A stretch of 55,282 nucleotides of DNA. It comes from a virus. The notes below the pieces were generated by a model. That model made no database searches. It was given only the letters and a program-made list of their open reading frames with translations, and was not told where the DNA came from. Within the stretch, counting starts at the first letter, position 1, and each line of letters starts with the position of its first letter. Below are positions 1-55,282 of the stretch, piece by piece. A program made the translations under genes and the position numbers. Where the stretch lies: IMG/VR virus record IMGVR_UViG_3300035659_000016, positions 1-55,282 of that record, one strand, 5' to 3'.

Positions 1-207
1 GCCAGAAGTCCATGTTCGCTGTCTCGGGGTTGGGTGATGCTCTGGGTTGGTTGGTTGGTAAAACGGGTGAGGTGGTGCGCGGCTGGCAAGCCATGGCCAT
101 TGCCAACCAGGCTTACCTCGAGGCTATACGCGAGGGCAAGTCGCATCAAGAGGCCCAGAACATCGCGATTCAAGCTGGCCACGACGTGGTGATGGGCTAC
201 AGTCAGG
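1..207. repeat. Left copy of 207-bp terminal repeat (circle junction)
   Basis: This stretch is repeated at 55076-55282 with one difference: A at 105 against G at 55180, which changes Asn to Asp in the tape-measure protein. The repeat means the genome is circular, circularly permuted or terminally redundant, and that the window was cut inside the tape-measure gene. A pure assembly overlap would normally be identical, so the mismatch suggests a population variant or a read error. Confidence 0.95.
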
Positions 208-1880
208 CTGTGCAGGACGCGTCCCACCAACTAGTGGTCTTTGCGGACGCGGCAGAGCGGGCGTACGAACGTCTCGCCCCGCTCGACAGTATCTTTGCCT
301 CCATCGCCAACCAGAACGCCGCGATCGATTTGATGGCACAGTTCACGAGTCTATCACACGAGGAAGCGGCCGTCGTTCTAGACGAAGTTAGCAGCCACAA
401 GGAGTTGGCGGGCGAGCTAGCCAAGCAGGTCCAGCTGGTAGAGCAGGACATCATCGCCATCGAGGCCCTGACGGCTGCTGGTATGGACGCCAGCAACGCT
501 ATCTACAATCTGCAGGTCCACACCGAGGCGCTGAACGATGCACTGGCGCAGTTCCGCAACGCCGTAGCTTACGCAGAAGCTCTGGAGGACTTTGCCAAGT
601 TGGCGGAGAACGCAGCCAAGGCTCAGGCCGACATTCTCAAGGCCCAACGCGACACGGACGTAGCTCGTGCGCAGTCACGGCGACAACTCTCGGAGCAATT
701 GGACGAGCTCGCGTTCAGGGACGCCGAGAACGAAATCAAGTATCAGCAGAACGTAGCCAAGGCAAATCGTTCTCTGAACGACGATATCTACAAGGCCAAC
801 CGTGATCTCAGCGATGCCATGGCCGACAATGCCTTGCGCCTAGCAGACTCCGAGTTCGACGCACAGCGAACGCTCACAAACGCCCTCAACGACCTCGCCT
901 ACGACCATCTAAAGGACGAACAAGCGATTGCGCAGGGCATCGTCAACGCGCGCATCAAAGCAGCCGACGACATCGAGAGTGCATGGCGCGATATGTTGGA
1001 GGCCCTGGCGGCGTTGGATTGGCAGACGGGTCAGGACGTCCAGGATGCCAAGACCGCCAACGAGAAAGAGAAGATCCTGGAGCGGGCCACCTTCGAGCGT
1101 GCCCAGGTTCAGCAGAAGTTCGCGGACTCGTTGTTGTCAGCCAACAACGACATCACCAACGCCATGCGGGTTGCGAAAACCAAAGAGGAGTTGGCTGACG
1201 AAGACTATGCCCACCAGATGGATCTCGACACGCGACGCTATAGGGAGCAGCTGGCCGATGCCGAGCGTACCTTCGCGGAAACGACTGCTAGTGCCCAGCG
1301 CAGCAACCGAGAGCAGATCGCGGATGCACAATTGCGCAACGCAGAGCAACTCTCCGACCTACAGCAAAGCCTAGACAACGAAGCGCGCATGCTCGAGCAC
1401 CAACGTATGGTGGTACAACAGAACAATGCCAATCGTCTCTCGGACCTGGATGCGCGTCTGGCCCGCGAGATGGAAGACATCGATGCGCGCTACCAGCACG
1501 AGCGCGATCAAATCTTGGCCACGACTACCTATGCTGAGCAGATGTACCTGTATCTGATTGCGTTTCAGCAAACCCTGGACATCATTGGGGGCGTCATGAA
1601 TTCCCTCTCACCTACGGCTGAAGAGATGACGGGGGGCATGGCGGCCGGAGGTGTCTCGGGCATTCCCTCACGTGACTTGGGAGGTGCGGTGGCTGCAGGA
1701 CAGGCAGTCTATGTGGGCGGGCCCGAAATTTTCGTTCCGCAGACGGCGGGTACCATGGTACCTATGAACAATGTGCGTTCGGTTACTGGAAACACTTTCA
1801 ACTTTATGATACCGGCGACCAACCCTCAGGCCTACGCGGAAGCGGTTCGCGTAGTAATGGAGCAGGAGGTGTGGCATTGA
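3..1880 (+). CDS. Tail tape-measure protein, C-terminal part
   Basis: This is the continuation of the gene that starts at 54268. ATG 12 corresponds to 55087 and is in frame, so the full protein is about 895 residues and this part supplies about residues 271-895. It is almost entirely Ala/Gln/Asp/Glu-rich with long heptad-like helices (roughly 450-1550 of the window), as expected for the coiled tape that sets siphovirus tail length and chaperones DNA ejection. The last ~100 residues are Gly/Pro-rich and look globular (repeated GG and AGG turns). It follows the tail-assembly chaperone and precedes distal tail genes, the classical order. The annotated ATG at 12 is internal and not a start. Function is inferred from position, length and coiled-coil character. 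Confidence 0.88.
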   Translation, partial: QKSMFAVSGLGDALGWLVGKTGEVVRGWQAMAIANQAYLEAIREGKSHQEAQNIAIQAGHDVVMGYSQAVQDASHQLVVFADAAERAYERLAPLDSIFASIANQNAAIDLMAQFTSLSHEEAAVVLDEVSSHKELAGELAKQVQLVEQDIIAIEALTAAGMDASNAIYNLQVHTEALNDALAQFRNAVAYAEALEDFAKLAENAAKAQADILKAQRDTDVARAQSRRQLSEQLDELAFRDAENEIKYQQNVAKANRSLNDDIYKANRDLSDAMADNALRLADSEFDAQRTLTNALNDLAYDHLKDEQAIAQGIVNARIKAADDIESAWRDMLEALAALDWQTGQDVQDAKTANEKEKILERATFERAQVQQKFADSLLSANNDITNAMRVAKTKEELADEDYAHQMDLDTRRYREQLADAERTFAETTASAQRSNREQIADAQLRNAEQLSDLQQSLDNEARMLEHQRMVVQQNNANRLSDLDARLAREMEDIDARYQHERDQILATTTYAEQMYLYLIAFQQTLDIIGGVMNSLSPTAEEMTGGMAAGGVSGIPSRDLGGAVAAGQAVYVGGPEIFVPQTAGTMVPMNNVRSVTGNTFNFMIPATNPQAYAEAVRVVMEQEVWH

Positions 1881-2314
1881 TTTGGCTAGGGGGACACGGA
1901 TTTCACGTCGATCGCACAGGTTACAGCGACCCTCCGGTAGCCTTGGCCGCCAAGGCGGTTGGGCTGACGGGGGCTTTGCTGACCCTTGAGACTACTAAGT
2001 TCAAGCACGAACTGAGCATCACTCTGAACGTCTCGCAACCGGAGTACGAACTGCTGAAGACCCTGTTCAGTTACTGCCACTACTATCCCACAGGCTTTTT
2101 GGACTTTGTGGATGCCACCGGCGTGCAATGGCTAGTCGCTGCGGGAGTAGATACGATTACCAAGCGATTCAGTACCGGGGTGTGGTTCGATTCGTTAGGG
2201 GACGCACGGGCAGCTACGGAGGCGCTGTTCGACCCTGCTGACAGTGTACTCTGGGACCCACACCGTCGCTTCACCACCACACTGCGATTGACCATCAACG
2301 AGAGTGACCTATGA
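1877..2314 (+). CDS. Putative distal tail (Dit-like) or minor tail protein
   Basis: A protein of about 145 residues directly behind the tape measure, in the slot where siphoviruses encode the distal tail protein that joins tube and hub. A good Shine-Dalgarno AGGAGGT (1864-1870) sits 6 bases from TTG 1877, which overlaps the tape-measure stop. GTG 1871 is also in frame but touches the SD, so TTG is preferred. The protein is beta-rich and aromatic-rich and has no motif I can name. Its stop overlaps the next start (ATGA), indicating translational coupling. The assignment rests on gene order only. Confidence 0.6.
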   Translation: MIWLGGHGFHVDRTGYSDPPVALAAKAVGLTGALLTLETTKFKHELSITLNVSQPEYELLKTLFSYCHYYPTGFLDFVDATGVQWLVAAGVDTITKRFSTGVWFDSLGDARAATEALFDPADSVLWDPHRRFTTTLRLTINESDL

Positions 2315-5300
2315 GAACCGGGGTAGTCGAAGCCCGTATCCATGCTGCGGCCACGAGTGGTCATGCGACGCTCACGACGCTGCCTAATCAGGCACTGCTC
2401 AACGACTGGCGTCTGCGCGGATTTGCAGCGACAGTGCTAGGTGGGGCTTGGGCTGCCCCGACAACTGTGTATAGCATTGTCGCCGATGCAGGTCTAGGGG
2501 ACCACATTGAGAAGGGTGGGGTGCCCTGGAATCTGGGTTACCAGGACTTGGGACACAACACCCCAGTCACCCTACCGGATGGCACAACCGACGCCACGTC
2601 GCCTGTTTCCTCTGTGGCCCTCTCGGTGACCGAAGACCTGATTTGCTTTTACGCCAACCATTTGCTGAATGACTTTTATACCGGTGTTTATGTGATGCGC
2701 GTCAAGGACGATGGCGCGGGACACATCTATTGGGGCGATCCGATACCTGTGCCACCCCTGTGCGACGCGATTGACGATCTAAATGCACTGTCCCAGTTCT
2801 TCGTCACGTTCCCACGCTTGCAGGTTATAAACGGCGAGTACTGGATTCTTGCCCTCGAAGCGTCGCGACAGTCGAACATTATCACGTACCACCTGTGCTA
2901 CTTCCACTCGAGTGATGGTGAGCACTGGTCGGACCGTGAATATCTGGTGGGGGTCTCAAACGATCCGGCGGAGACGAACGTCGGCATCAACTCGCACTTG
3001 GTGGTTGGGACACCCACACCCTTTGTTCTGAACAACCTACGGCACGCGTACCTCTACATCGATGTCGCCGGGATGTATTGCTATATTGTCAGCAAGTTGG
3101 GGGCGTCGAACTTCCGCTGCCCAGCAACAACACTAGTAGGTGTCACGAACCCGTCCCTACAACAAGACCTAACTGCGGATATCCTTAGTCGTAACCCGTC
3201 CACACCTGCAGCACCTTCGGCGATGCAGGGTAACTATCCGCTGTTCAACAGCGCTGGGAAATACAATGCACACCCCTTACTCGTCCCTGGTGCGCAGATC
3301 ATTAGTAAGGCGGGCTATAATAGCGACCTGATAACGATCGGAACGGAGTTGATCGACGAAACGCGACAGGTGACCGCTGTAGACGCAAATGGTGTAGCAC
3401 AAAACGCTCTCGCGTTGCAGATGATTGACCTGACGGGGTATCTACGCGATTGGTTCGCAGACACCTTCATTGAGTACGACTCGCCCAAGCAGGCGGTCTA
3501 TGACCTCCTTTGCGACTTCACTGGGCTGACACTGATCAATCAAGCGGGCTTTTCGATTGACAACAGTGCCAACTTGCGGGTCAACATGATCGACCCAAAC
3601 TCACCGACACCCGACAACTTAGCCTTCATTCACGTTGTCCGAACAGTCAATGGAATGATGGAGTTGCAGTGGCGCATTACGCAGTCGCTAACTGATCACT
3701 ACGTCTACATCTCTTTGCAGGGGACGGAGCAATGTAATGATTACTACGCTGTCGTCTATGACGGCAACTCGCAAACCTTCCAACTGTGGCGGGCCACTCC
3801 GTCAACACAACCCTATAAGATTTTGGAGTATGGAGCGTCGCTACAAACATCAGGGGTCGTAGCACTGAACCCCGACGTAGATTACTGGCTGCGCGCGGCA
3901 CAGTTCCACAACCGTGTAGTGGCGTGGCACTCGTCGGACCGCATCACTTGGACGAAGGTCATCGACTACGCAGGCGTCACAGCGAACAAGGGCTACTGGG
4001 GTCTCGGTGGCAAGGCGACGGGTCTAATCGCACCCGCCATTGGTAACAGCGATGCCTATGGTGGTGCCCAACCGCTCTACAGTGGTGCGAACCCGATCAT
4101 GGTGGCCCTGCGAGTGCAGACGGGTGCCTTCCCTTCGAGCCTCATTGCACTGGGTGCTATCGTGGGCCAGACGGGCAACCCCGGCAACCTAGTGATCGGG
4201 CTGGGAGCGGATAATGGGGCGGGAACGTATCCAGCGAACCTGACGAACGACGCTAACGTAGTATGGCGGGGGGAGCTAGCCTCCACGTTGGTATCCGACC
4301 CTCTGTACCCTGCTTGGGGACCCGCCGTAGGTCCTGACACGGATGTGGAACTTGCCACCTCTACCTACTTCTGGGTCTACTTGACGTTTGAGGGCACCCT
4401 GGGGGTTGGACAGGTGTGGGACTGGTTCACGCAAGACCCCGATACACTGCCGTATGGAAGTGGTCTTACCAAAGTGTCGACCGACGGTGGGGCCACGTGG
4501 AGCGACGCGGCTAGTTCGGTGGCATTAGCGGCGCTACTCTTTGTGGCCTATGATTACGGCCACCCCCGCTTTGCTTCTTTCTATTGGTCTAGTGGCGAAA
4601 TGCCGCGCGATCTAGAGTACATTGCCAAGGCCATTGCAGCCCAAGCGAGTATCCTGACGGCAACACCGGACTCGTTTTTGGTTACGGCAGATTTGGTCTT
4701 GGGAGGAGACAGCATCCTATGGCAACCCACGGTCTACGGAATGCTAGGGGACTTCACGCTAGATGCTGATGGGGTGATTGATAACGGGTGGGTGGGGGAA
4801 GTTCTCTTTCGTGCCAGTGCGATTGGCGGAGGTGTAGGAAACGGCTACCGTGTGCGACTTATACCCGCCACACAAAAAATCGAGATTTACGAGCCGAGCG
4901 CGGTGTTGGCTCTGAGTGTGGACTCACTACAGTACATCCCAGTAGGGGTAGCATTTCATCTAACCCTAGTCAACTGGGCGAAATGGATCTACATCTACAT
5001 TAACGGTTGCCTAGCCACGACGTGCTATAATGAAAACCTGACGACGCTGGGTTACTTCGGACTACTGCACACACACACAGCCTGGACGAATGTAAGGATA
5101 CCTGATATGCTACCCATCAAGCCGCTCTTCAACATCAACGCCAACGCCAACGCGCTGACCGCCCTGGCGGACTTGTTTGCCAAGACCAAATACCGCTATT
5201 TCATCCGCTACGATGGCAGCCTACGGATGGGCTCGTTCCCCAACCGTACCAGCGTAGCTACGTACTCCGCCACTCTGACCCAAGCGGAAAAGGTAGAAAC

Positions 5301-5673
5301 GGCACGGTACGCGTTCAGCCATCTTCGTGCCCAGGGAGGCCAGTACGCCGACCGGTTCTCCGCAGCTGCATTAGACAAGCAGGGTCGACGTCGCTTTCAA
5401 GTGGTCGACTTTACCTCCTCGTTCAGTAACGAAGACGCCTACCGCGACAGCGACTTGGCTCTGCGGCAGGCTGCGGAGAAGGATTCGCAGTTGACCATGG
5501 ACATGTATCTAGTTGACTTTTGCCTGGAGCGCGAGGACCGCATTACGGTAGTGGATCCCAGTTCGGGTGTCAGTGCAGACTACGTCGTCAACGATATTGC
5601 GGTGCCGCAATTGCAAGTCTCGCCCAAGCCCAGTGCTGCCGGCCAGGTGGGGTTGAGGAAGTTCGTAACATGA
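2311..5673 (+). CDS. Large tail hub/tip protein with Asp-box motifs
   Basis: A 1120-residue tail protein in the position of the tail-associated hub. Asp-box type motifs (S-x-D-x-G-x-x-W or close variants) are visible near residue 200 (SSDGEHWS), 540 (SSDRITW) and 722 (STDGGATWSD). These are typical of sialidase-like beta-propellers and related carbohydrate-contacting folds. Stretches around residues 450-560 and 790-930 look like concanavalin/laminin-G-type jelly rolls. The last ~180 residues, including a YFIRYDGSLRMG segment and a C-terminal hub-like beta region, resemble the end domain of large siphovirus minor tail proteins. ATG 2311 overlaps the previous stop. A role in the baseplate and surface glycan contact is inferred; no catalytic residues are claimed. 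Confidence 0.7.
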   Translation: MRTGVVEARIHAAATSGHATLTTLPNQALLNDWRLRGFAATVLGGAWAAPTTVYSIVADAGLGDHIEKGGVPWNLGYQDLGHNTPVTLPDGTTDATSPVSSVALSVTEDLICFYANHLLNDFYTGVYVMRVKDDGAGHIYWGDPIPVPPLCDAIDDLNALSQFFVTFPRLQVINGEYWILALEASRQSNIITYHLCYFHSSDGEHWSDREYLVGVSNDPAETNVGINSHLVVGTPTPFVLNNLRHAYLYIDVAGMYCYIVSKLGASNFRCPATTLVGVTNPSLQQDLTADILSRNPSTPAAPSAMQGNYPLFNSAGKYNAHPLLVPGAQIISKAGYNSDLITIGTELIDETRQVTAVDANGVAQNALALQMIDLTGYLRDWFADTFIEYDSPKQAVYDLLCDFTGLTLINQAGFSIDNSANLRVNMIDPNSPTPDNLAFIHVVRTVNGMMELQWRITQSLTDHYVYISLQGTEQCNDYYAVVYDGNSQTFQLWRATPSTQPYKILEYGASLQTSGVVALNPDVDYWLRAAQFHNRVVAWHSSDRITWTKVIDYAGVTANKGYWGLGGKATGLIAPAIGNSDAYGGAQPLYSGANPIMVALRVQTGAFPSSLIALGAIVGQTGNPGNLVIGLGADNGAGTYPANLTNDANVVWRGELASTLVSDPLYPAWGPAVGPDTDVELATSTYFWVYLTFEGTLGVGQVWDWFTQDPDTLPYGSGLTKVSTDGGATWSDAASSVALAALLFVAYDYGHPRFASFYWSSGEMPRDLEYIAKAIAAQASILTATPDSFLVTADLVLGGDSILWQPTVYGMLGDFTLDADGVIDNGWVGEVLFRASAIGGGVGNGYRVRLIPATQKIEIYEPSAVLALSVDSLQYIPVGVAFHLTLVNWAKWIYIYINGCLATTCYNENLTTLGYFGLLHTHTAWTNVRIPDMLPIKPLFNINANANALTALADLFAKTKYRYFIRYDGSLRMGSFPNRTSVATYSATLTQAEKVETARYAFSHLRAQGGQYADRFSAAALDKQGRRRFQVVDFTSSFSNEDAYRDSDLALRQAAEKDSQLTMDMYLVDFCLEREDRITVVDPSSGVSADYVVNDIAVPQLQVSPKPSAAGQVGLRKFVT

Positions 5674-7631
5674 GACGCACCCTAGCCGACATACAGAAGC
5701 AGTTCGTTCAGAGGAATCTGCCACAGGTTAATACCTACTGGGCGCAGATAACCCAAGTGTTGTTCCCTGCGCATGCGTTCAAAGTCAACGCCAGTGGCTA
5801 CTCGGGGCCGAGTGTTGTGTATGCCGATGCTTCCATCGACTTTGGGACTTTACAACAACCCAAAGTCTTTCGCGGTAACAAGTGTAAGATCGAACGCGAT
5901 ACCCTGACGGGTGATTGGCACGCCTCCGCGTATAGTGTGGCGGAGAATTGTGCGCCGACGACCATTCCAGGACCGCCGAACGTGCCACTGCCAGTCTACG
6001 TACCGCCCTACACTCCGATTCCGGTTCCGCCGTTTCCACCGCTGCCACCGCTACCACCGTTCCCTCCGTGGCCGCCGATACCCACACCCAAGCCAAAACC
6101 GCCACCGACACCACCACCCACCCCAGGCAAGGGTGACTTGCTCTATGCGACCAGTGACAAGAGAGGCGTCGCAAAGTGTGTGCTGGCATATTCAGGGACA
6201 CCTGTTTGGTCGTCGATATGTACGACGAGATTGATTTCCGCGATTCCGACGGCGGAAATTATTCAAACGCTTGATATCGTGAATGGTGCGGATACGGCAT
6301 TTCTTACCGACCTAGCGATTGGTGACCGCATCGTCAGTACCTCGGGAGCCATTGACGGCAATGTAACGAATATCGCTACAGATACGGAGTGTACTGTTGA
6401 CTCAACGGGTAATCATGGTGCCGAGACATTTGTGATGTACAAACTGAAAGCGAATTTGTTGAATCCCAATGCTCTCAAAATTCGTGCTTTCAATCTTGAC
6501 CCCTGGTCAGTTTCGGGTGACCATTTTACGCGGGCATGGGCATTGACCGATGATGGTATCTACCGATGCGATGGCTTGCCCAACGCAGGCGTATGGACGC
6601 GGAAACTGTCGCGCGCGGAAATAGCGACACTGACCGGCAAACCAATTGGCGAACTATGTTTTCCGCGTTCACTGTTACTGAGCGTTCGATTGTCGGGGCT
6701 CGTGGCGATTTTAGTAAAGTGGTGGAATGGAGGCCCATCTACGCCGTCACAAATATACACCATCTACTCACTTGATTCTGGCACGACCTGGGCCTGCAAC
6801 AAGACGAAATACATCTTGTCCGGCTGGGGTTTTGACCTCAACGGTTCTTTTTTGCACGCATCATTTCATTTGGACAATATGTACTATATGGTGGGACAGA
6901 TGTGGGGCAATGAGGGTGGATTTTTCCCGAAAGGGTCTTATGCCGGGATTGCCGTGGTCAAGTCTAATGACCTACAATCTTGGAGTGCCGCGCAGCAACT
7001 CTACTCGCCGCTAAACTACGAGTGGGGGACCGAACTTGCACAACCTTATTGTGACTCAAGTGGAAACTTCTACGCAGATGACAAGAGGATGTACGTGTTT
7101 GGCATGGAGTATGGCAATGGCACACATGCCCTGAGAAAATATATATCGTTCTGTGACCCTCCTTATCCTGCTGTTCCACCACCCACAGTGGCTGTGATTG
7201 GCAATGCGGCAATGGACTGGGGACATTCAAGTTTCGGTGATCTTCCCTGTCCGTACAAGTTATTCATCCACATGTTCAACGAGAACCGGATGGTGAGCAT
7301 TGGGCAGCATGGCACTGCGCCCGTCCCGATTTGGACATCACTCAACGGCGGCGGGGCATGGACGCAGATTGCCGCACCCGTTATTGCGGGACGAACATCT
7401 GGTGTGCCAACCAGTCTGTTTATGATTCCATGTGAACAACCAACGTTTTTCGCCGTCGCGCCTGTAGCCGCTGGCGGTGGCTTCGCCATGCCAATGATGA
7501 CGAAAAACTTTGGTGCAAATTGGACAGACATCTCGCGCGTGGGTTTCGCTGATGGCATGGATACCGTGTTGGGACTCACCGCGGGCAATATGAATGCTTC
7601 ATTCATTATCATTGATTATTATAAAGTATGA
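5670..7631 (+). CDS. Tail fibre with polyproline hinge and Asp-box domain
   Basis: A 653-residue protein starting at ATG 5670, overlapping the previous stop; longer upstream reading is a shadow. Residues 1-94 form an N-terminal attachment domain. Residues about 95-153 are an extreme proline-rich stalk (runs of PP, PLPP, PFPP, KPKPPP). Residues 154-653 are a beta-rich distal domain with Asp-box motifs SLDSGTTW (about 367) and SLNGGGAW (about 556). The layout (anchor, stiff hinge, propeller-like head) fits a receptor-binding fibre. The distal half looks more AT-rich by eye than the anchor, suggesting an exchanged head. A second, related C-terminus lies in frame right after the stop (see 7632-7814). 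Confidence 0.72.
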   Translation: MRRTLADIQKQFVQRNLPQVNTYWAQITQVLFPAHAFKVNASGYSGPSVVYADASIDFGTLQQPKVFRGNKCKIERDTLTGDWHASAYSVAENCAPTTIPGPPNVPLPVYVPPYTPIPVPPFPPLPPLPPFPPWPPIPTPKPKPPPTPPPTPGKGDLLYATSDKRGVAKCVLAYSGTPVWSSICTTRLISAIPTAEIIQTLDIVNGADTAFLTDLAIGDRIVSTSGAIDGNVTNIATDTECTVDSTGNHGAETFVMYKLKANLLNPNALKIRAFNLDPWSVSGDHFTRAWALTDDGIYRCDGLPNAGVWTRKLSRAEIATLTGKPIGELCFPRSLLLSVRLSGLVAILVKWWNGGPSTPSQIYTIYSLDSGTTWACNKTKYILSGWGFDLNGSFLHASFHLDNMYYMVGQMWGNEGGFFPKGSYAGIAVVKSNDLQSWSAAQQLYSPLNYEWGTELAQPYCDSSGNFYADDKRMYVFGMEYGNGTHALRKYISFCDPPYPAVPPPTVAVIGNAAMDWGHSSFGDLPCPYKLFIHMFNENRMVSIGQHGTAPVPIWTSLNGGGAWTQIAAPVIAGRTSGVPTSLFMIPCEQPTFFAVAPVAAGGGFAMPMMTKNFGANWTDISRVGFADGMDTVLGLTAGNMNASFIIIDYYKV

Positions 7632-7814
7632 CCACACTCACAGCCAGCCGGCACTGCCGGCTACGCATTGCCATGTTTCACCCCAAACCTGGGTACTACC
7701 TTGATTGATATTTCCTGCGCAGGCACAGCAGGTGCATTGGACGCGTTACTGGGACTGACGCAGGTAGCCGATATGGATAATTCAACGATATTCGTGGATT
7801 ACTATAACCCCTAG
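7632..7814 (+). pseudogene. Orphan fibre C-terminus in frame behind the stop
   Basis: The 60 codons directly following the TGA of the fibre gene stay open in the same frame to TAG 7812-7814. They encode a segment clearly related to the fibre's own last ~47 residues: GYALP against GFAMP, T-D/L-IDIS against TDIS, LLGLT against VLGLT, and FVDYYNP against IIDYYKV at the very end. There is no start codon or SD of its own. The simplest explanation is that a foreign head segment with its own stop was recombined in front of the ancestral C-terminus, leaving it as a remnant. Stop-codon readthrough would give a longer fibre. Confidence 0.75.
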
Positions 7815-7822
7815 GGGATGAC

Positions 7823-10120
7823 ATGGGTGCGATCTACTACGACATTAGCCAAAGGATGTCGCTTTACCAGCAGGACATCTATCAGCGTTCGCTGACGACT
7901 TTGCGTGCACATGCGCAGACCGTGCCAGACCTAACGCTATACATTGACGCGGGTGCGGTCAACATCATGGGTCGTCACTTCGAGTGGGACGGCGGGAACT
8001 CACCACCCTTCGTTCCACCTGTCTCTGCTGGTATGGCGCGGATTGACGTCCTGTATATGGCTTATGATGGACTGTTCCATATCATCACGGGGACGGAAGT
8101 GCCAACCCCCTTCACCCCCCCTGTGCCTACCGCGCCCGACAGTGTACTACTGCTGGCTGAAGTCCAGCTGTACTATGGTCAAACGGAGATTGTAGAGAGC
8201 GACATCGTTTTCGACCCACGCGAATTTTTGTCGGTAGCAAATGGCGTCATCGAAACGTGGTCCTACGCTAACGCAGCAGCGCGCACGGGTGCAACGGGCT
8301 TTGTAGCAAACGATGTGGGTCGTGTTGCGTATCAGCAGGACAACACCACGTACTGGCGACTCACGGCAGTAACACCAACGTGGGTACAGATCGCGGGCGC
8401 CGTAGGCATTGCGCACAACATTTTTTCGGCGACGCACAGCGACACATTGGCAGGTTCGGTACTCGATGGTGACATCCCGATTGGCAACGTCACGCCGAAA
8501 TTGTCACGGCTCGCGATTTCGATTCCTGCCGCGAATGTGCGGAACGTGCTAGGTGTAGACAATGCCGAACTGCGTCCGTCGTGGAAGACCACACTGGACG
8601 CAACAAATCCGACGACTATCGCGGCGGGTGCAAGTGCGGCTCCGGGAACATCACTTATCTTTTCGCATCGCGATCACACACACGGCGCGCCGGCAACATG
8701 GCCGGCGACTGCACACGCAATTGATGGCGCGACGCATACCGTTGCAGGGCTCACAGCAGGTCAAGTCCTTCGTGCTACTGCGGCGGCTACGTTTGGGTGG
8801 TCAACGGCAACCTATCCTGATACGGTCGCGAAGGGCGCGTTGGTGGTTGCAACTGATGCAAATGTTCTCGGTGCGCTCGCGGTTGGATTGACAACGGAAA
8901 TCTTGGTCGGTGGTGGCGCGGCAACCGTACCGGCATGGACAACCGCAACAGGTTCGGGCGCGCCAGTACGCGCGACTACGCCAACGCTCATCACGCCCTT
9001 GCTCGGCACGCCCACATCAGGCGTATTGACGAATTGCACGGGACTGCCGATGACAACGGGTGTCACGGGAATTCTACCCTCCGCCAATGGCGGAACGGGT
9101 GTCAACAACGCCGGGACTTTAACAAATGCAACTGCCACAACCATCACGGGCGGCGGCACGCTTGCACTGGGCGGATTCACACTGACATGTCCCGCGACGG
9201 GTACGGTGGCGATGCTCAACCAAGCCAACTCGTTCACGCTGATCAACCCACTGACCACGCTTGCCGAATCGTGGATTGGGCCATCCCCAACTGCCGGTAT
9301 TTATTTCAAGGGCGGCAAATACGGCTTCGGAACGGTGGATCCACAAGCTTTTCTCGACGTGGGAGGAAATCTCATAGGCTCAAACATAGCGACCCCCATC
9401 GCTTTCTTTTCATCGGATACCAACTCCATATCCGGCACAGACGGACGTAACATAAGCAGCGGGACTGCAGCGGAGTTTCGTTTTAGCGTATCGGACAACC
9501 TCGGAACGTCCGGCGACCGCATTCTATTCTCTATGCCGAGTACCGGAAACACAGCGACCCTTTTTGGGCTAACCCGCTCTACATTAGCGTCACTGATAAC
9601 CGTGACCCAGACAGGAGGCAATGGAAGGATTTTTGCAATCGGCACATATAACAACAATGCTGTTCTGTTTGGCACAAATAATGTAGAACGTGTGAGAATT
9701 ACAAGCGGCGGCAACGTCGTGATCGGGGCGACGGTGGCTGCCGGTCTTCTCACGCTTGGCTCGATTCTCGCGCCCGGCATTGGAACGACGCATTTCAGTT
9801 TGCATGATGGAGTAATGGGAGAGCGTTCGTGGTCTATGTCTGGGATAGGTGCAGCCCCACAAACAATCATTGCTGATGGAGTTGGAGATGTTTTACGCAG
9901 AGTTGCAATATGGCTGGTTTGGTATTCGACCGACGGCACGTCTGAGCAAGTAAGTACTACTAGCCTCACTCCCGGAGGAGCAACTGCTGGATATTTTCAA
10001 GATGCAGATGGAGATACGTGGGGATTAACGTGTAGTGCTGGCGGCGCGGTAACAATTGCGCGCACTGGAACCGTTGGGGGACATACGGCTACTGTTGCAA
10101 TTAGATTGATTTGGTTGTAA
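7823..10120 (+). CDS. Receptor-binding tail fibre
   Basis: A 765-residue protein with an N-terminal domain of about 150 residues that looks like a baseplate or fibre anchor (YYDISQRMSLYQQDIYQ, then a Pro-rich loop). Low-complexity Ala/Thr/Gly repeats follow. Around residues 390-430 are the familiar fibre shaft motifs TPTSGVLTNCTGLP and LPSANGGTG, common in trimeric phage and prophage fibres. The C-terminal ~280 residues are Ser/Thr/Asn-rich and presumably form the receptor-binding head. The SD GGGGATGAC precedes ATG 7823. The gene follows another fibre gene and precedes the lysis cassette. Fibre identity is well supported by motif and context; the receptor is unknown. Confidence 0.8.
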   Translation: MGAIYYDISQRMSLYQQDIYQRSLTTLRAHAQTVPDLTLYIDAGAVNIMGRHFEWDGGNSPPFVPPVSAGMARIDVLYMAYDGLFHIITGTEVPTPFTPPVPTAPDSVLLLAEVQLYYGQTEIVESDIVFDPREFLSVANGVIETWSYANAAARTGATGFVANDVGRVAYQQDNTTYWRLTAVTPTWVQIAGAVGIAHNIFSATHSDTLAGSVLDGDIPIGNVTPKLSRLAISIPAANVRNVLGVDNAELRPSWKTTLDATNPTTIAAGASAAPGTSLIFSHRDHTHGAPATWPATAHAIDGATHTVAGLTAGQVLRATAAATFGWSTATYPDTVAKGALVVATDANVLGALAVGLTTEILVGGGAATVPAWTTATGSGAPVRATTPTLITPLLGTPTSGVLTNCTGLPMTTGVTGILPSANGGTGVNNAGTLTNATATTITGGGTLALGGFTLTCPATGTVAMLNQANSFTLINPLTTLAESWIGPSPTAGIYFKGGKYGFGTVDPQAFLDVGGNLIGSNIATPIAFFSSDTNSISGTDGRNISSGTAAEFRFSVSDNLGTSGDRILFSMPSTGNTATLFGLTRSTLASLITVTQTGGNGRIFAIGTYNNNAVLFGTNNVERVRITSGGNVVIGATVAAGLLTLGSILAPGIGTTHFSLHDGVMGERSWSMSGIGAAPQTIIADGVGDVLRRVAIWLVWYSTDGTSEQVSTTSLTPGGATAGYFQDADGDTWGLTCSAGGAVTIARTGTVGGHTATVAIRLIWL

Positions 10121-10158
10121 TATTCAATTTAGGTTAACTCGAAAAGGAGGAGAGTACA

Positions 10159-10542
10159 ATGGAAATCAAGGTTAGGCTTTCGGACATTGTGAACGCAGGC
10201 GCAGCACTGAATGACTTGGACGCGCAACGTCCAATTGCACGAGCCGGTCATCTGGTCGCACGAGCGCTCAATGTCATTGTCAAGGAGTTGGAGACGTATG
10301 ACGCGACGCGGCGAGCATTGGCGAAAAAGCATGGTGGCAAGGCGAATCCACAAACAAACCGGTTTGATTTTCCCGAGGGAGCAGAGAACGCGTTCAATGA
10401 CGAACTCCAAGAACTACTCGGAACAGAAATCACGCTGAGCGTGGACAAGGTCAAACGGGACGATTTGGCAGAGTGCAAGCCGTTGGTTGCTACGTGGAGG
10501 CAACTTGCGTGGCTGATTGATGAAAGACCGGTCGCAGAATGA
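10159..10542 (+). CDS. DUF1617-like small phage protein
   Basis: 127 residues with a very strong SD (AAAAGGAGGAGAG) before ATG 10159. The protein is helical, with an N-terminal MEIKVRLSDIVNAG segment, a central helix (VIVKELETYDATRRALAKKHG) and a short FDFPEG turn. This pattern resembles the DUF1617-type proteins found between fibre and lysis genes in some siphoviruses. The function of that family is not established. Family assignment is from memory of the pattern and is moderate. Confidence 0.6.
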   Translation: MEIKVRLSDIVNAGAALNDLDAQRPIARAGHLVARALNVIVKELETYDATRRALAKKHGGKANPQTNRFDFPEGAENAFNDELQELLGTEITLSVDKVKRDDLAECKPLVATWRQLAWLIDERPVAE

Positions 10543-10622
10543 AGTGGCTGGTCTTGCTTATCTTGTTTCTCGTTTGGTGGATGTGGCGGGAGATCAAGTT
10601 TCGGTCCGAATACGACCGATAA
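10539..10622 (+). CDS. 27-residue single-span membrane peptide
   Basis: A short open frame beginning ATGA at the stop of the preceding gene: MKWLVLLILFLVWWMW, then a charged tail ending in R/K/E/D residues. It is one hydrophobic segment of about 15 residues with a polar C-terminus. Coupled translation through the ATGA overlap and its location just upstream of the lysis genes suggest a small accessory membrane protein, possibly lysis-related. No homologue is recognised. Confidence 0.5.
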   Translation: MKWLVLLILFLVWWMWREIKFRSEYDR

Positions 10623-10638
10623 GAAAAAAGAGGTTTCG

Positions 10639-11160
10639 ATGGAACAACAACAGTTTGACACATTGACGGCGGGTAGCGGCGCCGTCTACGCTCCTTTCGC
10701 GGGAACGGGCCCGCACTACGAACTAGCCGCTATCACATTGGTGTGGGGAAAGGAGTACAACGACCAAATTCACGTCACCGTGCTGAACGGGGATGGCACG
10801 CCTGCGTTTAACGTTTGGGTGCGCCATAACTACGGGGATGAGGGAGGTCAGGAACGCTTCCCGTTCATGGGAGGGAAAGGCGTTGAGTTCAACTTGGGTC
10901 CAGGTAGTCATTATTCCAGACCTAAACCCCCGCCTGACCGTATCTTGATTGAAGGTGGAGCATCCGATGAGGTCTGGGTGGGCAATGGGGATATCATCGG
11001 TTTCACCCACATCCAATGCCAGATGACGTTCCAGATGGTCTCCACCGCACCCCAGCCTCCACCACCATCGGGAGACGCAGTCACACATGGGGAGTTCCGG
11101 GGCCTGCTAGTCAGCACGCTGGCTGACGTTCTAGCAAAGGAAGTAACATGCCATCACTAG
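10639..11160 (+). CDS. Hypothetical beta-rich protein
   Basis: 173 residues, SD AAAAGAGG before ATG 10639. The sequence is rich in Gly, aromatic and short beta segments (ITLVWGKEYNDQIHVTVLNG, VWVRHNYGDEGG), suggesting a single beta-sandwich. A Pro-rich linker (about residues 138-144) and a short C-terminal helix follow. It overlaps the start of the papain-like gene, so the two are probably translated together. It could be a carbohydrate-binding or fibre-accessory module; there is no firm family. Confidence 0.5.
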   Translation: MEQQQFDTLTAGSGAVYAPFAGTGPHYELAAITLVWGKEYNDQIHVTVLNGDGTPAFNVWVRHNYGDEGGQERFPFMGGKGVEFNLGPGSHYSRPKPPPDRILIEGGASDEVWVGNGDIIGFTHIQCQMTFQMVSTAPQPPPPSGDAVTHGEFRGLLVSTLADVLAKEVTCHH

Positions 11161-11945
11161 CGGGACTCACTTACACTGCCCACGGCCTACCTGTATACCA
11201 GGGACACGTCTTCGCCCGCCTGAAGGCGCCAGAGTACCACAGGTTACTCAAACCTTTGGGCCCTTACATCACCCCAGAGCAGAGAGCGTTGGCGGCGACC
11301 CTCACCAAAAAGGCGTGGGTGATGCCCAAGATCCTCGATCAGGACTGGAAAAAGCCCACGCCTCACTGTGTGGGCTTTGCCTGGGACGGGTGGGGGATCT
11401 GCGAGCCGATCTTCGATAACTGGGACAACCAGAAGGGTGACGACATCTATTACGCCTGTAAGGTGATAGATGGTGAGCCTGGAGCGGAGGACGGTTCCTT
11501 CACCGAGAGTGGGGCGAAGGTAATGCAGAGCTACGGTCGCCTGAAGGACTACGCCTTCGCGACCACGTGGGACGACATGGTGGTCTGGCTGTTGACTATG
11601 GGACCATTGGTGGTTGGTACCAACTGGTACACTGACATGATGCAGCCTGATGCCGACGGCGTTGTCCATGTCGGCGGATATTTTGTGGGTGGCCATGATT
11701 GGCTGGTCCGCGGGATAGACGTGGACATCGAGAAAGCCCTGGGCGCGCAGTCTTGGGATGATTGGGGACCGTTCCATGGCTTCTTTTCTATGTCGTTTGA
11801 AGACATGATCGGGCTGCAAAAAGATAACGGCGACGCGTGCACGGCTGCGGAACTACCACTGGTTCCCGAGCCACCCACACCGCCGCCACAGCCAGACGGG
11901 TGCAGGAAACTTATCGAGCGAACGTTTCGTTTAGGGAGGGGATGA
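11148..11945 (+). CDS. Papain-like (C1-type) cysteine peptidase-like protein
   Basis: 265 residues; SD AAAGGAAG before ATG 11148, overlapping the previous gene. It contains a candidate catalytic Cys at about residue 74 in PHCVGFAWDGW (compare SCVGFA in papain-like bacterial enzymes). A His lies at about residue 183 in GGHDWLVRGID, in the place of the papain His. QSWDDWGPFHGFF follows and aligns with the family's NSWGxxWGxxGY strand. The usual Asn is Gln here, so activity is uncertain. A Pro-rich tail closes the protein. The position immediately before the endolysin suggests a role in lysis or in cutting peptide or protein at the cell wall. The fold call is from motifs; the substrate is unknown. 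Confidence 0.65.
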   Translation: MPSLAGLTYTAHGLPVYQGHVFARLKAPEYHRLLKPLGPYITPEQRALAATLTKKAWVMPKILDQDWKKPTPHCVGFAWDGWGICEPIFDNWDNQKGDDIYYACKVIDGEPGAEDGSFTESGAKVMQSYGRLKDYAFATTWDDMVVWLLTMGPLVVGTNWYTDMMQPDADGVVHVGGYFVGGHDWLVRGIDVDIEKALGAQSWDDWGPFHGFFSMSFEDMIGLQKDNGDACTAAELPLVPEPPTPPPQPDGCRKLIERTFRLGRG

Positions 11946-13237
11946 TGTCAAGTAAACTATCGTTCCACATAAGCCGCGCGGACGGCTTTGATGACAAGAT
12001 TTTCGGACTACTTGAGCAGATGCAACCGAGTGTGGTCAAGGTCTTCGAAATGAACAGCGAGATGAACATAGACGAGATCCGACGGCGATGTCCCGGGACG
12101 CTAATCGTCTACCGGCAGTACACCGATCTGGGTCTGGACAGCACAGCCGATGCGTTCGTTGCCGAGATGGATGCCCAGGGCACTCTAGCCAAGCTGGGAA
12201 GGCGCGGCGTCATCTTCGAGGGTCTCAACGAACCGATCCTAAAGACCCTTGCTGATGCGCAGAAATGCAACAAGTGGTTTGCTCGGTTCGCCAAGATCCT
12301 GCACGATCGCGGGGAGAAGGTGGGTACATTCTCGTTCTCCACAAGTAACCCGCCCCCCGCACTTGTGCCTGCACTCGCGGAGGCGGCTGCTATGGCCGAC
12401 TACCACACGTTACACGAGTACAAGGATCCCGTCTACGGCGGCGGGTTGCTGGGCTACCGCGCTTTCTGGGCTGCAATGCCGGCGTACGCACGGAGACCCA
12501 TCATCATCACTGAGGGACCCGGGATAGACGATGGCGGCAACAACGGGTGGCTGAAGTACCTTACGGTAGAGCAGTATATGGCCCTCATAGCCGCTTACGA
12601 CGCCGAGGCACTCAGGAATGACTATATGCTAGGGGCGACTCAGTTTCAGTACGGCCCAGGCGCGCCCTTCGGAAGCTTCAATGTCATGTCTATCGGTCGG
12701 CAGATCGCTGACTATGTAGTCCGATCCGGTGGTGGCTGGCATGTACCGGTGTTTGTGCCTAACCCTATCCCACCCAAACCCCCGACTCCTCCCGGAGGAG
12801 TGCAGATGGACAACGGCCCTGTGATTGCGCTGCTCCAGGACTTGGAAAAGTTCAGTCCAAAACCCTACAAAGAGCCAAATGGAACTTGGAGCATTGGATA
12901 TGGTCATAACGGAGTCACTGCTGACCATTTCCCGATCACAATAGATGAAGCTTTGGCACAACTCCGAGAAGATGTCAAACCACGTGGACAAGCAGTTGCC
13001 ACTAACGTGAAGGTGAAGCTGACGCTGGAGCAGTACACAGCGCTAGTATCGCTCACGTATAACATCGGTATCGGAGCGTTCAAGGGATCGGAGCTATTGA
13101 TCAAACTCAATCGATCTGACTACGCCGGCGCCGCCGCTGAGTTCGACCGGTGGGTGCATGGTGGTGTGCCTCTGGTCGTACTGCCGGGGCTCGTCTCTCG
13201 CAGAGCACGAGAAAAGAAGCTGTTCTGTACTACGTAA
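11945..13237 (+). CDS. Two-domain endolysin: GH TIM-barrel-like plus GH24 lysozyme
   Basis: 430 residues. ATG 11945 is preferred over ATG 11942 because of its distance to the SD GGGAGGG. Residues about 1-255 look like a clan-A type glycoside hydrolase barrel: FEGLNEP (Glu about residue 96, the acid/base position) and IITEGPGID (Glu about 190, the nucleophile position). A Pro-rich linker (about 265-285) leads to a T4-type GH24 lysozyme domain at about 288-430. That domain has the catalytic Glu in DLEKF (about 300), GYGHNG (about 318) and the terminal PGLVSRRAREKKLF. It would cleave peptidoglycan glycan strands. A strong SD in the linker precedes an in-frame ATG at 12806 (separate entry). No signal peptide is seen, so it should depend on the adjacent holin. 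Confidence 0.85.
   Translation: MSSKLSFHISRADGFDDKIFGLLEQMQPSVVKVFEMNSEMNIDEIRRRCPGTLIVYRQYTDLGLDSTADAFVAEMDAQGTLAKLGRRGVIFEGLNEPILKTLADAQKCNKWFARFAKILHDRGEKVGTFSFSTSNPPPALVPALAEAAAMADYHTLHEYKDPVYGGGLLGYRAFWAAMPAYARRPIIITEGPGIDDGGNNGWLKYLTVEQYMALIAAYDAEALRNDYMLGATQFQYGPGAPFGSFNVMSIGRQIADYVVRSGGGWHVPVFVPNPIPPKPPTPPGGVQMDNGPVIALLQDLEKFSPKPYKEPNGTWSIGYGHNGVTADHFPITIDEALAQLREDVKPRGQAVATNVKVKLTLEQYTALVSLTYNIGIGAFKGSELLIKLNRSDYAGAAAEFDRWVHGGVPLVVLPGLVSRRAREKKLFCTT
12806..13237 (+). CDS. Nested start: stand-alone GH24 lysozyme
   Basis: Inside the endolysin gene, in frame, ATG 12806 follows GGAGGAG (12794-12800) at a spacing of 5 bases. It falls exactly at the border between the Pro-rich linker and the GH24 domain. 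It would yield a 143-residue lysozyme of T4 lysozyme-like size. Internal starts giving a second polypeptide are known for some endolysins. Whether this one is used is an inference from the SD. Confidence 0.5.
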   Translation: MDNGPVIALLQDLEKFSPKPYKEPNGTWSIGYGHNGVTADHFPITIDEALAQLREDVKPRGQAVATNVKVKLTLEQYTALVSLTYNIGIGAFKGSELLIKLNRSDYAGAAAEFDRWVHGGVPLVVLPGLVSRRAREKKLFCTT

Positions 13238-13307
13238 CTCGAAGGGTCGCCGTAGGGTGTCTACGGCGCTCGAATCAGTCCTGAAGAGGACAGAAAGGAT
13301 GTGTAAG

Positions 13308-13820
13308 ATGAAGTGGAGGATTTTGGTACGTGTGCTTGCACTCGTTGCGATTTCGTCCCTACTGTTTGCGACGAGTGCACTGGCGGGGTCGGTGCTACTG
13401 CAGGGGCCCTCGCCAGCAGCCGATCTGGGTGCACTGTTGGCCCAGTTAGCAGGGCTAGTGGGCATTACCTCCTTTATCGCGATGCTCGTCAACGCGGGGA
13501 AGGCTTTTGGGCTCGTAACAGATGACTGGGGAGGGATCATCACTACGGGGCTCGACACGATCGCGCTCGTCGGTTTGTGGGTGCTCAACATACTACGGCC
13601 CGAATGGATCGCCAAGATAGACAGTGTGGCGGCCGTTCTGGCGCAACTGGGCATCTACCTAATCACGCTGATCGTCGCGATTGGGGTTAGCAAGTTCACA
13701 CACGCCGTGTTGCGTGGCTTCCCGGTCATTGGCTACTCGTACAGTTACATCAGACGAAAACAACTGTCAGCAGCGTGCTCGGTCGATATGCCACCTGCGA
13801 ACAAGCCTACCTGTAAGTAA
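13308..13820 (+). CDS. Putative holin
   Basis: 170 residues. ATG 13308 is chosen because AGGA at 13296-13299 lies 8 bases upstream. The N-terminus is a signal-like hydrophobic helix (RILVRVLALVAISSLLFATSALA). Further hydrophobic segments follow near residues 38-60, 78-95 and 105-125, ending in a basic tail. Multi-span topology, small size and location right after the endolysin support a holin that forms lesions in the inner membrane to release the lysozyme. It is the last gene of the rightward arm before the convergent hairpin. Confidence 0.7.
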   Translation: MKWRILVRVLALVAISSLLFATSALAGSVLLQGPSPAADLGALLAQLAGLVGITSFIAMLVNAGKAFGLVTDDWGGIITTGLDTIALVGLWVLNILRPEWIAKIDSVAAVLAQLGIYLITLIVAIGVSKFTHAVLRGFPVIGYSYSYIRRKQLSAACSVDMPPANKPTCK

Positions 13821-13885
13821 GGGAGAGTGTTCACGGGGCGACCTTCACCTTCGGCAAGTGTTGGAGACCCCGCCTCCTTTCGGGG

Positions 13886-13922
13886 CCCCCTCTTAGTTGC
13901 GCACCTCGCGGCTAGGAGGGGG
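13886..13922. terminator. Hairpin at the convergence of the two arms
   Basis: CCCCCTCTTAG (13886-13896) pairs with CTAGGAGGGGG (13912-13922) with one wobble, followed on the + strand by TTTCCTT. It lies between the holin and the opposing resolvase gene and overlaps the resolvase stop codon. It most likely ends late transcription. Confidence 0.6.
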
Positions 13923-14349
13923 TTTCCTTCTGGAACGGGACCGTCTTGGTTTTGAAGCACAGGTAGTAGAGGAGGTGGCGCGTCGCGTCTAGAGCGTGCT
14001 TGCCACGCACAGAGGGTGCATAGCGCCGCACACGCCCCCGGTAGGAGAAGAAGGCCCGTTGGTTGGCTGGCTGTTCGACTAGTACTAGATGGTGTTGCGC
14101 GCACTCGTGGCGAATGACTCCGATGACCTCGACAGTGCGGAAAGAGGACCCAATCTGTGACGTAGCTTTATGTGGGTACAAGGCAAAACTCTCCACGACG
14201 ACAACGGAGGGGTGGTAGTGCCGTAGCAGCCAAACAACGCGACTGGACAGCGAAAACTCCCCAAAGCCCCGCACAGTACCCTTTAGAGTCATAGCACAGT
14301 AGCCAGTTGTCTCACCAGGATCGAACGACAGGATCACTTTTTGTCGCAT
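13912..14349 (-). CDS. RuvC-like Holliday junction resolvase
   Basis: 145 residues, SD AGGGAG before ATG 14349. The sequence shows the RNase H-fold acidic set of RuvC-like nucleases: SFDPGETTGYC (first Asp), VVVVESFAL (Glu at the end of a strand) and KHALDATRH (C-terminal Asp). It would cut branched DNA during replication, recombination or packaging. It is the last gene of the leftward replication arm, downstream of DNA polymerase. Confidence 0.8.
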   Translation of the reverse strand: MRQKVILSFDPGETTGYCAMTLKGTVRGFGEFSLSSRVVWLLRHYHPSVVVVESFALYPHKATSQIGSSFRTVEVIGVIRHECAQHHLVLVEQPANQRAFFSYRGRVRRYAPSVRGKHALDATRHLLYYLCFKTKTVPFQKETPS

Positions 14350-14573
14350 AGGAATCTCCCTAGGCGTCTAGCCGTGGACAACCACGACTCACGTTTTGTT
14401 GCATCAGGCACCACCACCGTAGGTGGCTTCGAAGGCACGATGTGCCAGCGCCCAGTATCGGGGTCGTACACGGACTTGAGTGGGTGCCGTAGTAGGTAAT
14501 TGACCATCGCCTCCCCCCATCGCACCTTAGTCACCTCGACCCTCTCGTCTATGTATGTGTATGGCTCGTTCAC
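14334..14573 (-). CDS. Hypothetical small protein
   Basis: 79 residues if read from GTG 14573, which has GAGAGG 6-7 bases upstream. A longer reading from TTG 14624 lacks an SD and would overlap the preceding gene. It is mixed basic/acidic with a DPDTGRWHIVPS segment and a basic C-terminus, and has no recognisable domain. It overlaps the resolvase start by 16 bases and is in the replication operon. Confidence 0.5.
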   Translation of the reverse strand: MNEPYTYIDERVEVTKVRWGEAMVNYLLRHPLKSVYDPDTGRWHIVPSKPPTVVVPDATKRESWLSTARRLGRFLCDKK

Positions 14574-14590
14574 GACACACCTCTCTATAC

Positions 14591-14770
14591 TTAATACGGC
14601 CAAGTGCGTAGGTTGACTATCCAATACCTAGTCTCTTTGTCATAGAGCTCCGGCACGATGAAGAAGTCCGGATAGTCGCGAATGTTGCGATCATCCTGAA
14701 GCTGACATTCGACATCACCGTAGGTGGCTTCGATGGACTGTAATTCCTTGATAAGCACACTCAGTTTCAT
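14591..14770 (-). CDS. Hypothetical acidic small protein
   Basis: 59 residues from ATG 14770, which overlaps the polymerase stop (ATGA-type coupling) and is preceded by GAGACGAGG. MKLSVLIKELQSIEATYGDVE begins a helical segment often seen in small phage proteins that follow replication genes; the rest is acidic and aromatic. The function is unknown. Confidence 0.5.
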   Translation of the reverse strand: MKLSVLIKELQSIEATYGDVECQLQDDRNIRDYPDFFIVPELYDKETRYWIVNLRTWPY

Positions 14771-17145
14771 TTCCTCGTCTCCTTTAGCGAACCCCAACGG
14801 TGTCCGTAGCTGAGGTCCACTTCCCATCGCACAGAACTCCCCAGGGCCATCATGCCCGCGTCGACCATGATCTCCTCCAGTAGGCTCAGCCCTCGACCCT
14901 TCATAGCCTTGGGTACTTCGACCAGGATCGAGTCGTGCACGCTCAACAACAAGTGGCCACCCAACTGGCGAATGGGTTTGGCTAGGCGAATCAACGCCGC
15001 ACTCGTGATGTCGGCAGCAGTGCTTTGAATGCGGAAGTTGATGGCTTGATTACGCCACTCCTTAGCCGAGTCGTAGGTGATCAATCCAAAGCGGCGCCGT
15101 CGGTGGAAAATGGTTTCCAGATAGCCCTTGCTAAACGCTTCCTTTACGGTCTCCTGTTGCCACTCCCTGCACTTAGGCATACGCCTAAAGAAGACGTCGA
15201 CGAAGGACTGGGCCTGCTCGACACTACACTTCAGTTGCAGGGATAGTGAGTAAGCGGTGCGTCCGTAGGCCAAGCCAAAGACTACCATTTTAGCGGCGAT
15301 GCGGTCCTCCTTGGTAAAGTTGTCACCGAACATCATGCGCGCCACTTCGCTATGAATATCCGAACCAGGTTTGCGAAAGATTTCGCGGAGTGTTTCGTCA
15401 CCGCTGTAATAGGCTAGCACACGGAGTTCCGCGCTACGATAGTCCCCCTGTAGCAATACATGGCCCGGCGACGCGACGAAGGCGTCCTTGACGGCTTTGC
15501 CCTCGGGCTCGTTGGAACGAGGGATGTTTAGCAAGTTGGGCCTGTGCGACGAAAGTCGCCCCGTGATAGTTCCGTGTACCAAGAAGTCCGTGTGGATGCG
15601 ACCGTCGCGGTGCGAGAGTTCTAGAAGGGCATCAATGTAGGTCCGTTTCAGTTTGGACAACTTACGGTGGTTCAGTAAGGCTTCCATGAGCTGATCGGGA
15701 CGTAGGTCGTGCAACTTGACCAAGGCTTCTTCGTTGGTCGTCACCTTCCCCGTCTTGGCATACTGCACAGGGTAGCCCCTCTTTGTGTAAAGCTCATTGG
15801 CGACCTGCATCGGCGAATTGGGATTGAAGTCGGCATCGTCGGTCAGGCGACCCAAGGCGCCCCGCAGGCTCTCGAGTTCGGCGGACCACTCCTTCTGTAT
15901 GTGGCGGCAATGACGTTGGTCAATAGCCACTCCGTGGGCTTCGCACTCGGAGAGCACTTGTTGCAAAGGCATCAGCGTGTCCTCGAAGAGAGTCCGGCGA
16001 CCAGGGTCGTGTGCTAGTTCGGCTTCCAGGGTGTGATACAAGCGCATCGTGTAGTCCGCGTCGTACGCGGAGTACTTGGCCAGCTCCTCGCGTGGCACAC
16101 CAGCGAACGAGTCACTCTTGCGTGCCAAGTACTTGAAGATATTGGCTTCATAGTCTGGTGCTTGGTAGTACTGCGCGGCGAGCTGCTTGAGGCTGTGTGT
16201 GCCAGTACGCTCGTCCAAGGCGTAGTGTGCAAGCAACGTGTCGAAGGTCAGATGTCCCTCGACTCCCCACTGCTGACGCAGAAAGCGCAGGTCGAACTTG
16301 GCACTGTGTCCGATCAACTTCAGGTTGGGGGTGTCTAGCAACTTTTGTAAGGCCACGCGGGCCTCCTCGAACTCGTAGAACAACTCCGCGTCGAAGACGC
16401 ATGCATGTTTGGGCCCGTTAGACAGGGCTAGCAACAGGATCGCATCGAGTGCCGCGTCATAGCCCGTCGTCTCGATATCCAAAACCAAATTGGTCGAGGT
16501 CGCTAAGTTGCGGAGCACACTGAGGGCCACTTCGCGGTTCGCGAGACCATAGCGATACACCTTCGTTCCCGGGACCTTTGGGTCGGGCTGCAGGTTGGGG
16601 CGCATCGCCAACTCTAGGTCGTGGCGGAATTCCGGAAACGCATTGTACTGGCGTAGTACATAGGCGGGGTGGTAGCACGGGATGAGCAAAACCAGTCCCT
16701 GCTTTAGGACGTGGCCGTGGCGCTTAGTGATGGTAGCTTCGCCGGGACTGAAAACCCTAGTCGGAACCGAGCCCAAGGCGACGACGCGGTTGATGGAGTG
16801 GCAGCGCAGCTCCGCTGCCAGCCGCTGTCGACAGCACACGATCTCCAAGGCCTCGGGAGCTCTGAAGTGCCCCGTCGGGTCGGTCGGATAACACAACACG
16901 GTGTTAGTGATCCACAGGGGCTCCTCGGCTGCCCCTACTTGAGCCAGAGTCGCTTTCAGAAGACGCCCACTTTGTCCCACGAACGGCTCGCCCTTACGAG
17001 CCTCCTCCGGTCCCGGGGCTTCACCAACGAGTGCGGCGAACTCCCCCTCGCTTCCTGCCGTAGGTCCCCAATGTTTACCCGGCACGAAGGGTGCATCCTT
17101 CAGGGGGCAGCTGTCACATTGGGCTTCAGGGGCTTTGGGATTCAT
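14767..17145 (-). CDS. polA: Uracil-DNA glycosylase fused to family A DNA polymerase
   Basis: 792 residues from ATG 17145 (SD GGAG at 6 bases); the TTG at 17160 is a weaker alternative. Residues about 1-190 are a family-4-like UDG: CDSCPL cysteines for an Fe-S site, VGEAPGPEEARKGEPFVG and the C-terminal HPAYVLR motif. Residues about 210-375 are a 3'-5' exonuclease with LDIETTG, GHSAKFD and YSAYDAD, so all acidic residues are kept. Residues about 380-792 are a Pol I-type polymerase: motif A GDYRSAELR, motif B KMVVFGLAYGR, motif C SVHDSILVEV. It is presumably the replicative polymerase, with uracil repair or sensing in the same chain. It lies downstream of the deazaguanine cluster in the same direction. 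Confidence 0.92.
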   Translation of the reverse strand: MNPKAPEAQCDSCPLKDAPFVPGKHWGPTAGSEGEFAALVGEAPGPEEARKGEPFVGQSGRLLKATLAQVGAAEEPLWITNTVLCYPTDPTGHFRAPEALEIVCCRQRLAAELRCHSINRVVALGSVPTRVFSPGEATITKRHGHVLKQGLVLLIPCYHPAYVLRQYNAFPEFRHDLELAMRPNLQPDPKVPGTKVYRYGLANREVALSVLRNLATSTNLVLDIETTGYDAALDAILLLALSNGPKHACVFDAELFYEFEEARVALQKLLDTPNLKLIGHSAKFDLRFLRQQWGVEGHLTFDTLLAHYALDERTGTHSLKQLAAQYYQAPDYEANIFKYLARKSDSFAGVPREELAKYSAYDADYTMRLYHTLEAELAHDPGRRTLFEDTLMPLQQVLSECEAHGVAIDQRHCRHIQKEWSAELESLRGALGRLTDDADFNPNSPMQVANELYTKRGYPVQYAKTGKVTTNEEALVKLHDLRPDQLMEALLNHRKLSKLKRTYIDALLELSHRDGRIHTDFLVHGTITGRLSSHRPNLLNIPRSNEPEGKAVKDAFVASPGHVLLQGDYRSAELRVLAYYSGDETLREIFRKPGSDIHSEVARMMFGDNFTKEDRIAAKMVVFGLAYGRTAYSLSLQLKCSVEQAQSFVDVFFRRMPKCREWQQETVKEAFSKGYLETIFHRRRRFGLITYDSAKEWRNQAINFRIQSTAADITSAALIRLAKPIRQLGGHLLLSVHDSILVEVPKAMKGRGLSLLEEIMVDAGMMALGSSVRWEVDLSYGHRWGSLKETRK

Positions 17146-17359
17146 TGACGACTCCAACAAGCGTAGCCAGCAACACCATCCCCAAGACGGGAAGGGTGAT
17201 GGGCCAAAAGAACGATACGGCCCAGGCGCCTAACTGTCGAGGGCCTGTCGGCTCTTTGGGGGCTAGGAGCACATAAAGCCCCAGAACTCCTGTAGCGTAG
17301 TACAGACCAAATACCATATACAGCCCCACGATGGCCCAATTGGCATCAGCCATTAACAT
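17126..17359 (-). CDS. Two-span small membrane protein
   Basis: 77 residues from ATG 17359, with AAGGAG 9 bases upstream, overlapping the end of the DpdA-like gene and the start of the polymerase gene. Two hydrophobic helices are visible (WAIVGLYMVFGLYYATGVLG and FFWPITLPVLGMVLLATLVG) joined by a short Lys/Pro loop. The overlaps at both ends suggest coupled expression. The function is unknown. Confidence 0.6.
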   Translation of the reverse strand: MLMADANWAIVGLYMVFGLYYATGVLGLYVLLAPKEPTGPRQLGAWAVSFFWPITLPVLGMVLLATLVGVVNESQSP

Positions 17360-18156
17360 TTGCCTAACTCCTTTGGGATCTCTCCCTGTGCCCATGCAAT
17401 GGCACAATCCATATTCCACCTGAGGGCCCGCTCCACGTGGCCCGTGGGTGACGCGTCGTCAAAGTTCAAGTGCTGTTGCGGTCGAGTCTGAGGGTCCAGA
17501 AGGCCCTTGGCTGGGTCTAGAAAGATCCCCGCCAAGGCGAGACGGTAGAAGATCTTGCTGTCCACCCCCTTTACGAAACGACTTAGAACGGGATTGCGGG
17601 CAATCTCCAGAACCTCCAACGGGTTGTCCCAGATACCCAGTAGGTGCATAGGGCGTCTCTGAGGGTCCGCGTCTAGAATCTGGCGCACGGCTTCGAGGCG
17701 CCCTCCTTGGTTCTTGAAGAGGCTCGAGGTCACCTTTGGTACAGCCCAGTAGTGAAACTCTTCTTTGCATAGGTGCGTCACGCAACGCCGCCAATTCTGT
17801 GGCGTGTCGCCTTGTGGCGCAACGGCCAACTCTCCCGGCCACTGCTCGGTCAGCCAGGGTAGCGTCTCGTGGGCCCGTTCAATCGTGCGTGCACTGTCTT
17901 GGAAGACATCGGGGACCACAATAACCTTGGCATGTACTAGCTTGGCGATACCGACGAGGGTCTCTTTTTCCACCACCTCCCCCTCCCACGCACCGTTGTC
18001 TAGGAAGATCTCTTCGTGCAATGCTCCGCGTGTGCGGTAGTAGTCAGCATACTGGTGACTCCGCAGCGCCTGTGGTGCTAGTACTAGATGGTACCCTGTG
18101 TTGACAAACTTACCACTTAGCAAGACCGACGTGGGAAGTATAAAGGCTGTCTTCAT
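17353..18156 (-). CDS. dpdA: DpdA-like DNA-guanine transglycosylase
   Basis: 267 residues resembling the tRNA-guanine transglycosylase barrel in the compact phage form. Corresponding motifs are FLDNGAWEG (for the DSGGFQ base-binding turn), VVPDVFQD, VAPQGDTPQNW (for the QGG turn), LLGIWD and KGVDSKIFYR, where the Asp matches the catalytic nucleophile region. DpdA enzymes exchange guanine in DNA for a 7-deazaguanine base. The neighbours QueC, QueD, QueE and FolE supply preQ0, which makes DNA rather than tRNA the likely target. It lacks the extra zinc domain of queuine-type TGTs. SD AAGGTG before ATG 18156; overlaps the upstream gene by 4 bases. Confidence 0.75.
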   Translation of the reverse strand: MKTAFILPTSVLLSGKFVNTGYHLVLAPQALRSHQYADYYRTRGALHEEIFLDNGAWEGEVVEKETLVGIAKLVHAKVIVVPDVFQDSARTIERAHETLPWLTEQWPGELAVAPQGDTPQNWRRCVTHLCKEEFHYWAVPKVTSSLFKNQGGRLEAVRQILDADPQRRPMHLLGIWDNPLEVLEIARNPVLSRFVKGVDSKIFYRLALAGIFLDPAKGLLDPQTRPQQHLNFDDASPTGHVERALRWNMDCAIAWAQGEIPKELGKC

Positions 18157-18476
18157 GTGTGCACCTTGACTTCCCCCGGAACGCTACGTGGGAGGGGGCG
18201 GTTGTTTAACCACTCTTCAAGACGACGATCGGCCTCGGCTGCAGCAGCTGCAGCTGCGTCCATGGCACGTAGTTTCAAATAGCGCTCTAGGTACCATATC
18301 GCCTTGCGAATGTCTTCTGTGGGGTCGGGTGTCTTGCGACCCGCGCGGCAGATATACTGCACCGCGAGGGCCAAGTGGAACGAGAGTTCCTGGTCCTCGA
18401 CAAAGTCAATGACTGGAATTTTTCCCACGTTGTAGTGCTTGGGGTGGGTTACGGGATCGTGTCCTGCTATCATCAT
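18153..18476 (-). CDS. DUF3310-family phage protein
   Basis: 107 residues with the recognisable family signature DPVTHPKHYN, VIDFVEDQELSFHLALAVQYICRAGRK and EDIRKAIWYLERYL. These proteins are widespread in phage replication regions and are sometimes called nucleotide-kinase-like, but no activity is established. ATG 18476 has GGAG upstream and overlaps the FolE stop; the DpdA-like gene overlaps its own stop. It sits inside the deazaguanine operon between FolE and DpdA, which may be chance. Confidence 0.8.
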   Translation of the reverse strand: MMIAGHDPVTHPKHYNVGKIPVIDFVEDQELSFHLALAVQYICRAGRKTPDPTEDIRKAIWYLERYLKLRAMDAAAAAAAEADRRLEEWLNNRPLPRSVPGEVKVHT

Positions 18477-19072
18477 ACTCTATTCTCCGTGTGGCGGAAG
18501 AATTCCGCACGTGCACTCTCGGAGGCTAGGAACACTCCAGCGAGAGCACTAGTTGTTGTGACGGCGCCGGGTTTCTCGACACCGCGCATCTCCATGCAAA
18601 GGTGACGGGCGACTAGAACAACCCCGGCACCCATGGGCTCTAGCTCAGCCACTACGCGTTCCAAAACACGCTGGGTGATGACCTCTTGAGAAGACAAGGT
18701 CCGAGCGTAGTAGTCCACTGTGCGTGCCAACTTACTCAGCCCCGCGAGCCAACGCGTGGGCAAGTAGGCTACGTGGGCTATCCCAAAGAAAGGAATGACG
18801 TGATGTGCACACAGCGAGTAGAAGGGAATGTTGGCCACGACGACCATCTGGTCGACGCGGGGGTTTTCGTTAGCGAACTTGGTAAAGGTGAAAACTTCGC
18901 CCACGCTGAGCTCCGTCACCATCATCTCCGCCCAACGCTTTGGAGTGTCGCATAGCGTCTCCGAGTCCGTGTTGTACCCCAAGGTTGTTAGAATACTTGC
19001 CATGTGCTTTTGGAGCTCTGCGACGCGTGTCTCAGCTACGGCACGACATTGGTACTGAACGGTACTACTCAT
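18473..19072 (-). CDS. folE: GTP cyclohydrolase I
   Basis: 199 residues. The FolE active-site region is intact: FYSLCAHHVIPFFGIAHVAYLP (zinc Cys and His), GLSKLARTVDYYARTLSSQE and ARHLCMEMRGVEKPGA (second zinc Cys). It converts GTP to dihydroneopterin triphosphate, the first step toward preQ0. Start ATG 19072 overlaps the QueE stop as ATGA. Together with QueD, QueE and QueC it forms a complete GTP-to-preQ0 route. Confidence 0.95.
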   Translation of the reverse strand: MSSTVQYQCRAVAETRVAELQKHMASILTTLGYNTDSETLCDTPKRWAEMMVTELSVGEVFTFTKFANENPRVDQMVVVANIPFYSLCAHHVIPFFGIAHVAYLPTRWLAGLSKLARTVDYYARTLSSQEVITQRVLERVVAELEPMGAGVVLVARHLCMEMRGVEKPGAVTTTSALAGVFLASESARAEFFRHTENRV

Positions 19073-19797
19073 ACTAACCTCACTTTCGGTCCGTGAATTA
19101 GTGCATGTAGCTGTGGCAACACACGCACGTTGTAGCCCGTCAGGCTAGTCGCCAGGCTCTCTAACCAAAGCAGTGCAGCGCGGTACGTCGGAACGCCGGC
19201 AGTCAGAAGGCGACCATCGGGTTGTAGGATGATTGTATTCTCTAGTGGGTTCGGCAGCATCGGCGACTGGAGCAGCTCACGTAGCACCATCCAATCGGTC
19301 ACATCGGTAACGACGAACTTGAGTTGCACATCGCAGGGCTCCCACCGATGGCAGAACTTGGCAATGACGTCTGTGTTCAGAGAACCACTTTGGGCCCCAG
19401 GCAACTTGGGCGACAGACTCCACAGGACCCGCCTCGGTGAACGCACCCCCAGGTCTTTGTCACCTAGATAGTTTGTGGCGTTGGTTTCGATAGTCACGAA
19501 GGTGCCTGTGTGTACCAACAGGTTGGTTAGGAGAGGCAGTTCGGGTTGGAGTGTTGGCTCGCCCCCGGTAAGGATGACAGGCAAGTCGAAAGTCAGCAAC
19601 TCGTTCGCCAGCGCCCCCGCGGGGACGTCCAAGACCTTGGGACCCCCAAAGGCTTCGCGGAAGAAGGGGTTAATGGCGTACTGCGTGTCACACCAGACGC
19701 AGTCTAGGTTGCAGCCGAAGAAGCGGCACAGCACTGACGCTTCGCCGATGCGCACGCCCTCGCCCTGAAAACATTTATAGACTTCGAGTACTTTCAT
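19069..19797 (-). CDS. queE: 7-carboxy-7-deazaguanine synthase
   Basis: 242 residues, a radical SAM enzyme. The cluster motif CNLDCVWC (C-x3-C-x2-C) follows the substrate segment YKCFQGEGVRIGEAS typical of QueE. TGGEPTLQ is the SAM-binding GGE motif and TIETNAT the next conserved strand. It makes 7-carboxy-7-deazaguanine from tetrahydropterin. SD AAGGAG 8 bases before ATG 19797; coupled to folE downstream. Confidence 0.95.
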   Translation of the reverse strand: MKVLEVYKCFQGEGVRIGEASVLCRFFGCNLDCVWCDTQYAINPFFREAFGGPKVLDVPAGALANELLTFDLPVILTGGEPTLQPELPLLTNLLVHTGTFVTIETNATNYLGDKDLGVRSPRRVLWSLSPKLPGAQSGSLNTDVIAKFCHRWEPCDVQLKFVVTDVTDWMVLRELLQSPMLPNPLENTIILQPDGRLLTAGVPTYRAALLWLESLATSLTGYNVRVLPQLHALIHGPKVRLV

Positions 19798-19809
19798 CTT
19801 CTATGCTCC

Positions 19810-20283
19810 TTAACCGTGGGGATAAGAGAACGGCTTGGGCTCGGGTTCGTACGCGGCCATTGAAGATCCGGTTTCCCAGACCTCCACACGATTGACCATC
19901 GGCAGTTGCGGCGCAAGCTGTGCGTAGAACCAAGCTGCCAGTTCTTCTGCCGTAGTGTCCACGACGTCCAGTACCGCACACCACACTTCCGGCAACGTCA
20001 CCGGACAGTTGCTGGGGCCACCGAATAGCACGGAGTCCAACACAGCCACCGTATCACAGTAGTGCCGTGCTAGTAGCACCTTGTGGTCCACCCCCACAAG
20101 TATCGAAGCCATGTAGTGTGCCAAGTCCACAAAGTCCATTACCATGCTTTGGTCGTTTAACACCTGCGCGTGAAGATAAACGACTACTTCGTAGTTGTGC
20201 CCGTGAAGGCGGTTGCACTTTCCAAGGTGGTTGGGCAGAATGTGCGCCGCTTCGAAGGTGAAGCTCTTACTTACGTGCCACAT
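19810..20283 (-). CDS. queD: 6-carboxy-tetrahydropterin synthase
   Basis: 157 residues from ATG 20283; a longer upstream reading lies inside the PfpI-like gene. Motifs: FEAAHILPNHLGKCNRLHGHNYEV (zinc His residues plus catalytic Cys), MVMDFVDL, GVDHKVL, TAEELAAWF and VEVWET (Glu). It converts dihydroneopterin triphosphate to 6-carboxy-tetrahydropterin, the second step of preQ0 synthesis. The start overlaps the PfpI-like stop, so the order of translation is PfpI-like, QueD, QueE, FolE. Confidence 0.94.
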   Translation of the reverse strand: MWHVSKSFTFEAAHILPNHLGKCNRLHGHNYEVVVYLHAQVLNDQSMVMDFVDLAHYMASILVGVDHKVLLARHYCDTVAVLDSVLFGGPSNCPVTLPEVWCAVLDVVDTTAEELAAWFYAQLAPQLPMVNRVEVWETGSSMAAYEPEPKPFSYPHG

Positions 20284-20911
20284 TTTCCTTCTCCTTTCTG
20301 TGTGCGAGGAGTCTTGCCAACTCCGGTGGCGGTCTGCGTCTACGGCCCCCAATGTTGCTCATAAGGGGTGTAGGCTCGAAGTGGTACTGTGGTGGTTTGC
20401 CGTCTAGCAAGTTACAGTACTCTCTGACCCAATACTCCGAGGCCATCTGGTGCTCAGCGGTGACCAGATTGTGGTCGCGTGTCATAGTCGTCCCAGTGAG
20501 AATCGCACCCGCCCGCTCTAGCAGTTCACGCGAACGGATGAGGGGAAAGAAACTGACCTTCTTCCCTGCAGTAGCCAAGCGAATGGCTGGTACAGAGCAA
20601 CAGATGGCTGCGATCGGCTTGAGCACGCCGTCCGCTTCTACGACTAGACGCTGGACGTCCTTGTGGTACCACAGAGACTCGGTGTCTTTCATGTTCCCGG
20701 AAACGACCATTAGACCCTCGTAGTCCTGCATCCGCAGTGCGGAGCCCACGAGGGCGGCGACACGTACCTGATCACTCAGGTCTAGTTCATCGGCAATGAT
20801 CGGTTCAGTCGCTGCTACAACGAACGTGTGCCCGCGCTCAAGCAAGACATCCAAAGTCATCCACAGCTCGTGCCCGTTGAAGCGGCGGGCGCAGATGACT
20901 AGGACTTTCAT
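20267..20911 (-). CDS. DJ-1/PfpI-like class I amidotransferase-fold protein
   Basis: 214 residues. The DJ-1/PfpI layout is visible: MKVLVICARRFNGHELWMTLDVL (first strand and helix), YEGLMVVSGNMKD (strand ending in the glycine turn), then the nucleophile elbow AAICCSVPAIRLATAG at about residues 102-117 and ILTGTTMTRDHNLVTAEH. The usual His right after the nucleophile Cys (AICHG) is Cys here, so classical protease or deglycase chemistry may be changed. It lies between queC and queD with overlaps at both ends, which makes a role in deazaguanine chemistry plausible. The basic C-terminal tail (about 195-214) is unusual and may bind nucleic acid or a partner. Confidence 0.72.
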   Translation of the reverse strand: MKVLVICARRFNGHELWMTLDVLLERGHTFVVAATEPIIADELDLSDQVRVAALVGSALRMQDYEGLMVVSGNMKDTESLWYHKDVQRLVVEADGVLKPIAAICCSVPAIRLATAGKKVSFFPLIRSRELLERAGAILTGTTMTRDHNLVTAEHQMASEYWVREYCNLLDGKPPQYHFEPTPLMSNIGGRRRRPPPELARLLAHRKEKENVARK

Positions 20912-21315
20912 CGCGTGAACCCAGCCTTTTGTGCACGATGTCGCTTCACGGTCGTTGCTGACATCTCTGGGACTTCCCCCTCCACAGGGGGCAGAGGTGC
21001 GTCCTCGACCTTGGCTAGGCGGTCGATGTTCAGCTTGGCTGCCTTGGCTGGGGTCTTCGGGTCGGCATCCGTGCGTAGTAGGTAGAGCTGACCACCACGC
21101 GAGAAGAGTTTGACTGGCAAGCCGTGTGAGCGAATGTACGCCGATACCGACGACGTCAGACTCACCAGACTCTGTTGCATGCCGGTGCGATCGATCAGGA
21201 CCAACACGTACCCAGACTCAAGGAACTCCTTAAGAATGGGGTAACTCACACGTCCACGATGGCCCGCGACCAAATCAGGAATCGATGCGGGATCCACCGG
21301 TTTGAGCAATACCAT
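20908..21315 (-). CDS. Hypothetical protein of the deazaguanine operon
   Basis: 135 residues from ATG 21315 with the SD AGGAGG upstream. The first ~85 residues look alpha/beta (VSYPILKEFLESGYVLVLIDRTG, a helix from SLVSLTSSVSAYIRSHG, and LPVKLFSRGGQLYLLRTD). The C-terminus is Pro/Lys/Arg-rich and disordered, ending TVKRHRAQKAGFTR. No family is recognised. It overlaps the PfpI-like start by 4 bases and follows queC. Confidence 0.55.
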   Translation of the reverse strand: MVLLKPVDPASIPDLVAGHRGRVSYPILKEFLESGYVLVLIDRTGMQQSLVSLTSSVSAYIRSHGLPVKLFSRGGQLYLLRTDADPKTPAKAAKLNIDRLAKVEDAPLPPVEGEVPEMSATTVKRHRAQKAGFTR

Positions 21316-21365
21316 TTTCCTTACCTCCTGTTGTTGTGGTACTGTGAGAGCACACACAACAAAAC

Positions 21366-22088
21366 CTAATTTTCGACGCCTGGGAGTCGGGGTTGGTTGG
21401 TCCCCTGAACCCACAAGGCGTCGCCGTTATAAACTGTGGGATCGGCCACCTTGGCCAACTCGAACGCTTCGTGACGCTCCACACAGGTACCACAGCGACC
21501 GCAGTGTGTCGAGCCACCTTTGTAACAACTCCACGTCAACTCGAAGGGAACATGCAAAGCGGCCCCCGCCTTTACAATAGCCGCCTTGGTGTCACGAATG
21601 AACGGAGTGCTGATGCGCACGGGTGGGTCAACCATACCCAGGTTGCCGAGTTGGAACGCATGCTCTAGGGTGTCCATGAAGTCAGGACGGCAGTCGGGAT
21701 AGATGGGATGGTCCCCTGCATGCACACCCACGAAGACGACCTCCGCCTTCTCAGCCACCGCCACGGCATACGCGATACTGAGAAAGACCGCATTGCGGTT
21801 CGGCACCACTGTGATGCGCATCGACGCATCGCGATAGTCGCCTTCAGGTACATCTATCGTGCGGTCTGTCAAGGCCGAACCGCCTAATAGAGCCGCGAGC
21901 GACTTGAGATCGACGACGTTGAGGGGGCACTCCAAGGCATTGCAAATCTGCCCTGCAGAACGAAGTTCACGATGGTGCCGCTGCCCGTAGTTGAAGGCCA
22001 GGGCGTGTACTCTATACCCCGCTTTCAAGGCGTAGTAGAGTGTCACGGTGGAGTCGATGCCTCCACTAGTGAGTACGATCGCTTTCAT
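21366..22088 (-). CDS. queC: 7-cyano-7-deazaguanine (preQ0) synthase
   Basis: 240 residues from ATG 22088 (SD TGGAGG). The PP-loop LTSGGIDST binds ATP. FNYGQRH, VPNRNAVFLSIA, GVHAGDHPIYPDCRP and the zinc cluster SCYKGG-x-HCGRCGTC are the QueC signatures. It turns 7-carboxy-7-deazaguanine into preQ0. There is no fused amidotransferase domain of the Gat-QueC type and no QueF gene in the window, so preQ0 itself or a product made by an unrecognised enzyme is the expected precursor for DNA. Confidence 0.95.
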   Translation of the reverse strand: MKAIVLTSGGIDSTVTLYYALKAGYRVHALAFNYGQRHHRELRSAGQICNALECPLNVVDLKSLAALLGGSALTDRTIDVPEGDYRDASMRITVVPNRNAVFLSIAYAVAVAEKAEVVFVGVHAGDHPIYPDCRPDFMDTLEHAFQLGNLGMVDPPVRISTPFIRDTKAAIVKAGAALHVPFELTWSCYKGGSTHCGRCGTCVERHEAFELAKVADPTVYNGDALWVQGTNQPRLPGVEN

Positions 22089-24600
22089 TTTTACCTCCAG
22101 TGCCTGCGTTGGAGATGACAATTTCAGTGGCGAGTGGCAGCTTGTCGGGCAAGTCTAAATCCGCTCGGCGCGCTTCTTCCAACGAGACTTTATACATCCA
22201 ATAAGTCGCCCCTTTGAGAGTGACCGCTGTGCGACACAGTATGTACTGCCCCACCTGGGGCTTCCTCGGATCGATCAGGCGCTCTTGTAACTGTGCCTTG
22301 AGTGCGGGTAGTTCCAACGCGTCGCGACCGGCACGACGTCGCTCCGTGGCCCACCACGTGTAGGCCGAAGAGATCTGAAAACCCATCGCCGCTTCCCTTG
22401 GAAACCACGCCGCCACATAACGAGGATGGTCGTTGGTAGCCATGTCGTTCACCAACGCTTCGATGAACTCGTCAGCCAACAATGAAGTGCGCCCCGACTT
22501 TTCGACGACATTGAACAATGTTTCCTCAAAGAGACTACGCACGTACTCTGGCGTCAGAAGGGGCTGCCGCAGCCCCAAGCTTTCCAACCACAGTGCTAGG
22601 TGAATCAGCCCATGCACCCCAATAGCCAAGTTCTGTCGCACACGGTCCGGCATGGGCTGGTTCGCGAAAGCGTCTTGAATCGATCGGAGGGCCTCGGTCC
22701 ACTTCAAGGGCGCCTGAAGCGTATACTGGATGTAGGCCGCCGCGATGCGGTTGATCCCCAGGGTATCGATTTGGCGATGTGCTTTCTCGGCTGGTGTACC
22801 TAGGTCGATGGTCTCGGGCATTAGCCGTACTTGCAAGACGCGCTCCTTGAGCGCCGGGTCTACTAACGCATCTTCGCCGTCGACGATCAACGGTGAAGTC
22901 AAGGGATACTCTTGTGTCGTCTGATCCGCTCTACCTCTAGCATCCCGGCCACTATCGTACGCTAGTAACAAATAACGTAGCAGGCGTGGGGTGCTATGCA
23001 ACCGAAACTCACTCAGTGAAACCGGCAAAGCGTTCGTCGCACCTAGCAAGGTCAGTAGGACGAAATTGGTTGTGCCACTGTCGTACGAACGCCCATCGAC
23101 AACCCCCAGTAGGGGCAGCAGCACACGAGTGATCGTAACTGTCTTACCACTACCTCTCGTGCCGAAGATGTTGAGAAGCGGGTAGCGCACATTCAGGTCC
23201 CACAACAGCGGCTTGAAGGGAGCTGAGAAAAGCCAGCCCAGTACGGGGCCCATCACCTCTGGACGATTCAGTTGCCATAGAAGTGGGAACAGTTGTCGTG
23301 CTAAGGCTTTCACTACGGTGGGCTCCACGGTGGCGTAGTGTGTGTGTGGTGCTTCGCGTTGCGCACTCATGTAGTGCACAGGACGTGCGTCGCCTTCGGT
23401 AATCTCCGCGGCTGAAAGGACCTGATCGGTACCCACCCAGTAGTTCTCGAAGCGCCCCAACACACGAGTGGCCTGGATCTTGGGCAACCCTTTGGCTAGG
23501 AGTTGTTGCATTAGGTATGGCAGCAGTGCCCGCAACTGGCGGTCACTGCCTAACCACTGTGCTGCGGCCTGTGGCATCTGGCGGTTGAGATCGCTCACGG
23601 AATTGAAAGCAATCTTGGTAAGCACCTGGCTGGGCCACACAAACCCACTCGCATGCAAAACCCCTAGGAGCGCGTCCACTGCATGTGCGTCGGTGTGCTC
23701 GATAAGGGCCTGCGGCTCAAACGTGAAAGTACTAACTGGTACCTTGTCACCCCGTAGCAAAACAAAGTATTGGTCGTTCTCCATAACGAAGGGCCCTGCT
23801 ACGCACGCGGCTCCGCCCCCAGCAGTCTTGGCTGCTCGTGCTGTCGCGCGCTTCAGTGTATGCTCCCAGTAGTTGCCCCCTTCCCGCATCTTGTTACCAC
23901 ACGGTGCAACAGCGAAGACCTGGGTAGTAGTGTCTACAGAAACCCCAGCGCTCAGCATTGCAGTCACAACGGCCCAATCGCGTTCCGAGCGACTGCGGTG
24001 CCCCGAGTTACCCGATGTGTTCACGGCGTGATGGATCTCCACCGGAATCGCCAGGGCAGCTTGCAAATCGCCCCACGTATAGCGGTTGTCTTCGGCGGTC
24101 ACCAGGTTGCACGGTTTGGGATGTTGGGGGTCTTTGAAGTTTGTCGTCCCTGGCACTCTTAGGATACGTGCAACATCGTGAACCTTTGTGTCGCCACCTA
24201 GCAAGGTTGCGGCTTGCGTCATCCAACCTTCTGCCGCCTCGAAGTCATCGGGGCCCAAGGCCTCTGTCAACAACCAATAGTAGTGATACCCGTTACCGGA
24301 GTCCACGACCAGCGATGGCGGCAACGCAAAAGGGGGAGGCTCACGTGTAGCGTCGACATCTATCCACAGAGACAGCAGACGGCTAACGTTGCGTTTGCTC
24401 CCACCCCCCTTGGCACCCCTTGGTGCCACACCGACGTAGAGGTGCCCTGTGCCCAGAGTAGCTGTCGCCGCTGTCGCTTCGGAAGGGGAATGCACGAAGT
24501 GTGCCTTCATCGTCTTCGAGGCCGGATTGGGTTGATGTCTGAGCTCAATCCTCTCCTTCGCCTTGATCCCTGCAAATAGTAACGAAAAAAAGTCTTCCAC
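22066..24600 (-). CDS. AEP primase-polymerase fused to SF3-like helicase
   Basis: 844 residues from GTG 24600 (SD GAGGTAG). The N-terminal ~200 residues show archaeo-eukaryotic primase motifs: LWIDVDA (metal Asp pair), VVDSGNGYHYYWLL and ARILRVPGTTNFK (sugar/triphosphate motif). A middle helical region (about 200-430) follows. The C-terminal ATPase has Walker A GTRGSGKT near residue 480 and a Walker-B-like region with SLSEFR, as in SF3/DUF927-like phage helicases. It would prime and unwind DNA, serving the polymerase encoded in the same arm. The last 23 bases overlap queC. No DnaB- or DnaG-type gene is present, so this is probably the sole primase-helicase. Confidence 0.85.
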   Translation of the reverse strand: MEDFFSLLFAGIKAKERIELRHQPNPASKTMKAHFVHSPSEATAATATLGTGHLYVGVAPRGAKGGGSKRNVSRLLSLWIDVDATREPPPFALPPSLVVDSGNGYHYYWLLTEALGPDDFEAAEGWMTQAATLLGGDTKVHDVARILRVPGTTNFKDPQHPKPCNLVTAEDNRYTWGDLQAALAIPVEIHHAVNTSGNSGHRSRSERDWAVVTAMLSAGVSVDTTTQVFAVAPCGNKMREGGNYWEHTLKRATARAAKTAGGGAACVAGPFVMENDQYFVLLRGDKVPVSTFTFEPQALIEHTDAHAVDALLGVLHASGFVWPSQVLTKIAFNSVSDLNRQMPQAAAQWLGSDRQLRALLPYLMQQLLAKGLPKIQATRVLGRFENYWVGTDQVLSAAEITEGDARPVHYMSAQREAPHTHYATVEPTVVKALARQLFPLLWQLNRPEVMGPVLGWLFSAPFKPLLWDLNVRYPLLNIFGTRGSGKTVTITRVLLPLLGVVDGRSYDSGTTNFVLLTLLGATNALPVSLSEFRLHSTPRLLRYLLLAYDSGRDARGRADQTTQEYPLTSPLIVDGEDALVDPALKERVLQVRLMPETIDLGTPAEKAHRQIDTLGINRIAAAYIQYTLQAPLKWTEALRSIQDAFANQPMPDRVRQNLAIGVHGLIHLALWLESLGLRQPLLTPEYVRSLFEETLFNVVEKSGRTSLLADEFIEALVNDMATNDHPRYVAAWFPREAAMGFQISSAYTWWATERRRAGRDALELPALKAQLQERLIDPRKPQVGQYILCRTAVTLKGATYWMYKVSLEEARRADLDLPDKLPLATEIVISNAGTGGKNESDRTH

Positions 24601-24627
24601 GACTACCTCGGGTTGTTATAAGTAAGG

Positions 24628-24660
24628 GTGCCTTGGGAGACCGCCACACTCCCAAGGCAC
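24628..24660 (-). terminator. Perfect 12-bp hairpin upstream of primase gene
   Basis: GTGCCTTGGGAG (24628-24639) pairs perfectly with CTCCCAAGGCAC (24649-24660), with a 9-base loop. On the - strand it lies between the DUF669-like gene and the primase start and is followed by a moderately T-rich stretch. It could attenuate transcription into the primase operon. Confidence 0.6.
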
Positions 24661-24677
24661 GTATTCGACACTACGGA

Positions 24678-25130
24678 CTACACAGAGAGGGCTTCGGTCG
24701 CTTGCTCGGGTGTAACGTAGCGTGCGATGTTGTTGCGCATCTCGCCATTGTACTCGCGCTGCACAACAATCACCCCGACTTGCTCACCTACGTGCTGGCC
24801 GGTTGAGATCGTCACGCGACCTTCGACTTCTTCCCCTAGGGCTGTCAAGACTTGCTTGACACGGAAGGCGGCTTGCTGTTGCAAGGAAGGGTTGTCGAAG
24901 AGCTTGCGGCCCTGCATCTCCCGCGGCTTGTCGACGACCAAGTTGATCTCCAACTTGGGCTTGAGGGCTTTGGAGGTTCCGACTTCCCACTTGCTGATAG
25001 TCGCAACGTACGCACCTGCAGGAAGCGGTTCGAACCCCGCCACTTCGGACAGGTCGAGAACGAGGGAGCCCATGGTGGTGGGGGCTACGCTGGCTCTCTT
25101 TGCGATTGCTTTCTTCGGTTGGATTGGCAT
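24678..25130 (-). CDS. DUF669-like, probable ssDNA-associated phage protein
   Basis: 150 residues from ATG 25130 (SD AAGGAG, 6-base spacing); an upstream ATG at 25178 lacks a good SD. After a basic N-terminus it has a compact beta-barrel-like core: PLPAGAYVATISKWEVG, LKPKLEINLVVDK and GRKLFDNPSLQQQAAFRVKQVL. This order (P-G-Y, then a fragment on extended or reduced binding, then GR-x-hFDN) resembles DUF669 proteins, which accompany Sak/Sak4 recombinases and may bind single-stranded DNA. It lies next to the Sak4-like gene, which fits. Confidence 0.6.
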   Translation of the reverse strand: MPIQPKKAIAKRASVAPTTMGSLVLDLSEVAGFEPLPAGAYVATISKWEVGTSKALKPKLEINLVVDKPREMQGRKLFDNPSLQQQAAFRVKQVLTALGEEVEGRVTISTGQHVGEQVGVIVVQREYNGEMRNNIARYVTPEQATEALSV

Positions 25131-25196
25131 GATCTGCTCCTTCGACCCTAAAAAGGGTCGTGTGAGATTGACTGACATTGCTTGACTCGGGTTGGG

Positions 25197-25931
25197 TTAT
25201 TTGTTACGGCGTGCACCTCCTTTGCTTGGAAAGTAGAAGTCGTAGAGCTCTTGCATCGTTGGCGAGTCCATGACTCCAGGAATCTTGGCCTCACGATCCT
25301 TAGTCAGGTGTTGATAAAGGACTTCGGTGTGGAGCTCCACCACGCTCTCGCGGCTTACCTCCAAACAACCGACGAGGGCGAAGAAGGCCCCCACTTCACG
25401 GTTCAGCCGTCCACTGATCATCGGACCGGAACCTTTGGGCTCTTGAGTAACTGGATCGTAGTCCACCCCTCGTTGAGCCGTAGCAATGAAATGAACTGGC
25501 GCATCACGTAGCATACGCAGGATGCGTCGCATCCACTCATGTGCCCGAAGGTAATCCGCCTGCTCTGCAATGTCGGGGTCGCTTTCGGGTCTCTTGAGGC
25601 GACGCACACGTGAGGACTCGCCCAGCAGAAAGCGGTACAGCTCGGTGAGCGTGTCGAGAATGACTGTCTTGAACTTGCCACTCGCAGCCAAGTTGATGGC
25701 CGGGGTGATCTGTTTGAAGTCGACCACCGAGATCTGCTTGATGGGCCAGTCGACCGAGCCTGTGCCACGATCGAAGTCGAGAAGCAGGGCTGGAGCCATC
25801 TGGGGTACTTTTTGTGAACTCGCTGACAGGCGGGTCTTGCCTGTGCCTGTGTCACCGTAGATGAGCATTCTGAGGAACGGGGACTGCTCACTGTCCTCTA
25901 GCACTTGTAGTGCTGGTACAGTTTTTTGCAT
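25197..25931 (-). CDS. Sak4-like RecA-fold ATPase
   Basis: 244 residues from ATG 25931 (SD AGGAGG). Walker A GDTGTGKT near residue 27, Walker B FKTVILDTLTEL, then IATAQRGVDYD at the sensor position. Size and motif order match the phage Sak4/AAA_24 family of single-strand annealing or recombination ATPases. Neighbours (DUF669-like protein, Cas4/RecB-like nuclease, Snf2 helicase) form a recombination-dependent replication module. A promoter lies just upstream at 25959-25990. Confidence 0.82.
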   Translation of the reverse strand: MQKTVPALQVLEDSEQSPFLRMLIYGDTGTGKTRLSASSQKVPQMAPALLLDFDRGTGSVDWPIKQISVVDFKQITPAINLAASGKFKTVILDTLTELYRFLLGESSRVRRLKRPESDPDIAEQADYLRAHEWMRRILRMLRDAPVHFIATAQRGVDYDPVTQEPKGSGPMISGRLNREVGAFFALVGCLEVSRESVVELHTEVLYQHLTKDREAKIPGVMDSPTMQELYDFYFPSKGGARRNK

Positions 25932-25958
25932 CTTTGCCTCCTGAGCAATGATAACTCT

Positions 25959-25990
25959 ATTATAAAACACCAAGGTGAATAACAAATGAA
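25959..25990 (-). promoter_or_regulatory. Leftward promoter, class 2
   Basis: On the - strand a perfect TATAAT (+ strand ATTATA at 25959-25964) follows a conserved upstream block, TGTTATTCACCTT. The same block with the same spacing stands in front of TATAATAG at 30078-30109. The -35 element is not clear. It drives the Sak4-like gene and genes beyond. Confidence 0.65.
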
Positions 25991-26019
25991 AATAAGATGA
26001 GTATTTTCTAACACACCTC

Positions 26020-27099
26020 CTAGGGTCCGGGTTCCAATAGGGGAACGTACTGCCGATCCTGCCCCGCCGGTTGGTAGAGTGTCTTCAATAGAACCTCGTA
26101 ATTGTCCCCACGTGACATGGCAATGCAGGGCTCCCTAAAGCCACACAGGCGACAGCCCACCAAGTCGGGGGTGGGGTACAGAACGGGTTCGCTTAGCATC
26201 ATCCGAGCCAACTGGTGGATTCGTTGTTCCGCCTCACGTAGCTCATGCTCGTTGCGTGTCACCACGCGTCGCCACACAAACGGGTTCTCCATCCCACTGA
26301 ACTCCTTGTCCTTCAGGTCCGCGATGACAGTACGTAGCGAACCTGCCCTCTCCGGCCACTTCTTTTCTACCTCGGGCAGCAGTTCCTTCAGACTCAGCCA
26401 ATCGGTGACGGCGTTGCCAATGATCTTTCCGTTAGCGTTCGGCACCGCGGGTACCTTCTTGCGAATTAGGGTGTAAACAACGCCTCGCACAGTGTAGTCT
26501 TTCAGGATATGACTCGCGGCCCACATGTAGAAGGACGCCTGCTCTGCGAGTGTCAGGTTGTCATCCGCGAGTTGCGCCATCGTCTTGATCTCGTGGATGA
26601 AGACGTCGCGCGGGCTTGCAGATGCTCTGTAGGTGCAGAGGCCGTCGATCCGTCCTGAGTAGACCACCTTGGCCCCGTTAAACAATGCGTTGAAACCTTC
26701 GAGGGGGACAGTGAACGGGGTCTCCGTAGCTAGGGACTTGAAACTTTGCAACGGGTCGTTGAAAGACGACCACAGCACGTAATGACGTAGCATACCCGTG
26801 CCGAGTTCGAGGAGTTCGTCGTACTGCTCCGCAGTGAGTGCCGCAGCCCCCTTTCTAGCCCAAGCCTTGAAGACCTTTACGGGATCGGAGCCGCGGCGGT
26901 AGTAGGCCTCCAAGGCCTTGTGAACTCCTTCACCCAGCCACAACGGGCCCGCCGTAGTTAGTGGGCGCAGGTTGCGTTGCAATGGCGACGTAAAGTACCA
27001 CTGTCGACGGCACTTGCGGAACTGTGTCATGTCACTGTAGTGAATTTGAATCGCTTGGGGTTGGGTTGCTTCGAGTTGCTGTGCTTGCTCGTTTGTCAT
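26020..27099 (-). CDS. Cas4/RecB-like PD-(D/E)XK nuclease with Fe-S cysteines
   Basis: 359 residues, SD AAGGAGAC before ATG 27099. Nuclease core: SGRIDGLC (Asp), VFIHEIKTMA (E-x-K motif) and AEQASFYMWAA helix. An N-terminal Cys in FRKCRRQWYF and a C-terminal cluster VGCRLCGFREPC match the four-Cys Fe-S staple of Cas4/AddB-type nucleases. It would process DNA ends in recombination or replication. Overlaps the Snf2 gene by 4 bases. Confidence 0.82.
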   Translation of the reverse strand: MTNEQAQQLEATQPQAIQIHYSDMTQFRKCRRQWYFTSPLQRNLRPLTTAGPLWLGEGVHKALEAYYRRGSDPVKVFKAWARKGAAALTAEQYDELLELGTGMLRHYVLWSSFNDPLQSFKSLATETPFTVPLEGFNALFNGAKVVYSGRIDGLCTYRASASPRDVFIHEIKTMAQLADDNLTLAEQASFYMWAASHILKDYTVRGVVYTLIRKKVPAVPNANGKIIGNAVTDWLSLKELLPEVEKKWPERAGSLRTVIADLKDKEFSGMENPFVWRRVVTRNEHELREAEQRIHQLARMMLSEPVLYPTPDLVGCRLCGFREPCIAMSRGDNYEVLLKTLYQPAGQDRQYVPLLEPGP

Positions 27100-28562
27100 T
27101 TTCCTTGTCTCCTTACCATTGCGGTGGTGGCGAGGTTCTGGTAGAGCTGCTTGACCAGAGTCTCGTCGTTCACCTTGGTTTTGTTCTTCAGATTGGTCCA
27201 GATGACCTCATCGATTGTGTCGCGCGCTAGGATAAATGTGACCTGGACAGAACTGTGCTTGGAAGTGCCTCTGTGGATGCGGTTCACCAACTGCTCCAAC
27301 TGAATCGAGGACCACGGCAAGTCAGTGAGGATGAGGTGCTGTGCCATCTCTAGGTTGATGCCCTCGCCCCCCGTCTGTGCCGTCATCACCAATGTGTTCA
27401 CCTTGGGGTCGTGACGAAAGGCATTTACTGTTCCCGCGAGTTGCAGTTGTGCCATGCCGCCGACAAGGGAAACCACCCCCCGCCCGAGAGCCTCAAGCTT
27501 GGGCACCACCCGGTTGGCGACCTGCCGAAAGTAGGAGGCCACAACCCCTTTGTACTCAGGGGGCCAATTTCCTATCAACTCCATAACGGTGTCGACCTTG
27601 GTGGACACTTGCGGACCCCCAAACACGGCGGCACAGGTGGCGAGTTGTTTGAGTCGTGTCATCTGTGCCAAAGCGATGGGCGCGACAACCGTTGTGTTCG
27701 CGTCTAAGTAGGCGAGCATTGCGTTGGCCATCTCCAAGTACCACGTCCGTTCCTGGGTCGAGAGGTCCACCCACAATTCACGCCGCACCAGGCGGGGCAG
27801 TTGCGGTAGCACGTCCTGTTTGAGACGCCGTAGGCTCCAATAAGATAACAAGTTCTTTAGGGCCTTGACCTCTGCGGGATTGGGACACACGTAGGCGAAG
27901 CGGGTAAAGTAGTTCTGTTCATAGATACAGAAGCGTCGAGCGAAGGCCCAGAAACTCGCGAACCCGTTAGGCTGCATCCAGCGAAACATGGGCCACAGTT
28001 CGTAAGGCTTACCGTCCATGGGTGTCGCCGTTAGGGCCCACTGAATCGGCGCTTGCAGGGCGAGCAGCGCTCGTGTGTACGAAGACCTACGGTCGCGAAA
28101 GTGGTGTGCTTCGTCGGCAACCACTGCGGCCCAGGGAATGGAGCGCAACACAGGAAGCACAGGGTAGGTAGGCCCTTTGCGCGGGATCGGCTTGCCGGTC
28201 GCTTTGTCTTTGTGGCGCGTGGTGGTACTCACGGAAAGCGCTTCGCGATTCAGCAACACCCACCCGTGCCCGTCACTAAGCACTGCAGCCAGCCGCTCGC
28301 GACGTGTGGGTCCTGACCTGCCTAGCGTAATAATGTTCTCGGAGAGGTTGGGGGCCCAAAGCCGAATAGTGTCTGCCCATTCTCCCATTAAAGCTCGGGA
28401 GCACAGAACCAACTTAGGTCCCTTAACGCGCAAGCGTTCCAGAGCAGTAACAACCTGCACGGTCTTGCCGAGCCCCAAGTCATCGAAGAGTAGTCCGTGC
28501 GGGTGAGTCATCAACCACTGCACGCCGTCTTCCTGGAACGGCTTCCAGAGTTGTGGTGTCAC
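27096..28562 (-). CDS. Snf2-type SF2 helicase
   Basis: 488 residues from GTG 28562 (SD AGGAG). SF2/Snf2 motifs in order: FQEDGVQWL (Q-like), DDLGLGKT (I), VVADEAHHFRDR (II), LTATPMDG (III), then in lobe 2 MTAQTGGEGINL (V) and QLVNRIHRGTSKHSS (VI). Such phage proteins remodel nucleoprotein or forked DNA. It is translationally coupled on both sides and belongs to the recombination module. Confidence 0.9.
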   Translation of the reverse strand: MTPQLWKPFQEDGVQWLMTHPHGLLFDDLGLGKTVQVVTALERLRVKGPKLVLCSRALMGEWADTIRLWAPNLSENIITLGRSGPTRRERLAAVLSDGHGWVLLNREALSVSTTTRHKDKATGKPIPRKGPTYPVLPVLRSIPWAAVVADEAHHFRDRRSSYTRALLALQAPIQWALTATPMDGKPYELWPMFRWMQPNGFASFWAFARRFCIYEQNYFTRFAYVCPNPAEVKALKNLLSYWSLRRLKQDVLPQLPRLVRRELWVDLSTQERTWYLEMANAMLAYLDANTTVVAPIALAQMTRLKQLATCAAVFGGPQVSTKVDTVMELIGNWPPEYKGVVASYFRQVANRVVPKLEALGRGVVSLVGGMAQLQLAGTVNAFRHDPKVNTLVMTAQTGGEGINLEMAQHLILTDLPWSSIQLEQLVNRIHRGTSKHSSVQVTFILARDTIDEVIWTNLKNKTKVNDETLVKQLYQNLATTAMVRRQGK

Positions 28563-28819
28563 TAGGACTCCTGAGTTGGCGTCGCGACCTCCCGACGTAC
28601 CACCGTACCGACGTACGGCTCTGATAGAGAAACAGGAGGCTCGTCGGTGTGTAGGTGCAACGTAGTGGGCCCCATTCGGATGGTCTTGCTCCAGTACTTG
28701 TGTCCGTGGATTACGCTAGCGTTCCCCCCCACGGAGGGGAAACTGTCAAACTGTCGGCGCGACAGGTCGCTAAGACTGATCGAGCATCCCTGGTTCACTG
28801 AGATCGAAAATGTGGTCAT
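28562..28819 (-). CDS. Hypothetical small protein
   Basis: 85 residues; ATG 28819 overlaps the stop of the zinc-ribbon gene. Beta-rich, with a SLSDLSRRQFDSFPSVGGNASVIHGHKYW centre and a Pro/Thr tail. It has no known domain and sits between the zinc-ribbon gene and the Snf2 helicase with overlaps at both ends. Confidence 0.55.
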   Translation of the reverse strand: MTTFSISVNQGCSISLSDLSRRQFDSFPSVGGNASVIHGHKYWSKTIRMGPTTLHLHTDEPPVSLSEPYVGTVVRREVATPTQES

Positions 28820-28980
28820 GGTTCGTTCTCCTTGTCGTCGTCGAGCTGGGCCTGTAGTTCATCAAAGGCCATTTGGTCGGCTAGACACTCGGGACAAAGG
28901 GTCTCGTCATCCTGTGGCGTGAAGAAGACACGGCACTCCGAGCAGCGGATCATTTTCTTGGTCTTCTTTGGCTTGGCCAT
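28816..28980 (-). CDS. 54-residue zinc-ribbon protein
   Basis: A short frame from ATG 28980, with GGAGGGG upstream (second of two adjacent ATGs). A Lys-rich start (MAKPKKTKKM) is followed by CSEC and, after 12 residues, CPEC, which is a textbook four-cysteine zinc ribbon, and then an acidic helix. It overlaps the genes on both sides. It probably binds nucleic acid or a protein partner in the helicase/nuclease group. Confidence 0.75.
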   Translation of the reverse strand: MAKPKKTKKMIRCSECRVFFTPQDDETLCPECLADQMAFDELQAQLDDDKENEP

Positions 28981-29411
28981 CATTTACCCCTCCGCTTCTG
29001 GAACTCCGCGAGTCCCTCAGCCGTAAAGAGCCACACGCCAGTCGCATTCGAAGACCCTGGGACGTTCCCGCTCATCGCGAGTTTGCGTAGGTACTGGCGA
29101 TGCAGCCCGACTAGGGTCGCCGCGGCCCGTATCCCATAGGTTCCGTCTGCCGCTGGGCCGTCTGAGGGAGGGCGCAGAGGTGAGGCTGTGGCTCTGTGGC
29201 GCATGCTGGAGGGCGGTAGCCAATGCTTCGGTCCTCGATTCTTTTCAGGGATGGGTTGGTCGCTGAGACTCTCCTCGGGGATCCACGCCCCAATTTTCTT
29301 GAGGGGGAAGAAGACATCATAGAGTTTCACATCGGCTTCCAATCGGTGACCCCGAACCTTGCCCTCGCCGTAGTGGCGATGGTACACCATCTGCCGTAGA
29401 TTGAATGACAT
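28980..29411 (-). CDS. Protein with C-terminal MerR/HTH_17-like DNA-binding domain
   Basis: 143 residues. Residues about 1-50 (QMVYHRHYGEGKVRGHRLE) recall the small beta-barrel of CarD/TRCF RNA polymerase-interaction domains, though weakly. Residues about 90-143 are a winged-helix unit of excisionase type: YGIRAAATLVGLHRQYLRKLAMSGNVPG, ending in the GVWLFTAEGLAEFQ wing. It is probably a regulator of phage transcription. A perfect inverted repeat lies just upstream at 29442-29483. Confidence 0.65.
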   Translation of the reverse strand: MSFNLRQMVYHRHYGEGKVRGHRLEADVKLYDVFFPLKKIGAWIPEESLSDQPIPEKNRGPKHWLPPSSMRHRATASPLRPPSDGPAADGTYGIRAAATLVGLHRQYLRKLAMSGNVPGSSNATGVWLFTAEGLAEFQKRRGK

Positions 29412-29441
29412 TTGTCGTGTCTCCTGATAAAAGAGATAGAG

Positions 29442-29483
29442 ACGGATCCGTTGATTGTTTTGGGATCAGATCAACGGATCCGT
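29442..29483. repeat. Perfect 14-bp inverted repeat
   Basis: ACGGATCCGTTGAT (29442-29455) and its exact reverse complement (29470-29483) flank a 14-base spacer. It lies between two genes for HTH_17 proteins. It may be a terminator for the upstream gene, though no strong T-tract follows, or an operator bound by one of the two regulators. Confidence 0.6.
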
Positions 29484-29493
29484 TCGGCGAAGC

Positions 29494-29784
<291 letters not shown>

Positions 29785-30077
29785 TTCTGTTCACCTCCTT
29801 TCGGGTTAGGATTGTCGAACGAAATTGGATTGCAGCGCACTCGGCAGACTATTGTCAGCACACTACGCCGATACGCCAGGTTTCTGATGTAGCAAGGCGT
29901 ATGTTTGGCCCACCGAGTGCGGAGGCGCCGCCGCTCGCCTGTTGTGATGAGCAGGGGCAGCTCAGCAGTCACTTGACCTAGGCCTTCCTGCCACCTGAGA
30001 CGAACGACGGCGCCAGTAAGTAAGGCCGCCCGCGCTCGCTCGAGAAGGGAGGACAGGAAGCCCTTACCTACACCCCT

Positions 30078-30109
30078 ATTATAGTGGGTGAAAGTGAATA
30101 ACAGGTGAA
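30078..30109 (-). promoter_or_regulatory. Leftward promoter, class 2, in a 332-base gap
   Basis: On the - strand, TTCACCTGTTATTCAC is followed by TATAATAG (TATAAT at 30083-30078). The arrangement and much of the sequence match the promoter before the Sak4-like gene. It lies at the right end of the 29785-30116 gap; the rest of that gap holds no open frame that I can support and would be a ~290-base leader for the HTH_17 gene. Confidence 0.62.
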
Positions 30110-30116
30110 TGTAAGG

Positions 30117-30389
30117 TTAGAACTTTCTCACTCTCTTCCGGTTCCAAAAGATGGGCCGGCCACACACAAGGCTACGTGAGCGCGACTGTTCCTCGGCAGC
30201 CACAATGGTTTTGTAGTTGAAGGGTCCCTTTGCGAACTCGTTGTGTCGGAAGAGACCCTTCTCCACAATGACAGAACCGTCGACACTTACCCAGATGGAC
30301 GTGGCCCCCCTGAAGAGGCGCTTTAGGAAGGCCACGTCGTTGTCCGTCCGATGTTGTCCCAAGGAGTCCCAGAGCGGATCGCTAGGCAT
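30117..30389 (-). CDS. Hypothetical small protein
   Basis: 90 residues from ATG 30389 (GGAG 8 bases upstream; an adjacent GTG at 30392 is possible). The protein has a FLKRLFRGATSIWVSVDGSVIVEKG strand-rich core and a very basic end (WNRKRVRKF). No family is recognised. It is coupled to the gene upstream by an ATGA overlap and is the last gene before the 332-base gap. Confidence 0.5.
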   Translation of the reverse strand: MPSDPLWDSLGQHRTDNDVAFLKRLFRGATSIWVSVDGSVIVEKGLFRHNEFAKGPFNYKTIVAAEEQSRSRSLVCGRPIFWNRKRVRKF

Positions 30390-30619
30390 CACAACAACTC
30401 CCCGTTCACGAATAGGCTCACCTGACAGAACTCTTCTACTAGGCGGAACGAAGAGTCTTCTAGTGGGGCACGCAGAGCCTCATGCAGGTTTCGTATCTGC
30501 GCACGCTTCCAGGCTGCTCGGGCCCCTGGCGTGTACTCCCGGAATCTCTCGGTGAAGGCGGGATCCGTCGGGGCTGTCACAAAGCACTTGATGACCACTT
30601 CACAGGTTGGTGCATTCAT
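30389..30619 (-). CDS. Hypothetical small protein
   Basis: 76 residues from ATG 30619, preceded by GAGGGGAG. Mixed alpha/beta: CEVVIKCFVTAPTDPAFTERFREY, then a helix AAWKRAQIRNLHEALRAP and a C-terminal strand FRLVEEFCQVSLFVNG. No domain is assigned. It lies between two other small genes downstream of topoisomerase. Confidence 0.5.
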   Translation of the reverse strand: MNAPTCEVVIKCFVTAPTDPAFTERFREYTPGARAAWKRAQIRNLHEALRAPLEDSSFRLVEEFCQVSLFVNGELL

Positions 30620-30630
30620 CGAATCTCCCC

Positions 30631-30906
30631 TCACCAGGGAACGCCGGTAGCAGGCCTCTCGGACTCGCGAGGGGCCTCATCCTTGAGTAGCGCTGCGACG
30701 GCTCGACAGAACTGCAACAGGGTCGCAACCGGAACTTGTGCCAAGATTGGGTAACGGCCCCCTCGGGGTCCAAAGCCGACGAGGCTGACTGTGCCCTCGG
30801 CGACATCGATTGCTATCTCGACACGCTCGACGCGACGTGTGGCTTCGTGGTACTTGTTCTGGGCGACCGTGACGGTCCCCTGCATGGGCAAACTTGTGTC
30901 TTGCAT
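30631..30906 (-). CDS. Hypothetical small protein
   Basis: 91 residues, SD AAGGAGGTTAG before ATG 30906. It has a beta hairpin region (VERVEIAIDVAEGTVSLVGFG) then a Pro-rich turn and a helix LLQFCRAVAALLKDE. It starts 3 bases after the topoisomerase stop. The function is unknown. Confidence 0.5.
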   Translation of the reverse strand: MQDTSLPMQGTVTVAQNKYHEATRRVERVEIAIDVAEGTVSLVGFGPRGGRYPILAQVPVATLLQFCRAVAALLKDEAPRESERPATGVPW

Positions 30907-30909
30907 GGT

Positions 30910-32310
30910 CTAACCTCCTTCCACTGTAGCAAGGGCCCAGGCAAACTTTGCCCGGAGCGCTTTGCTGTAAATCTTCAACCAAGACCCTGTTGGGTCCCAG
31001 TCGACGAACACACGGGGGTCAATGTAGGACTTCAGCGACGTGCCGAGATTGTAGTCTTGTGCGGCGACTAGGAACTCTTTCTCGCGGCTGGGTTGCTTCT
31101 TGGCGAGCCGCTCTTCCCAGTTCTTGGGCAGTGTGCGACGATGATTCAACCGCTGCGCTGCGGCTAAGTTGGCGTACTTCGCTGTTAGCACAGTGTCGCC
31201 TTTCAGGTCCCGCCCTTGAGTAGGTCCGCTACATCCCTTCAAGAACTCGCGGGCCGCTGCCGTGCCGTGCATCGTGCGGAATGTCTTGGCTGTCAACCCC
31301 CCCATCTGTGCTTTCAGGAAGCGGTTGATGTCCTGAGCACTCACGTGTGGGAACAATGGCTCGTCGCCCTGAGCCGAGTCGAGTCGCGTGACGATCGCGT
31401 TGAAGATCGCTCGCGGTGGAATGAACGTCACTTCGAGCCTCACACTGTCCTTGCCCAAGAAGTCCAACGACACCTCTTGGCTGTCGAGTTCGTAACTCAC
31501 GTGCTCGCATCGCAATGTGCAAACGCCTACTGTGTCGGCTGCGTCCTCGCCCTTCTCGTCGCCGACGCGCAGGGCGAGATTGTCAAGCAAGTACATCGCG
31601 GTGCGAAACTCCGGAGAGTATAGGCCCGACGCATACAACTCGCGAATACGCTCGATGTCCCTTGTGAGTGCGAGTGCCTTGTCGTACTTGGCTTTGTCCT
31701 TGCTTTGGCGTGGCGCTGCGGTCTCGGCGACCCACAGGTACTTGCGACCGTGCTGACCGAGTGGTTTGGGCCAACTAGCAATCCAGTACTGGTCACGCAT
31801 CTCGACGATGTGACGCCACTTCCCCAGTGGGATCGGTGCCTTGGCGTCCAAGTTGAGTGTGACGTCTTCTGCCGTGATGCGATCTTTCCAACGACCACGC
31901 AACGGGTGGTCGCCACGACCGATGAAGATGCCCGGCGGCTCGATGCCGTACTGACAGGGTGTCTTGACCCCATCAATTGTAGCAAAACCAAAGTTGGCCT
32001 TGGTTGCCTGCTGTCGCATCTTGCGGAGCTTGCGTTCTTCGGGCGACAGCTCCTTCAACGTTGGCGGCAACTTAATGACTAGGTCGAACGGCCAGTCACG
32101 TAGCTCACGGTCGCTCGCCTTCGACATCATGTTGAGGTCGTGTACGAAGTTGGTCTTGAAGACCTTGTCCTTGCGGCGTTCTTCGGGCTGGCGCCACCAA
32201 GCGACGAGCATCTCTTCCGCTAGGGGCGACAACCACGACTGGCCCGTAGCCTTGAACGGCTCTGGAAAGACGACGCCGTTGTGTCGGAATGTCTTCCATG
32301 GCTGTGTCAT
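30910..32310 (-). CDS. Eukaryotic-type DNA topoisomerase IB
   Basis: 466 residues from ATG 32310 (SD AAGGAGG). It contains the full eukaryotic-type arrangement. An N-terminal DNA-binding part comes first (WKTFRHNGVVFPEP, LSPLAEEM, KVFKTNFVHDL). The core signature YGIEPPGIFIGRGDHPLRG then follows, with DRITAEDVTLNL. The catalytic set is present: Arg in LALRVGDEK, Lys in DFLGKDSVR, Arg in KTFRTMHGT, His in QRLNHRRTL and Tyr 429 in SLKSYIDPRV. It nicks one strand through a 3'-phosphotyrosine and relaxes supercoils of both signs. This large form is typical of eukaryotes and Thaumarchaeota, not of the short poxvirus/bacterial kind. It lies in the early arm with small phage genes on both sides, so it is not contamination. 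Confidence 0.93.
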   Translation of the reverse strand: MTQPWKTFRHNGVVFPEPFKATGQSWLSPLAEEMLVAWWRQPEERRKDKVFKTNFVHDLNMMSKASDRELRDWPFDLVIKLPPTLKELSPEERKLRKMRQQATKANFGFATIDGVKTPCQYGIEPPGIFIGRGDHPLRGRWKDRITAEDVTLNLDAKAPIPLGKWRHIVEMRDQYWIASWPKPLGQHGRKYLWVAETAAPRQSKDKAKYDKALALTRDIERIRELYASGLYSPEFRTAMYLLDNLALRVGDEKGEDAADTVGVCTLRCEHVSYELDSQEVSLDFLGKDSVRLEVTFIPPRAIFNAIVTRLDSAQGDEPLFPHVSAQDINRFLKAQMGGLTAKTFRTMHGTAAAREFLKGCSGPTQGRDLKGDTVLTAKYANLAAAQRLNHRRTLPKNWEERLAKKQPSREKEFLVAAQDYNLGTSLKSYIDPRVFVDWDPTGSWLKIYSKALRAKFAWALATVEGG

Positions 32311-32325
32311 TTGTCTCACCTCCTT

Positions 32326-32517
32326 TCAAACATCTAGGCGGAGTACACGTAGGACAAACCGTGCCAGGTCTGTGTCGTCCCCCTTGTAGTCTACGATGAA
32401 CCTGGCTGCGAATAATCCGTCGTTCGTGGGCATCAGGTGGACTAGACCGACCAGAAACTCTCTGGGCGTAATGAGGCCCCGGCGATACTTGTCGACTAGG
32501 GTCTGTGTTTTGTCCAC
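32326..32517 (-). CDS. Hypothetical small protein
   Basis: 63 residues from GTG 32517 with AAAGGAG upstream. Helical: VDKYRRGLITPREFLVGLVHLM followed by FAARFIVDYKGDDTDLARFVLRVL. Its leader contains a copy of the five-copy structured element (32544-32600). The function is unknown. Confidence 0.5.
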   Translation of the reverse strand: MDKTQTLVDKYRRGLITPREFLVGLVHLMPTNDGLFAARFIVDYKGDDTDLARFVLRVLRLDV

Positions 32518-32543
32518 GTAGTCTCCTTTCTCTGCCGTGCTTG

Positions 32544-32600
32544 TGGGCTGGCAGTCACCCCGTTACACTGTTGTGTGACGGGGTCTGGTCCGCTATCCCA
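32544..32600 (-). ncRNA. Structured RNA-like element, copy 1 of 5
   Basis: Read on the - strand: outer stem TGGG/CCCA, conserved block GGATAGCGGACCAG, a variable inner stem of 12 bp (ACCCCGTCACAC with GTGTAACGGGGT) and conserved block GACTGCCAGCC. The stop codon TAG of the upstream gene forms part of the first block. It lies between two small genes, just before the SD of the next. Confidence 0.7.
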
Positions 32601-32820
32601 TTAGCGCCATTTCACGCTTAGTCACCTCCCTCCTATGGGTGACTTGGACGCGCGCCTCCTCTCGAACGAAGTGATACGTGATGCGTTTGCCGTCTGAGAA
32701 CAGGACGGATAGCGTCCGCCGTGCTCGATCCATCCGGGCTGACTTGGGGTTGCCGTGCTCAATGGTGCCTAGAAGGAACGCGGCGTCCCACTGAGCCCCT
32801 GTGCTAACTGTCTTAGGCAT
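32593..32820 (-). CDS. Hypothetical small basic protein
   Basis: 75 residues, SD GAGGAGG before ATG 32820, inside the end of the upstream gene. Possible KTF/SH3-like strand pattern: RRTLSVLFSDGKRITYHFVREE, with many Arg residues. No domain is certain. Its stop codon lies in the conserved block of the structured element that follows. Confidence 0.5.
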   Translation of the reverse strand: MPKTVSTGAQWDAAFLLGTIEHGNPKSARMDRARRTLSVLFSDGKRITYHFVREEARVQVTHRREVTKREMALMG

Positions 32821-33082
32821 TGTGTGCCTCCTCTAGTTTGACAACGGCGAAGCGGCTGGCAGCCTTGGTCAGGATGGCGCCGCTGCCATTTGGGTCGAAC
32901 AGAGTGAAGACCAGTTCCGTAGAGCCGTCGTCGAATTGATACAACCAGGTAGCTAGGACTCGGAAGTTTGCGTCGCCCCTCAGCCGGGTCATGTCGTAGA
33001 TGCCGGAGCCAGCGCTCTGATCCGCGACCACGACCGTTAGGCCTCGGAAGTGCGTCTGGACGTTACCGACGTGCTTTGTCAT
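32813..33082 (-). CDS. Hypothetical small protein
   Basis: 89 residues, SD AAGGAGG before ATG 33082. Predominantly beta: THFRGLTVVVADQ, FRVLATWLYQFDDGSTELVFTLFDPNG and ASRFAVVKLEEA. No family is recognised. The structured element at 33097-33165 occupies the leader just upstream. Confidence 0.5.
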   Translation of the reverse strand: MTKHVGNVQTHFRGLTVVVADQSAGSGIYDMTRLRGDANFRVLATWLYQFDDGSTELVFTLFDPNGSGAILTKAASRFAVVKLEEAHNA

Positions 33083-33096
33083 AGTGAACCTCCTTT

Positions 33097-33165
33097 CTTA
33101 GGTTGGCACTCAGGGCCCTAGGTGAGATGAAGAGAGCCTAGGACCCCGTGGTCCGTTATCCTAAG
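33097..33165 (-). ncRNA. Structured RNA-like element, copy 2 of 5
   Basis: - strand: outer stem CTTAGG/CCTAAG, conserved block GGATAACGGACCA, then an inner stem of GGG and CCTAGG pairs with one mismatch, then TGAGTGCCAACC. This copy diverges most in its second block. It follows the stop (TAG 33161-33163) of the preceding small gene and precedes the SD of the next. Confidence 0.65.
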
Positions 33166-33349
33166 GCGTGGCGTCTACCACGTGGACCTCTAGGATGTCG
33201 TAGTCGGCAATGAGGGCGAGCGGCTCTAGGACGGCTACTAGGTTCTCGCGGGCTATGCGTCCCGCCAGTAGGTCCTCGGCACCTTCTGCCACGACAATCG
33301 GGTCGTTGGCGAACCATCTCTTGCCCATTTCCACGGTCGCGTCGTCCAT
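33161..33349 (-). CDS. Hypothetical small acidic protein, start uncertain or frameshifted
   Basis: 62 residues from ATG 33349, acidic and helical (GAEDLLAGRIARENLVAVLEPLALIADYDILEVHVVD). No SD precedes this ATG. The only good SD in the region (AAAGGAGG) serves ATG 33399, which is in another frame, reads MNAKRVTFHLDIVSIS and then runs into an implausible 48-codon frame. A one-base shift near 33350-33360 would join the two into a 78-79 residue protein. Either a recent frameshift, a sequencing error or recoding is possible. Confidence 0.45.
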   Translation of the reverse strand: MDDATVEMGKRWFANDPIVVAEGAEDLLAGRIARENLVAVLEPLALIADYDILEVHVVDATP

Positions 33350-33428
33350 GGGCTGATTGACACGATGTCCAGATGGAATGTAACTCGCTTGGCGTTCATG
33401 CTGTGTCCTCCTTTCATTTTACAAACTA

Positions 33429-33458
33429 ATTATACTACAAGACAGGTGTCTTTTTCAC
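33429..33458 (-). promoter_or_regulatory. Leftward promoter, class 1, copy 4
   Basis: - strand: GTGAAA (-35, weakest of the family), 18-base spacer with GACACCTGTC palindrome, TATAAT (33434-33429). It shares the spacer core GACA-SS-TGTC and TGTA before TATAAT with the copies at 34733, 35432 and 36713. It drives the small gene at 33161-33349/33399. Confidence 0.65.
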
Positions 33459-33515
33459 TGGGGACAACCTTAAAGTTTTGATTCAAATTAGACTGTCTGT
33501 GTGCTAAAGAGACCA

Positions 33516-33544
33516 ATAGCCCGTCTCGACTTGAGGCGGGCTAT
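33516..33544 (-). terminator. Hairpin terminator after HTH_17 gene
   Basis: ATAGCCCGTCTC (33516-33527) pairs with GAGGCGGGCTAT (33533-33544) with one mismatch over 12 positions and a 5-base loop. It begins 10 bases past the stop of the 33555-33962 gene. On the - strand the downstream sequence is pyrimidine-rich. Confidence 0.68.
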
Positions 33545-33554
33545 CGGCTGTCGG

Positions 33555-33962
33555 TCACGCTGCGGGCTCGGGTAGGAGCTCGACGAAACCGCTGGCGTCG
33601 CTTGGCTCGGTCGTGACGACCACGGCCCCCTGGACGAATCCTTTGTCTTCCAGATCGGGCGTAGCAACCGGCACCTTGGGCTGGCGCGGCTTGCGGGTCT
33701 TGCGCTGCTTCGGTGCGTTGCCGGGCGAGTCGATGTTCGCCGTGACAGCGCCGTAGGTCGGTGCCTGCGCCTTGCGTGCGTCGCGGGTCGTCTTGTACTC
33801 CGTGAGGGACGCGACCGAAATCATTGTCCGGTTGTCCTCTTTCACGGTGTCCAAGCGGCGCTCCCAGAGCAACTTGCGGACTCTGTGGACGGAGACGCCC
33901 AGGAAGTCTTGTGCTTCCTTAACCGACATGTAGCTCTTCGCGGCTGACAGTTTCTTCGACAT
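33555..33962 (-). CDS. HTH_17 DNA-binding protein, paralogue of 37199-37453
   Basis: 135 residues, SD TAAGGAGG before ATG 33962. Residues about 10-57 are a winged-helix HTH_17 unit: MSVKEAQDFLGVSVHRVRKLLWERRLD, then a MISVASLTEYK wing. The motif FLGVSVHRVRKLLWER is identical in the protein encoded at 37199-37453, so the two are paralogues. The C-terminus (about 75-135) is basic then acidic and disordered. It is probably a transcription regulator; possible sites are the promoter palindromes or the operators at 37636-37753. Confidence 0.78.
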   Translation of the reverse strand: MSKKLSAAKSYMSVKEAQDFLGVSVHRVRKLLWERRLDTVKEDNRTMISVASLTEYKTTRDARKAQAPTYGAVTANIDSPGNAPKQRKTRKPRQPKVPVATPDLEDKGFVQGAVVVTTEPSDASGFVELLPEPAA

Positions 33963-34034
33963 TTTGGCCTCCTTAGCCTATTCGCTCCTCACGCCCAAGC
34001 GACGGGCCTGGGTGCGAGTGAGACTCTTTGTTAA

Positions 34035-34106
34035 GCTGCGGCTGACAGTCACCCTGCCTTGCCTTACTGGCACTGGCACTGGCAGGGTCTGGTTCGTTAT
34101 CCGCTA
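34035..34106 (-). ncRNA. Structured RNA-like element, copy 3 of 5
   Basis: - strand: outer stem GCGG/CCGC, conserved block GGATAACGAACCAG, inner stem ACCCTGCC/GGCAGGGT with a long 22-base loop that can fold further (GGCA/TGCC), and conserved block GACTGTCAGCC. It lies in the leader of the HTH_17 gene, after the 34129-34371 gene. Confidence 0.72.
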
Positions 34107-34128
34107 TAGGATGCTATGTTGCTATGCC

Positions 34129-34371
34129 CTAGGCTTCCACGAGCGTAATGGTAATGCCGTCTGGGACTTCGTAGACTCTGGACACCGGGTTGTCATTCAG
34201 GTCTGTGACGTAACGAATCGAGGTGGCGGGGTAGCCCATAGCCTCGGCCACCAACCGCGCCGCGCCTCGCGGTGTCGCACTACGAAAGCGAAAGGTGTGT
34301 GGCTTGCTTGGGTCGGTTGGTCGTGGCCACTGTTCCTCTACGACCGCTGTGTAGACTTCTGTCTTTGGCAT
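34129..34371 (-). CDS. Hypothetical small protein
   Basis: 80 residues from ATG 34371 with a SD identical to those of neighbours (AAAGGAGGTGAGACA). Sequence: KPHTFRFRSATPRGAARLVAEAMGYPATSIRYVTDL then VYEVPDGITITLVEA. It looks like a small alpha/beta domain. The RS-type helix may bind DNA or RNA; no family is assigned. The structured element at 34399 stands in its leader. Confidence 0.5.
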   Translation of the reverse strand: MPKTEVYTAVVEEQWPRPTDPSKPHTFRFRSATPRGAARLVAEAMGYPATSIRYVTDLNDNPVSRVYEVPDGITITLVEA

Positions 34372-34398
34372 GTGTCTCACCTCCTTTCTTTGTTCTGT

Positions 34399-34452
34399 CT
34401 GGGCTGACAGTCCAGGCGTCGGCACTCGGCGCCTGCTGGTTCGTTATCCCAG
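34399..34452 (-). ncRNA. Structured RNA-like element, copy 4 of 5
   Basis: - strand: outer stem CTGGG/CCCAG, conserved GGATAACGAACCAG, inner 8-bp stem (CAGGCG core, one wobble) with 7-base loop, conserved GACTGTCAGCC. The upstream gene stops at TAA within the first conserved block. The element is followed by AAAGGAGG and the start of the next gene. Confidence 0.72.
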
Positions 34453-34662
34453 TCTTGCAATGGCAATGTCTCGCGCCTCCACAACGTCGTGTCGCTTGCT
34501 GTAGGCGACCAAGAAAATGCCGAGATACTTGTAGGTGGCCGCCATGAAGTGCTTGGCCATCCACGCGGCGACGTCGTCGGCTGTCTTGCAGTCTGCGTAC
34601 TCTTTAGCTGCAACGGCTAGGCCGGTCGCGATCTTGTCTTTGGCTTCCTCTGACAGTGGCAC
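34444..34662 (-). CDS. Hypothetical small helical protein
   Basis: 72 residues from GTG 34662 (AAAGGAGG 8 bases upstream; a GTG at 34671 lies in the SD). Helical: LSEEAKDKIATGLAVAAKEYADCKTADDVAAWMAKHFMAATYKYLGIFLVAY. No domain is recognised. It is the first gene behind the promoter at 34733-34762. Confidence 0.5.
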   Translation of the reverse strand: MPLSEEAKDKIATGLAVAAKEYADCKTADDVAAWMAKHFMAATYKYLGIFLVAYSKRHDVVEARDIAIARLG

Positions 34663-34732
34663 TTGTCTCACCTCCTTTCATGCCCAGATTGTTGTGTGTC
34701 TCTATAGGCAATGGTTGTCTTTCTTCAATTTT

Positions 34733-34762
34733 ATTATACTACAGGACAGGTGTCGTTTGCAC
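34733..34762 (-). promoter_or_regulatory. Leftward promoter, class 1, copy 3
   Basis: - strand: GTGCAA (-35), 18-base spacer containing GACACCTGTC, TGTAG and TATAAT (34738-34733). It shares spacing and core with the other class 1 copies and stands about 75 bases before the start of the 34444-34662 gene. Confidence 0.72.
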
Positions 34763-34792
34763 TACGACACACCTTAAATTTTTTGTTCAGTT

Positions 34793-34847
34793 GTCGGCTG
34801 GCAGTCAGGGCGCCGTTGGCATGGCGCCCCCTGGTTCGTGATCCGAC
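34793..34847 (-). ncRNA. Structured RNA-like element, copy 5 of 5
   Basis: - strand: outer stem GTCGG/CCGAC, conserved GGATCACGAACCAG, inner stem GGGCGCC/GGCGCCC with 8-base loop, conserved GACTGCCAGCC. It begins at the stop of the 34847-35077 gene and ends about 30 bases before the class 1 promoter at 34762, so it lies at the 3' end of one unit rather than directly before an SD. Confidence 0.7.
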
Positions 34848-35077
34848 TACACTTTGATGTCTGCTGCGGCCGCTTTGCTGTCTGTCTCGGCGCAATCTAC
34901 GATGTCCTGATGTGACATCGGTGTCCTTTCTGGCACCTTGATGTCGTAGGTCGCGTCTTCTAGACACGCTTGTGCATCCGTGTCGTCTTCAAAAATGGTC
35001 TTGCAGAGCCATTCGTGAAGCGTTTCTGGCGTGACGTCGCCGTCTACCACGAACTTGACGTTGTAGGCTCGAGCCAT
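34847..35077 (-). CDS. Hypothetical small acidic protein
   Basis: 76 residues, SD AAAGGAG before ATG 35077. Begins YNVKFVVDGDVTPETLHEWLCKTIFEDDTD, a short beta-alpha unit, then acidic. No family is recognised. It lies between two class 1 promoters. Confidence 0.5.
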   Translation of the reverse strand: MARAYNVKFVVDGDVTPETLHEWLCKTIFEDDTDAQACLEDATYDIKVPERTPMSHQDIVDCAETDSKAAAADIKV

Positions 35078-35111
35078 GTTTCTCCTTTCGTTGTTCGTTG
35101 TTCGCTGGTCG

Positions 35112-35393
35112 CTAGGTTTTTGTGTCTTGCCACTTTCGAATCTTGATCATTGTCCAATTCGGTCGTAGGAGCGGGTCGCCTAGTGAAACTAAGCTGGCGT
35201 GTCCGGTCGGCGGTTGTGTGTCCCATGCAATGTCGCCTGTCGGTGGCCACGGTTTGCTAATTGCGATACCGTTGGCTAGAAACGCTTGCCTGGCTTCTGG
35301 CGAATCTTCAATGTAGACACCCGCTTGTTTCGCCCACAACCACTTTCGTGTCTGGCGAACTGCCTTGTTCAGACTGGTGTTTGTTTGTGACAC
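35112..35393 (-). CDS. Hypothetical small protein
   Basis: 93 residues from GTG 35393 (SD AAGGAGG). Basic N-terminus (NKAVRQTRKWLWAKQAGV), then a Pro/Gly/Trp-rich middle (ISKPWPPTGDIAWDTQPPTG) and a basic C-terminus. No known domain. Class 1 promoter 35432-35461 lies just upstream. Confidence 0.5.
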   Translation of the reverse strand: MSQTNTSLNKAVRQTRKWLWAKQAGVYIEDSPEARQAFLANGIAISKPWPPTGDIAWDTQPPTGHASLVSLGDPLLRPNWTMIKIRKWQDTKT

Positions 35394-35431
35394 TGTGTCC
35401 TCCTTAGAAGGATTGTTAAGGTTCTAATTAT

Positions 35432-35461
35432 ATTATATTACAGGACACCGGTCGTTTGCAA
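35432..35461 (-). promoter_or_regulatory. Leftward promoter, class 1, copy 2
   Basis: - strand: TTGCAA (35461-35456), 18-base spacer with GACCGGTGTC and TGTA, TATAAT (35437-35432). Near identical to copy 1 at 36713. Confidence 0.8.
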
Positions 35462-35670
35462 GGGGTCGCAGTGTGCCAATTTTGTTGTCGAGTGGCGCGC
35501 TTGGCGATTCTAAAATTAGGTTTGGTTTGGCTAGCCTAGCAAACGGTCAATTCGTTTTTGGATTCGGAAATTCGAAAATTCTGTGCTCGACATTGAACCA
35601 TGTGGGCTACCCTCTGCTGACACCTTGTCATGGGGGAGCACAAAAAGTGATCCAAAGGTGACCCAAAAAA

Positions 35671-35686
35671 CCTAATTTTCGAATCG
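35671..35686. repeat. CCTAATTTTCGAATCG repeat, copy A
   Basis: The 16-base core CCTAATTTTCGAATCG. Related copies: 35858-35872 (lacks the first base), 37849-37874 and 37902-37927 (26-base extended form), and a reverse copy with one change at 35505-35520. All lie in noncoding DNA on either side of the small-gene arm's start. Confidence 0.75.
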
Positions 35687-35857
35687 CAAAACGCAAAAAC
35701 GAATCCTCCGTCCACTCGCGAAATCTCGTTGTTTTTCAAGCTGGAATCGCTGTGGGTCCATGGAAGAATTAGAAAATTAGAAAAAATGTTTTGGATAGAT
35801 TACTTATTTAGTTCTTTCTAGCAAAGATGATTTATCGCTCTCTATTCGATTCTGAAG

Positions 35858-35872
35858 CTAATTTTCGAATCG
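35858..35872. repeat. CTAATTTTCGAATCG repeat, copy B
   Basis: Fifteen bases of the same core, within the AT-rich stretch of the 35.5-36.3 kb noncoding region. Confidence 0.7.
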
Positions 35873-36104
35873 CGTCGATTTTTCGTGTTCAGGAGCACTG
35901 TTTTTGTGTTCAGGGGCGATACCCTAGATGGTCTTCGTCGCATCCGAACAAGCCTCGTTGTCACAGAATCTAGTACTACCACGACACGAAGGCTGACCGG
36001 ACACCCAGCGGTGCGTCGCATGTAGCTGCAGGGTCGTGGCCGGAGGAAACCCCACGGCGACTCCCCCTGTGCCTCCACCGCGGGGCTGGGCCAGACTGGA
36101 CAGG

Positions 36105-36260
36105 CTGATGTAGCAGCATGTCGGGTCACGGAAGGACGTAGCGGCTAGGGCGTGTCCAGATTCGACGTAGCGGCATGTCCGGACGTAACAACGTGGCACG
36201 TAGCGACCCTGGCGTGTCCAGATGGGACACAGGACGTACTGGGCAGGGCCAGACACGCCA
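36105..36260. repeat. Iteron-like repeat cluster I
   Basis: Repeated variants of GACGTAGCGGC, GGCATGTCCG and GGCACGTAGCGACC, mixed with TGTCC/GGACA half-palindromes. The same words occur again in cluster II at 36768-36950. Repeat density and absence of genes resemble a replication origin or protein-binding array. Confidence 0.6.
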
Positions 36261-36330
36261 GGGGAGATTGCGGGGGCGAGGCGGGACACGACTACTCATA
36301 GGCAGGTGGGGCCTCGGACTCTTTCTTCAG

Positions 36331-36374
36331 AGGAGACGCCAGCGTGTCGTGGCGCGCTGGCGCTCCTGTCTCCT
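36331..36374 (-). terminator. Hairpin terminator
   Basis: Inner stem GCCAGCG (36338-36344)/CGCTGGC (36355-36361) and outer AGGAGAC (36331-36337)/GTCTCCT (36368-36374). It sits 7 bases past the stop of the 36382-36666 gene on the - strand. Confidence 0.6.
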
Positions 36375-36381
36375 GTCGCGA

Positions 36382-36666
36382 CTAGGCTACTTTGTCGTAG
36401 TCTTCGATGAACCAGTCTCCGATGTCGACATTGTGTCTCTTCGCGAACTTTTGAATCGCTCCGAGATACGCTTCGATGTTTGTCGGCGCCTGCACCTTGT
36501 CGTACATAGCGTGCAGTTCGACGAAGACTTCGTTCCGCTTCTTTGTCGGATCATCGGTGTTATGTGTCGGCAGTGTGATGTGTATTGCTTCGGTGAATTG
36601 TCCGCTCGAGAACGACCCGTAGGCGTTGCCTAACTTGAATGCGTCGGCTGTCGATAGGTGTTTCAT
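36382..36666 (-). CDS. Hypothetical small protein
   Basis: 94 residues from ATG 36666 (SD AAGGAGG). Helical: HLSTADAFKLGNAYGSFSSGQF, then a polar loop and NEVFVELHAMYDKVQAPTNIEAYLGAIQKFAKRHN. No domain is assigned. It has its own class 1 promoter at 36713-36742 and a hairpin terminator, so it is a monocistronic unit. Confidence 0.55.
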   Translation of the reverse strand: MKHLSTADAFKLGNAYGSFSSGQFTEAIHITLPTHNTDDPTKKRNEVFVELHAMYDKVQAPTNIEAYLGAIQKFAKRHNVDIGDWFIEDYDKVA

Positions 36667-36712
36667 GTCTCGCTTAACCTCCTTGTAGACTTGTTGTGTT
36701 GTCTTCAATTAT

Positions 36713-36742
36713 ATTATATTACAGAACACCTGTCGTTTGCAA
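36713..36742 (-). promoter_or_regulatory. Leftward promoter, class 1, copy 1
   Basis: - strand: TTGCAA (36742-36737), 18-base spacer with GACAGGTGTT and TGTA, TATAAT (36718-36713). The GACA-N2-TGTC-like palindrome in the spacer is common to all four copies and is a likely operator. It drives the 36382-36666 gene. Confidence 0.8.
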
Positions 36743-36767
36743 GGGGTCCTTCCCCGCCAATTTTTGG

Positions 36768-36950
36768 CACGTAGCGACCGTGTCGTAGCGGGACACGACG
36801 TAGTGGCACGTAGCGACTGGGTCGGGGTCGAACACGACGCAGCGGCATGTCGGCGCAGCGGCATGTCGAGACAGGACACATTGCGTCGGGGGCAGGGCCA
36901 GATTCGATGTAGCGACTGTGGCACGTAGCGACCGTGTCTTATCCAGACAG
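36768..36950. repeat. Iteron-like repeat cluster II
   Basis: At least three copies of GGCACGTAGCGAC, two of CGCAGCGGCATGTCG, and GACACG/CGTGTC half-sites, sharing words with cluster I. It lies in the noncoding stretch 36667-37056 between the class 1 promoter and a tandem 20-base repeat. Confidence 0.6.
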
Positions 36951-36965
36951 GACAAGGGGACCCCC

Positions 36966-37008
36966 CAATACGAACAGTACTTGTTGTTCAATACGAACAG
37001 TACTTGTT
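36966..37008. repeat. Tandem 20-bp direct repeat
   Basis: CAATACGAACAGTACTTGTT occurs exactly twice, at 36966-36985 and 36989-37008 (23-base period). Each copy includes the near-palindrome AACAGTACTTGTT. Two sites two helical turns apart suggest a cooperatively bound regulator. Confidence 0.75.
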
Positions 37009-37019
37009 AGTCAAAAAAA

Positions 37020-37044
37020 AACTTGACAACGTTGTTGTCAAGTT
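37020..37044. terminator. Bidirectional terminator
   Basis: Perfect 11-bp stem AACTTGACAAC/GTTGTCAAGTT with a 3-base loop; run of A on the left (about 37012-37020) and TTTCTTTTAG-like pyrimidine run on the right. It works as a rho-independent terminator on both strands and ends the small peptide gene at 37057. Confidence 0.8.
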
Positions 37045-37056
37045 TCTTTTAGTGTG

Positions 37057-37134
37057 TTAGAAGATTCTCACACAACTGAAGAATACAGTAAACACACTAA
37101 ACACGAACAAGATCGCTAACACCAACTCTTTCAT
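37057..37134 (-). CDS. 25-residue hydrophobic peptide
   Basis: An open frame from ATG 37134: MKELVLAILFVFSVFTVFF, then SCVRIF and stop. A single membrane span with a Cys near the end. It lies between two hairpins, with the terminator 13 bases past its stop. No strong SD is present (only GAGTGAAGA), which lowers certainty. Size and hydrophobicity resemble small membrane peptides, such as those of type I toxins or phage superinfection factors; the function is unknown. Confidence 0.4.
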   Translation of the reverse strand: MKELVLAILFVFSVFTVFFSCVRIF

Positions 37135-37154
37135 TTTCTTCACTCTTTCTTGTA

Positions 37155-37186
37155 AAGTAGTTGATGTCTTTCGACATCAACTACTT
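37155..37186 (-). terminator. Hairpin terminator after HTH_17 gene
   Basis: Perfect 14-bp stem AAGTAGTTGATGTC (37155-37168) with GACATCAACTACTT (37173-37186) and a GAAA loop on the - strand. It lies 13 bases past the stop of the 37199-37453 gene. Confidence 0.75.
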
Positions 37187-37198
37187 CACAAACGTTTG

Positions 37199-37453
37199 TC
37201 AACTTTCTTGAACTTCTAGTTGTGAAGATTCGTTCACAACTTCCTCAAGTTTGTTGCTTGTGTGGTAGGTAGGAGACTTGACCATTCGGTTGTCTCTTAC
37301 CTTCTTGTACTTTGTGAGAGATTCGATCGTAATCATTGTACGACCATCGACCTTTTGTGAGTCAAGTTTCCTCTCCCACAAAAGTTTACGAACTCGATGA
37401 ACCGAAACTCCCAAAAACACCATACTCTCTTTCACATTCAAAAACTTCTTCAT
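37199..37453 (-). CDS. HTH_17 DNA-binding regulator
   Basis: 84 residues, SD AAAGGAG 7 bases before ATG 37453. Residues 5-50: LNVKESMVFLGVSVHRVRKLLWERKLD and MITIESLTKYK, nearly the same recognition helix as the paralogue at 33555-33962. AT-rich codons unlike its neighbours suggest a separate origin. First gene of the leftward arm, behind a sigma70-like promoter and next to three palindromic sites, so a switch regulator is plausible. Confidence 0.8.
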   Translation of the reverse strand: MKKFLNVKESMVFLGVSVHRVRKLLWERKLDSQKVDGRTMITIESLTKYKKVRDNRMVKSPTYHTSNKLEEVVNESSQLEVQES

Positions 37454-37492
37454 CTCGAACTCCTTTTTGAACTTTTTGATGAAACGAGTTTG

Positions 37493-37515
37493 AATGAGAC
37501 CAAGTTGGTCTCATT
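37493..37515. repeat. Perfect 11-bp inverted repeat
   Basis: AATGAGACCAA and its reverse complement TTGGTCTCATT around a single central G. Lies in the leader of the 37199-37453 gene, between promoter and SD. A similar GAGACTA/TAGTCTC palindrome occurs at 37690-37706. It is either an operator or an mRNA hairpin. Confidence 0.7.
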
Positions 37516-37556
37516 CATTCAATTTCATATTTGTTAAAGTTCAATTCTACAAACTC

Positions 37557-37585
37557 ATCATACAACAAGTTCAATAAAAAGTCAA
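37557..37585 (-). promoter_or_regulatory. Leftward promoter of the HTH_17 gene
   Basis: - strand: TTGACT (37585-37580), 17-base spacer, TATGAT (37562-37557). Close to sigma70 consensus; about 104 bases before the ATG at 37453. Confidence 0.7.
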
Positions 37586-37635
37586 CACATATTCACATAT
37601 TCGTTGATGTCTATATGTTTGTTATATTTCAAACT

Positions 37636-37753
37636 AACACTAATTGTTTGTGTTGGTGAATACTAATTGTTAGTCGGTACTAACATAATGAGACTAGGTT
37701 AGTCTCGTTTAACGTTTGATGTTAGTACATACTAATTGTTAGTATGTACTAAC
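37636..37753. promoter_or_regulatory. Three palindromic operator-like sites
   Basis: Sites built on ACTAA-TTG-TTAGT: 37636-37654 (AACACTAA/TTTGTGTT, imperfect), 37660-37675 (TACTAA/TTAGTC) and 37721-37753, where a perfect 15-bp pair GTTAGTACATACTAA/TTAGTATGTACTAAC surrounds TTG. They lie between the leftward promoter at 37557-37585 and the rightward one at 37937-37966, fitting a divergent control region. The bound protein may be one of the HTH_17 proteins. Confidence 0.72.
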
Positions 37754-37848
37754 AATTTTGAATAGTCCACCCTACCCCTCAAAAAAGGCACGATCAGGTT
37801 CCACGGACGCTACGCTACTTTTCCACCCGATAGGGTCCCCTCGATACG

Positions 37849-37927
37849 CGAATCCGAACCTAATTTTCGAATCGAAATCAACCTGCTGGTTGCTGGCCAC
37901 ACGAATCCGAACCTAATTTTCGAATCG
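37849..37927. repeat. Two copies of a 26-bp repeat upstream of terminase
   Basis: Exact 26-base copies at 37849-37874 and 37902-37927 (53-base period), each CGAATCCGAA followed by the core CCTAATTTTCGAATCG (overlapping in the middle). Shorter copies of the core are in the 35.5-35.9 kb noncoding region. The location just before the small terminase makes a packaging or origin site possible. Confidence 0.8.
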
Positions 37928-37936
37928 CCCCGACTC

Positions 37937-37966
37937 TTGCAAGGGCTCCCCGAAGGGTTGTATAAT
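37937..37966 (+). promoter_or_regulatory. Rightward promoter of the late arm
   Basis: TTGCAA (37937-37942), 18-base spacer, TATAAT (37961-37966), 38 bases before the small terminase ATG. The -35 and spacing equal those of the class 1 leftward promoters, but the spacer palindrome is absent. Confidence 0.78.
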
Positions 37967-38003
37967 GAGGTAGACTTAGCGGATGTAATCAAGGACACAC
38001 ACA

Positions 38004-38735
38004 ATGCGATCCAAACCAATAACCACAGCGGGTCGCCCACGCGACCAAGACCTAGAGGTACTCGACCCCGAACTCGAAGACGACGCTGTGCGAGAGGATG
38101 TCGCCGCGATGCCCGTAGCAGTCAATGGCCCGGCGCCCGCGACGACGTTGGCGGCAGTATTTCCCGTCGAGACCCTAACCGGTCGACATCAGCAAGGCAA
38201 GCCCCGCTCCGGAGCCAAGAACTTTCGCCATACCAAGTTCCAGCGTAAGATGGGGCGTGCCGAGCGACTTAAGAACGTCGCCGCCTGGTTGCACGCTGGG
38301 CTGACCCAAACCGAGATGGCAGAGCGTGCGGGTGTTAGTCAACCCATGATTAGCCTAGACCTAATACTCCTAGGCAAAAAGTTTCACGAACAGGCCGGAC
38401 AAAGCACGAGTGAATGGGTGGGCCGCGAGCTAGCCTACGCACTCGAACGCCGCGCCGAACACCTCGGGGTAGCACAAAAGGGTGCCGACCTCAACACAAT
38501 GAAGCACTACACTCTGGTCTTGAAGTGGACCGAGCGGGTCGCCATGTTGCTGGGCTTGGACGCGCCGAGCAAAGTCGACAACTGGACCGATAAGGACTGG
38601 AAGAAGTTCCTAGAAGAGAATGGACTAGAGGAAGCCGATGCTATCCGAGAGGCAGAGCTCATTATCAACTCAGCAAAAAGCGGGCCTGCTTTACTTGCAG
38701 CAGGTCCTGGCTCCGAAGCTACGCGAGTCGCTTGA
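38004..38735 (+). CDS. terS: Terminase small subunit
   Basis: 243 residues, SD AAGGAC before ATG 38004. After a disordered acidic N-terminus (1-80), residues about 85-130 hold a helix-turn-helix (RLKNVAAWLHAGLTQTEMAERAGVSQPMISLDLILL) as in small terminases that recognise the packaging site. A helical oligomerisation region (about 140-200) and an acidic tail follow. It lies immediately before the large subunit and overlaps it by 98 bases. It is the first late gene. Confidence 0.85.
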   Translation: MRSKPITTAGRPRDQDLEVLDPELEDDAVREDVAAMPVAVNGPAPATTLAAVFPVETLTGRHQQGKPRSGAKNFRHTKFQRKMGRAERLKNVAAWLHAGLTQTEMAERAGVSQPMISLDLILLGKKFHEQAGQSTSEWVGRELAYALERRAEHLGVAQKGADLNTMKHYTLVLKWTERVAMLLGLDAPSKVDNWTDKDWKKFLEENGLEEADAIREAELIINSAKSGPALLAAGPGSEATRVA

Positions 38736-40185
38736 CGGTCATAGTCGTAGCAAGTACGAGTTCCGCGGAGTCGCCTTCACCCTCCAGACCGCGCAGGACC
38801 GCGAAATCGTTCTTACAGGGGCCACGCGCACTGGCAAGTCTCTAGCCGCCCTTTACAAATTGCATCGCTGTGCACTCAAGTATCCAGGATTCAGAGGACT
38901 GATTATCCGTAAGACGCGCGAGTCGCTGAACGAGTCCGGCCTCCTGACGTTCGAGCGAGACGTACTTGGTAGTCGGTCCTCTCTCCTGAGCGGAGCGCGG
39001 CGCGCCAGTCGCCATTCGTACATCTACCCCAACGGGGCGGAGATTGTTGTTGGTGGGCTGGTAGCCAATGGTCGTGACCAGATAGCCAAGATCATGTCTA
39101 CGGAATACGACATGATCTTCGCACAAGAGTGCACCGAGCTAGCCGAGACCGAGTGGCAACAGTTGCTGACACGGCTGTCCAACTACAGGATGCCCTACCA
39201 GCAGATCATTGGTGACTGCAACCCGAACGTACCCACGCACTGGGTGCGACGGCGCTCCTTGAGCAAGCGCCTCCTGTTGTGGGAGATGTTCTTCCACGAC
39301 AACCCGCGCTGGTGGGTCATTGACGAGTTGGACCTCAGTGGTGAGGGCGGGCACTGGACAACTGAGGGCATGGCACTGATGGCCAACCTCAAGACCCTTA
39401 CTGGCCTATCACGTCAGCGACTAGTATTGGCACAGTGGGTGCAAGCAGAGGGCGCCATCTTCAACGAGGTCTGGGACGAGTCACGCGGTAGCATTAGCGA
39501 AGGCGCCCTCTTCGAAAAGGACGCCGGGGAGATCTATTGGGCCGCAGATGACGGGTACTCAGCGGGTTCGGCAGCCCTAACCGGTGGCCGCGACGCGGAG
39601 ACAGGATACTACGCCGCCGATGCGCATCCGCGCGTCTTCCTAGTCTGCCAGCTCAAGCCAGACGGTCACATCGACGTCCTGTGCGAAAGCTATGCGTGTC
39701 TGAAACTCACCGACGACCACATCGCCGAAGTCCTAGCGCTGCCGAAGACGTTGGAGGATGTGCAGACCCGGCTTCAGTCCAGCCCGCTACATGGTGACAA
39801 ATGGCTCGAAGCCAATCCCAACAAGGTGACGCAGGTGCGTGAGGTGCGGGACATGCACCCGGATTGGTTCTACGACGAGCCGACCATTGTCTCCTTTGGG
39901 CCCGGCAGCGCAGAGTTCAGGGGACGCCTTTACGCCGCGCAGCTGGTACCGCACCAATGTACCGAACGCGTGGACACATCACTACAAGAACTTCGGAGTT
40001 GGCTGTCCGCGGATGCCAACACCTTCCGGCGGATTAGAGTAAATCCGTCGTGTGTGAACTTACGAATGCAAATGGTAGAGTACTCTACCGACGAGGCCAC
40101 CCAAAAGCCACGCAAGGCGTTTGACGACGGGCCAGACGCCCTTCGTGGTCTGGTTTGGGTACTCAGAGGAATGGTTAATGCCTAA
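38638..40185 (+). CDS. terL: Terminase large subunit
   Basis: 515 residues from ATG 38638 (SD GAGGAAG), within the end of terS. ATPase: GATRTGKS (Walker A, about residue 61), YDMIFAQECTEL (Walker B, about 160) and IIGDCNPNVPTHWV (coupling motif). The C-terminal nuclease begins near WAADDGYSAGSA (about 303) and carries an Asp near DDGPDALRG (about 500). It cuts concatemers and drives DNA into proheads through the portal. Confidence 0.92.
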   Translation: MLSERQSSLSTQQKAGLLYLQQVLAPKLRESLDGHSRSKYEFRGVAFTLQTAQDREIVLTGATRTGKSLAALYKLHRCALKYPGFRGLIIRKTRESLNESGLLTFERDVLGSRSSLLSGARRASRHSYIYPNGAEIVVGGLVANGRDQIAKIMSTEYDMIFAQECTELAETEWQQLLTRLSNYRMPYQQIIGDCNPNVPTHWVRRRSLSKRLLLWEMFFHDNPRWWVIDELDLSGEGGHWTTEGMALMANLKTLTGLSRQRLVLAQWVQAEGAIFNEVWDESRGSISEGALFEKDAGEIYWAADDGYSAGSAALTGGRDAETGYYAADAHPRVFLVCQLKPDGHIDVLCESYACLKLTDDHIAEVLALPKTLEDVQTRLQSSPLHGDKWLEANPNKVTQVREVRDMHPDWFYDEPTIVSFGPGSAEFRGRLYAAQLVPHQCTERVDTSLQELRSWLSADANTFRRIRVNPSCVNLRMQMVEYSTDEATQKPRKAFDDGPDALRGLVWVLRGMVNA

Positions 40186-41725
40186 GGCTAGAGGTAACGG
40201 CGGAGCGCCAGACACCCCAGCGCTCGAGCCCACCGTAGTGGACCTGGGGGTCGCCGAAGATCGTGATCTCCTAAGGCACTCCGTCCAGAGGGAAGACACC
40301 GTCAAGTACGAAGGTGGCGGTGTTGTTCAATTTTTGATTCCCGTCTATGGCGGGGCGTATTTGCTAGGTAGCCTTCCCACCGAACTCCCTCCGGTCTCCA
40401 CCCTGACGCCGTATAGTAAGGCTCGCGACACCCTTACTAGTCTGACTCCGCGTGCCGAGGGTATGTGGGCTAGTGCGATGCACGTGGCGATCGCCAAGCT
40501 GATCACACGCACGCCGCACTTTGAAGGTCCCGACCCCGACCAAGTCGAAGACATGAACATCCTCTTCCGGCTGTGCGACGGACGTCGTGGCTGGGCCAAG
40601 TTCCTAGAGCGACACCTACAGGACTTTTTCTTGTGCTCTAACGGGGCGTGGATTGAGATCGAGCGAGCAGCACGCCATCCCGCGGCACGCATCACCTCGT
40701 TCCACCACCTCGACTCTTTGCGTGTGTGGCGCACGGGTGATCCCGAGACGCCTGCCATCTATTGGGACTTGCGTGGTACCTACCACGAACTCAAATGGTG
40801 GGAATGCATCAACATTACCGACCTCGAGGCCCCACGTGCCGGCTGGTGGTACGGGGGTGAGTGTGCTGCAGAGCGTGCCTACCGCGACATCCGCGCCGTC
40901 GCTGCGATGACGCAGTTCTTCGACGAAGCTATCACGGGCGGCGGCTATACCTCAATCGAGTTCGTTCCAGGAATCACCGCCAAGCAAATTCTGGAAGCTA
41001 AGAAGGCGTCTTCTGAAGAACTCAAGTCCAAGGGCATCGTCTACATGAACGGCAAGCTGATCATACCGATCTACGGCGACGTGGTGCAGCCCGGATACTC
41101 TGTACAACTCAAAGGTCTGCCGCAAGACTGGGATCGCCGTATGGAAGACCAACTGCGACTGCTACGTTACGCCAAGGCTTTGGGCATTGTACCGCAAGAC
41201 TTGGACCCGCAGCTCACGGCACGCGGTGCCATGGGTGTGGGTAAGCAGGCGGTCATTTTGGACGAAAATGAGAAGGGCTACGGCTCTGGAACATTCGAGC
41301 AGAAGTTACTATCCGCGTTCAATCTGATGGTGTTGCCTAGCAAGGTCACGATGACCCTTACAGCCACGGACCTGCGGGAAGACGAACAGAAAGGTCGCAA
41401 TGCCCTGACCCGTTCGCAGGAGCTGAAAGCCTACGTCGACGCGCGGGTATTGACGCCCGAGGCAGCGCTCTACGTGGCTATCACACGCGGCGATTTGCCA
41501 CGCGAACTAGCACAACCAAAGGCCCCTGTGCAAGCCAGCCTTACGGTAAATCAAAAGCCGGAGAGCAACGAGCCGGAACTGCACTTTGACGCCGATTTGA
41601 TGCACCGTTCGACGCCCGCGACACAGCCCGACGGCCAACCAGCGCCTACACAGGGCGGGGCACGACCAAGTGCTGCAGTGGCTGGAAGGCGACCGCGTAG
41701 TCCTGATCACGTACGTCGCACTTAG
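40178..41725 (+). CDS. Portal protein
   Basis: 515 residues from ATG 40178 (SD AGAGGA), overlapping the terL stop. Portal-like order: N-terminal wing, RMEDQLRLLRYAKALGI stem helix region, QLTARGAMGVGKQAVILDENEKGYG and SAFNLMVLPSKV crown region. The C-terminal ~70 residues are Pro/Gln-rich. Twelve copies would form the DNA entry vertex. Position between TerL and protease is the standard one. Confidence 0.88.
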   Translation: MPKARGNGGAPDTPALEPTVVDLGVAEDRDLLRHSVQREDTVKYEGGGVVQFLIPVYGGAYLLGSLPTELPPVSTLTPYSKARDTLTSLTPRAEGMWASAMHVAIAKLITRTPHFEGPDPDQVEDMNILFRLCDGRRGWAKFLERHLQDFFLCSNGAWIEIERAARHPAARITSFHHLDSLRVWRTGDPETPAIYWDLRGTYHELKWWECINITDLEAPRAGWWYGGECAAERAYRDIRAVAAMTQFFDEAITGGGYTSIEFVPGITAKQILEAKKASSEELKSKGIVYMNGKLIIPIYGDVVQPGYSVQLKGLPQDWDRRMEDQLRLLRYAKALGIVPQDLDPQLTARGAMGVGKQAVILDENEKGYGSGTFEQKLLSAFNLMVLPSKVTMTLTATDLREDEQKGRNALTRSQELKAYVDARVLTPEAALYVAITRGDLPRELAQPKAPVQASLTVNQKPESNEPELHFDADLMHRSTPATQPDGQPAPTQGGARPSAAVAGRRPRSPDHVRRT

Positions 41726-41764
41726 CCACCCAGCAACTAACAGATGACCGATGACCGATGACCG

Positions 41765-42229
41765 ATGATACGAGTCATTCTACCCAACCAATGCGTCCTG
41801 TCACAAGAGATGGTAGACGAACTGCATAGTGAGATGCAGCGTATCGCCGCTCTGATGTCTGTGGACTTGCGAGAGCCAGCCTCGACTTGGGCCGAGCGAG
41901 TGGAGTTCATCATCGACCATCCCGATCCGTGGGCCGTGCGAGTGTATACGGAGAACGCGATTTACAACTGGGTGAACGATGGTACTGCACTACACGACAT
42001 CCCCATAACACCCCACGCGTTGCGCTTTTTCACCGGAGGCACGCCGAAGACGCAACCCATGTCGTTGTCCGCGGGCTCAGGGAGCATCGGCACTACCGAA
42101 GTTATCAGGGGCCACGTACAGCAGAGTATCACCGCACGCCACTTTGATGAAGTCGTCGCTACCAAGTGGGAGTCGCAAATCGATGACTTGCTCCAGATAG
42201 TCGTCGATCGCACAGCGCCACAAGACTAA
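41765..42229 (+). CDS. Hypothetical head-region protein
   Basis: 154 residues from ATG 41765; no SD is present. The leader instead carries (ATGACCG)x3, a 7-base repeat giving ATGs in each frame just before the start. The protein is alpha/beta (RVILPNQCVLSQEMVDELHSEMQRIAALM, and VVATKWESQIDDLLQIVVDR). Between portal and protease one expects a head-assembly protein; no family is recognised. Confidence 0.5.
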   Translation: MIRVILPNQCVLSQEMVDELHSEMQRIAALMSVDLREPASTWAERVEFIIDHPDPWAVRVYTENAIYNWVNDGTALHDIPITPHALRFFTGGTPKTQPMSLSAGSGSIGTTEVIRGHVQQSITARHFDEVVATKWESQIDDLLQIVVDRTAPQD

Positions 42230-42249
42230 CCAGAGGAGACACCTTAACA

Positions 42250-42552
42250 ATGGACCTTACGCAACCGTTCTCTCAATGGCTCATCACACAGGTTGGGTTG
42301 GCTGGCATCGCCTCCGTCGCCTTGTGGCTGATGTCACGATTCTTCAATCAGATGGTCACTGTCACTGCCCTATTGGTAGACGTGGCCACCAAGTCGGCTG
42401 CCGCGATCGCGACGAGCACGGAGTTGCAACGTCAACTAGTGGAACTACTCAGCGACCTCAAGCCCATCATGCAGGGCTGTATTGTCGCTCAGCAACTATC
42501 GCGTGGTGGGCGCGAACCAAAGGAAGAGAGGGCGACGAATGAGTCAGGCTAG
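42250..42552 (+). CDS. Small membrane-anchored protein
   Basis: 100 residues, SD AGAGGAG before ATG 42250. A transmembrane helix near residues 13-31 (VGLAGIASVALWLMSRFF), then an Ala/Val-rich helix and a charged C-terminus (GGREPKEERATNESG). It overlaps the next gene. A role in head assembly or a holin-like activity is possible, but nothing is specific. Confidence 0.55.
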   Translation: MDLTQPFSQWLITQVGLAGIASVALWLMSRFFNQMVTVTALLVDVATKSAAAIATSTELQRQLVELLSDLKPIMQGCIVAQQLSRGGREPKEERATNESG

Positions 42553-42727
42553 GAAGTTACGGCGGCAGTTAGAACGGGTTCGACAACAGTCCATGAAGCA
42601 GCACCTACGCAAGCAGCAGCAGCAGGCTCAGCGACAGCCCACGGCGATTGTAGTGCCAGACAGACACGACGGACCAAAGATATGGCCCACGGGTGGTAGC
42701 GATGGCTCGTGGGGTGCTGGAGAATAA
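42539..42727 (+). CDS. Small basic Gln/Arg-rich protein
   Basis: 62 residues from ATG 42539, overlapping the previous gene by 14 bases; the SD AAAGAGAG-like lies inside it. Strongly Arg/Gln-rich (QARKLRRQLERVRQQSMKQHLRKQQQQAQRQ), a likely helix with charged face, then a Gly-rich tail. It may be a nucleic-acid-binding or scaffold-type peptide; the gene call depends mainly on coding continuity. Confidence 0.5.
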   Translation: MSQARKLRRQLERVRQQSMKQHLRKQQQQAQRQPTAIVVPDRHDGPKIWPTGGSDGSWGAGE

Positions 42728-42730
42728 ACC

Positions 42731-44374
42731 ATGCCCTACTTGAAGGTCGGTAATTGCGTGTACAAAAAGAACCCAGATGGGTCGCGTGGCGAGAAGGTGG
42801 GGTGCACCTCCGGCGACATCAACAAGTACATGGCAGCCCTCCAAATGAATGCAAAGTCCGTAAGCGCCGCACCCGGTGGTGGTGCAATGCTTCACGGCCC
42901 GGGCTCGCTATTAGGTGTCCAGGGTCTCGCTGGTCAACCTGCCCCCAGAGGCCCCAGCAAGAAGCGAGTGCGGCGTAAGGAAGCACACCTGATGGACTGG
43001 CTTATGCCCAGTGAGGGTCACGGTGTCAAAGAGACACCGGCCGATTTAGCCCTGACCAAGGACGCTGGCGGTCGGTGGGTTTGGGTTATGTTTACGTCCA
43101 GTACCTTTGTGGACAGGGACGGTGACGTCCTTAGTAAGCGGGCTCAGGACGCCGATACCGACCATATGAATCGCACCAAGGAGTTCGGGAAGCTGGTGTG
43201 GTGGCACGTGGGCACACCGACAAATGAGGACCGCTATCCCACGACCCCGCAGTTGATCCTAGGGGATTGTCTCTTCTCCGCTATGCACGGGAAGATTCGG
43301 GTCGAAGCCGGACACTTCCGCGACGAGCGAGTAGGAGAGGCCTTTAACATACACTCGAAAGAGCTGTCGGCCAGCCTAGCTTTCGCATATCCGCTAACGG
43401 AGCCAGACGCGACAGGAACGTTTTGGGACATCCGCACGCTCGAGCGCTCCGTACTACCCAAGGAGCACGCTGCGAACGTTTTGGCGGGACTTTTCACTCA
43501 CAAGGAGAAACCTATGCAACTAGATGCAATGAAAACCAAGGAACTGGAAAAGCTGCTGGGCCCCACAGGGCCTGCGGTGGTCGAGAAGCTGCTCGCCGAT
43601 GCGGACCAGCGAGTCTTCTTGGCCAATCTTTTGCAGATCCGTAACAAAGAGGCTGCCGCGGCGGCCACGGCGGGACATGCACACTCGAACTTCGCACACC
43701 TCCACACCGTGAAGGGCACAGACGTGCCTTCGAGCCATGCACACAACGTCATGCACGACCATGCGTTCAAGGATGGCGAGGCGGCGGACGCACATGCACA
43801 TCCCGGGGAGCCACCGCTGATGCAGCATGACCACCCCATCGAAACACCAGCCGAAGAAGTGGCCGAGGAAGCCAAGGCCAAGGCCCTAGCAACCAAGGCC
43901 AAAGGCGCCAAGACCAAGGAAGGGGAAGGCTTGGGTACAAAGGTGGTTCGCACAGCAGAGGAGTTGTTAGCCTGGCTTACCAAAGCCAAGGAAGCATCCA
44001 AGGACCCCGACCAGGCATTGCTCACTGCTCTCAGGATGGAAGAGTTCAACACTACGCTGTCCGAGATGCAGGCGGCCATGGAGACCCATGCGGAGCCCAC
44101 TCCTGAACTGGTGGCTTTCAAGGAAGCTCAGGTCGCACAGGGCAAGCGCATGGACACCATCATGACACTGCTCACAGAGTTGATGGGCGGTGTGCCAGAA
44201 GGTCTCCGCCCCGCACTACCTGGTGAACGCCCTAGCCAGAGCGACAAGACGGCGCTAGGTGGTGACAACACCCTGGTCGCTGCCATCGAAGCGGCACGGA
44301 CTAAAGAAGCCGATGGCGGCCCAGATCGCCTCACGGATTGGCTCTTGAACAACCCGTACAAACCGGCCGTCTAG
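42731..44374 (+). CDS. Capsid maturation protease fused to scaffold
   Basis: 547 residues from ATG 42731 (SD GGAG). Residues about 110-265 resemble the XkdF/prohead-protease type: VMFTSSTFVDRDGDVLSKRA, WWHVGTPTNEDR and SKELSASLAFAYP, where His and Ser/Asp would form the active centre. A His-rich region (about 314-368, 12 His) and a coiled acidic C-terminal scaffold follow. A strong SD before ATG 43514 marks a nested scaffold gene. Residues 54-66 match a peptide in the capsid protein (LHGPGSLLGVQGL). Confidence 0.72.
   Translation: MPYLKVGNCVYKKNPDGSRGEKVGCTSGDINKYMAALQMNAKSVSAAPGGGAMLHGPGSLLGVQGLAGQPAPRGPSKKRVRRKEAHLMDWLMPSEGHGVKETPADLALTKDAGGRWVWVMFTSSTFVDRDGDVLSKRAQDADTDHMNRTKEFGKLVWWHVGTPTNEDRYPTTPQLILGDCLFSAMHGKIRVEAGHFRDERVGEAFNIHSKELSASLAFAYPLTEPDATGTFWDIRTLERSVLPKEHAANVLAGLFTHKEKPMQLDAMKTKELEKLLGPTGPAVVEKLLADADQRVFLANLLQIRNKEAAAAATAGHAHSNFAHLHTVKGTDVPSSHAHNVMHDHAFKDGEAADAHAHPGEPPLMQHDHPIETPAEEVAEEAKAKALATKAKGAKTKEGEGLGTKVVRTAEELLAWLTKAKEASKDPDQALLTALRMEEFNTTLSEMQAAMETHAEPTPELVAFKEAQVAQGKRMDTIMTLLTELMGGVPEGLRPALPGERPSQSDKTALGGDNTLVAAIEAARTKEADGGPDRLTDWLLNNPYKPAV
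43514..44374 (+). CDS. Nested scaffold protein (internal start)
   Basis: In-frame ATG 43514 (codon 262 of the protease) follows AAGGAG with a 6-base spacing. It would give a 286-residue protein with the His-rich region, an Ala/Lys-rich stretch and coiled-coil helices. Nested scaffold production from the 3' part of a protease gene is established in lambda (C/Nu3). Here it is inferred from the SD. Confidence 0.6.
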   Translation: MQLDAMKTKELEKLLGPTGPAVVEKLLADADQRVFLANLLQIRNKEAAAAATAGHAHSNFAHLHTVKGTDVPSSHAHNVMHDHAFKDGEAADAHAHPGEPPLMQHDHPIETPAEEVAEEAKAKALATKAKGAKTKEGEGLGTKVVRTAEELLAWLTKAKEASKDPDQALLTALRMEEFNTTLSEMQAAMETHAEPTPELVAFKEAQVAQGKRMDTIMTLLTELMGGVPEGLRPALPGERPSQSDKTALGGDNTLVAAIEAARTKEADGGPDRLTDWLLNNPYKPAV

Positions 44375-44407
44375 CACGGCCCATGAACTAGCTGTAGGAG
44401 AGAATCT

Positions 44408-45886
44408 ATGGTACAACCTTACCCACTGTCTAAGACCCAAGAGCAGGACGTACGGGCAAAGTTCGGCGAAGCGGCTCTGGACGCCCTCGTCGACGTACTC
44501 CTCTCTCGGGCTCAAGCCAAAACCAAGGCAGTCTCGGCAACCGCGAGCTATGCCTACCTCCACGGTCCTGGGTCGTTGCTGGGTGTTCTGGGCTTGCCCC
44601 AAGCGTTCCGCAACGCTATGATCCTACCCGTGAAGGGACTTCAAACTGAACTGCAGTACATGCGCTCGGACTTTGAGAACGAGCTCTTTACGATCATGAC
44701 AGGGCAGACGGCTAGTACGGGTACAGAGCCGACTGCGAACTGCATGGACAGCACAGAGCCCGGCGCCTTGAAGATCTGCAGTCAGGTCTGGCCCTTTGGT
44801 CGGTTGCAGAAGGACTCTCAGGTGCTCGATGTGACGATGACGAATCGCCTCATCAACCGTGGGGAGTTCATCGATCCCACGATCGTCGGCAACCCCTTCC
44901 AGGACCTGCTTCCCAAGGGCCTTCCGGTCAATCCGCTGGCGGCTTTCAAGGACGACGCTTCCAAAAAGTTGACCGAGCTCTTCGTGGCTATGTATCGTGA
45001 CTACGGCCACGTCAACTACGACGGCAACCCCGGGAACACTGGTGCAAGCACTGGTGGTTACCTTGAATGGAACGGGCTAGACCGCCTCTTCAACACCGGC
45101 TATCAGGACGCGATTTCAGGCAAGCCGTGTCCCGCAGCCGACAGCATGGTGCGCAGTTTCAACAATCTCCTGATGAACACAAACGCGTTGGCGTTGGTTC
45201 AAGAGATCAGTGAGATGATCCGCGCACAGAAGTATCTCGCGGAGAGAACAGGACAAGCGCCCGTGGAGTATGCCTTCAACATGCGCTACAGTGCGTTCCT
45301 CGTTCTCACCGAGGTGTGGCCGTGCGCCTACTTCACGGTCATGTGCACCAACTTGCAGACCGGCGCTCGGGACTTTGTGAATGCGGAGCGCCAGCTGCAA
45401 CTGCGCAACGAGATGCGTGAAGGAATGTACATCGTCACGGTCTTCGGGGACAAAATCCCCGTCATCATCGACGATTTCATCATCGAGAACAACCCACTCC
45501 CCGGTACGTTCCAATCCGACATCTACTTGCTGCCCAAGGTCGCTGGGGGCCGCCCGGCCACGTACTTCCAGTTCTTCAACTGGGATGGCCCGGCAGCCGC
45601 AGTCGAAATCGGCAACCTGTTAGCCCCACCTGGTACCTTCACTACAGCCGCGGGTGGGCGTTACTTGATGGTTAAGAAAATGCCCAACAACACCTGCGTG
45701 CAGGTTCAAGCCATCGAGAAGAAACGGCTCATTTGTGAAACGCCCTTCTTGGCGGCACGCCTTACCAACTGCCGCTACACCGTGACGATCCACGAGCGAG
45801 AGCCGCTGACAACCGCGCCGTACTTCGTAGACGGTGGCCAGTACTACAACTACCCACCGTACTTCTACCCCGCCTATCCTGGCTAA
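44408..45886 (+). CDS. Major capsid protein (HK97-like fold inferred)
   Basis: 492 residues, SD TAGGAGAG before ATG 44408. Placement after protease/scaffold and before connector genes fits the major capsid protein. The N-terminal ~75 residues include LHGPGSLLGVLGL, shared with the protease; this segment may be the cleaved delta domain. The remainder is a mixed alpha/beta coat-like sequence (YFTVMCTNLQTGARDFVNAERQLQLRNEMREG and YIVTVFGDKIPVIIDDFI are typical P-loop/A-domain-like strands). An unusual Tyr/Pro tail (YNYPPYFYPAYPG) ends the protein. Confidence 0.78.
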   Translation: MVQPYPLSKTQEQDVRAKFGEAALDALVDVLLSRAQAKTKAVSATASYAYLHGPGSLLGVLGLPQAFRNAMILPVKGLQTELQYMRSDFENELFTIMTGQTASTGTEPTANCMDSTEPGALKICSQVWPFGRLQKDSQVLDVTMTNRLINRGEFIDPTIVGNPFQDLLPKGLPVNPLAAFKDDASKKLTELFVAMYRDYGHVNYDGNPGNTGASTGGYLEWNGLDRLFNTGYQDAISGKPCPAADSMVRSFNNLLMNTNALALVQEISEMIRAQKYLAERTGQAPVEYAFNMRYSAFLVLTEVWPCAYFTVMCTNLQTGARDFVNAERQLQLRNEMREGMYIVTVFGDKIPVIIDDFIIENNPLPGTFQSDIYLLPKVAGGRPATYFQFFNWDGPAAAVEIGNLLAPPGTFTTAAGGRYLMVKKMPNNTCVQVQAIEKKRLICETPFLAARLTNCRYTVTIHEREPLTTAPYFVDGGQYYNYPPYFYPAYPG

Positions 45887-45915
45887 AAGGTAAAAGTAAA
45901 GGAGATCAGAACCAA

Positions 45916-45947
45916 AATGGGGGTTGCTCGACAAAGCAACCCCCATT
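45916..45947 (+). terminator. Perfect 13-bp hairpin after the capsid gene
   Basis: AATGGGGGTTGCT (45916-45928) pairs with AGCAACCCCCATT (45935-45947) with a 6-base loop. It lies about 30 bases past the capsid gene stop; there is no T-tract (AACCCAAAGG follows), so it may be a partial terminator or RNA-stability element that leaves much capsid mRNA upstream. The same bases encode a 10-residue mini-ORF (45917-45949) with its own SD AAAGGAG. Confidence 0.7.
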
Positions 45948-45962
45948 AACCCAAAGGAGCAA

Positions 45963-47174
45963 ATGCAAGCCAAGCCGTGGGTCACAATAATCACCCCCGT
46001 AGCCGAGCCGCACGTGGTGCTACTGTCACAGGCCGTATCTTCAGTCGAGGCCCAGACGGTTGGGGGGTGGCAAGTTTTGATCGTTAACGACACAGGTCGC
46101 AAGCTAGACCCTATGCGACCCACAGACAGCCGGATCCAGATAGTGTCTACAAAGGGAGGCACTGGATCCGCACACTCCCGCAATGTGGGTGTGGACAAGG
46201 CGACTACGCCGTTTGTGGCCTTTTTGGACGCCGACGACCTCCTAGTACACACGGCACTTGAAGTTATGGTGCGGGGGTTCGCTTCGCCCCCAGACATCTC
46301 GTACACCTACGGAGACCATTTCGAGCTGACTGCGTCCAAAGAGGTCAAGTACTTCACGACATCATCGTATGATCGCGTAGAGATACTCAAGCACAGTCTT
46401 CATGCGGTCACTACACTCATTCCGAAATCTGTCGTTCTGGCCGCAGGGGGTTTTGACGAGCAATACAAAGGGTGGGAGGACTGGGAGTTCTATCTACGCC
46501 TAGCCCTCAAGGGGTACTGTGGTCTGAAGGTTCCGTCACCCACAATCGTCTACCGCCTGGCGAGCTCGCTCAACCGTGAACGCCACAACGCCGACGGGCC
46601 CGCACAACGAATGACTATTATCCGCAAGTACGCGGATTGGTTCGAAGGGAGGAAACAACCTATGGGATGCTGCCCCCAAGATCCAGAAGCGCTTAGGGTG
46701 GCGCAGGAAATGATTGACGCCCTGCCGAAGGCGAAGGGTGGCAAAGTACTACTGGAGTACATCGGGTCCGCAAAGGGCACAATACCCTTCAGAGGTCCCA
46801 GCGGTTCCACGTATGTTGGGGCACGCGATGGCATCAACGCTTTTGTTCAAGCGGACCCCAAGGACGTAGCACACCTAATCGACACACAGCAATGGCGCCA
46901 GTCAGTACAGGCGGCAACACCCACTGTCGAGCCCAAGCCCGCCGAAGTCGCCCTACCTGCCACCTTCAGTCGGCCCGAAGCCGCAGACGCCCCTCGCGCA
47001 GAGTTTACAGCGCAGCCCGGGGCTACAGTAGTCCCGCCGGGTGACGGAGAGATGCCACAGATGACATCACCGTTCTTGCCCGACGCTGTCGTAGTCACCC
47101 CGACGCCCAAGACCCGCACGCCTCGCAAACCCAAGGTGACGACGACAGTTGGAGGGCCCCCCGATGCTGTATGA
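45963..47174 (+). CDS. GT2-family glycosyltransferase
   Basis: 403 residues from ATG 45963 (SD AAAGGAG). GT-A fold: VTIITPV start, AVSSVEAQTVGGWQVLIVNDTG, GSAHSRNVGVDKATTPFVAFLDADDLL (DXD-like), and FDEQYKGWEDWEFYLRLALKG (ED-x-x acceptor region). Residues about 250-403 are a separate Pro/Thr-rich tail. It transfers a sugar from a nucleotide donor. First gene of a five-gene sugar-related group following the capsid gene. Confidence 0.88.
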   Translation: MQAKPWVTIITPVAEPHVVLLSQAVSSVEAQTVGGWQVLIVNDTGRKLDPMRPTDSRIQIVSTKGGTGSAHSRNVGVDKATTPFVAFLDADDLLVHTALEVMVRGFASPPDISYTYGDHFELTASKEVKYFTTSSYDRVEILKHSLHAVTTLIPKSVVLAAGGFDEQYKGWEDWEFYLRLALKGYCGLKVPSPTIVYRLASSLNRERHNADGPAQRMTIIRKYADWFEGRKQPMGCCPQDPEALRVAQEMIDALPKAKGGKVLLEYIGSAKGTIPFRGPSGSTYVGARDGINAFVQADPKDVAHLIDTQQWRQSVQAATPTVEPKPAEVALPATFSRPEAADAPRAEFTAQPGATVVPPGDGEMPQMTSPFLPDAVVVTPTPKTRTPRKPKVTTTVGGPPDAV

Positions 47175-47940
47175 TTGCTTTCTTTTTAGCGGTCTAGGTG
47201 CCGAGCAAGTACTACTAGACATTCGCTTGCGGGAGCTGCACGACGTAGTCGAGCACTTTGTGCTAGTGGAGGCGACCAAGACCTTCACAGGCCAATCCAA
47301 GCCAATTTACATGGGCGATCACCACAAAGCCGTACGCAATTTGCGCTACGTGGTGGTCAACGATATGCCTGAAACCCAAAACCCGTGGGAGCGCGAAGCC
47401 TTCCAACGCAATGCGATCCTGCGGGGACTAACGGACGCGAAAGACGATGACTTGGCGCTGATGTCTGACGTGGACGAGATTCCGAGGGCCGAGACCCTAC
47501 CTCGCATTCTAGCACATGGAACCCTACTCGCCTTTGAGCAGGAGTTCTTCTACTACAATTTCAACACTCGAGCCAGAGGAAAGTGGTTAGGAACGCGGAT
47601 GTGTTCTGTGGGCGACTTGCGGCGCTGGTCACCCCAAGAAGCCCGCCGCCGCTTTACTGACAAGGTGGCTCGCGGAGGTTGGCACCTCACATGGTTCGGT
47701 AGTGACGAGGACACCGCCACGAAAATTAGGTCTTTTTCACACCAGGAATACAACAAGCCCGAGTTTACCGACCTGGAGCAGATTAGTGCACGCCGCCAGA
47801 AGGGGGCCGACCTGTTCGATCGACCCGTCATGCAGTTCGAACGAGTCAACGGCAACCTATCGCACCTACCACAGTGTGTTCAGTTACATCCTGATTGGTA
47901 CCAGCAGTTCTTTGCCACCCAAGCGGAAGGGGTGCCGTGA
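47164..47940 (+). CDS. GT17-like glycosyltransferase
   Basis: 258 residues from ATG 47164 (SD TTGGAGGG). GT17 motifs: YDCFLFSGLGAEQVLLDIRLRELHDVVEHFVLVEATKTFTG, then LALMSDVDEIPR (DXD) and WHLTWFGSDED, as in beta-1,4-N-acetylglucosaminyltransferase-type enzymes. Overlaps the upstream GT2 and the methyltransferase by a few bases. Probable target: a capsid or tail glycan or a nucleotide sugar acceptor. Confidence 0.83.
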   Translation: MLYDCFLFSGLGAEQVLLDIRLRELHDVVEHFVLVEATKTFTGQSKPIYMGDHHKAVRNLRYVVVNDMPETQNPWEREAFQRNAILRGLTDAKDDDLALMSDVDEIPRAETLPRILAHGTLLAFEQEFFYYNFNTRARGKWLGTRMCSVGDLRRWSPQEARRRFTDKVARGGWHLTWFGSDEDTATKIRSFSHQEYNKPEFTDLEQISARRQKGADLFDRPVMQFERVNGNLSHLPQCVQLHPDWYQQFFATQAEGVP

Positions 47941-48542
47941 AGATCGATCTCAACCCCTATCCAGGAAGGGATAAAGAGCCCCTCAATGCCCACCCGCAGG
48001 ACGGGCTTGAAGAGTACCAAAGAGCCTGGGAGATTGAGACCCTGGAAGACCTTTACATCGCCAAAGCACCCAAGCGGGTGTGTGAGATCGGCATCTTTCA
48101 GGGTGGTACCCTCAAGCGCTGGCTGCAGCATGCCGCTTTCGGGGCCATCGTTGTGGCTGTGGACATCGATCTCGTGCCGTTGCGGAAACACCCTTACAGT
48201 GAATGGGTCAAGCCGTCCACCACCCTAAAAATTATCCAGGGGGGTACCGAGCACGCCTCGACGTTCGACGCCGTGCGCGAGGCCGTAGGTGGACAGCTAG
48301 ACTGGTTGTGGATCGATGGGGATCACACCTACAACATGACGAAGAGTGACTTGGCCCGCTACGGCCCTCTGGTGGTCGAAGGGGGCCTTATCGCCATGCA
48401 CGACATTAACCTACCCGGAATCGCAGCCGTGTGGGACGAGGTACAGAAGGCCGGTTACCTTACCCGCGAGTTGCAGTCGCAGTTCGTAGCTCCTGACGAA
48501 GGGGTGGCAAAGGGTACTGGGATTGGAGTTATCTATGTATAA
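47937..48542 (+). CDS. Class I SAM-dependent methyltransferase
   Basis: 201 residues from GTG 47937, overlapping the upstream stop (GTGA). Rossmann motif VCEIGIFQGGTLKRWL (SAM loop), VVAVDIDL (acidic residue after strand 2), LDWLWIDGDHTYNMTKSDLARYGPLVVEGGLIAMHDI (Methyltransf_24-like). This subfamily often modifies sugars or small molecules; here it is framed by glycosyltransferases. Confidence 0.85.
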   Translation: MKIDLNPYPGRDKEPLNAHPQDGLEEYQRAWEIETLEDLYIAKAPKRVCEIGIFQGGTLKRWLQHAAFGAIVVAVDIDLVPLRKHPYSEWVKPSTTLKIIQGGTEHASTFDAVREAVGGQLDWLWIDGDHTYNMTKSDLARYGPLVVEGGLIAMHDINLPGIAAVWDEVQKAGYLTRELQSQFVAPDEGVAKGTGIGVIYV

Positions 48543-49068
48543 CCCCATCGTTGGGGAGCCGTGGGGGAGCCTCCTACCCAAGCTACGAGAACACCCGAGC
48601 GTAATCGTCACAGGGCCCTCGCGCTCTGGCACGACCGTCGCCGCCCGCATCCTAGCGGATGCACTAGGTTATAAATACGTCGACGAAAACGATTTCGGGA
48701 TCGGAAACGTCGTACGCGCCAGGGGCTTCGTTGCACAGCAGCATGTAGTGTTGCAAGCTCCCGGGCTGTGCCATGCAGCACACCGCCTGGGGTGCGCTGT
48801 AGTGATAATGCGACGCAACCTAGAGGCGATCCACGCCAGCGAGCGTCGCATCCCTAAATGGATAGAAGAACAAGAGCCACAAGAGTCCCAGAAGTACGGT
48901 GGCGTTATCCTGACCCACTTGGCGGAACTGAAGTACTTTTGTTGGGACCTGGAACAGAAGTTCAAGTGCATCTCGTTCGATCTGGACTACGAGTCGCTGC
49001 GGACGCACCCCATGTGGATCGACCCTGAAAAGCGCAAAGGCTTTGGAGTACGCCAATGGAAACTTTAG
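48535..49068 (+). CDS. P-loop sulfotransferase-like protein
   Basis: 177 residues from ATG 48535 (SD GGAG). N-terminal VIVTGPSRSGTTVAARILADALG resembles the PAPS-binding P-loop of sulfotransferases (xxxRSGTTxLxxxL); CAVVIMRRNLEAIHASERRIPKW could be the 3'-phosphate region. The length is short for a full sulfotransferase. A kinase with the same P-loop cannot be excluded. It fits a sugar-decoration cassette. Confidence 0.7.
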   Translation: MYNPIVGEPWGSLLPKLREHPSVIVTGPSRSGTTVAARILADALGYKYVDENDFGIGNVVRARGFVAQQHVVLQAPGLCHAAHRLGCAVVIMRRNLEAIHASERRIPKWIEEQEPQESQKYGGVILTHLAELKYFCWDLEQKFKCISFDLDYESLRTHPMWIDPEKRKGFGVRQWKL

Positions 49069-49706
49069 CCATACTACCAGTGAAAGGACGTGTGCGCGAG
49101 ACCGTCGAGCTGATCCCTCGCTTGCTCCGTACCGCAGGGGCCCCGATGAATCTGGTCGTAGTAGTCAATGACGACCCCGAGCTGGCAGCAGCCTTGCAAA
49201 ATCCGGTGCCAGTTGGGTTCCGGTTGGCCATCAATCAGGCCAACCACACTTATTGGGACACGCTGCGTCAGACCTTGCGGGCCATACCTGAAGGAGACCT
49301 CATCGTCAACCTAGCCAATGATCTACTACCAGGACGCAGTTGGTTGGAACGGGCCCTGGCAGCCTACACCAGGACCTTCGGTAAAGGCGAAGGTATCATC
49401 GGCTTCAACGATGGAGTGCATTCCGGGGAGACCGCTGCACACTTTGTGGCACATCGTGACCTGCTAAAGCAGTTCTACGGTAACGACTATTTCCCACAAC
49501 ACTACCAACACAATTTCGGTGACACCGAACTGATTCTACGGGCCCAAGCCCAGCAGAAGTTCGGGGTGGCGATTTTCGCGATTCTGTATCACAACCACCC
49601 CGCTACAGGCAGACAGCCTACAGACTACGTCTACCAAACGGGCTTTGCTTCGTGGCGGCAGGACCAAGAGACCTTCGTACAGCGTAAGGCGGCGGGGTGG
49701 CCCTAG
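49056..49706 (+). CDS. GT2-like glycosyltransferase
   Basis: 216 residues. ATG 49056 lies inside the end of the previous gene. GT-A-type elements: LAILPVKGRVRETVELIPRLLRT, MNLVVVVNDDPEL, GDLIVNLANDLLPGRSWLERAL (in place of a DXD) and FGDTELILRAQAQQKFGVAIF. Short but complete. Last enzyme of the sugar cassette. Confidence 0.7.
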   Translation: METLAILPVKGRVRETVELIPRLLRTAGAPMNLVVVVNDDPELAAALQNPVPVGFRLAINQANHTYWDTLRQTLRAIPEGDLIVNLANDLLPGRSWLERALAAYTRTFGKGEGIIGFNDGVHSGETAAHFVAHRDLLKQFYGNDYFPQHYQHNFGDTELILRAQAQQKFGVAIFAILYHNHPATGRQPTDYVYQTGFASWRQDQETFVQRKAAGWP

Positions 49707-50011
49707 TGCTAGTCCTAACACTCGAAGTGCGACTGATCTTGGCCGCGCTCGCAACCTATCGCGTCTCACACGCCCTGGCACTAGAGAAGGGTCCCTTCGC
49801 GGTCTGCGAGCGCTTGCGGGGGTGGGTCTCTGACCACTTCGGTGCGGCGAGTTGGGTCTTCGAAGGCCTAACTTGCCCCCTGTGCCTTTCCGTGTGGGTG
49901 GTCTGGCCCTTCATCGTGGTGGTGGTGTTTCCCACACCCGTGGGCGACCTGGGACTGATGTGGTTAGGACTAAGCGGCGTAGCATCGTTTCTGTACAAAG
50001 TTGAGAGGTAA
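49697..50011 (+). CDS. DUF1360-like membrane protein
   Basis: 104 residues from GTG 49697. Hydrophobic N-terminus (LVLVLTLEVRLILAALATYRVSHALALEKGPF), then CPLCLSVWVVWPFIVVVVF, the CPxCxSVW motif of DUF1360 proteins seen in siphovirus head-tail regions, and a last membrane helix. The function of the family is unknown. Confidence 0.75.
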   Translation: MALVLVLTLEVRLILAALATYRVSHALALEKGPFAVCERLRGWVSDHFGAASWVFEGLTCPLCLSVWVVWPFIVVVVFPTPVGDLGLMWLGLSGVASFLYKVER

Positions 50012-50012
50012 C

Positions 50013-50324
50013 ATGGCGACATTTCCAACGAGTCCTGGGGCTGGCGCTGCAATTCCGGCTGTGTTAGCTTCCCCCGACCAAGTGCAAGGAAACCATGCCT
50101 TCCCGGCGTATCTCCTAGTGGGGCCTTGGGATGACGGGCGGCCGGATCAAGGGATGCCACCGACACACGTGTGGCCGATCAACATGTGGGACTTGGTCGA
50201 GTTCGGGGGCAAGTACTCGCTCGTAGGAGAGGTTATGGCTCTGCCCATCCGCCCGTCCTACGCCCCGATAGTGACAGGAGACAAGGCCATAGCGATTCTT
50301 ATCGTGAACCTCGGAGGCAACTAA
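50013..50324 (+). CDS. Hypothetical head-tail region protein
   Basis: 103 residues from ATG 50013 (SD GAGAGG). Beta-rich with many Pro and Gly (FPAYLLVGPWDDGRPDQG, YSLVGEVMALPIRPSYAPIV), compact, ending in IAILIVNLGGN. It may be a decoration or stopper protein; no family is recognised. Stop overlaps the next start (TAATG). Confidence 0.5.
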   Translation: MATFPTSPGAGAAIPAVLASPDQVQGNHAFPAYLLVGPWDDGRPDQGMPPTHVWPINMWDLVEFGGKYSLVGEVMALPIRPSYAPIVTGDKAIAILIVNLGGN

Positions 50325-50602
50325 TGCTACTGCTCTGGGCTGCACTTGGTTGGACCTTCGTCGTGCTCGTTCTCTCGCAGGTCCTGGTTCTGGCGATGGT
50401 AATCATCGTGTGGAGGTTTGAAATGAATCTGTACGAGAAAATCGGCGCTGTGCTAAAAGCAGCAGCAGCTCGCGAAGCACAGCTAACCGCCCTGCAGCAG
50501 CAGTTCGCGGGACTGAACTACGCACTCAACAAGTTGGTTGAGGGGCTCGCCGCCATCTACGGAGTGTCTCTCGAGTCCCTAGGGCAAAAGAAGGTCAAGT
50601 GA
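50324..50602 (+). CDS. Small membrane plus coiled-coil protein
   Basis: 92 residues from ATG 50324 coupled to the previous stop. One transmembrane segment (LLLWAALGWTFVVLVLSQVLVLAMVIIVW), then a helix-rich part (EKIGAVLKAAAAREAQLTALQQQFAGLNYALNKLVEGLA). A shorter form from ATG 50423 with a SD (TGGAGG) would drop the membrane part. Function unknown. Confidence 0.55.
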   Translation: MLLLWAALGWTFVVLVLSQVLVLAMVIIVWRFEMNLYEKIGAVLKAAAAREAQLTALQQQFAGLNYALNKLVEGLAAIYGVSLESLGQKKVK

Positions 50603-51921
50603 GCCTACTTTCGCTTGAACAATTTAGAGTGGAGTTGCACTACAATCCCTTCCACTTCTGGGGCTGGGCGAACGCTAAGGTCCCCGTGAACTCCCAGTGT
50701 AATACGGTGATCCAGCAGCACGCATGGCAAGATGCGGATCGCTCGGGTCGCAATGAATTGCAGGAAGCTCTGGACATCGCCGAGAGCCGTCTCAAAAACT
50801 TCTTGGGCTATTCGGTGGCCCCACATTATCGCTCTGACGATATACAGGACTACCCACGCTATCGCGACCCGCAGTTGATCGCGATCTGGCCTACGGACAT
50901 TACGGGGTACTGGAAGAGTGTTTTGACCGACGAGGGCTACGTCCAGATGATGGGGGTCGAGAAGCTGACTCTGCTGGGGACAGCTCCCTTTGTCGCCCCA
51001 TTTCCATACACGGGTTACACTCCAGCCCTGCCTTACCTGATCTATTTAGACACGGACGGCGACGGCTTGGTGGACACCTTCGAAATTGCCTTAAACACGA
51101 CTGTCACTGTTCCCACCCAGATCGAAGTCTACTTTGCGGCGGCGGATCGAACAGTACTACGCAGTGATTGGCGTATTCACCCCGTAAGTGTGACGATTAG
51201 TGGGGGTATTGCGACCATTCGTGGGCGTTCGTGGATGCTGGGTCGACCCATTCTCTACGAGTCGGCACTCGCCCCGTCGGTGCAACTCAATCCCGACACG
51301 GTTGCCAACTATGCACAGTCCTTGGAAGTCTACCAACATGTTTGCGACCCGACGGGCATCACCCTGACGACGTCACAGGGAGAGTTCATTTGGGATTCGG
51401 TACCCTATCCCTCTTTTTGGGGCATCCTGCAAGGCAGTCCTAGTCTCGCAGGCGAGACGGATCCTGGATCCAACGCCTACTCGCTCGCGCGCGTGGGTAT
51501 TCGTGAGGCGGTGATAGGTGTGGTGTTCCCCGGGGAGGCTCTCTACAACGCCACAACCGGATTGTGGAACATGACAATACCGCCGTGGACAACCAACATC
51601 TGCCGTCCGCCCGATCGTGTGCTACTGCGATATCGCGCGGGTTACCCTTTAGAAGCGGACGGCCAAATGAATCGCCGTCTGCGCACCGTCGTATCCCGAC
51701 TGGCTATGGCGGAGTTGACCAATCGCATCGCGGCGTGTGACGAAGCCAATCGCACACTATACTTTTGGCAACGTGACCGGAGTCAGGTTGCTGACAAGAC
51801 AGAGCAGTACGCCATCAGTCGTGAGGACCTCAACAATCCTTACGGTACCAAAAAGGGACAGATTTTCGCGTGGCACGAAACGAAACTGCTCCGGCTATTA
51901 CGTGCAGTGCCCAACTATTAG
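50599..51921 (+). CDS. Head-tail connector / neck protein
   Basis: 440 residues from GTG 50599 overlapping the previous stop. The N-terminal (NELQEALDIAESRLKNFLGYSVAPHY) and C-terminal (MNRRLRTVVSRLAMAELTNRIAACDEANRTLYFWQRD) helices look like a head-tail adaptor (gp6-type) interrupted by a large beta-rich insertion of about 230 residues, with a Ca-binding-like DTDGDGLVD. Position directly before the major tail protein supports a connector. Confidence 0.65.
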   Translation: MSLLSLEQFRVELHYNPFHFWGWANAKVPVNSQCNTVIQQHAWQDADRSGRNELQEALDIAESRLKNFLGYSVAPHYRSDDIQDYPRYRDPQLIAIWPTDITGYWKSVLTDEGYVQMMGVEKLTLLGTAPFVAPFPYTGYTPALPYLIYLDTDGDGLVDTFEIALNTTVTVPTQIEVYFAAADRTVLRSDWRIHPVSVTISGGIATIRGRSWMLGRPILYESALAPSVQLNPDTVANYAQSLEVYQHVCDPTGITLTTSQGEFIWDSVPYPSFWGILQGSPSLAGETDPGSNAYSLARVGIREAVIGVVFPGEALYNATTGLWNMTIPPWTTNICRPPDRVLLRYRAGYPLEADGQMNRRLRTVVSRLAMAELTNRIAACDEANRTLYFWQRDRSQVADKTEQYAISREDLNNPYGTKKGQIFAWHETKLLRLLRAVPNY

Positions 51922-51942
51922 TGGTTTGGAGGAAGAGTAAAA

Positions 51943-53493
51943 ATGGGAATTCCAAATGCTGACCAGATCGTAACCACCCGACACATCCGGGACTTCATCC
52001 AGTTTCACGGGCCTAGCCCGCGCAACAAGCCTCAGTTCTACGGGCAAGATGCGCAGTACATGCTCGTGAGCTCTTTGGCGATTCCGGAAGTGGGCACGAT
52101 CGCGCCCGTGTGGGCCCCCGATCCGCAAAGCCCGGCTGGGTACTACTATCTGGTAAACAAGACCATTGCAGCGCCCGGGACGTTGCCGAAAGCAACGATA
52201 ACGCTCTTGGAGCGGCATGGTGCAGTTCCACGTCACCTTGGTCGCGTGGGTGAGTTCAACCTCTACGAAGTCGTCGGCAACGCTGCGGACCTCAGTGACT
52301 TCGCACGTGGCTGGACAGACTATGTCATGATCTACGCCAATGGCATGGTCGAGACCAAGACGCCTGGAGCTCGTGGCAACTGGAACACCGACAAAGAAGC
52401 CCTCGACCAACTCGCGGCCACCTTCAGTGCGATCTATGGCATTGGGCCGCTTGGCTTGGGCGAAGTCGTGTTGCCGACCTACGAGGTCTTGGATGTCACG
52501 TACGGTTCGTTTCGGAGACGCGGCGACATCGGTCCGTACGACGATGGTACGCAAGCGATCTATGCCTGCACCAAGCATGGTGGTGGTGCCGGTGGCTTTG
52601 TCAAGTACAGCCTCGACGGCGGGGGTACGTGGACTACCTTGACCGTCACAGGCATCGGTGCGACCGAAGACCTCACGTGCATCCGCATCATGGGGGAGTA
52701 CTTGGTAGTCATGGGTAACATTGCAGTGGGCCACTACTACATCGAAATCAACCCCCTCACGGGTGCACCAGTCGGGTCGACGTGGACCAAGGTCACCGGC
52801 GGCTACGTGGCCGCCAAGTACCCGAAGAGCATGTGGATCTCCAACCCCCGTGAGGCGTTCATCTGCGCTGTGGGCGGCTACATCTACAAGATGACAGATC
52901 CCACCGCCGCGGTAACGGTCGCGAATGCGGGTGTGGCGACCACCGAAGATCTCAATCGCATCGACGGTCAGAACGGCTTGATCGTAGCCGTTGGGGATGC
53001 GGCAACTGTTGTCGTCTCCTCGAACTACGGGCTGTCCTGGGCCCCGACTGCGACGGATCCTGGTGCCGATGACGTGAAAGGTGTTGCCATCGTCAACCCC
53101 GCTACCTACTGGGTCTGCGATGGTGCTGGGGACGTCTACTGGACAGACGACAGTGGGGCGGTCTGGCACGCGCTCGCTGCCCTGCCCAACCTGGACTGCG
53201 CCAACGACATCGTCTTTGCCACGCCCGAGGTGGGCTATGTCGTTGGTGACAACGGCAGTGCCTTAGGCCTGATCTTTGCTACCTGGAACGGTGGTGAAAC
53301 TTGGGTGCAGGCCTTACGCGGGCCGCGGTTGATGAACGCCCTGACAGTTCAGGGGGTCAACTCGATCGCTGTGCCACGTGTGAGTGCCTCCGACCCAGAA
53401 GTGGCTGCAGACAATGTGGCTCTGGCGTGCCTGTCTTCTGGCTATCTAGCCACGACAGGCTCGGTTGTCTTGGGTCGCACTGCACACTTGTAA
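51943..53493 (+). CDS. Major tail protein with Asp-box propeller domain
   Basis: 516 residues, SD GGAGGAAG before ATG 51943. The N-terminal ~190 residues lie where a tail-tube protein is expected. Residues about 195-500 show Asp-box motifs SLDGGGTW (about 222), SSNYGLSW (358), TDDSGAVW (400) and TWNGGETW (446), the pattern of Ycf48/sialidase-like beta-propellers. It stands right before the tail chaperone and, unlike usual tube proteins (~200-250 residues), carries a large surface domain. Tube identity is inferred from gene order. Confidence 0.7.
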   Translation: MGIPNADQIVTTRHIRDFIQFHGPSPRNKPQFYGQDAQYMLVSSLAIPEVGTIAPVWAPDPQSPAGYYYLVNKTIAAPGTLPKATITLLERHGAVPRHLGRVGEFNLYEVVGNAADLSDFARGWTDYVMIYANGMVETKTPGARGNWNTDKEALDQLAATFSAIYGIGPLGLGEVVLPTYEVLDVTYGSFRRRGDIGPYDDGTQAIYACTKHGGGAGGFVKYSLDGGGTWTTLTVTGIGATEDLTCIRIMGEYLVVMGNIAVGHYYIEINPLTGAPVGSTWTKVTGGYVAAKYPKSMWISNPREAFICAVGGYIYKMTDPTAAVTVANAGVATTEDLNRIDGQNGLIVAVGDAATVVVSSNYGLSWAPTATDPGADDVKGVAIVNPATYWVCDGAGDVYWTDDSGAVWHALAALPNLDCANDIVFATPEVGYVVGDNGSALGLIFATWNGGETWVQALRGPRLMNALTVQGVNSIAVPRVSASDPEVAADNVALACLSSGYLATTGSVVLGRTAHL

Positions 53494-53501
53494 CTCGAAG
53501 A

Positions 53502-53531
53502 GGACCAGCCACCCCGTTGGATGGCTGGTCC
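53502..53531 (+). terminator. Hairpin behind the major tail gene
   Basis: GGACCAGCCA (53502-53511) pairs with TGGCTGGTCC (53522-53531), 10 bp, 10-base loop. It probably reduces transcription into the chaperone and tape-measure genes relative to the tube gene, though no T-tract follows. Confidence 0.65.
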
Positions 53532-53563
53532 ACTCAAAAGACCGAAGGGAGAATCAAACGAAA

Positions 53564-54085
53564 ATGAGCAAGAACAATGATGGGCTGTTTGATTACACAT
53601 GCCCAGACACAGGGAGGGTACTGAAGTTGCGCAAAGTGCCTTTCACTGTGACAGAAGCGTTTTACCAAACCTTCAAGACGTCGCACCCCGAGCCGAAGCC
53701 CCCGATGCAAACGGTGGACTACGGGGAAAACGAGAAAATCGTCGAGCCCAACGAAGCACACCCTGCCTATCAACGGCGTCTTCAGGAGTGGCAGATCCAA
53801 CGCAACATTTGGGTCAACGACCAAGTACGTCGCTTCTTCGCCAAGGCAGCCATCGAGTGCGAGGTGGACAAGGGAGCCGTCAAGACCCTGCGCGATCAAA
53901 TTCGAGACGCCGGGGGGGCCGAGCTCGATCCAGACGACAAGTTCGTTTACATTTGGATGATCTGTGTCGGAACCCTCGAAGGCGTCAACGATCTGATGAC
54001 GGCGATCCAACGACGTAGCAAACCTACGGAGGAGGCAGTCGCCACGGCGCGCGACTTGTTTCGCAGCCAAGTACCAAAGGCGTGA
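53564..54085 (+). CDS. Tail assembly chaperone, short form (gpG-like)
   Basis: 173 residues from ATG 53564 (SD AAGGGAGA). Acidic helical protein: CPDTGRVLKLRKVPFTVTEAFYQTF, IQRNIWVNDQVRRFFAKAAIE, IWMICVGTLEGVNDLMTAIQRRSK. Placed between the tail tube and tape measure as in lambda G. Bases 54000-54284 carry a second open frame lacking a start codon (next entry). Confidence 0.78.
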   Translation: MSKNNDGLFDYTCPDTGRVLKLRKVPFTVTEAFYQTFKTSHPEPKPPMQTVDYGENEKIVEPNEAHPAYQRRLQEWQIQRNIWVNDQVRRFFAKAAIECEVDKGAVKTLRDQIRDAGGAELDPDDKFVYIWMICVGTLEGVNDLMTAIQRRSKPTEEAVATARDLFRSQVPKA

Positions 54086-54284
54086 CGTCTTCCGCTGGAA
54101 AGTAGCGCAGTCCGGAGTCACTTATAGTACGGCATATCTCTGGTTCGAGGCGGCTCGCCATGCCGGCTATCGTTGGACCGACTTCCTCGATCTAGATGGG
54201 GAAGTCCAGAGCCTCCTTGTGGCGGCTTTCCAAACAGACAATCAGATTCAGGGTGTACTAGCGCGATATGGCAGAAAATCTTAG
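54000..54284 (+). CDS. Tail chaperone extension by frameshift (gpT-like part)
   Basis: The +1 (equivalently -2) frame is open from 54000 to TAG 54282-54284 and overlaps the end of the upstream frame. It has no ATG, GTG, TTG or CTG in its first ~70 codons. It encodes FRWKVAQSGVTYSTAYLWFEAARHAGYRWTDFLDLDGEVQSLLVAAF..., the sort of W-x-x-FL-x-L-x-x-E pattern of gpT parts. The long product would be about 240 residues. The slip site lies between 54000 and 54085. The terminal TGA is followed by C, a weak stop context known to help recoding; no perfect slippery heptamer is seen. Confidence 0.7.
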   Translation, partial: RRSNDVANLRRRQSPRRATCFAAKYQRRDVFRWKVAQSGVTYSTAYLWFEAARHAGYRWTDFLDLDGEVQSLLVAAFQTDNQIQGVLARYGRKS

Positions 54285-55282
54285 ACAAGTTGGCGTTCAG
54301 CTCGTCGCTCTGGGTGGCAGTGAGTACGTTGCCGCCCTGAATGCGGCTGCGCAGGCTGAGGCGCAACTCACAGCCTCCCTGGTCCCACTGGCCAACAGCG
54401 AGAAGGCACTTTCGACGGCTCTCGTGCCGATTGTGTCTTCCCTCCAAGAGGCCACGAAGGGTTACCAGGACACTGCGAGGGCCGTCAACGCGGACGAGGT
54501 AGCCGAAGCCTCGAAGATCCAGATCGCTCTACAGCAACTGGCTGTCTTCCAGCAACTCAATGCAGAGTTCAACCAGACGAACGTCACTGTCACCTCGAAT
54601 ACCGATGTCCTGAACATTAACACCAAGGCCGCGGCCGCGGCCTCCCAACACACTGGCTCCTTCGTCGCTGCAGTGCGAGGTATGCGCTTCGCCTTGATGG
54701 AGGGTATCGCGGTCCTGGCTATGTACCAGATAGCCATCGGTGAGACGCTGCCCCAGGCTGCACGCGAAGCCAGCCGCGCCATGATGATCGTAGGTGACTC
54801 GATCATGGCCGCAGCGATGGTTAGTGCCACCGCCGCCTCCGTGGGGATCGGTGCCCTCGTCGGCGTCGTGTTAGCCCTTGGGGTAGCTTCGCTGACGGTT
54901 GACGAGGACCTATCTGCTCTGAACAAGCAGCTAGACTCTCTAGCCAAGCACGACGCTGCTACGGAAGGGCTGAGGAACCTGGCCGCCGTCGAGGCTGACG
55001 TTGCCGCCAATGCCCTCGAGTGGATGAAGCTCCACCCAGAGCTGGCCGCAGAACTCCAAGACATGGAGAAGCTCAGCCAGAAGTCCATGTTCGCTGTCTC
55101 GGGGTTGGGTGATGCTCTGGGTTGGTTGGTTGGTAAAACGGGTGAGGTGGTGCGCGGCTGGCAAGCCATGGCCATTGCCGACCAGGCTTACCTCGAGGCT
55201 ATACGCGAGGGCAAGTCGCATCAAGAGGCCCAGAACATCGCGATTCAAGCTGGCCACGACGTGGTGATGGGCTACAGTCAGG
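54268..55282 (+). CDS. Tail tape-measure protein, N-terminal part (runs off the window)
   Basis: From ATG 54268, overlapping the chaperone frame. Continues in frame past the right end, joining 3-1880 for about 895 residues. The N-terminal ~110 residues are Ala/Gln-rich helices. Residues about 145-160 and 175-215 contain hydrophobic stretches (FALMEGIAVLAMYQIAIG and MMIVGDSIMAAAMVSATAAS, then VGVVLALGVASLTV), typical of tape measures that insert into the membrane on ejection. Confidence 0.88.
   Translation, partial: MAENLRQVGVQLVALGGSEYVAALNAAAQAEAQLTASLVPLANSEKALSTALVPIVSSLQEATKGYQDTARAVNADEVAEASKIQIALQQLAVFQQLNAEFNQTNVTVTSNTDVLNINTKAAAAASQHTGSFVAAVRGMRFALMEGIAVLAMYQIAIGETLPQAAREASRAMMIVGDSIMAAAMVSATAASVGIGALVGVVLALGVASLTVDEDLSALNKQLDSLAKHDAATEGLRNLAAVEADVAANALEWMKLHPELAAELQDMEKLSQKSMFAVSGLGDALGWLVGKTGEVVRGWQAMAIADQAYLEAIREGKSHQEAQNIAIQAGHDVVMGYSQ
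55076..55282. repeat. Right copy of 207-bp terminal repeat
   Basis: Matches 1-207 except G at 55180 (A at 105). See the left copy. Confidence 0.95.

Follow-up and report, generated by a model that had tools for sequence, protein, structure and literature searches.

Five copies of a new, unclassified structured-RNA motif, here called E1 to E5, are found between small genes of an uncultured tailed phage and belong among phage cis-acting mRNA elements. The shape of the element is under selection, as seen in stems that change in sequence from copy to copy and keep their pairing. Several functions are hard to tell apart; the likeliest, which is put forward here tentatively, is that a factor recognises the element in mRNA at the ends of cistrons, where it would direct processing and/or 3'-end protection.

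Five copies of the element

The window analysed here is the whole IMG/VR virus record, which has 55,282 bases and 56% GC, and its 3' end is a copy of its start, exact over 104 bases and then with mismatch. The initial annotation had claimed five elements on the - strand between positions 32544 and 34847, and all of them are present at the coordinates that it gave, with lengths of 54-72 nt; the outer stems that it listed are also correct in 5/5 copies (Table 1). The left-box pattern GGATNRCGRACCA has exactly five occurrences in the window, all within E1-E5, and its chance expectation there is 0.84 even with one mismatch permitted. There is no sixth copy of the element in the record.

Table 1. 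Coordinates and parts of the five elements, with flanking genes, promoter-like repeats and terminase
Feature	Position	Strand	Boxes	Outer stem	Inner stem	Remarks
E1	34793..34847	-	GGATCACGAACCAG 34844-34831; GACTGCCAGCC 34806-34796	GTCGG/CCGAC	GGGGCGCC/GGCGCCCT	
E2	34399..34452	-	34449-34436; 34412-34402	CTGGG/CCCAG	CAGGCG/CGCCTG	
E3	34035..34106	-	34102-34089; 34050-34040	GCGG/CCGC	ACCCTGCC/GGCAGGGT	
E4	33097..33165	-	33161-33148; 33111-33101	CTTAGG/CCTAAG	GGGGTCCTAGG/CCTAGGGCCCT	P2 is CAC/GTG, not CAG/CTG
E5	32544..32600	-	32598-32585; 32556-32546	TGGG/CCCA	ACCCCGT/ACGGGGT	
Small gene, ends at E1	34847..35077	-				76 aa; no family match
Small gene, ends within E2	34444..34662	-				No convincing family match; start picked from Shine-Dalgarno AAAGGAGG at 34678-34671
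Small gene between E2 and E3	34129..34371	-				80 aa; no family match
Open frame, ends within E4	33161..33349	-				Probably frame-disrupted
Small gene, ends within E5	32593..32820	-				75 aa; no significant family match
Promoter-like repeat (TATAAT), just 3' of E1	34727-34768	-				Repeat family D3; sigma-70-like matches
Further promoter-like repeat	33423-33464	-				Four copies in total
Further promoter-like repeat	35426-35467	-				
Further promoter-like repeat	36707-36748	-				
Terminase	38638-40185	+				

Structure and covariation

A bulged core, GGATNRCGRACCAS...GASTGYCARCC, is common to E1-E5 and almost invariant, and the stem sequences that flank it vary in every copy. The outer stem P1 has 4-6 bp and is variable apart from an invariant GG/CC, while the 5x2 internal loop (AUNRC / AR) is conserved in sequence. 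Around the small helix (G-C, R-Y) the left strand of the element reads AUNRC-GR-AC and the right strand YC-AR. This 2-bp helix G-R/Y-C, which shows A-U to G-C covariation, is absent from the initial annotation, as are the 3-bp helix P2, which changes from CAG/CTG to CAC/GTG in E4, two bulges of conserved sequence, a 2-nt AC and a 2-nt GA on the 3' side, i.e. on the opposite strand, and the 5x2 internal loop. The inner stem P3 has 6-11 bp and is variable, and the terminal loop is conserved neither in sequence nor in length.

In the alignment of E1-E5, 94% of the cells are paired. Compensatory double changes keep the pairing at 13 of the 18 consensus pairs, as counted over five paralogues of one genome; shuffled controls have a mean of 6.1 such pairs, and the count of 13 is attained in 0 of 500. 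Sliding the partner columns by one to three positions lowers the pairing to 27-41%, and a slide of one column is enough to bring it from 94% to 36-41%. RNAalifold returns the identical 18 pairs from the alignment alone. A covariance model built from E1, E2, E3, and E5 recovers the left-out E4, which is the most divergent copy, with 39.3 bits (E=8.5e-9), and the next-best site in the window scores 12.7 bits. Since the boxes anchor the alignment, its fitting is of less concern. The view that compensatory stem changes reflect a selected secondary structure, which the initial annotation had proposed, is supported. When more flanking sequence is included in the fold, thermodynamics alone gives several copies a weak outer stem.

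Pairing is equal on both strands, with 85/90 cells on the gene strand and 86/90 on the complement, so that pair counts favour neither strand, and the MFE of the complement is lower than that of the gene strand in four of the five copies. All copies have one orientation, which is the direction of every flanking gene, Shine-Dalgarno sequence and promoter repeat. Since these all point the same way, gene-strand RNA is probably the functional molecule, judging from the direction of transcription and from position.

Position of the elements relative to genes

Counted from the first base of the element, the stop codon of the preceding gene ends at 0, +8, -23, +4, and +7 nt for E1-E5, respectively. 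That upstream genes end inside the first block, as had been suggested for several of them, holds for E2 (TAA 34446-34444) and E5 (TAG 32595-32593) and fails for the other three: the stop codon ends at 34847 in E1, at the outer stem, the TAG of E4 is within the outer stem, and that of E3 ends at 34129, 23 nt ahead of the element. The next start is found 14 to about 130 nt downstream. Three copies are 14-27 nt ahead of a start with a strong Shine-Dalgarno sequence, E3 is at 72 nt, and E1 is at about 130 nt as measured to the start at 34662, being followed by a promoter repeat with no gene directly after it. With a promoter following E1, a tight distance to the stop (-23 to +8 nt) and a loose one to the start (14 to 130 nt), the element belongs to the ends of cistrons more than to their starts.

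The gene before E4 (33161-33399, - strand) has an ATG at 33399 with a good Shine-Dalgarno sequence, in a frame that differs from that of the long frame ending in E4; the gene seems to be disrupted in frame, by a sequencing error, decay or a programmed frameshift. The promoter-like repeat is of the type TTGCAAACGACAGGTGTTCTGTAATATAAT, and the core between its hexamers is a GACANNTGTC-like palindrome, a possible operator. Stop-codon readthrough is not general among the copies, as the frame is open through E2 only and further stops are found in E1, E4, and E5. Pairing between the terminal loop and the Shine-Dalgarno sequence is plausible by eye only in E4.

Genome setting and searches for homologues

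The record encodes, on the - strand, a DNA polymerase of family A with an N-terminal uracil-DNA-glycosylase domain (14767-17160) and a phage-borne topoisomerase IB of eukaryote type with N-terminal, catalytic, and C-terminal domains (30910-32319). The genes at 17353-22121 (- strand) encode QueC, QueD, a radical-SAM protein (QueE-like), and GTP cyclohydrolase I, with a weak match to tRNA-guanine-transglycosylase, and this set is probably involved in 7-deazaguanine DNA modification. Four related HTH_17 DNA-binding proteins are also encoded on the - strand (33555-33962, 37199-37453, 29494-29784, and 28980-29411), the first two of which are 63% identical, although one sits in a very AT-rich tract. 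The stretch 36015-36954 is non-coding and carries a 37-nt repeat (GTGGCACGTAGCGACC...) in seven degenerate copies; it is a possible origin or regulatory region.

The phage is very isolated and is almost without detectable relatives. A DNA search with the element region has no match in 50,697 phage records, and no relatives are found by DNA in phages and plasmids. The capsid-region, helicase, and terminase proteins give no useful relative as queries, and single-sequence queries with the capsid-region and terminase proteins find no relatives in IMG/VR. The topoisomerase IB has relatives in two other IMG/VR contigs, with 34-35% identity; both contigs are without the element and have nothing further detectable in common with the phage.

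The initial annotation recognised no known RNA family, in agreement with Rfam 15, which has no match in the window at the gathering threshold; at E<=10 the one match is by chance (Xoo5) and lies outside the elements. The strict box pattern has 0 matches in IMG/VR, while relaxed patterns match 7 and 89 stretches in IMG/VR and 4 in GTDB. These approximately 100 sites have inner stems of 0-2 bp, against 6-11 bp in E1-E5, and none of them scores above 24.7 bits, where E1-E5 have 65-74, so they are considered chance matches, as the inner stem is missing and the scores are low. No homologue of the element is found in IMG/VR, GTDB, the INPHARED phages or the PLSDB plasmids. A covariance model run over 296 genomes from one actinobacterial phylum, with no positive control, finds nothing. 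The element family is known from one orphan phage only, and its covariation rests on five paralogues.

Proposed function and alternatives

Under the cistron-end reading, E1-E5 would be copies of one cis-acting mRNA element, carried by a block of small phage genes that are strongly initiated and probably early. The stems would serve only to hold the conserved bulged core, whose surface a specific partner would read; the likeliest partner is a nuclease or an RNA-binding protein, of the host or of the phage. The element would mark a cut site on the polycistronic transcript and/or protect the resulting 3' ends, and the cistrons would become separate, stable mRNAs in the fashion of the intercistronic sites of phage T7. 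The core is taken as the part that is read because the stems and the loop vary freely, in contrast to the nearly invariant internal bulges, and the action is placed at the end of the cistron because the element tracks the upstream stop codon and not the downstream start. Host RNase III is usually tolerant of sequence change, so that a core this invariant speaks for a different factor; in the phage itself, no gene for RNase III is found. The five paralogues of a single genome, the equal pairing of the complement strand, and the weakness of the outer stem in context are counted against this reading.

A possible but less probable function is that of a translational operator, in which a phage protein bound to the core would repress or couple downstream translation and several small genes would be controlled together. 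The three copies close ahead of a strong Shine-Dalgarno sequence are consistent with it, the outer stem of E4 ends directly 5' of the Shine-Dalgarno region, and in 4/5 copies the element would be unfolded by ribosomes that arrive at the stop codon ahead of it. For E1, however, a promoter lies between the element and the distant next start, the start after E3 is also far, and the consensus structure sequesters no Shine-Dalgarno sequence.

It is doubtful that the core binds a ligand, as a riboswitch aptamer, or cleaves the mRNA at the ends of cistrons, as a small self-cleaving ribozyme. A nearly invariant unpaired core with free helices and a free loop is the anatomy typical of both, and five copies in one genome would suit a separation of mRNAs by ribozymes, but the Rfam ribozymes and riboswitches give no match, the adjoining genes have no recognised common function and no expression platform is visible. 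That E1-E5 are five uses of a new small-RNA class, self-cleaving or ligand-sensing, which separates or regulates small early cistrons, is improbable.

A transcription signal, i.e. a pause, an attenuator or an antitermination element similar to put of HK022 that loads on RNA polymerase, is unlikely as well. Like put, the element would be an RNA of a phage early region, the two are similar in size, and repeated use along operons is conceivable, but put is made of two stem-loops near early promoters (PMC9378689), while each of E1-E5 is one hairpin at the end of a gene. Full termination does not fit E2, E4, and E5, which are inside operons; as E2 and E3 are in an operon with no promoter-like repeat between them, transcription must run through E2, which is thus not a full terminator. 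On the - strand no terminator-like site is found for E1-E5, and no T-run follows any copy.

Very improbable is a recombination site of folded single-stranded DNA, similar to attC of integrons, that joins small gene cassettes, and the mobile spacer linking cassettes that the initial annotation had offered among its possible roles is disfavoured with it. The uniform orientation at gene ends, the stop codons in the first box, the variable stems with conserved inverted boxes, and the equal pairing of both strands would all suit such a site, but the record has no tyrosine recombinase (topoisomerase IB aside) or resolvase, and some of the segments between elements carry promoters and two genes. A search of the whole phage record with the PF00589 profile finds nothing; a host enzyme could act in its place. 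The boxes also misfit the attC R-box consensus, which is RYYYAAC ... GTTRRRY; here they read GGATNRC ... GYCARCC, and the full AAC/GTT pair is found in 0/5 copies.

The element is a new structured-RNA motif that covaries strongly within one genome, that of a phage nearly devoid of detectable kin. Should it act in processing, in translation or as a ribozyme, it would be a new way for a phage to divide or tune its polycistronic early transcript. The function is directly testable, since the five natural variants already show which bases to mutate.

Comparison with known systems

The intercistronic RNase III sites of phage T7 are irregular hairpins between early genes of a polycistronic transcript, near stop codons, and they are read mainly via the shape of the helix. 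E1-E5 resemble them as several irregular hairpins between small phage genes, close to stops, and differ from them in the nearly invariant sequence of the bulged core and in that RNase III cleavage is here only putative.

A literature search for this motif, or for phage RNAs like it, yields ESAS, put, and attC only. ESAS of cluster K mycobacteriophages have a 17-bp inverted repeat directly 5' of the 13-bp SAS GGGATAGGAGCCC near start codons, and the paper describing them sees little evidence that they form mRNA hairpins (PMC3203893). Like ESAS, E1-E5 are multi-copy intergenic inverted repeats of a phage, with a variable spacer, among non-structural genes and of unknown function, but their stems covary and they track stop codons, whereas ESAS track translation starts (PMC3203893). 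On reading the region, no SAS-type repeat is found by E1-E5, which therefore fall outside the definition of ESAS.

The put RNA of HK022 has approximately 70 nt and two stem-loops downstream of early promoters, with bulges that are read by RNA polymerase (PMC9378689). E1-E5 are also cis-acting phage RNAs of similar size with conserved bulges, but each forms a single hairpin with internal loops at a gene end. With attC (PMC2727003) they share bulges, boxes that are conserved and a terminal stem that varies, as well as a place where small genes end, but no integrase is found and the AAC/GTT triplet of the R-box is lacking. Among these systems, the T7 intercistronic sites would be the nearest to E1-E5 in behaviour and ESAS are the nearest in pattern.
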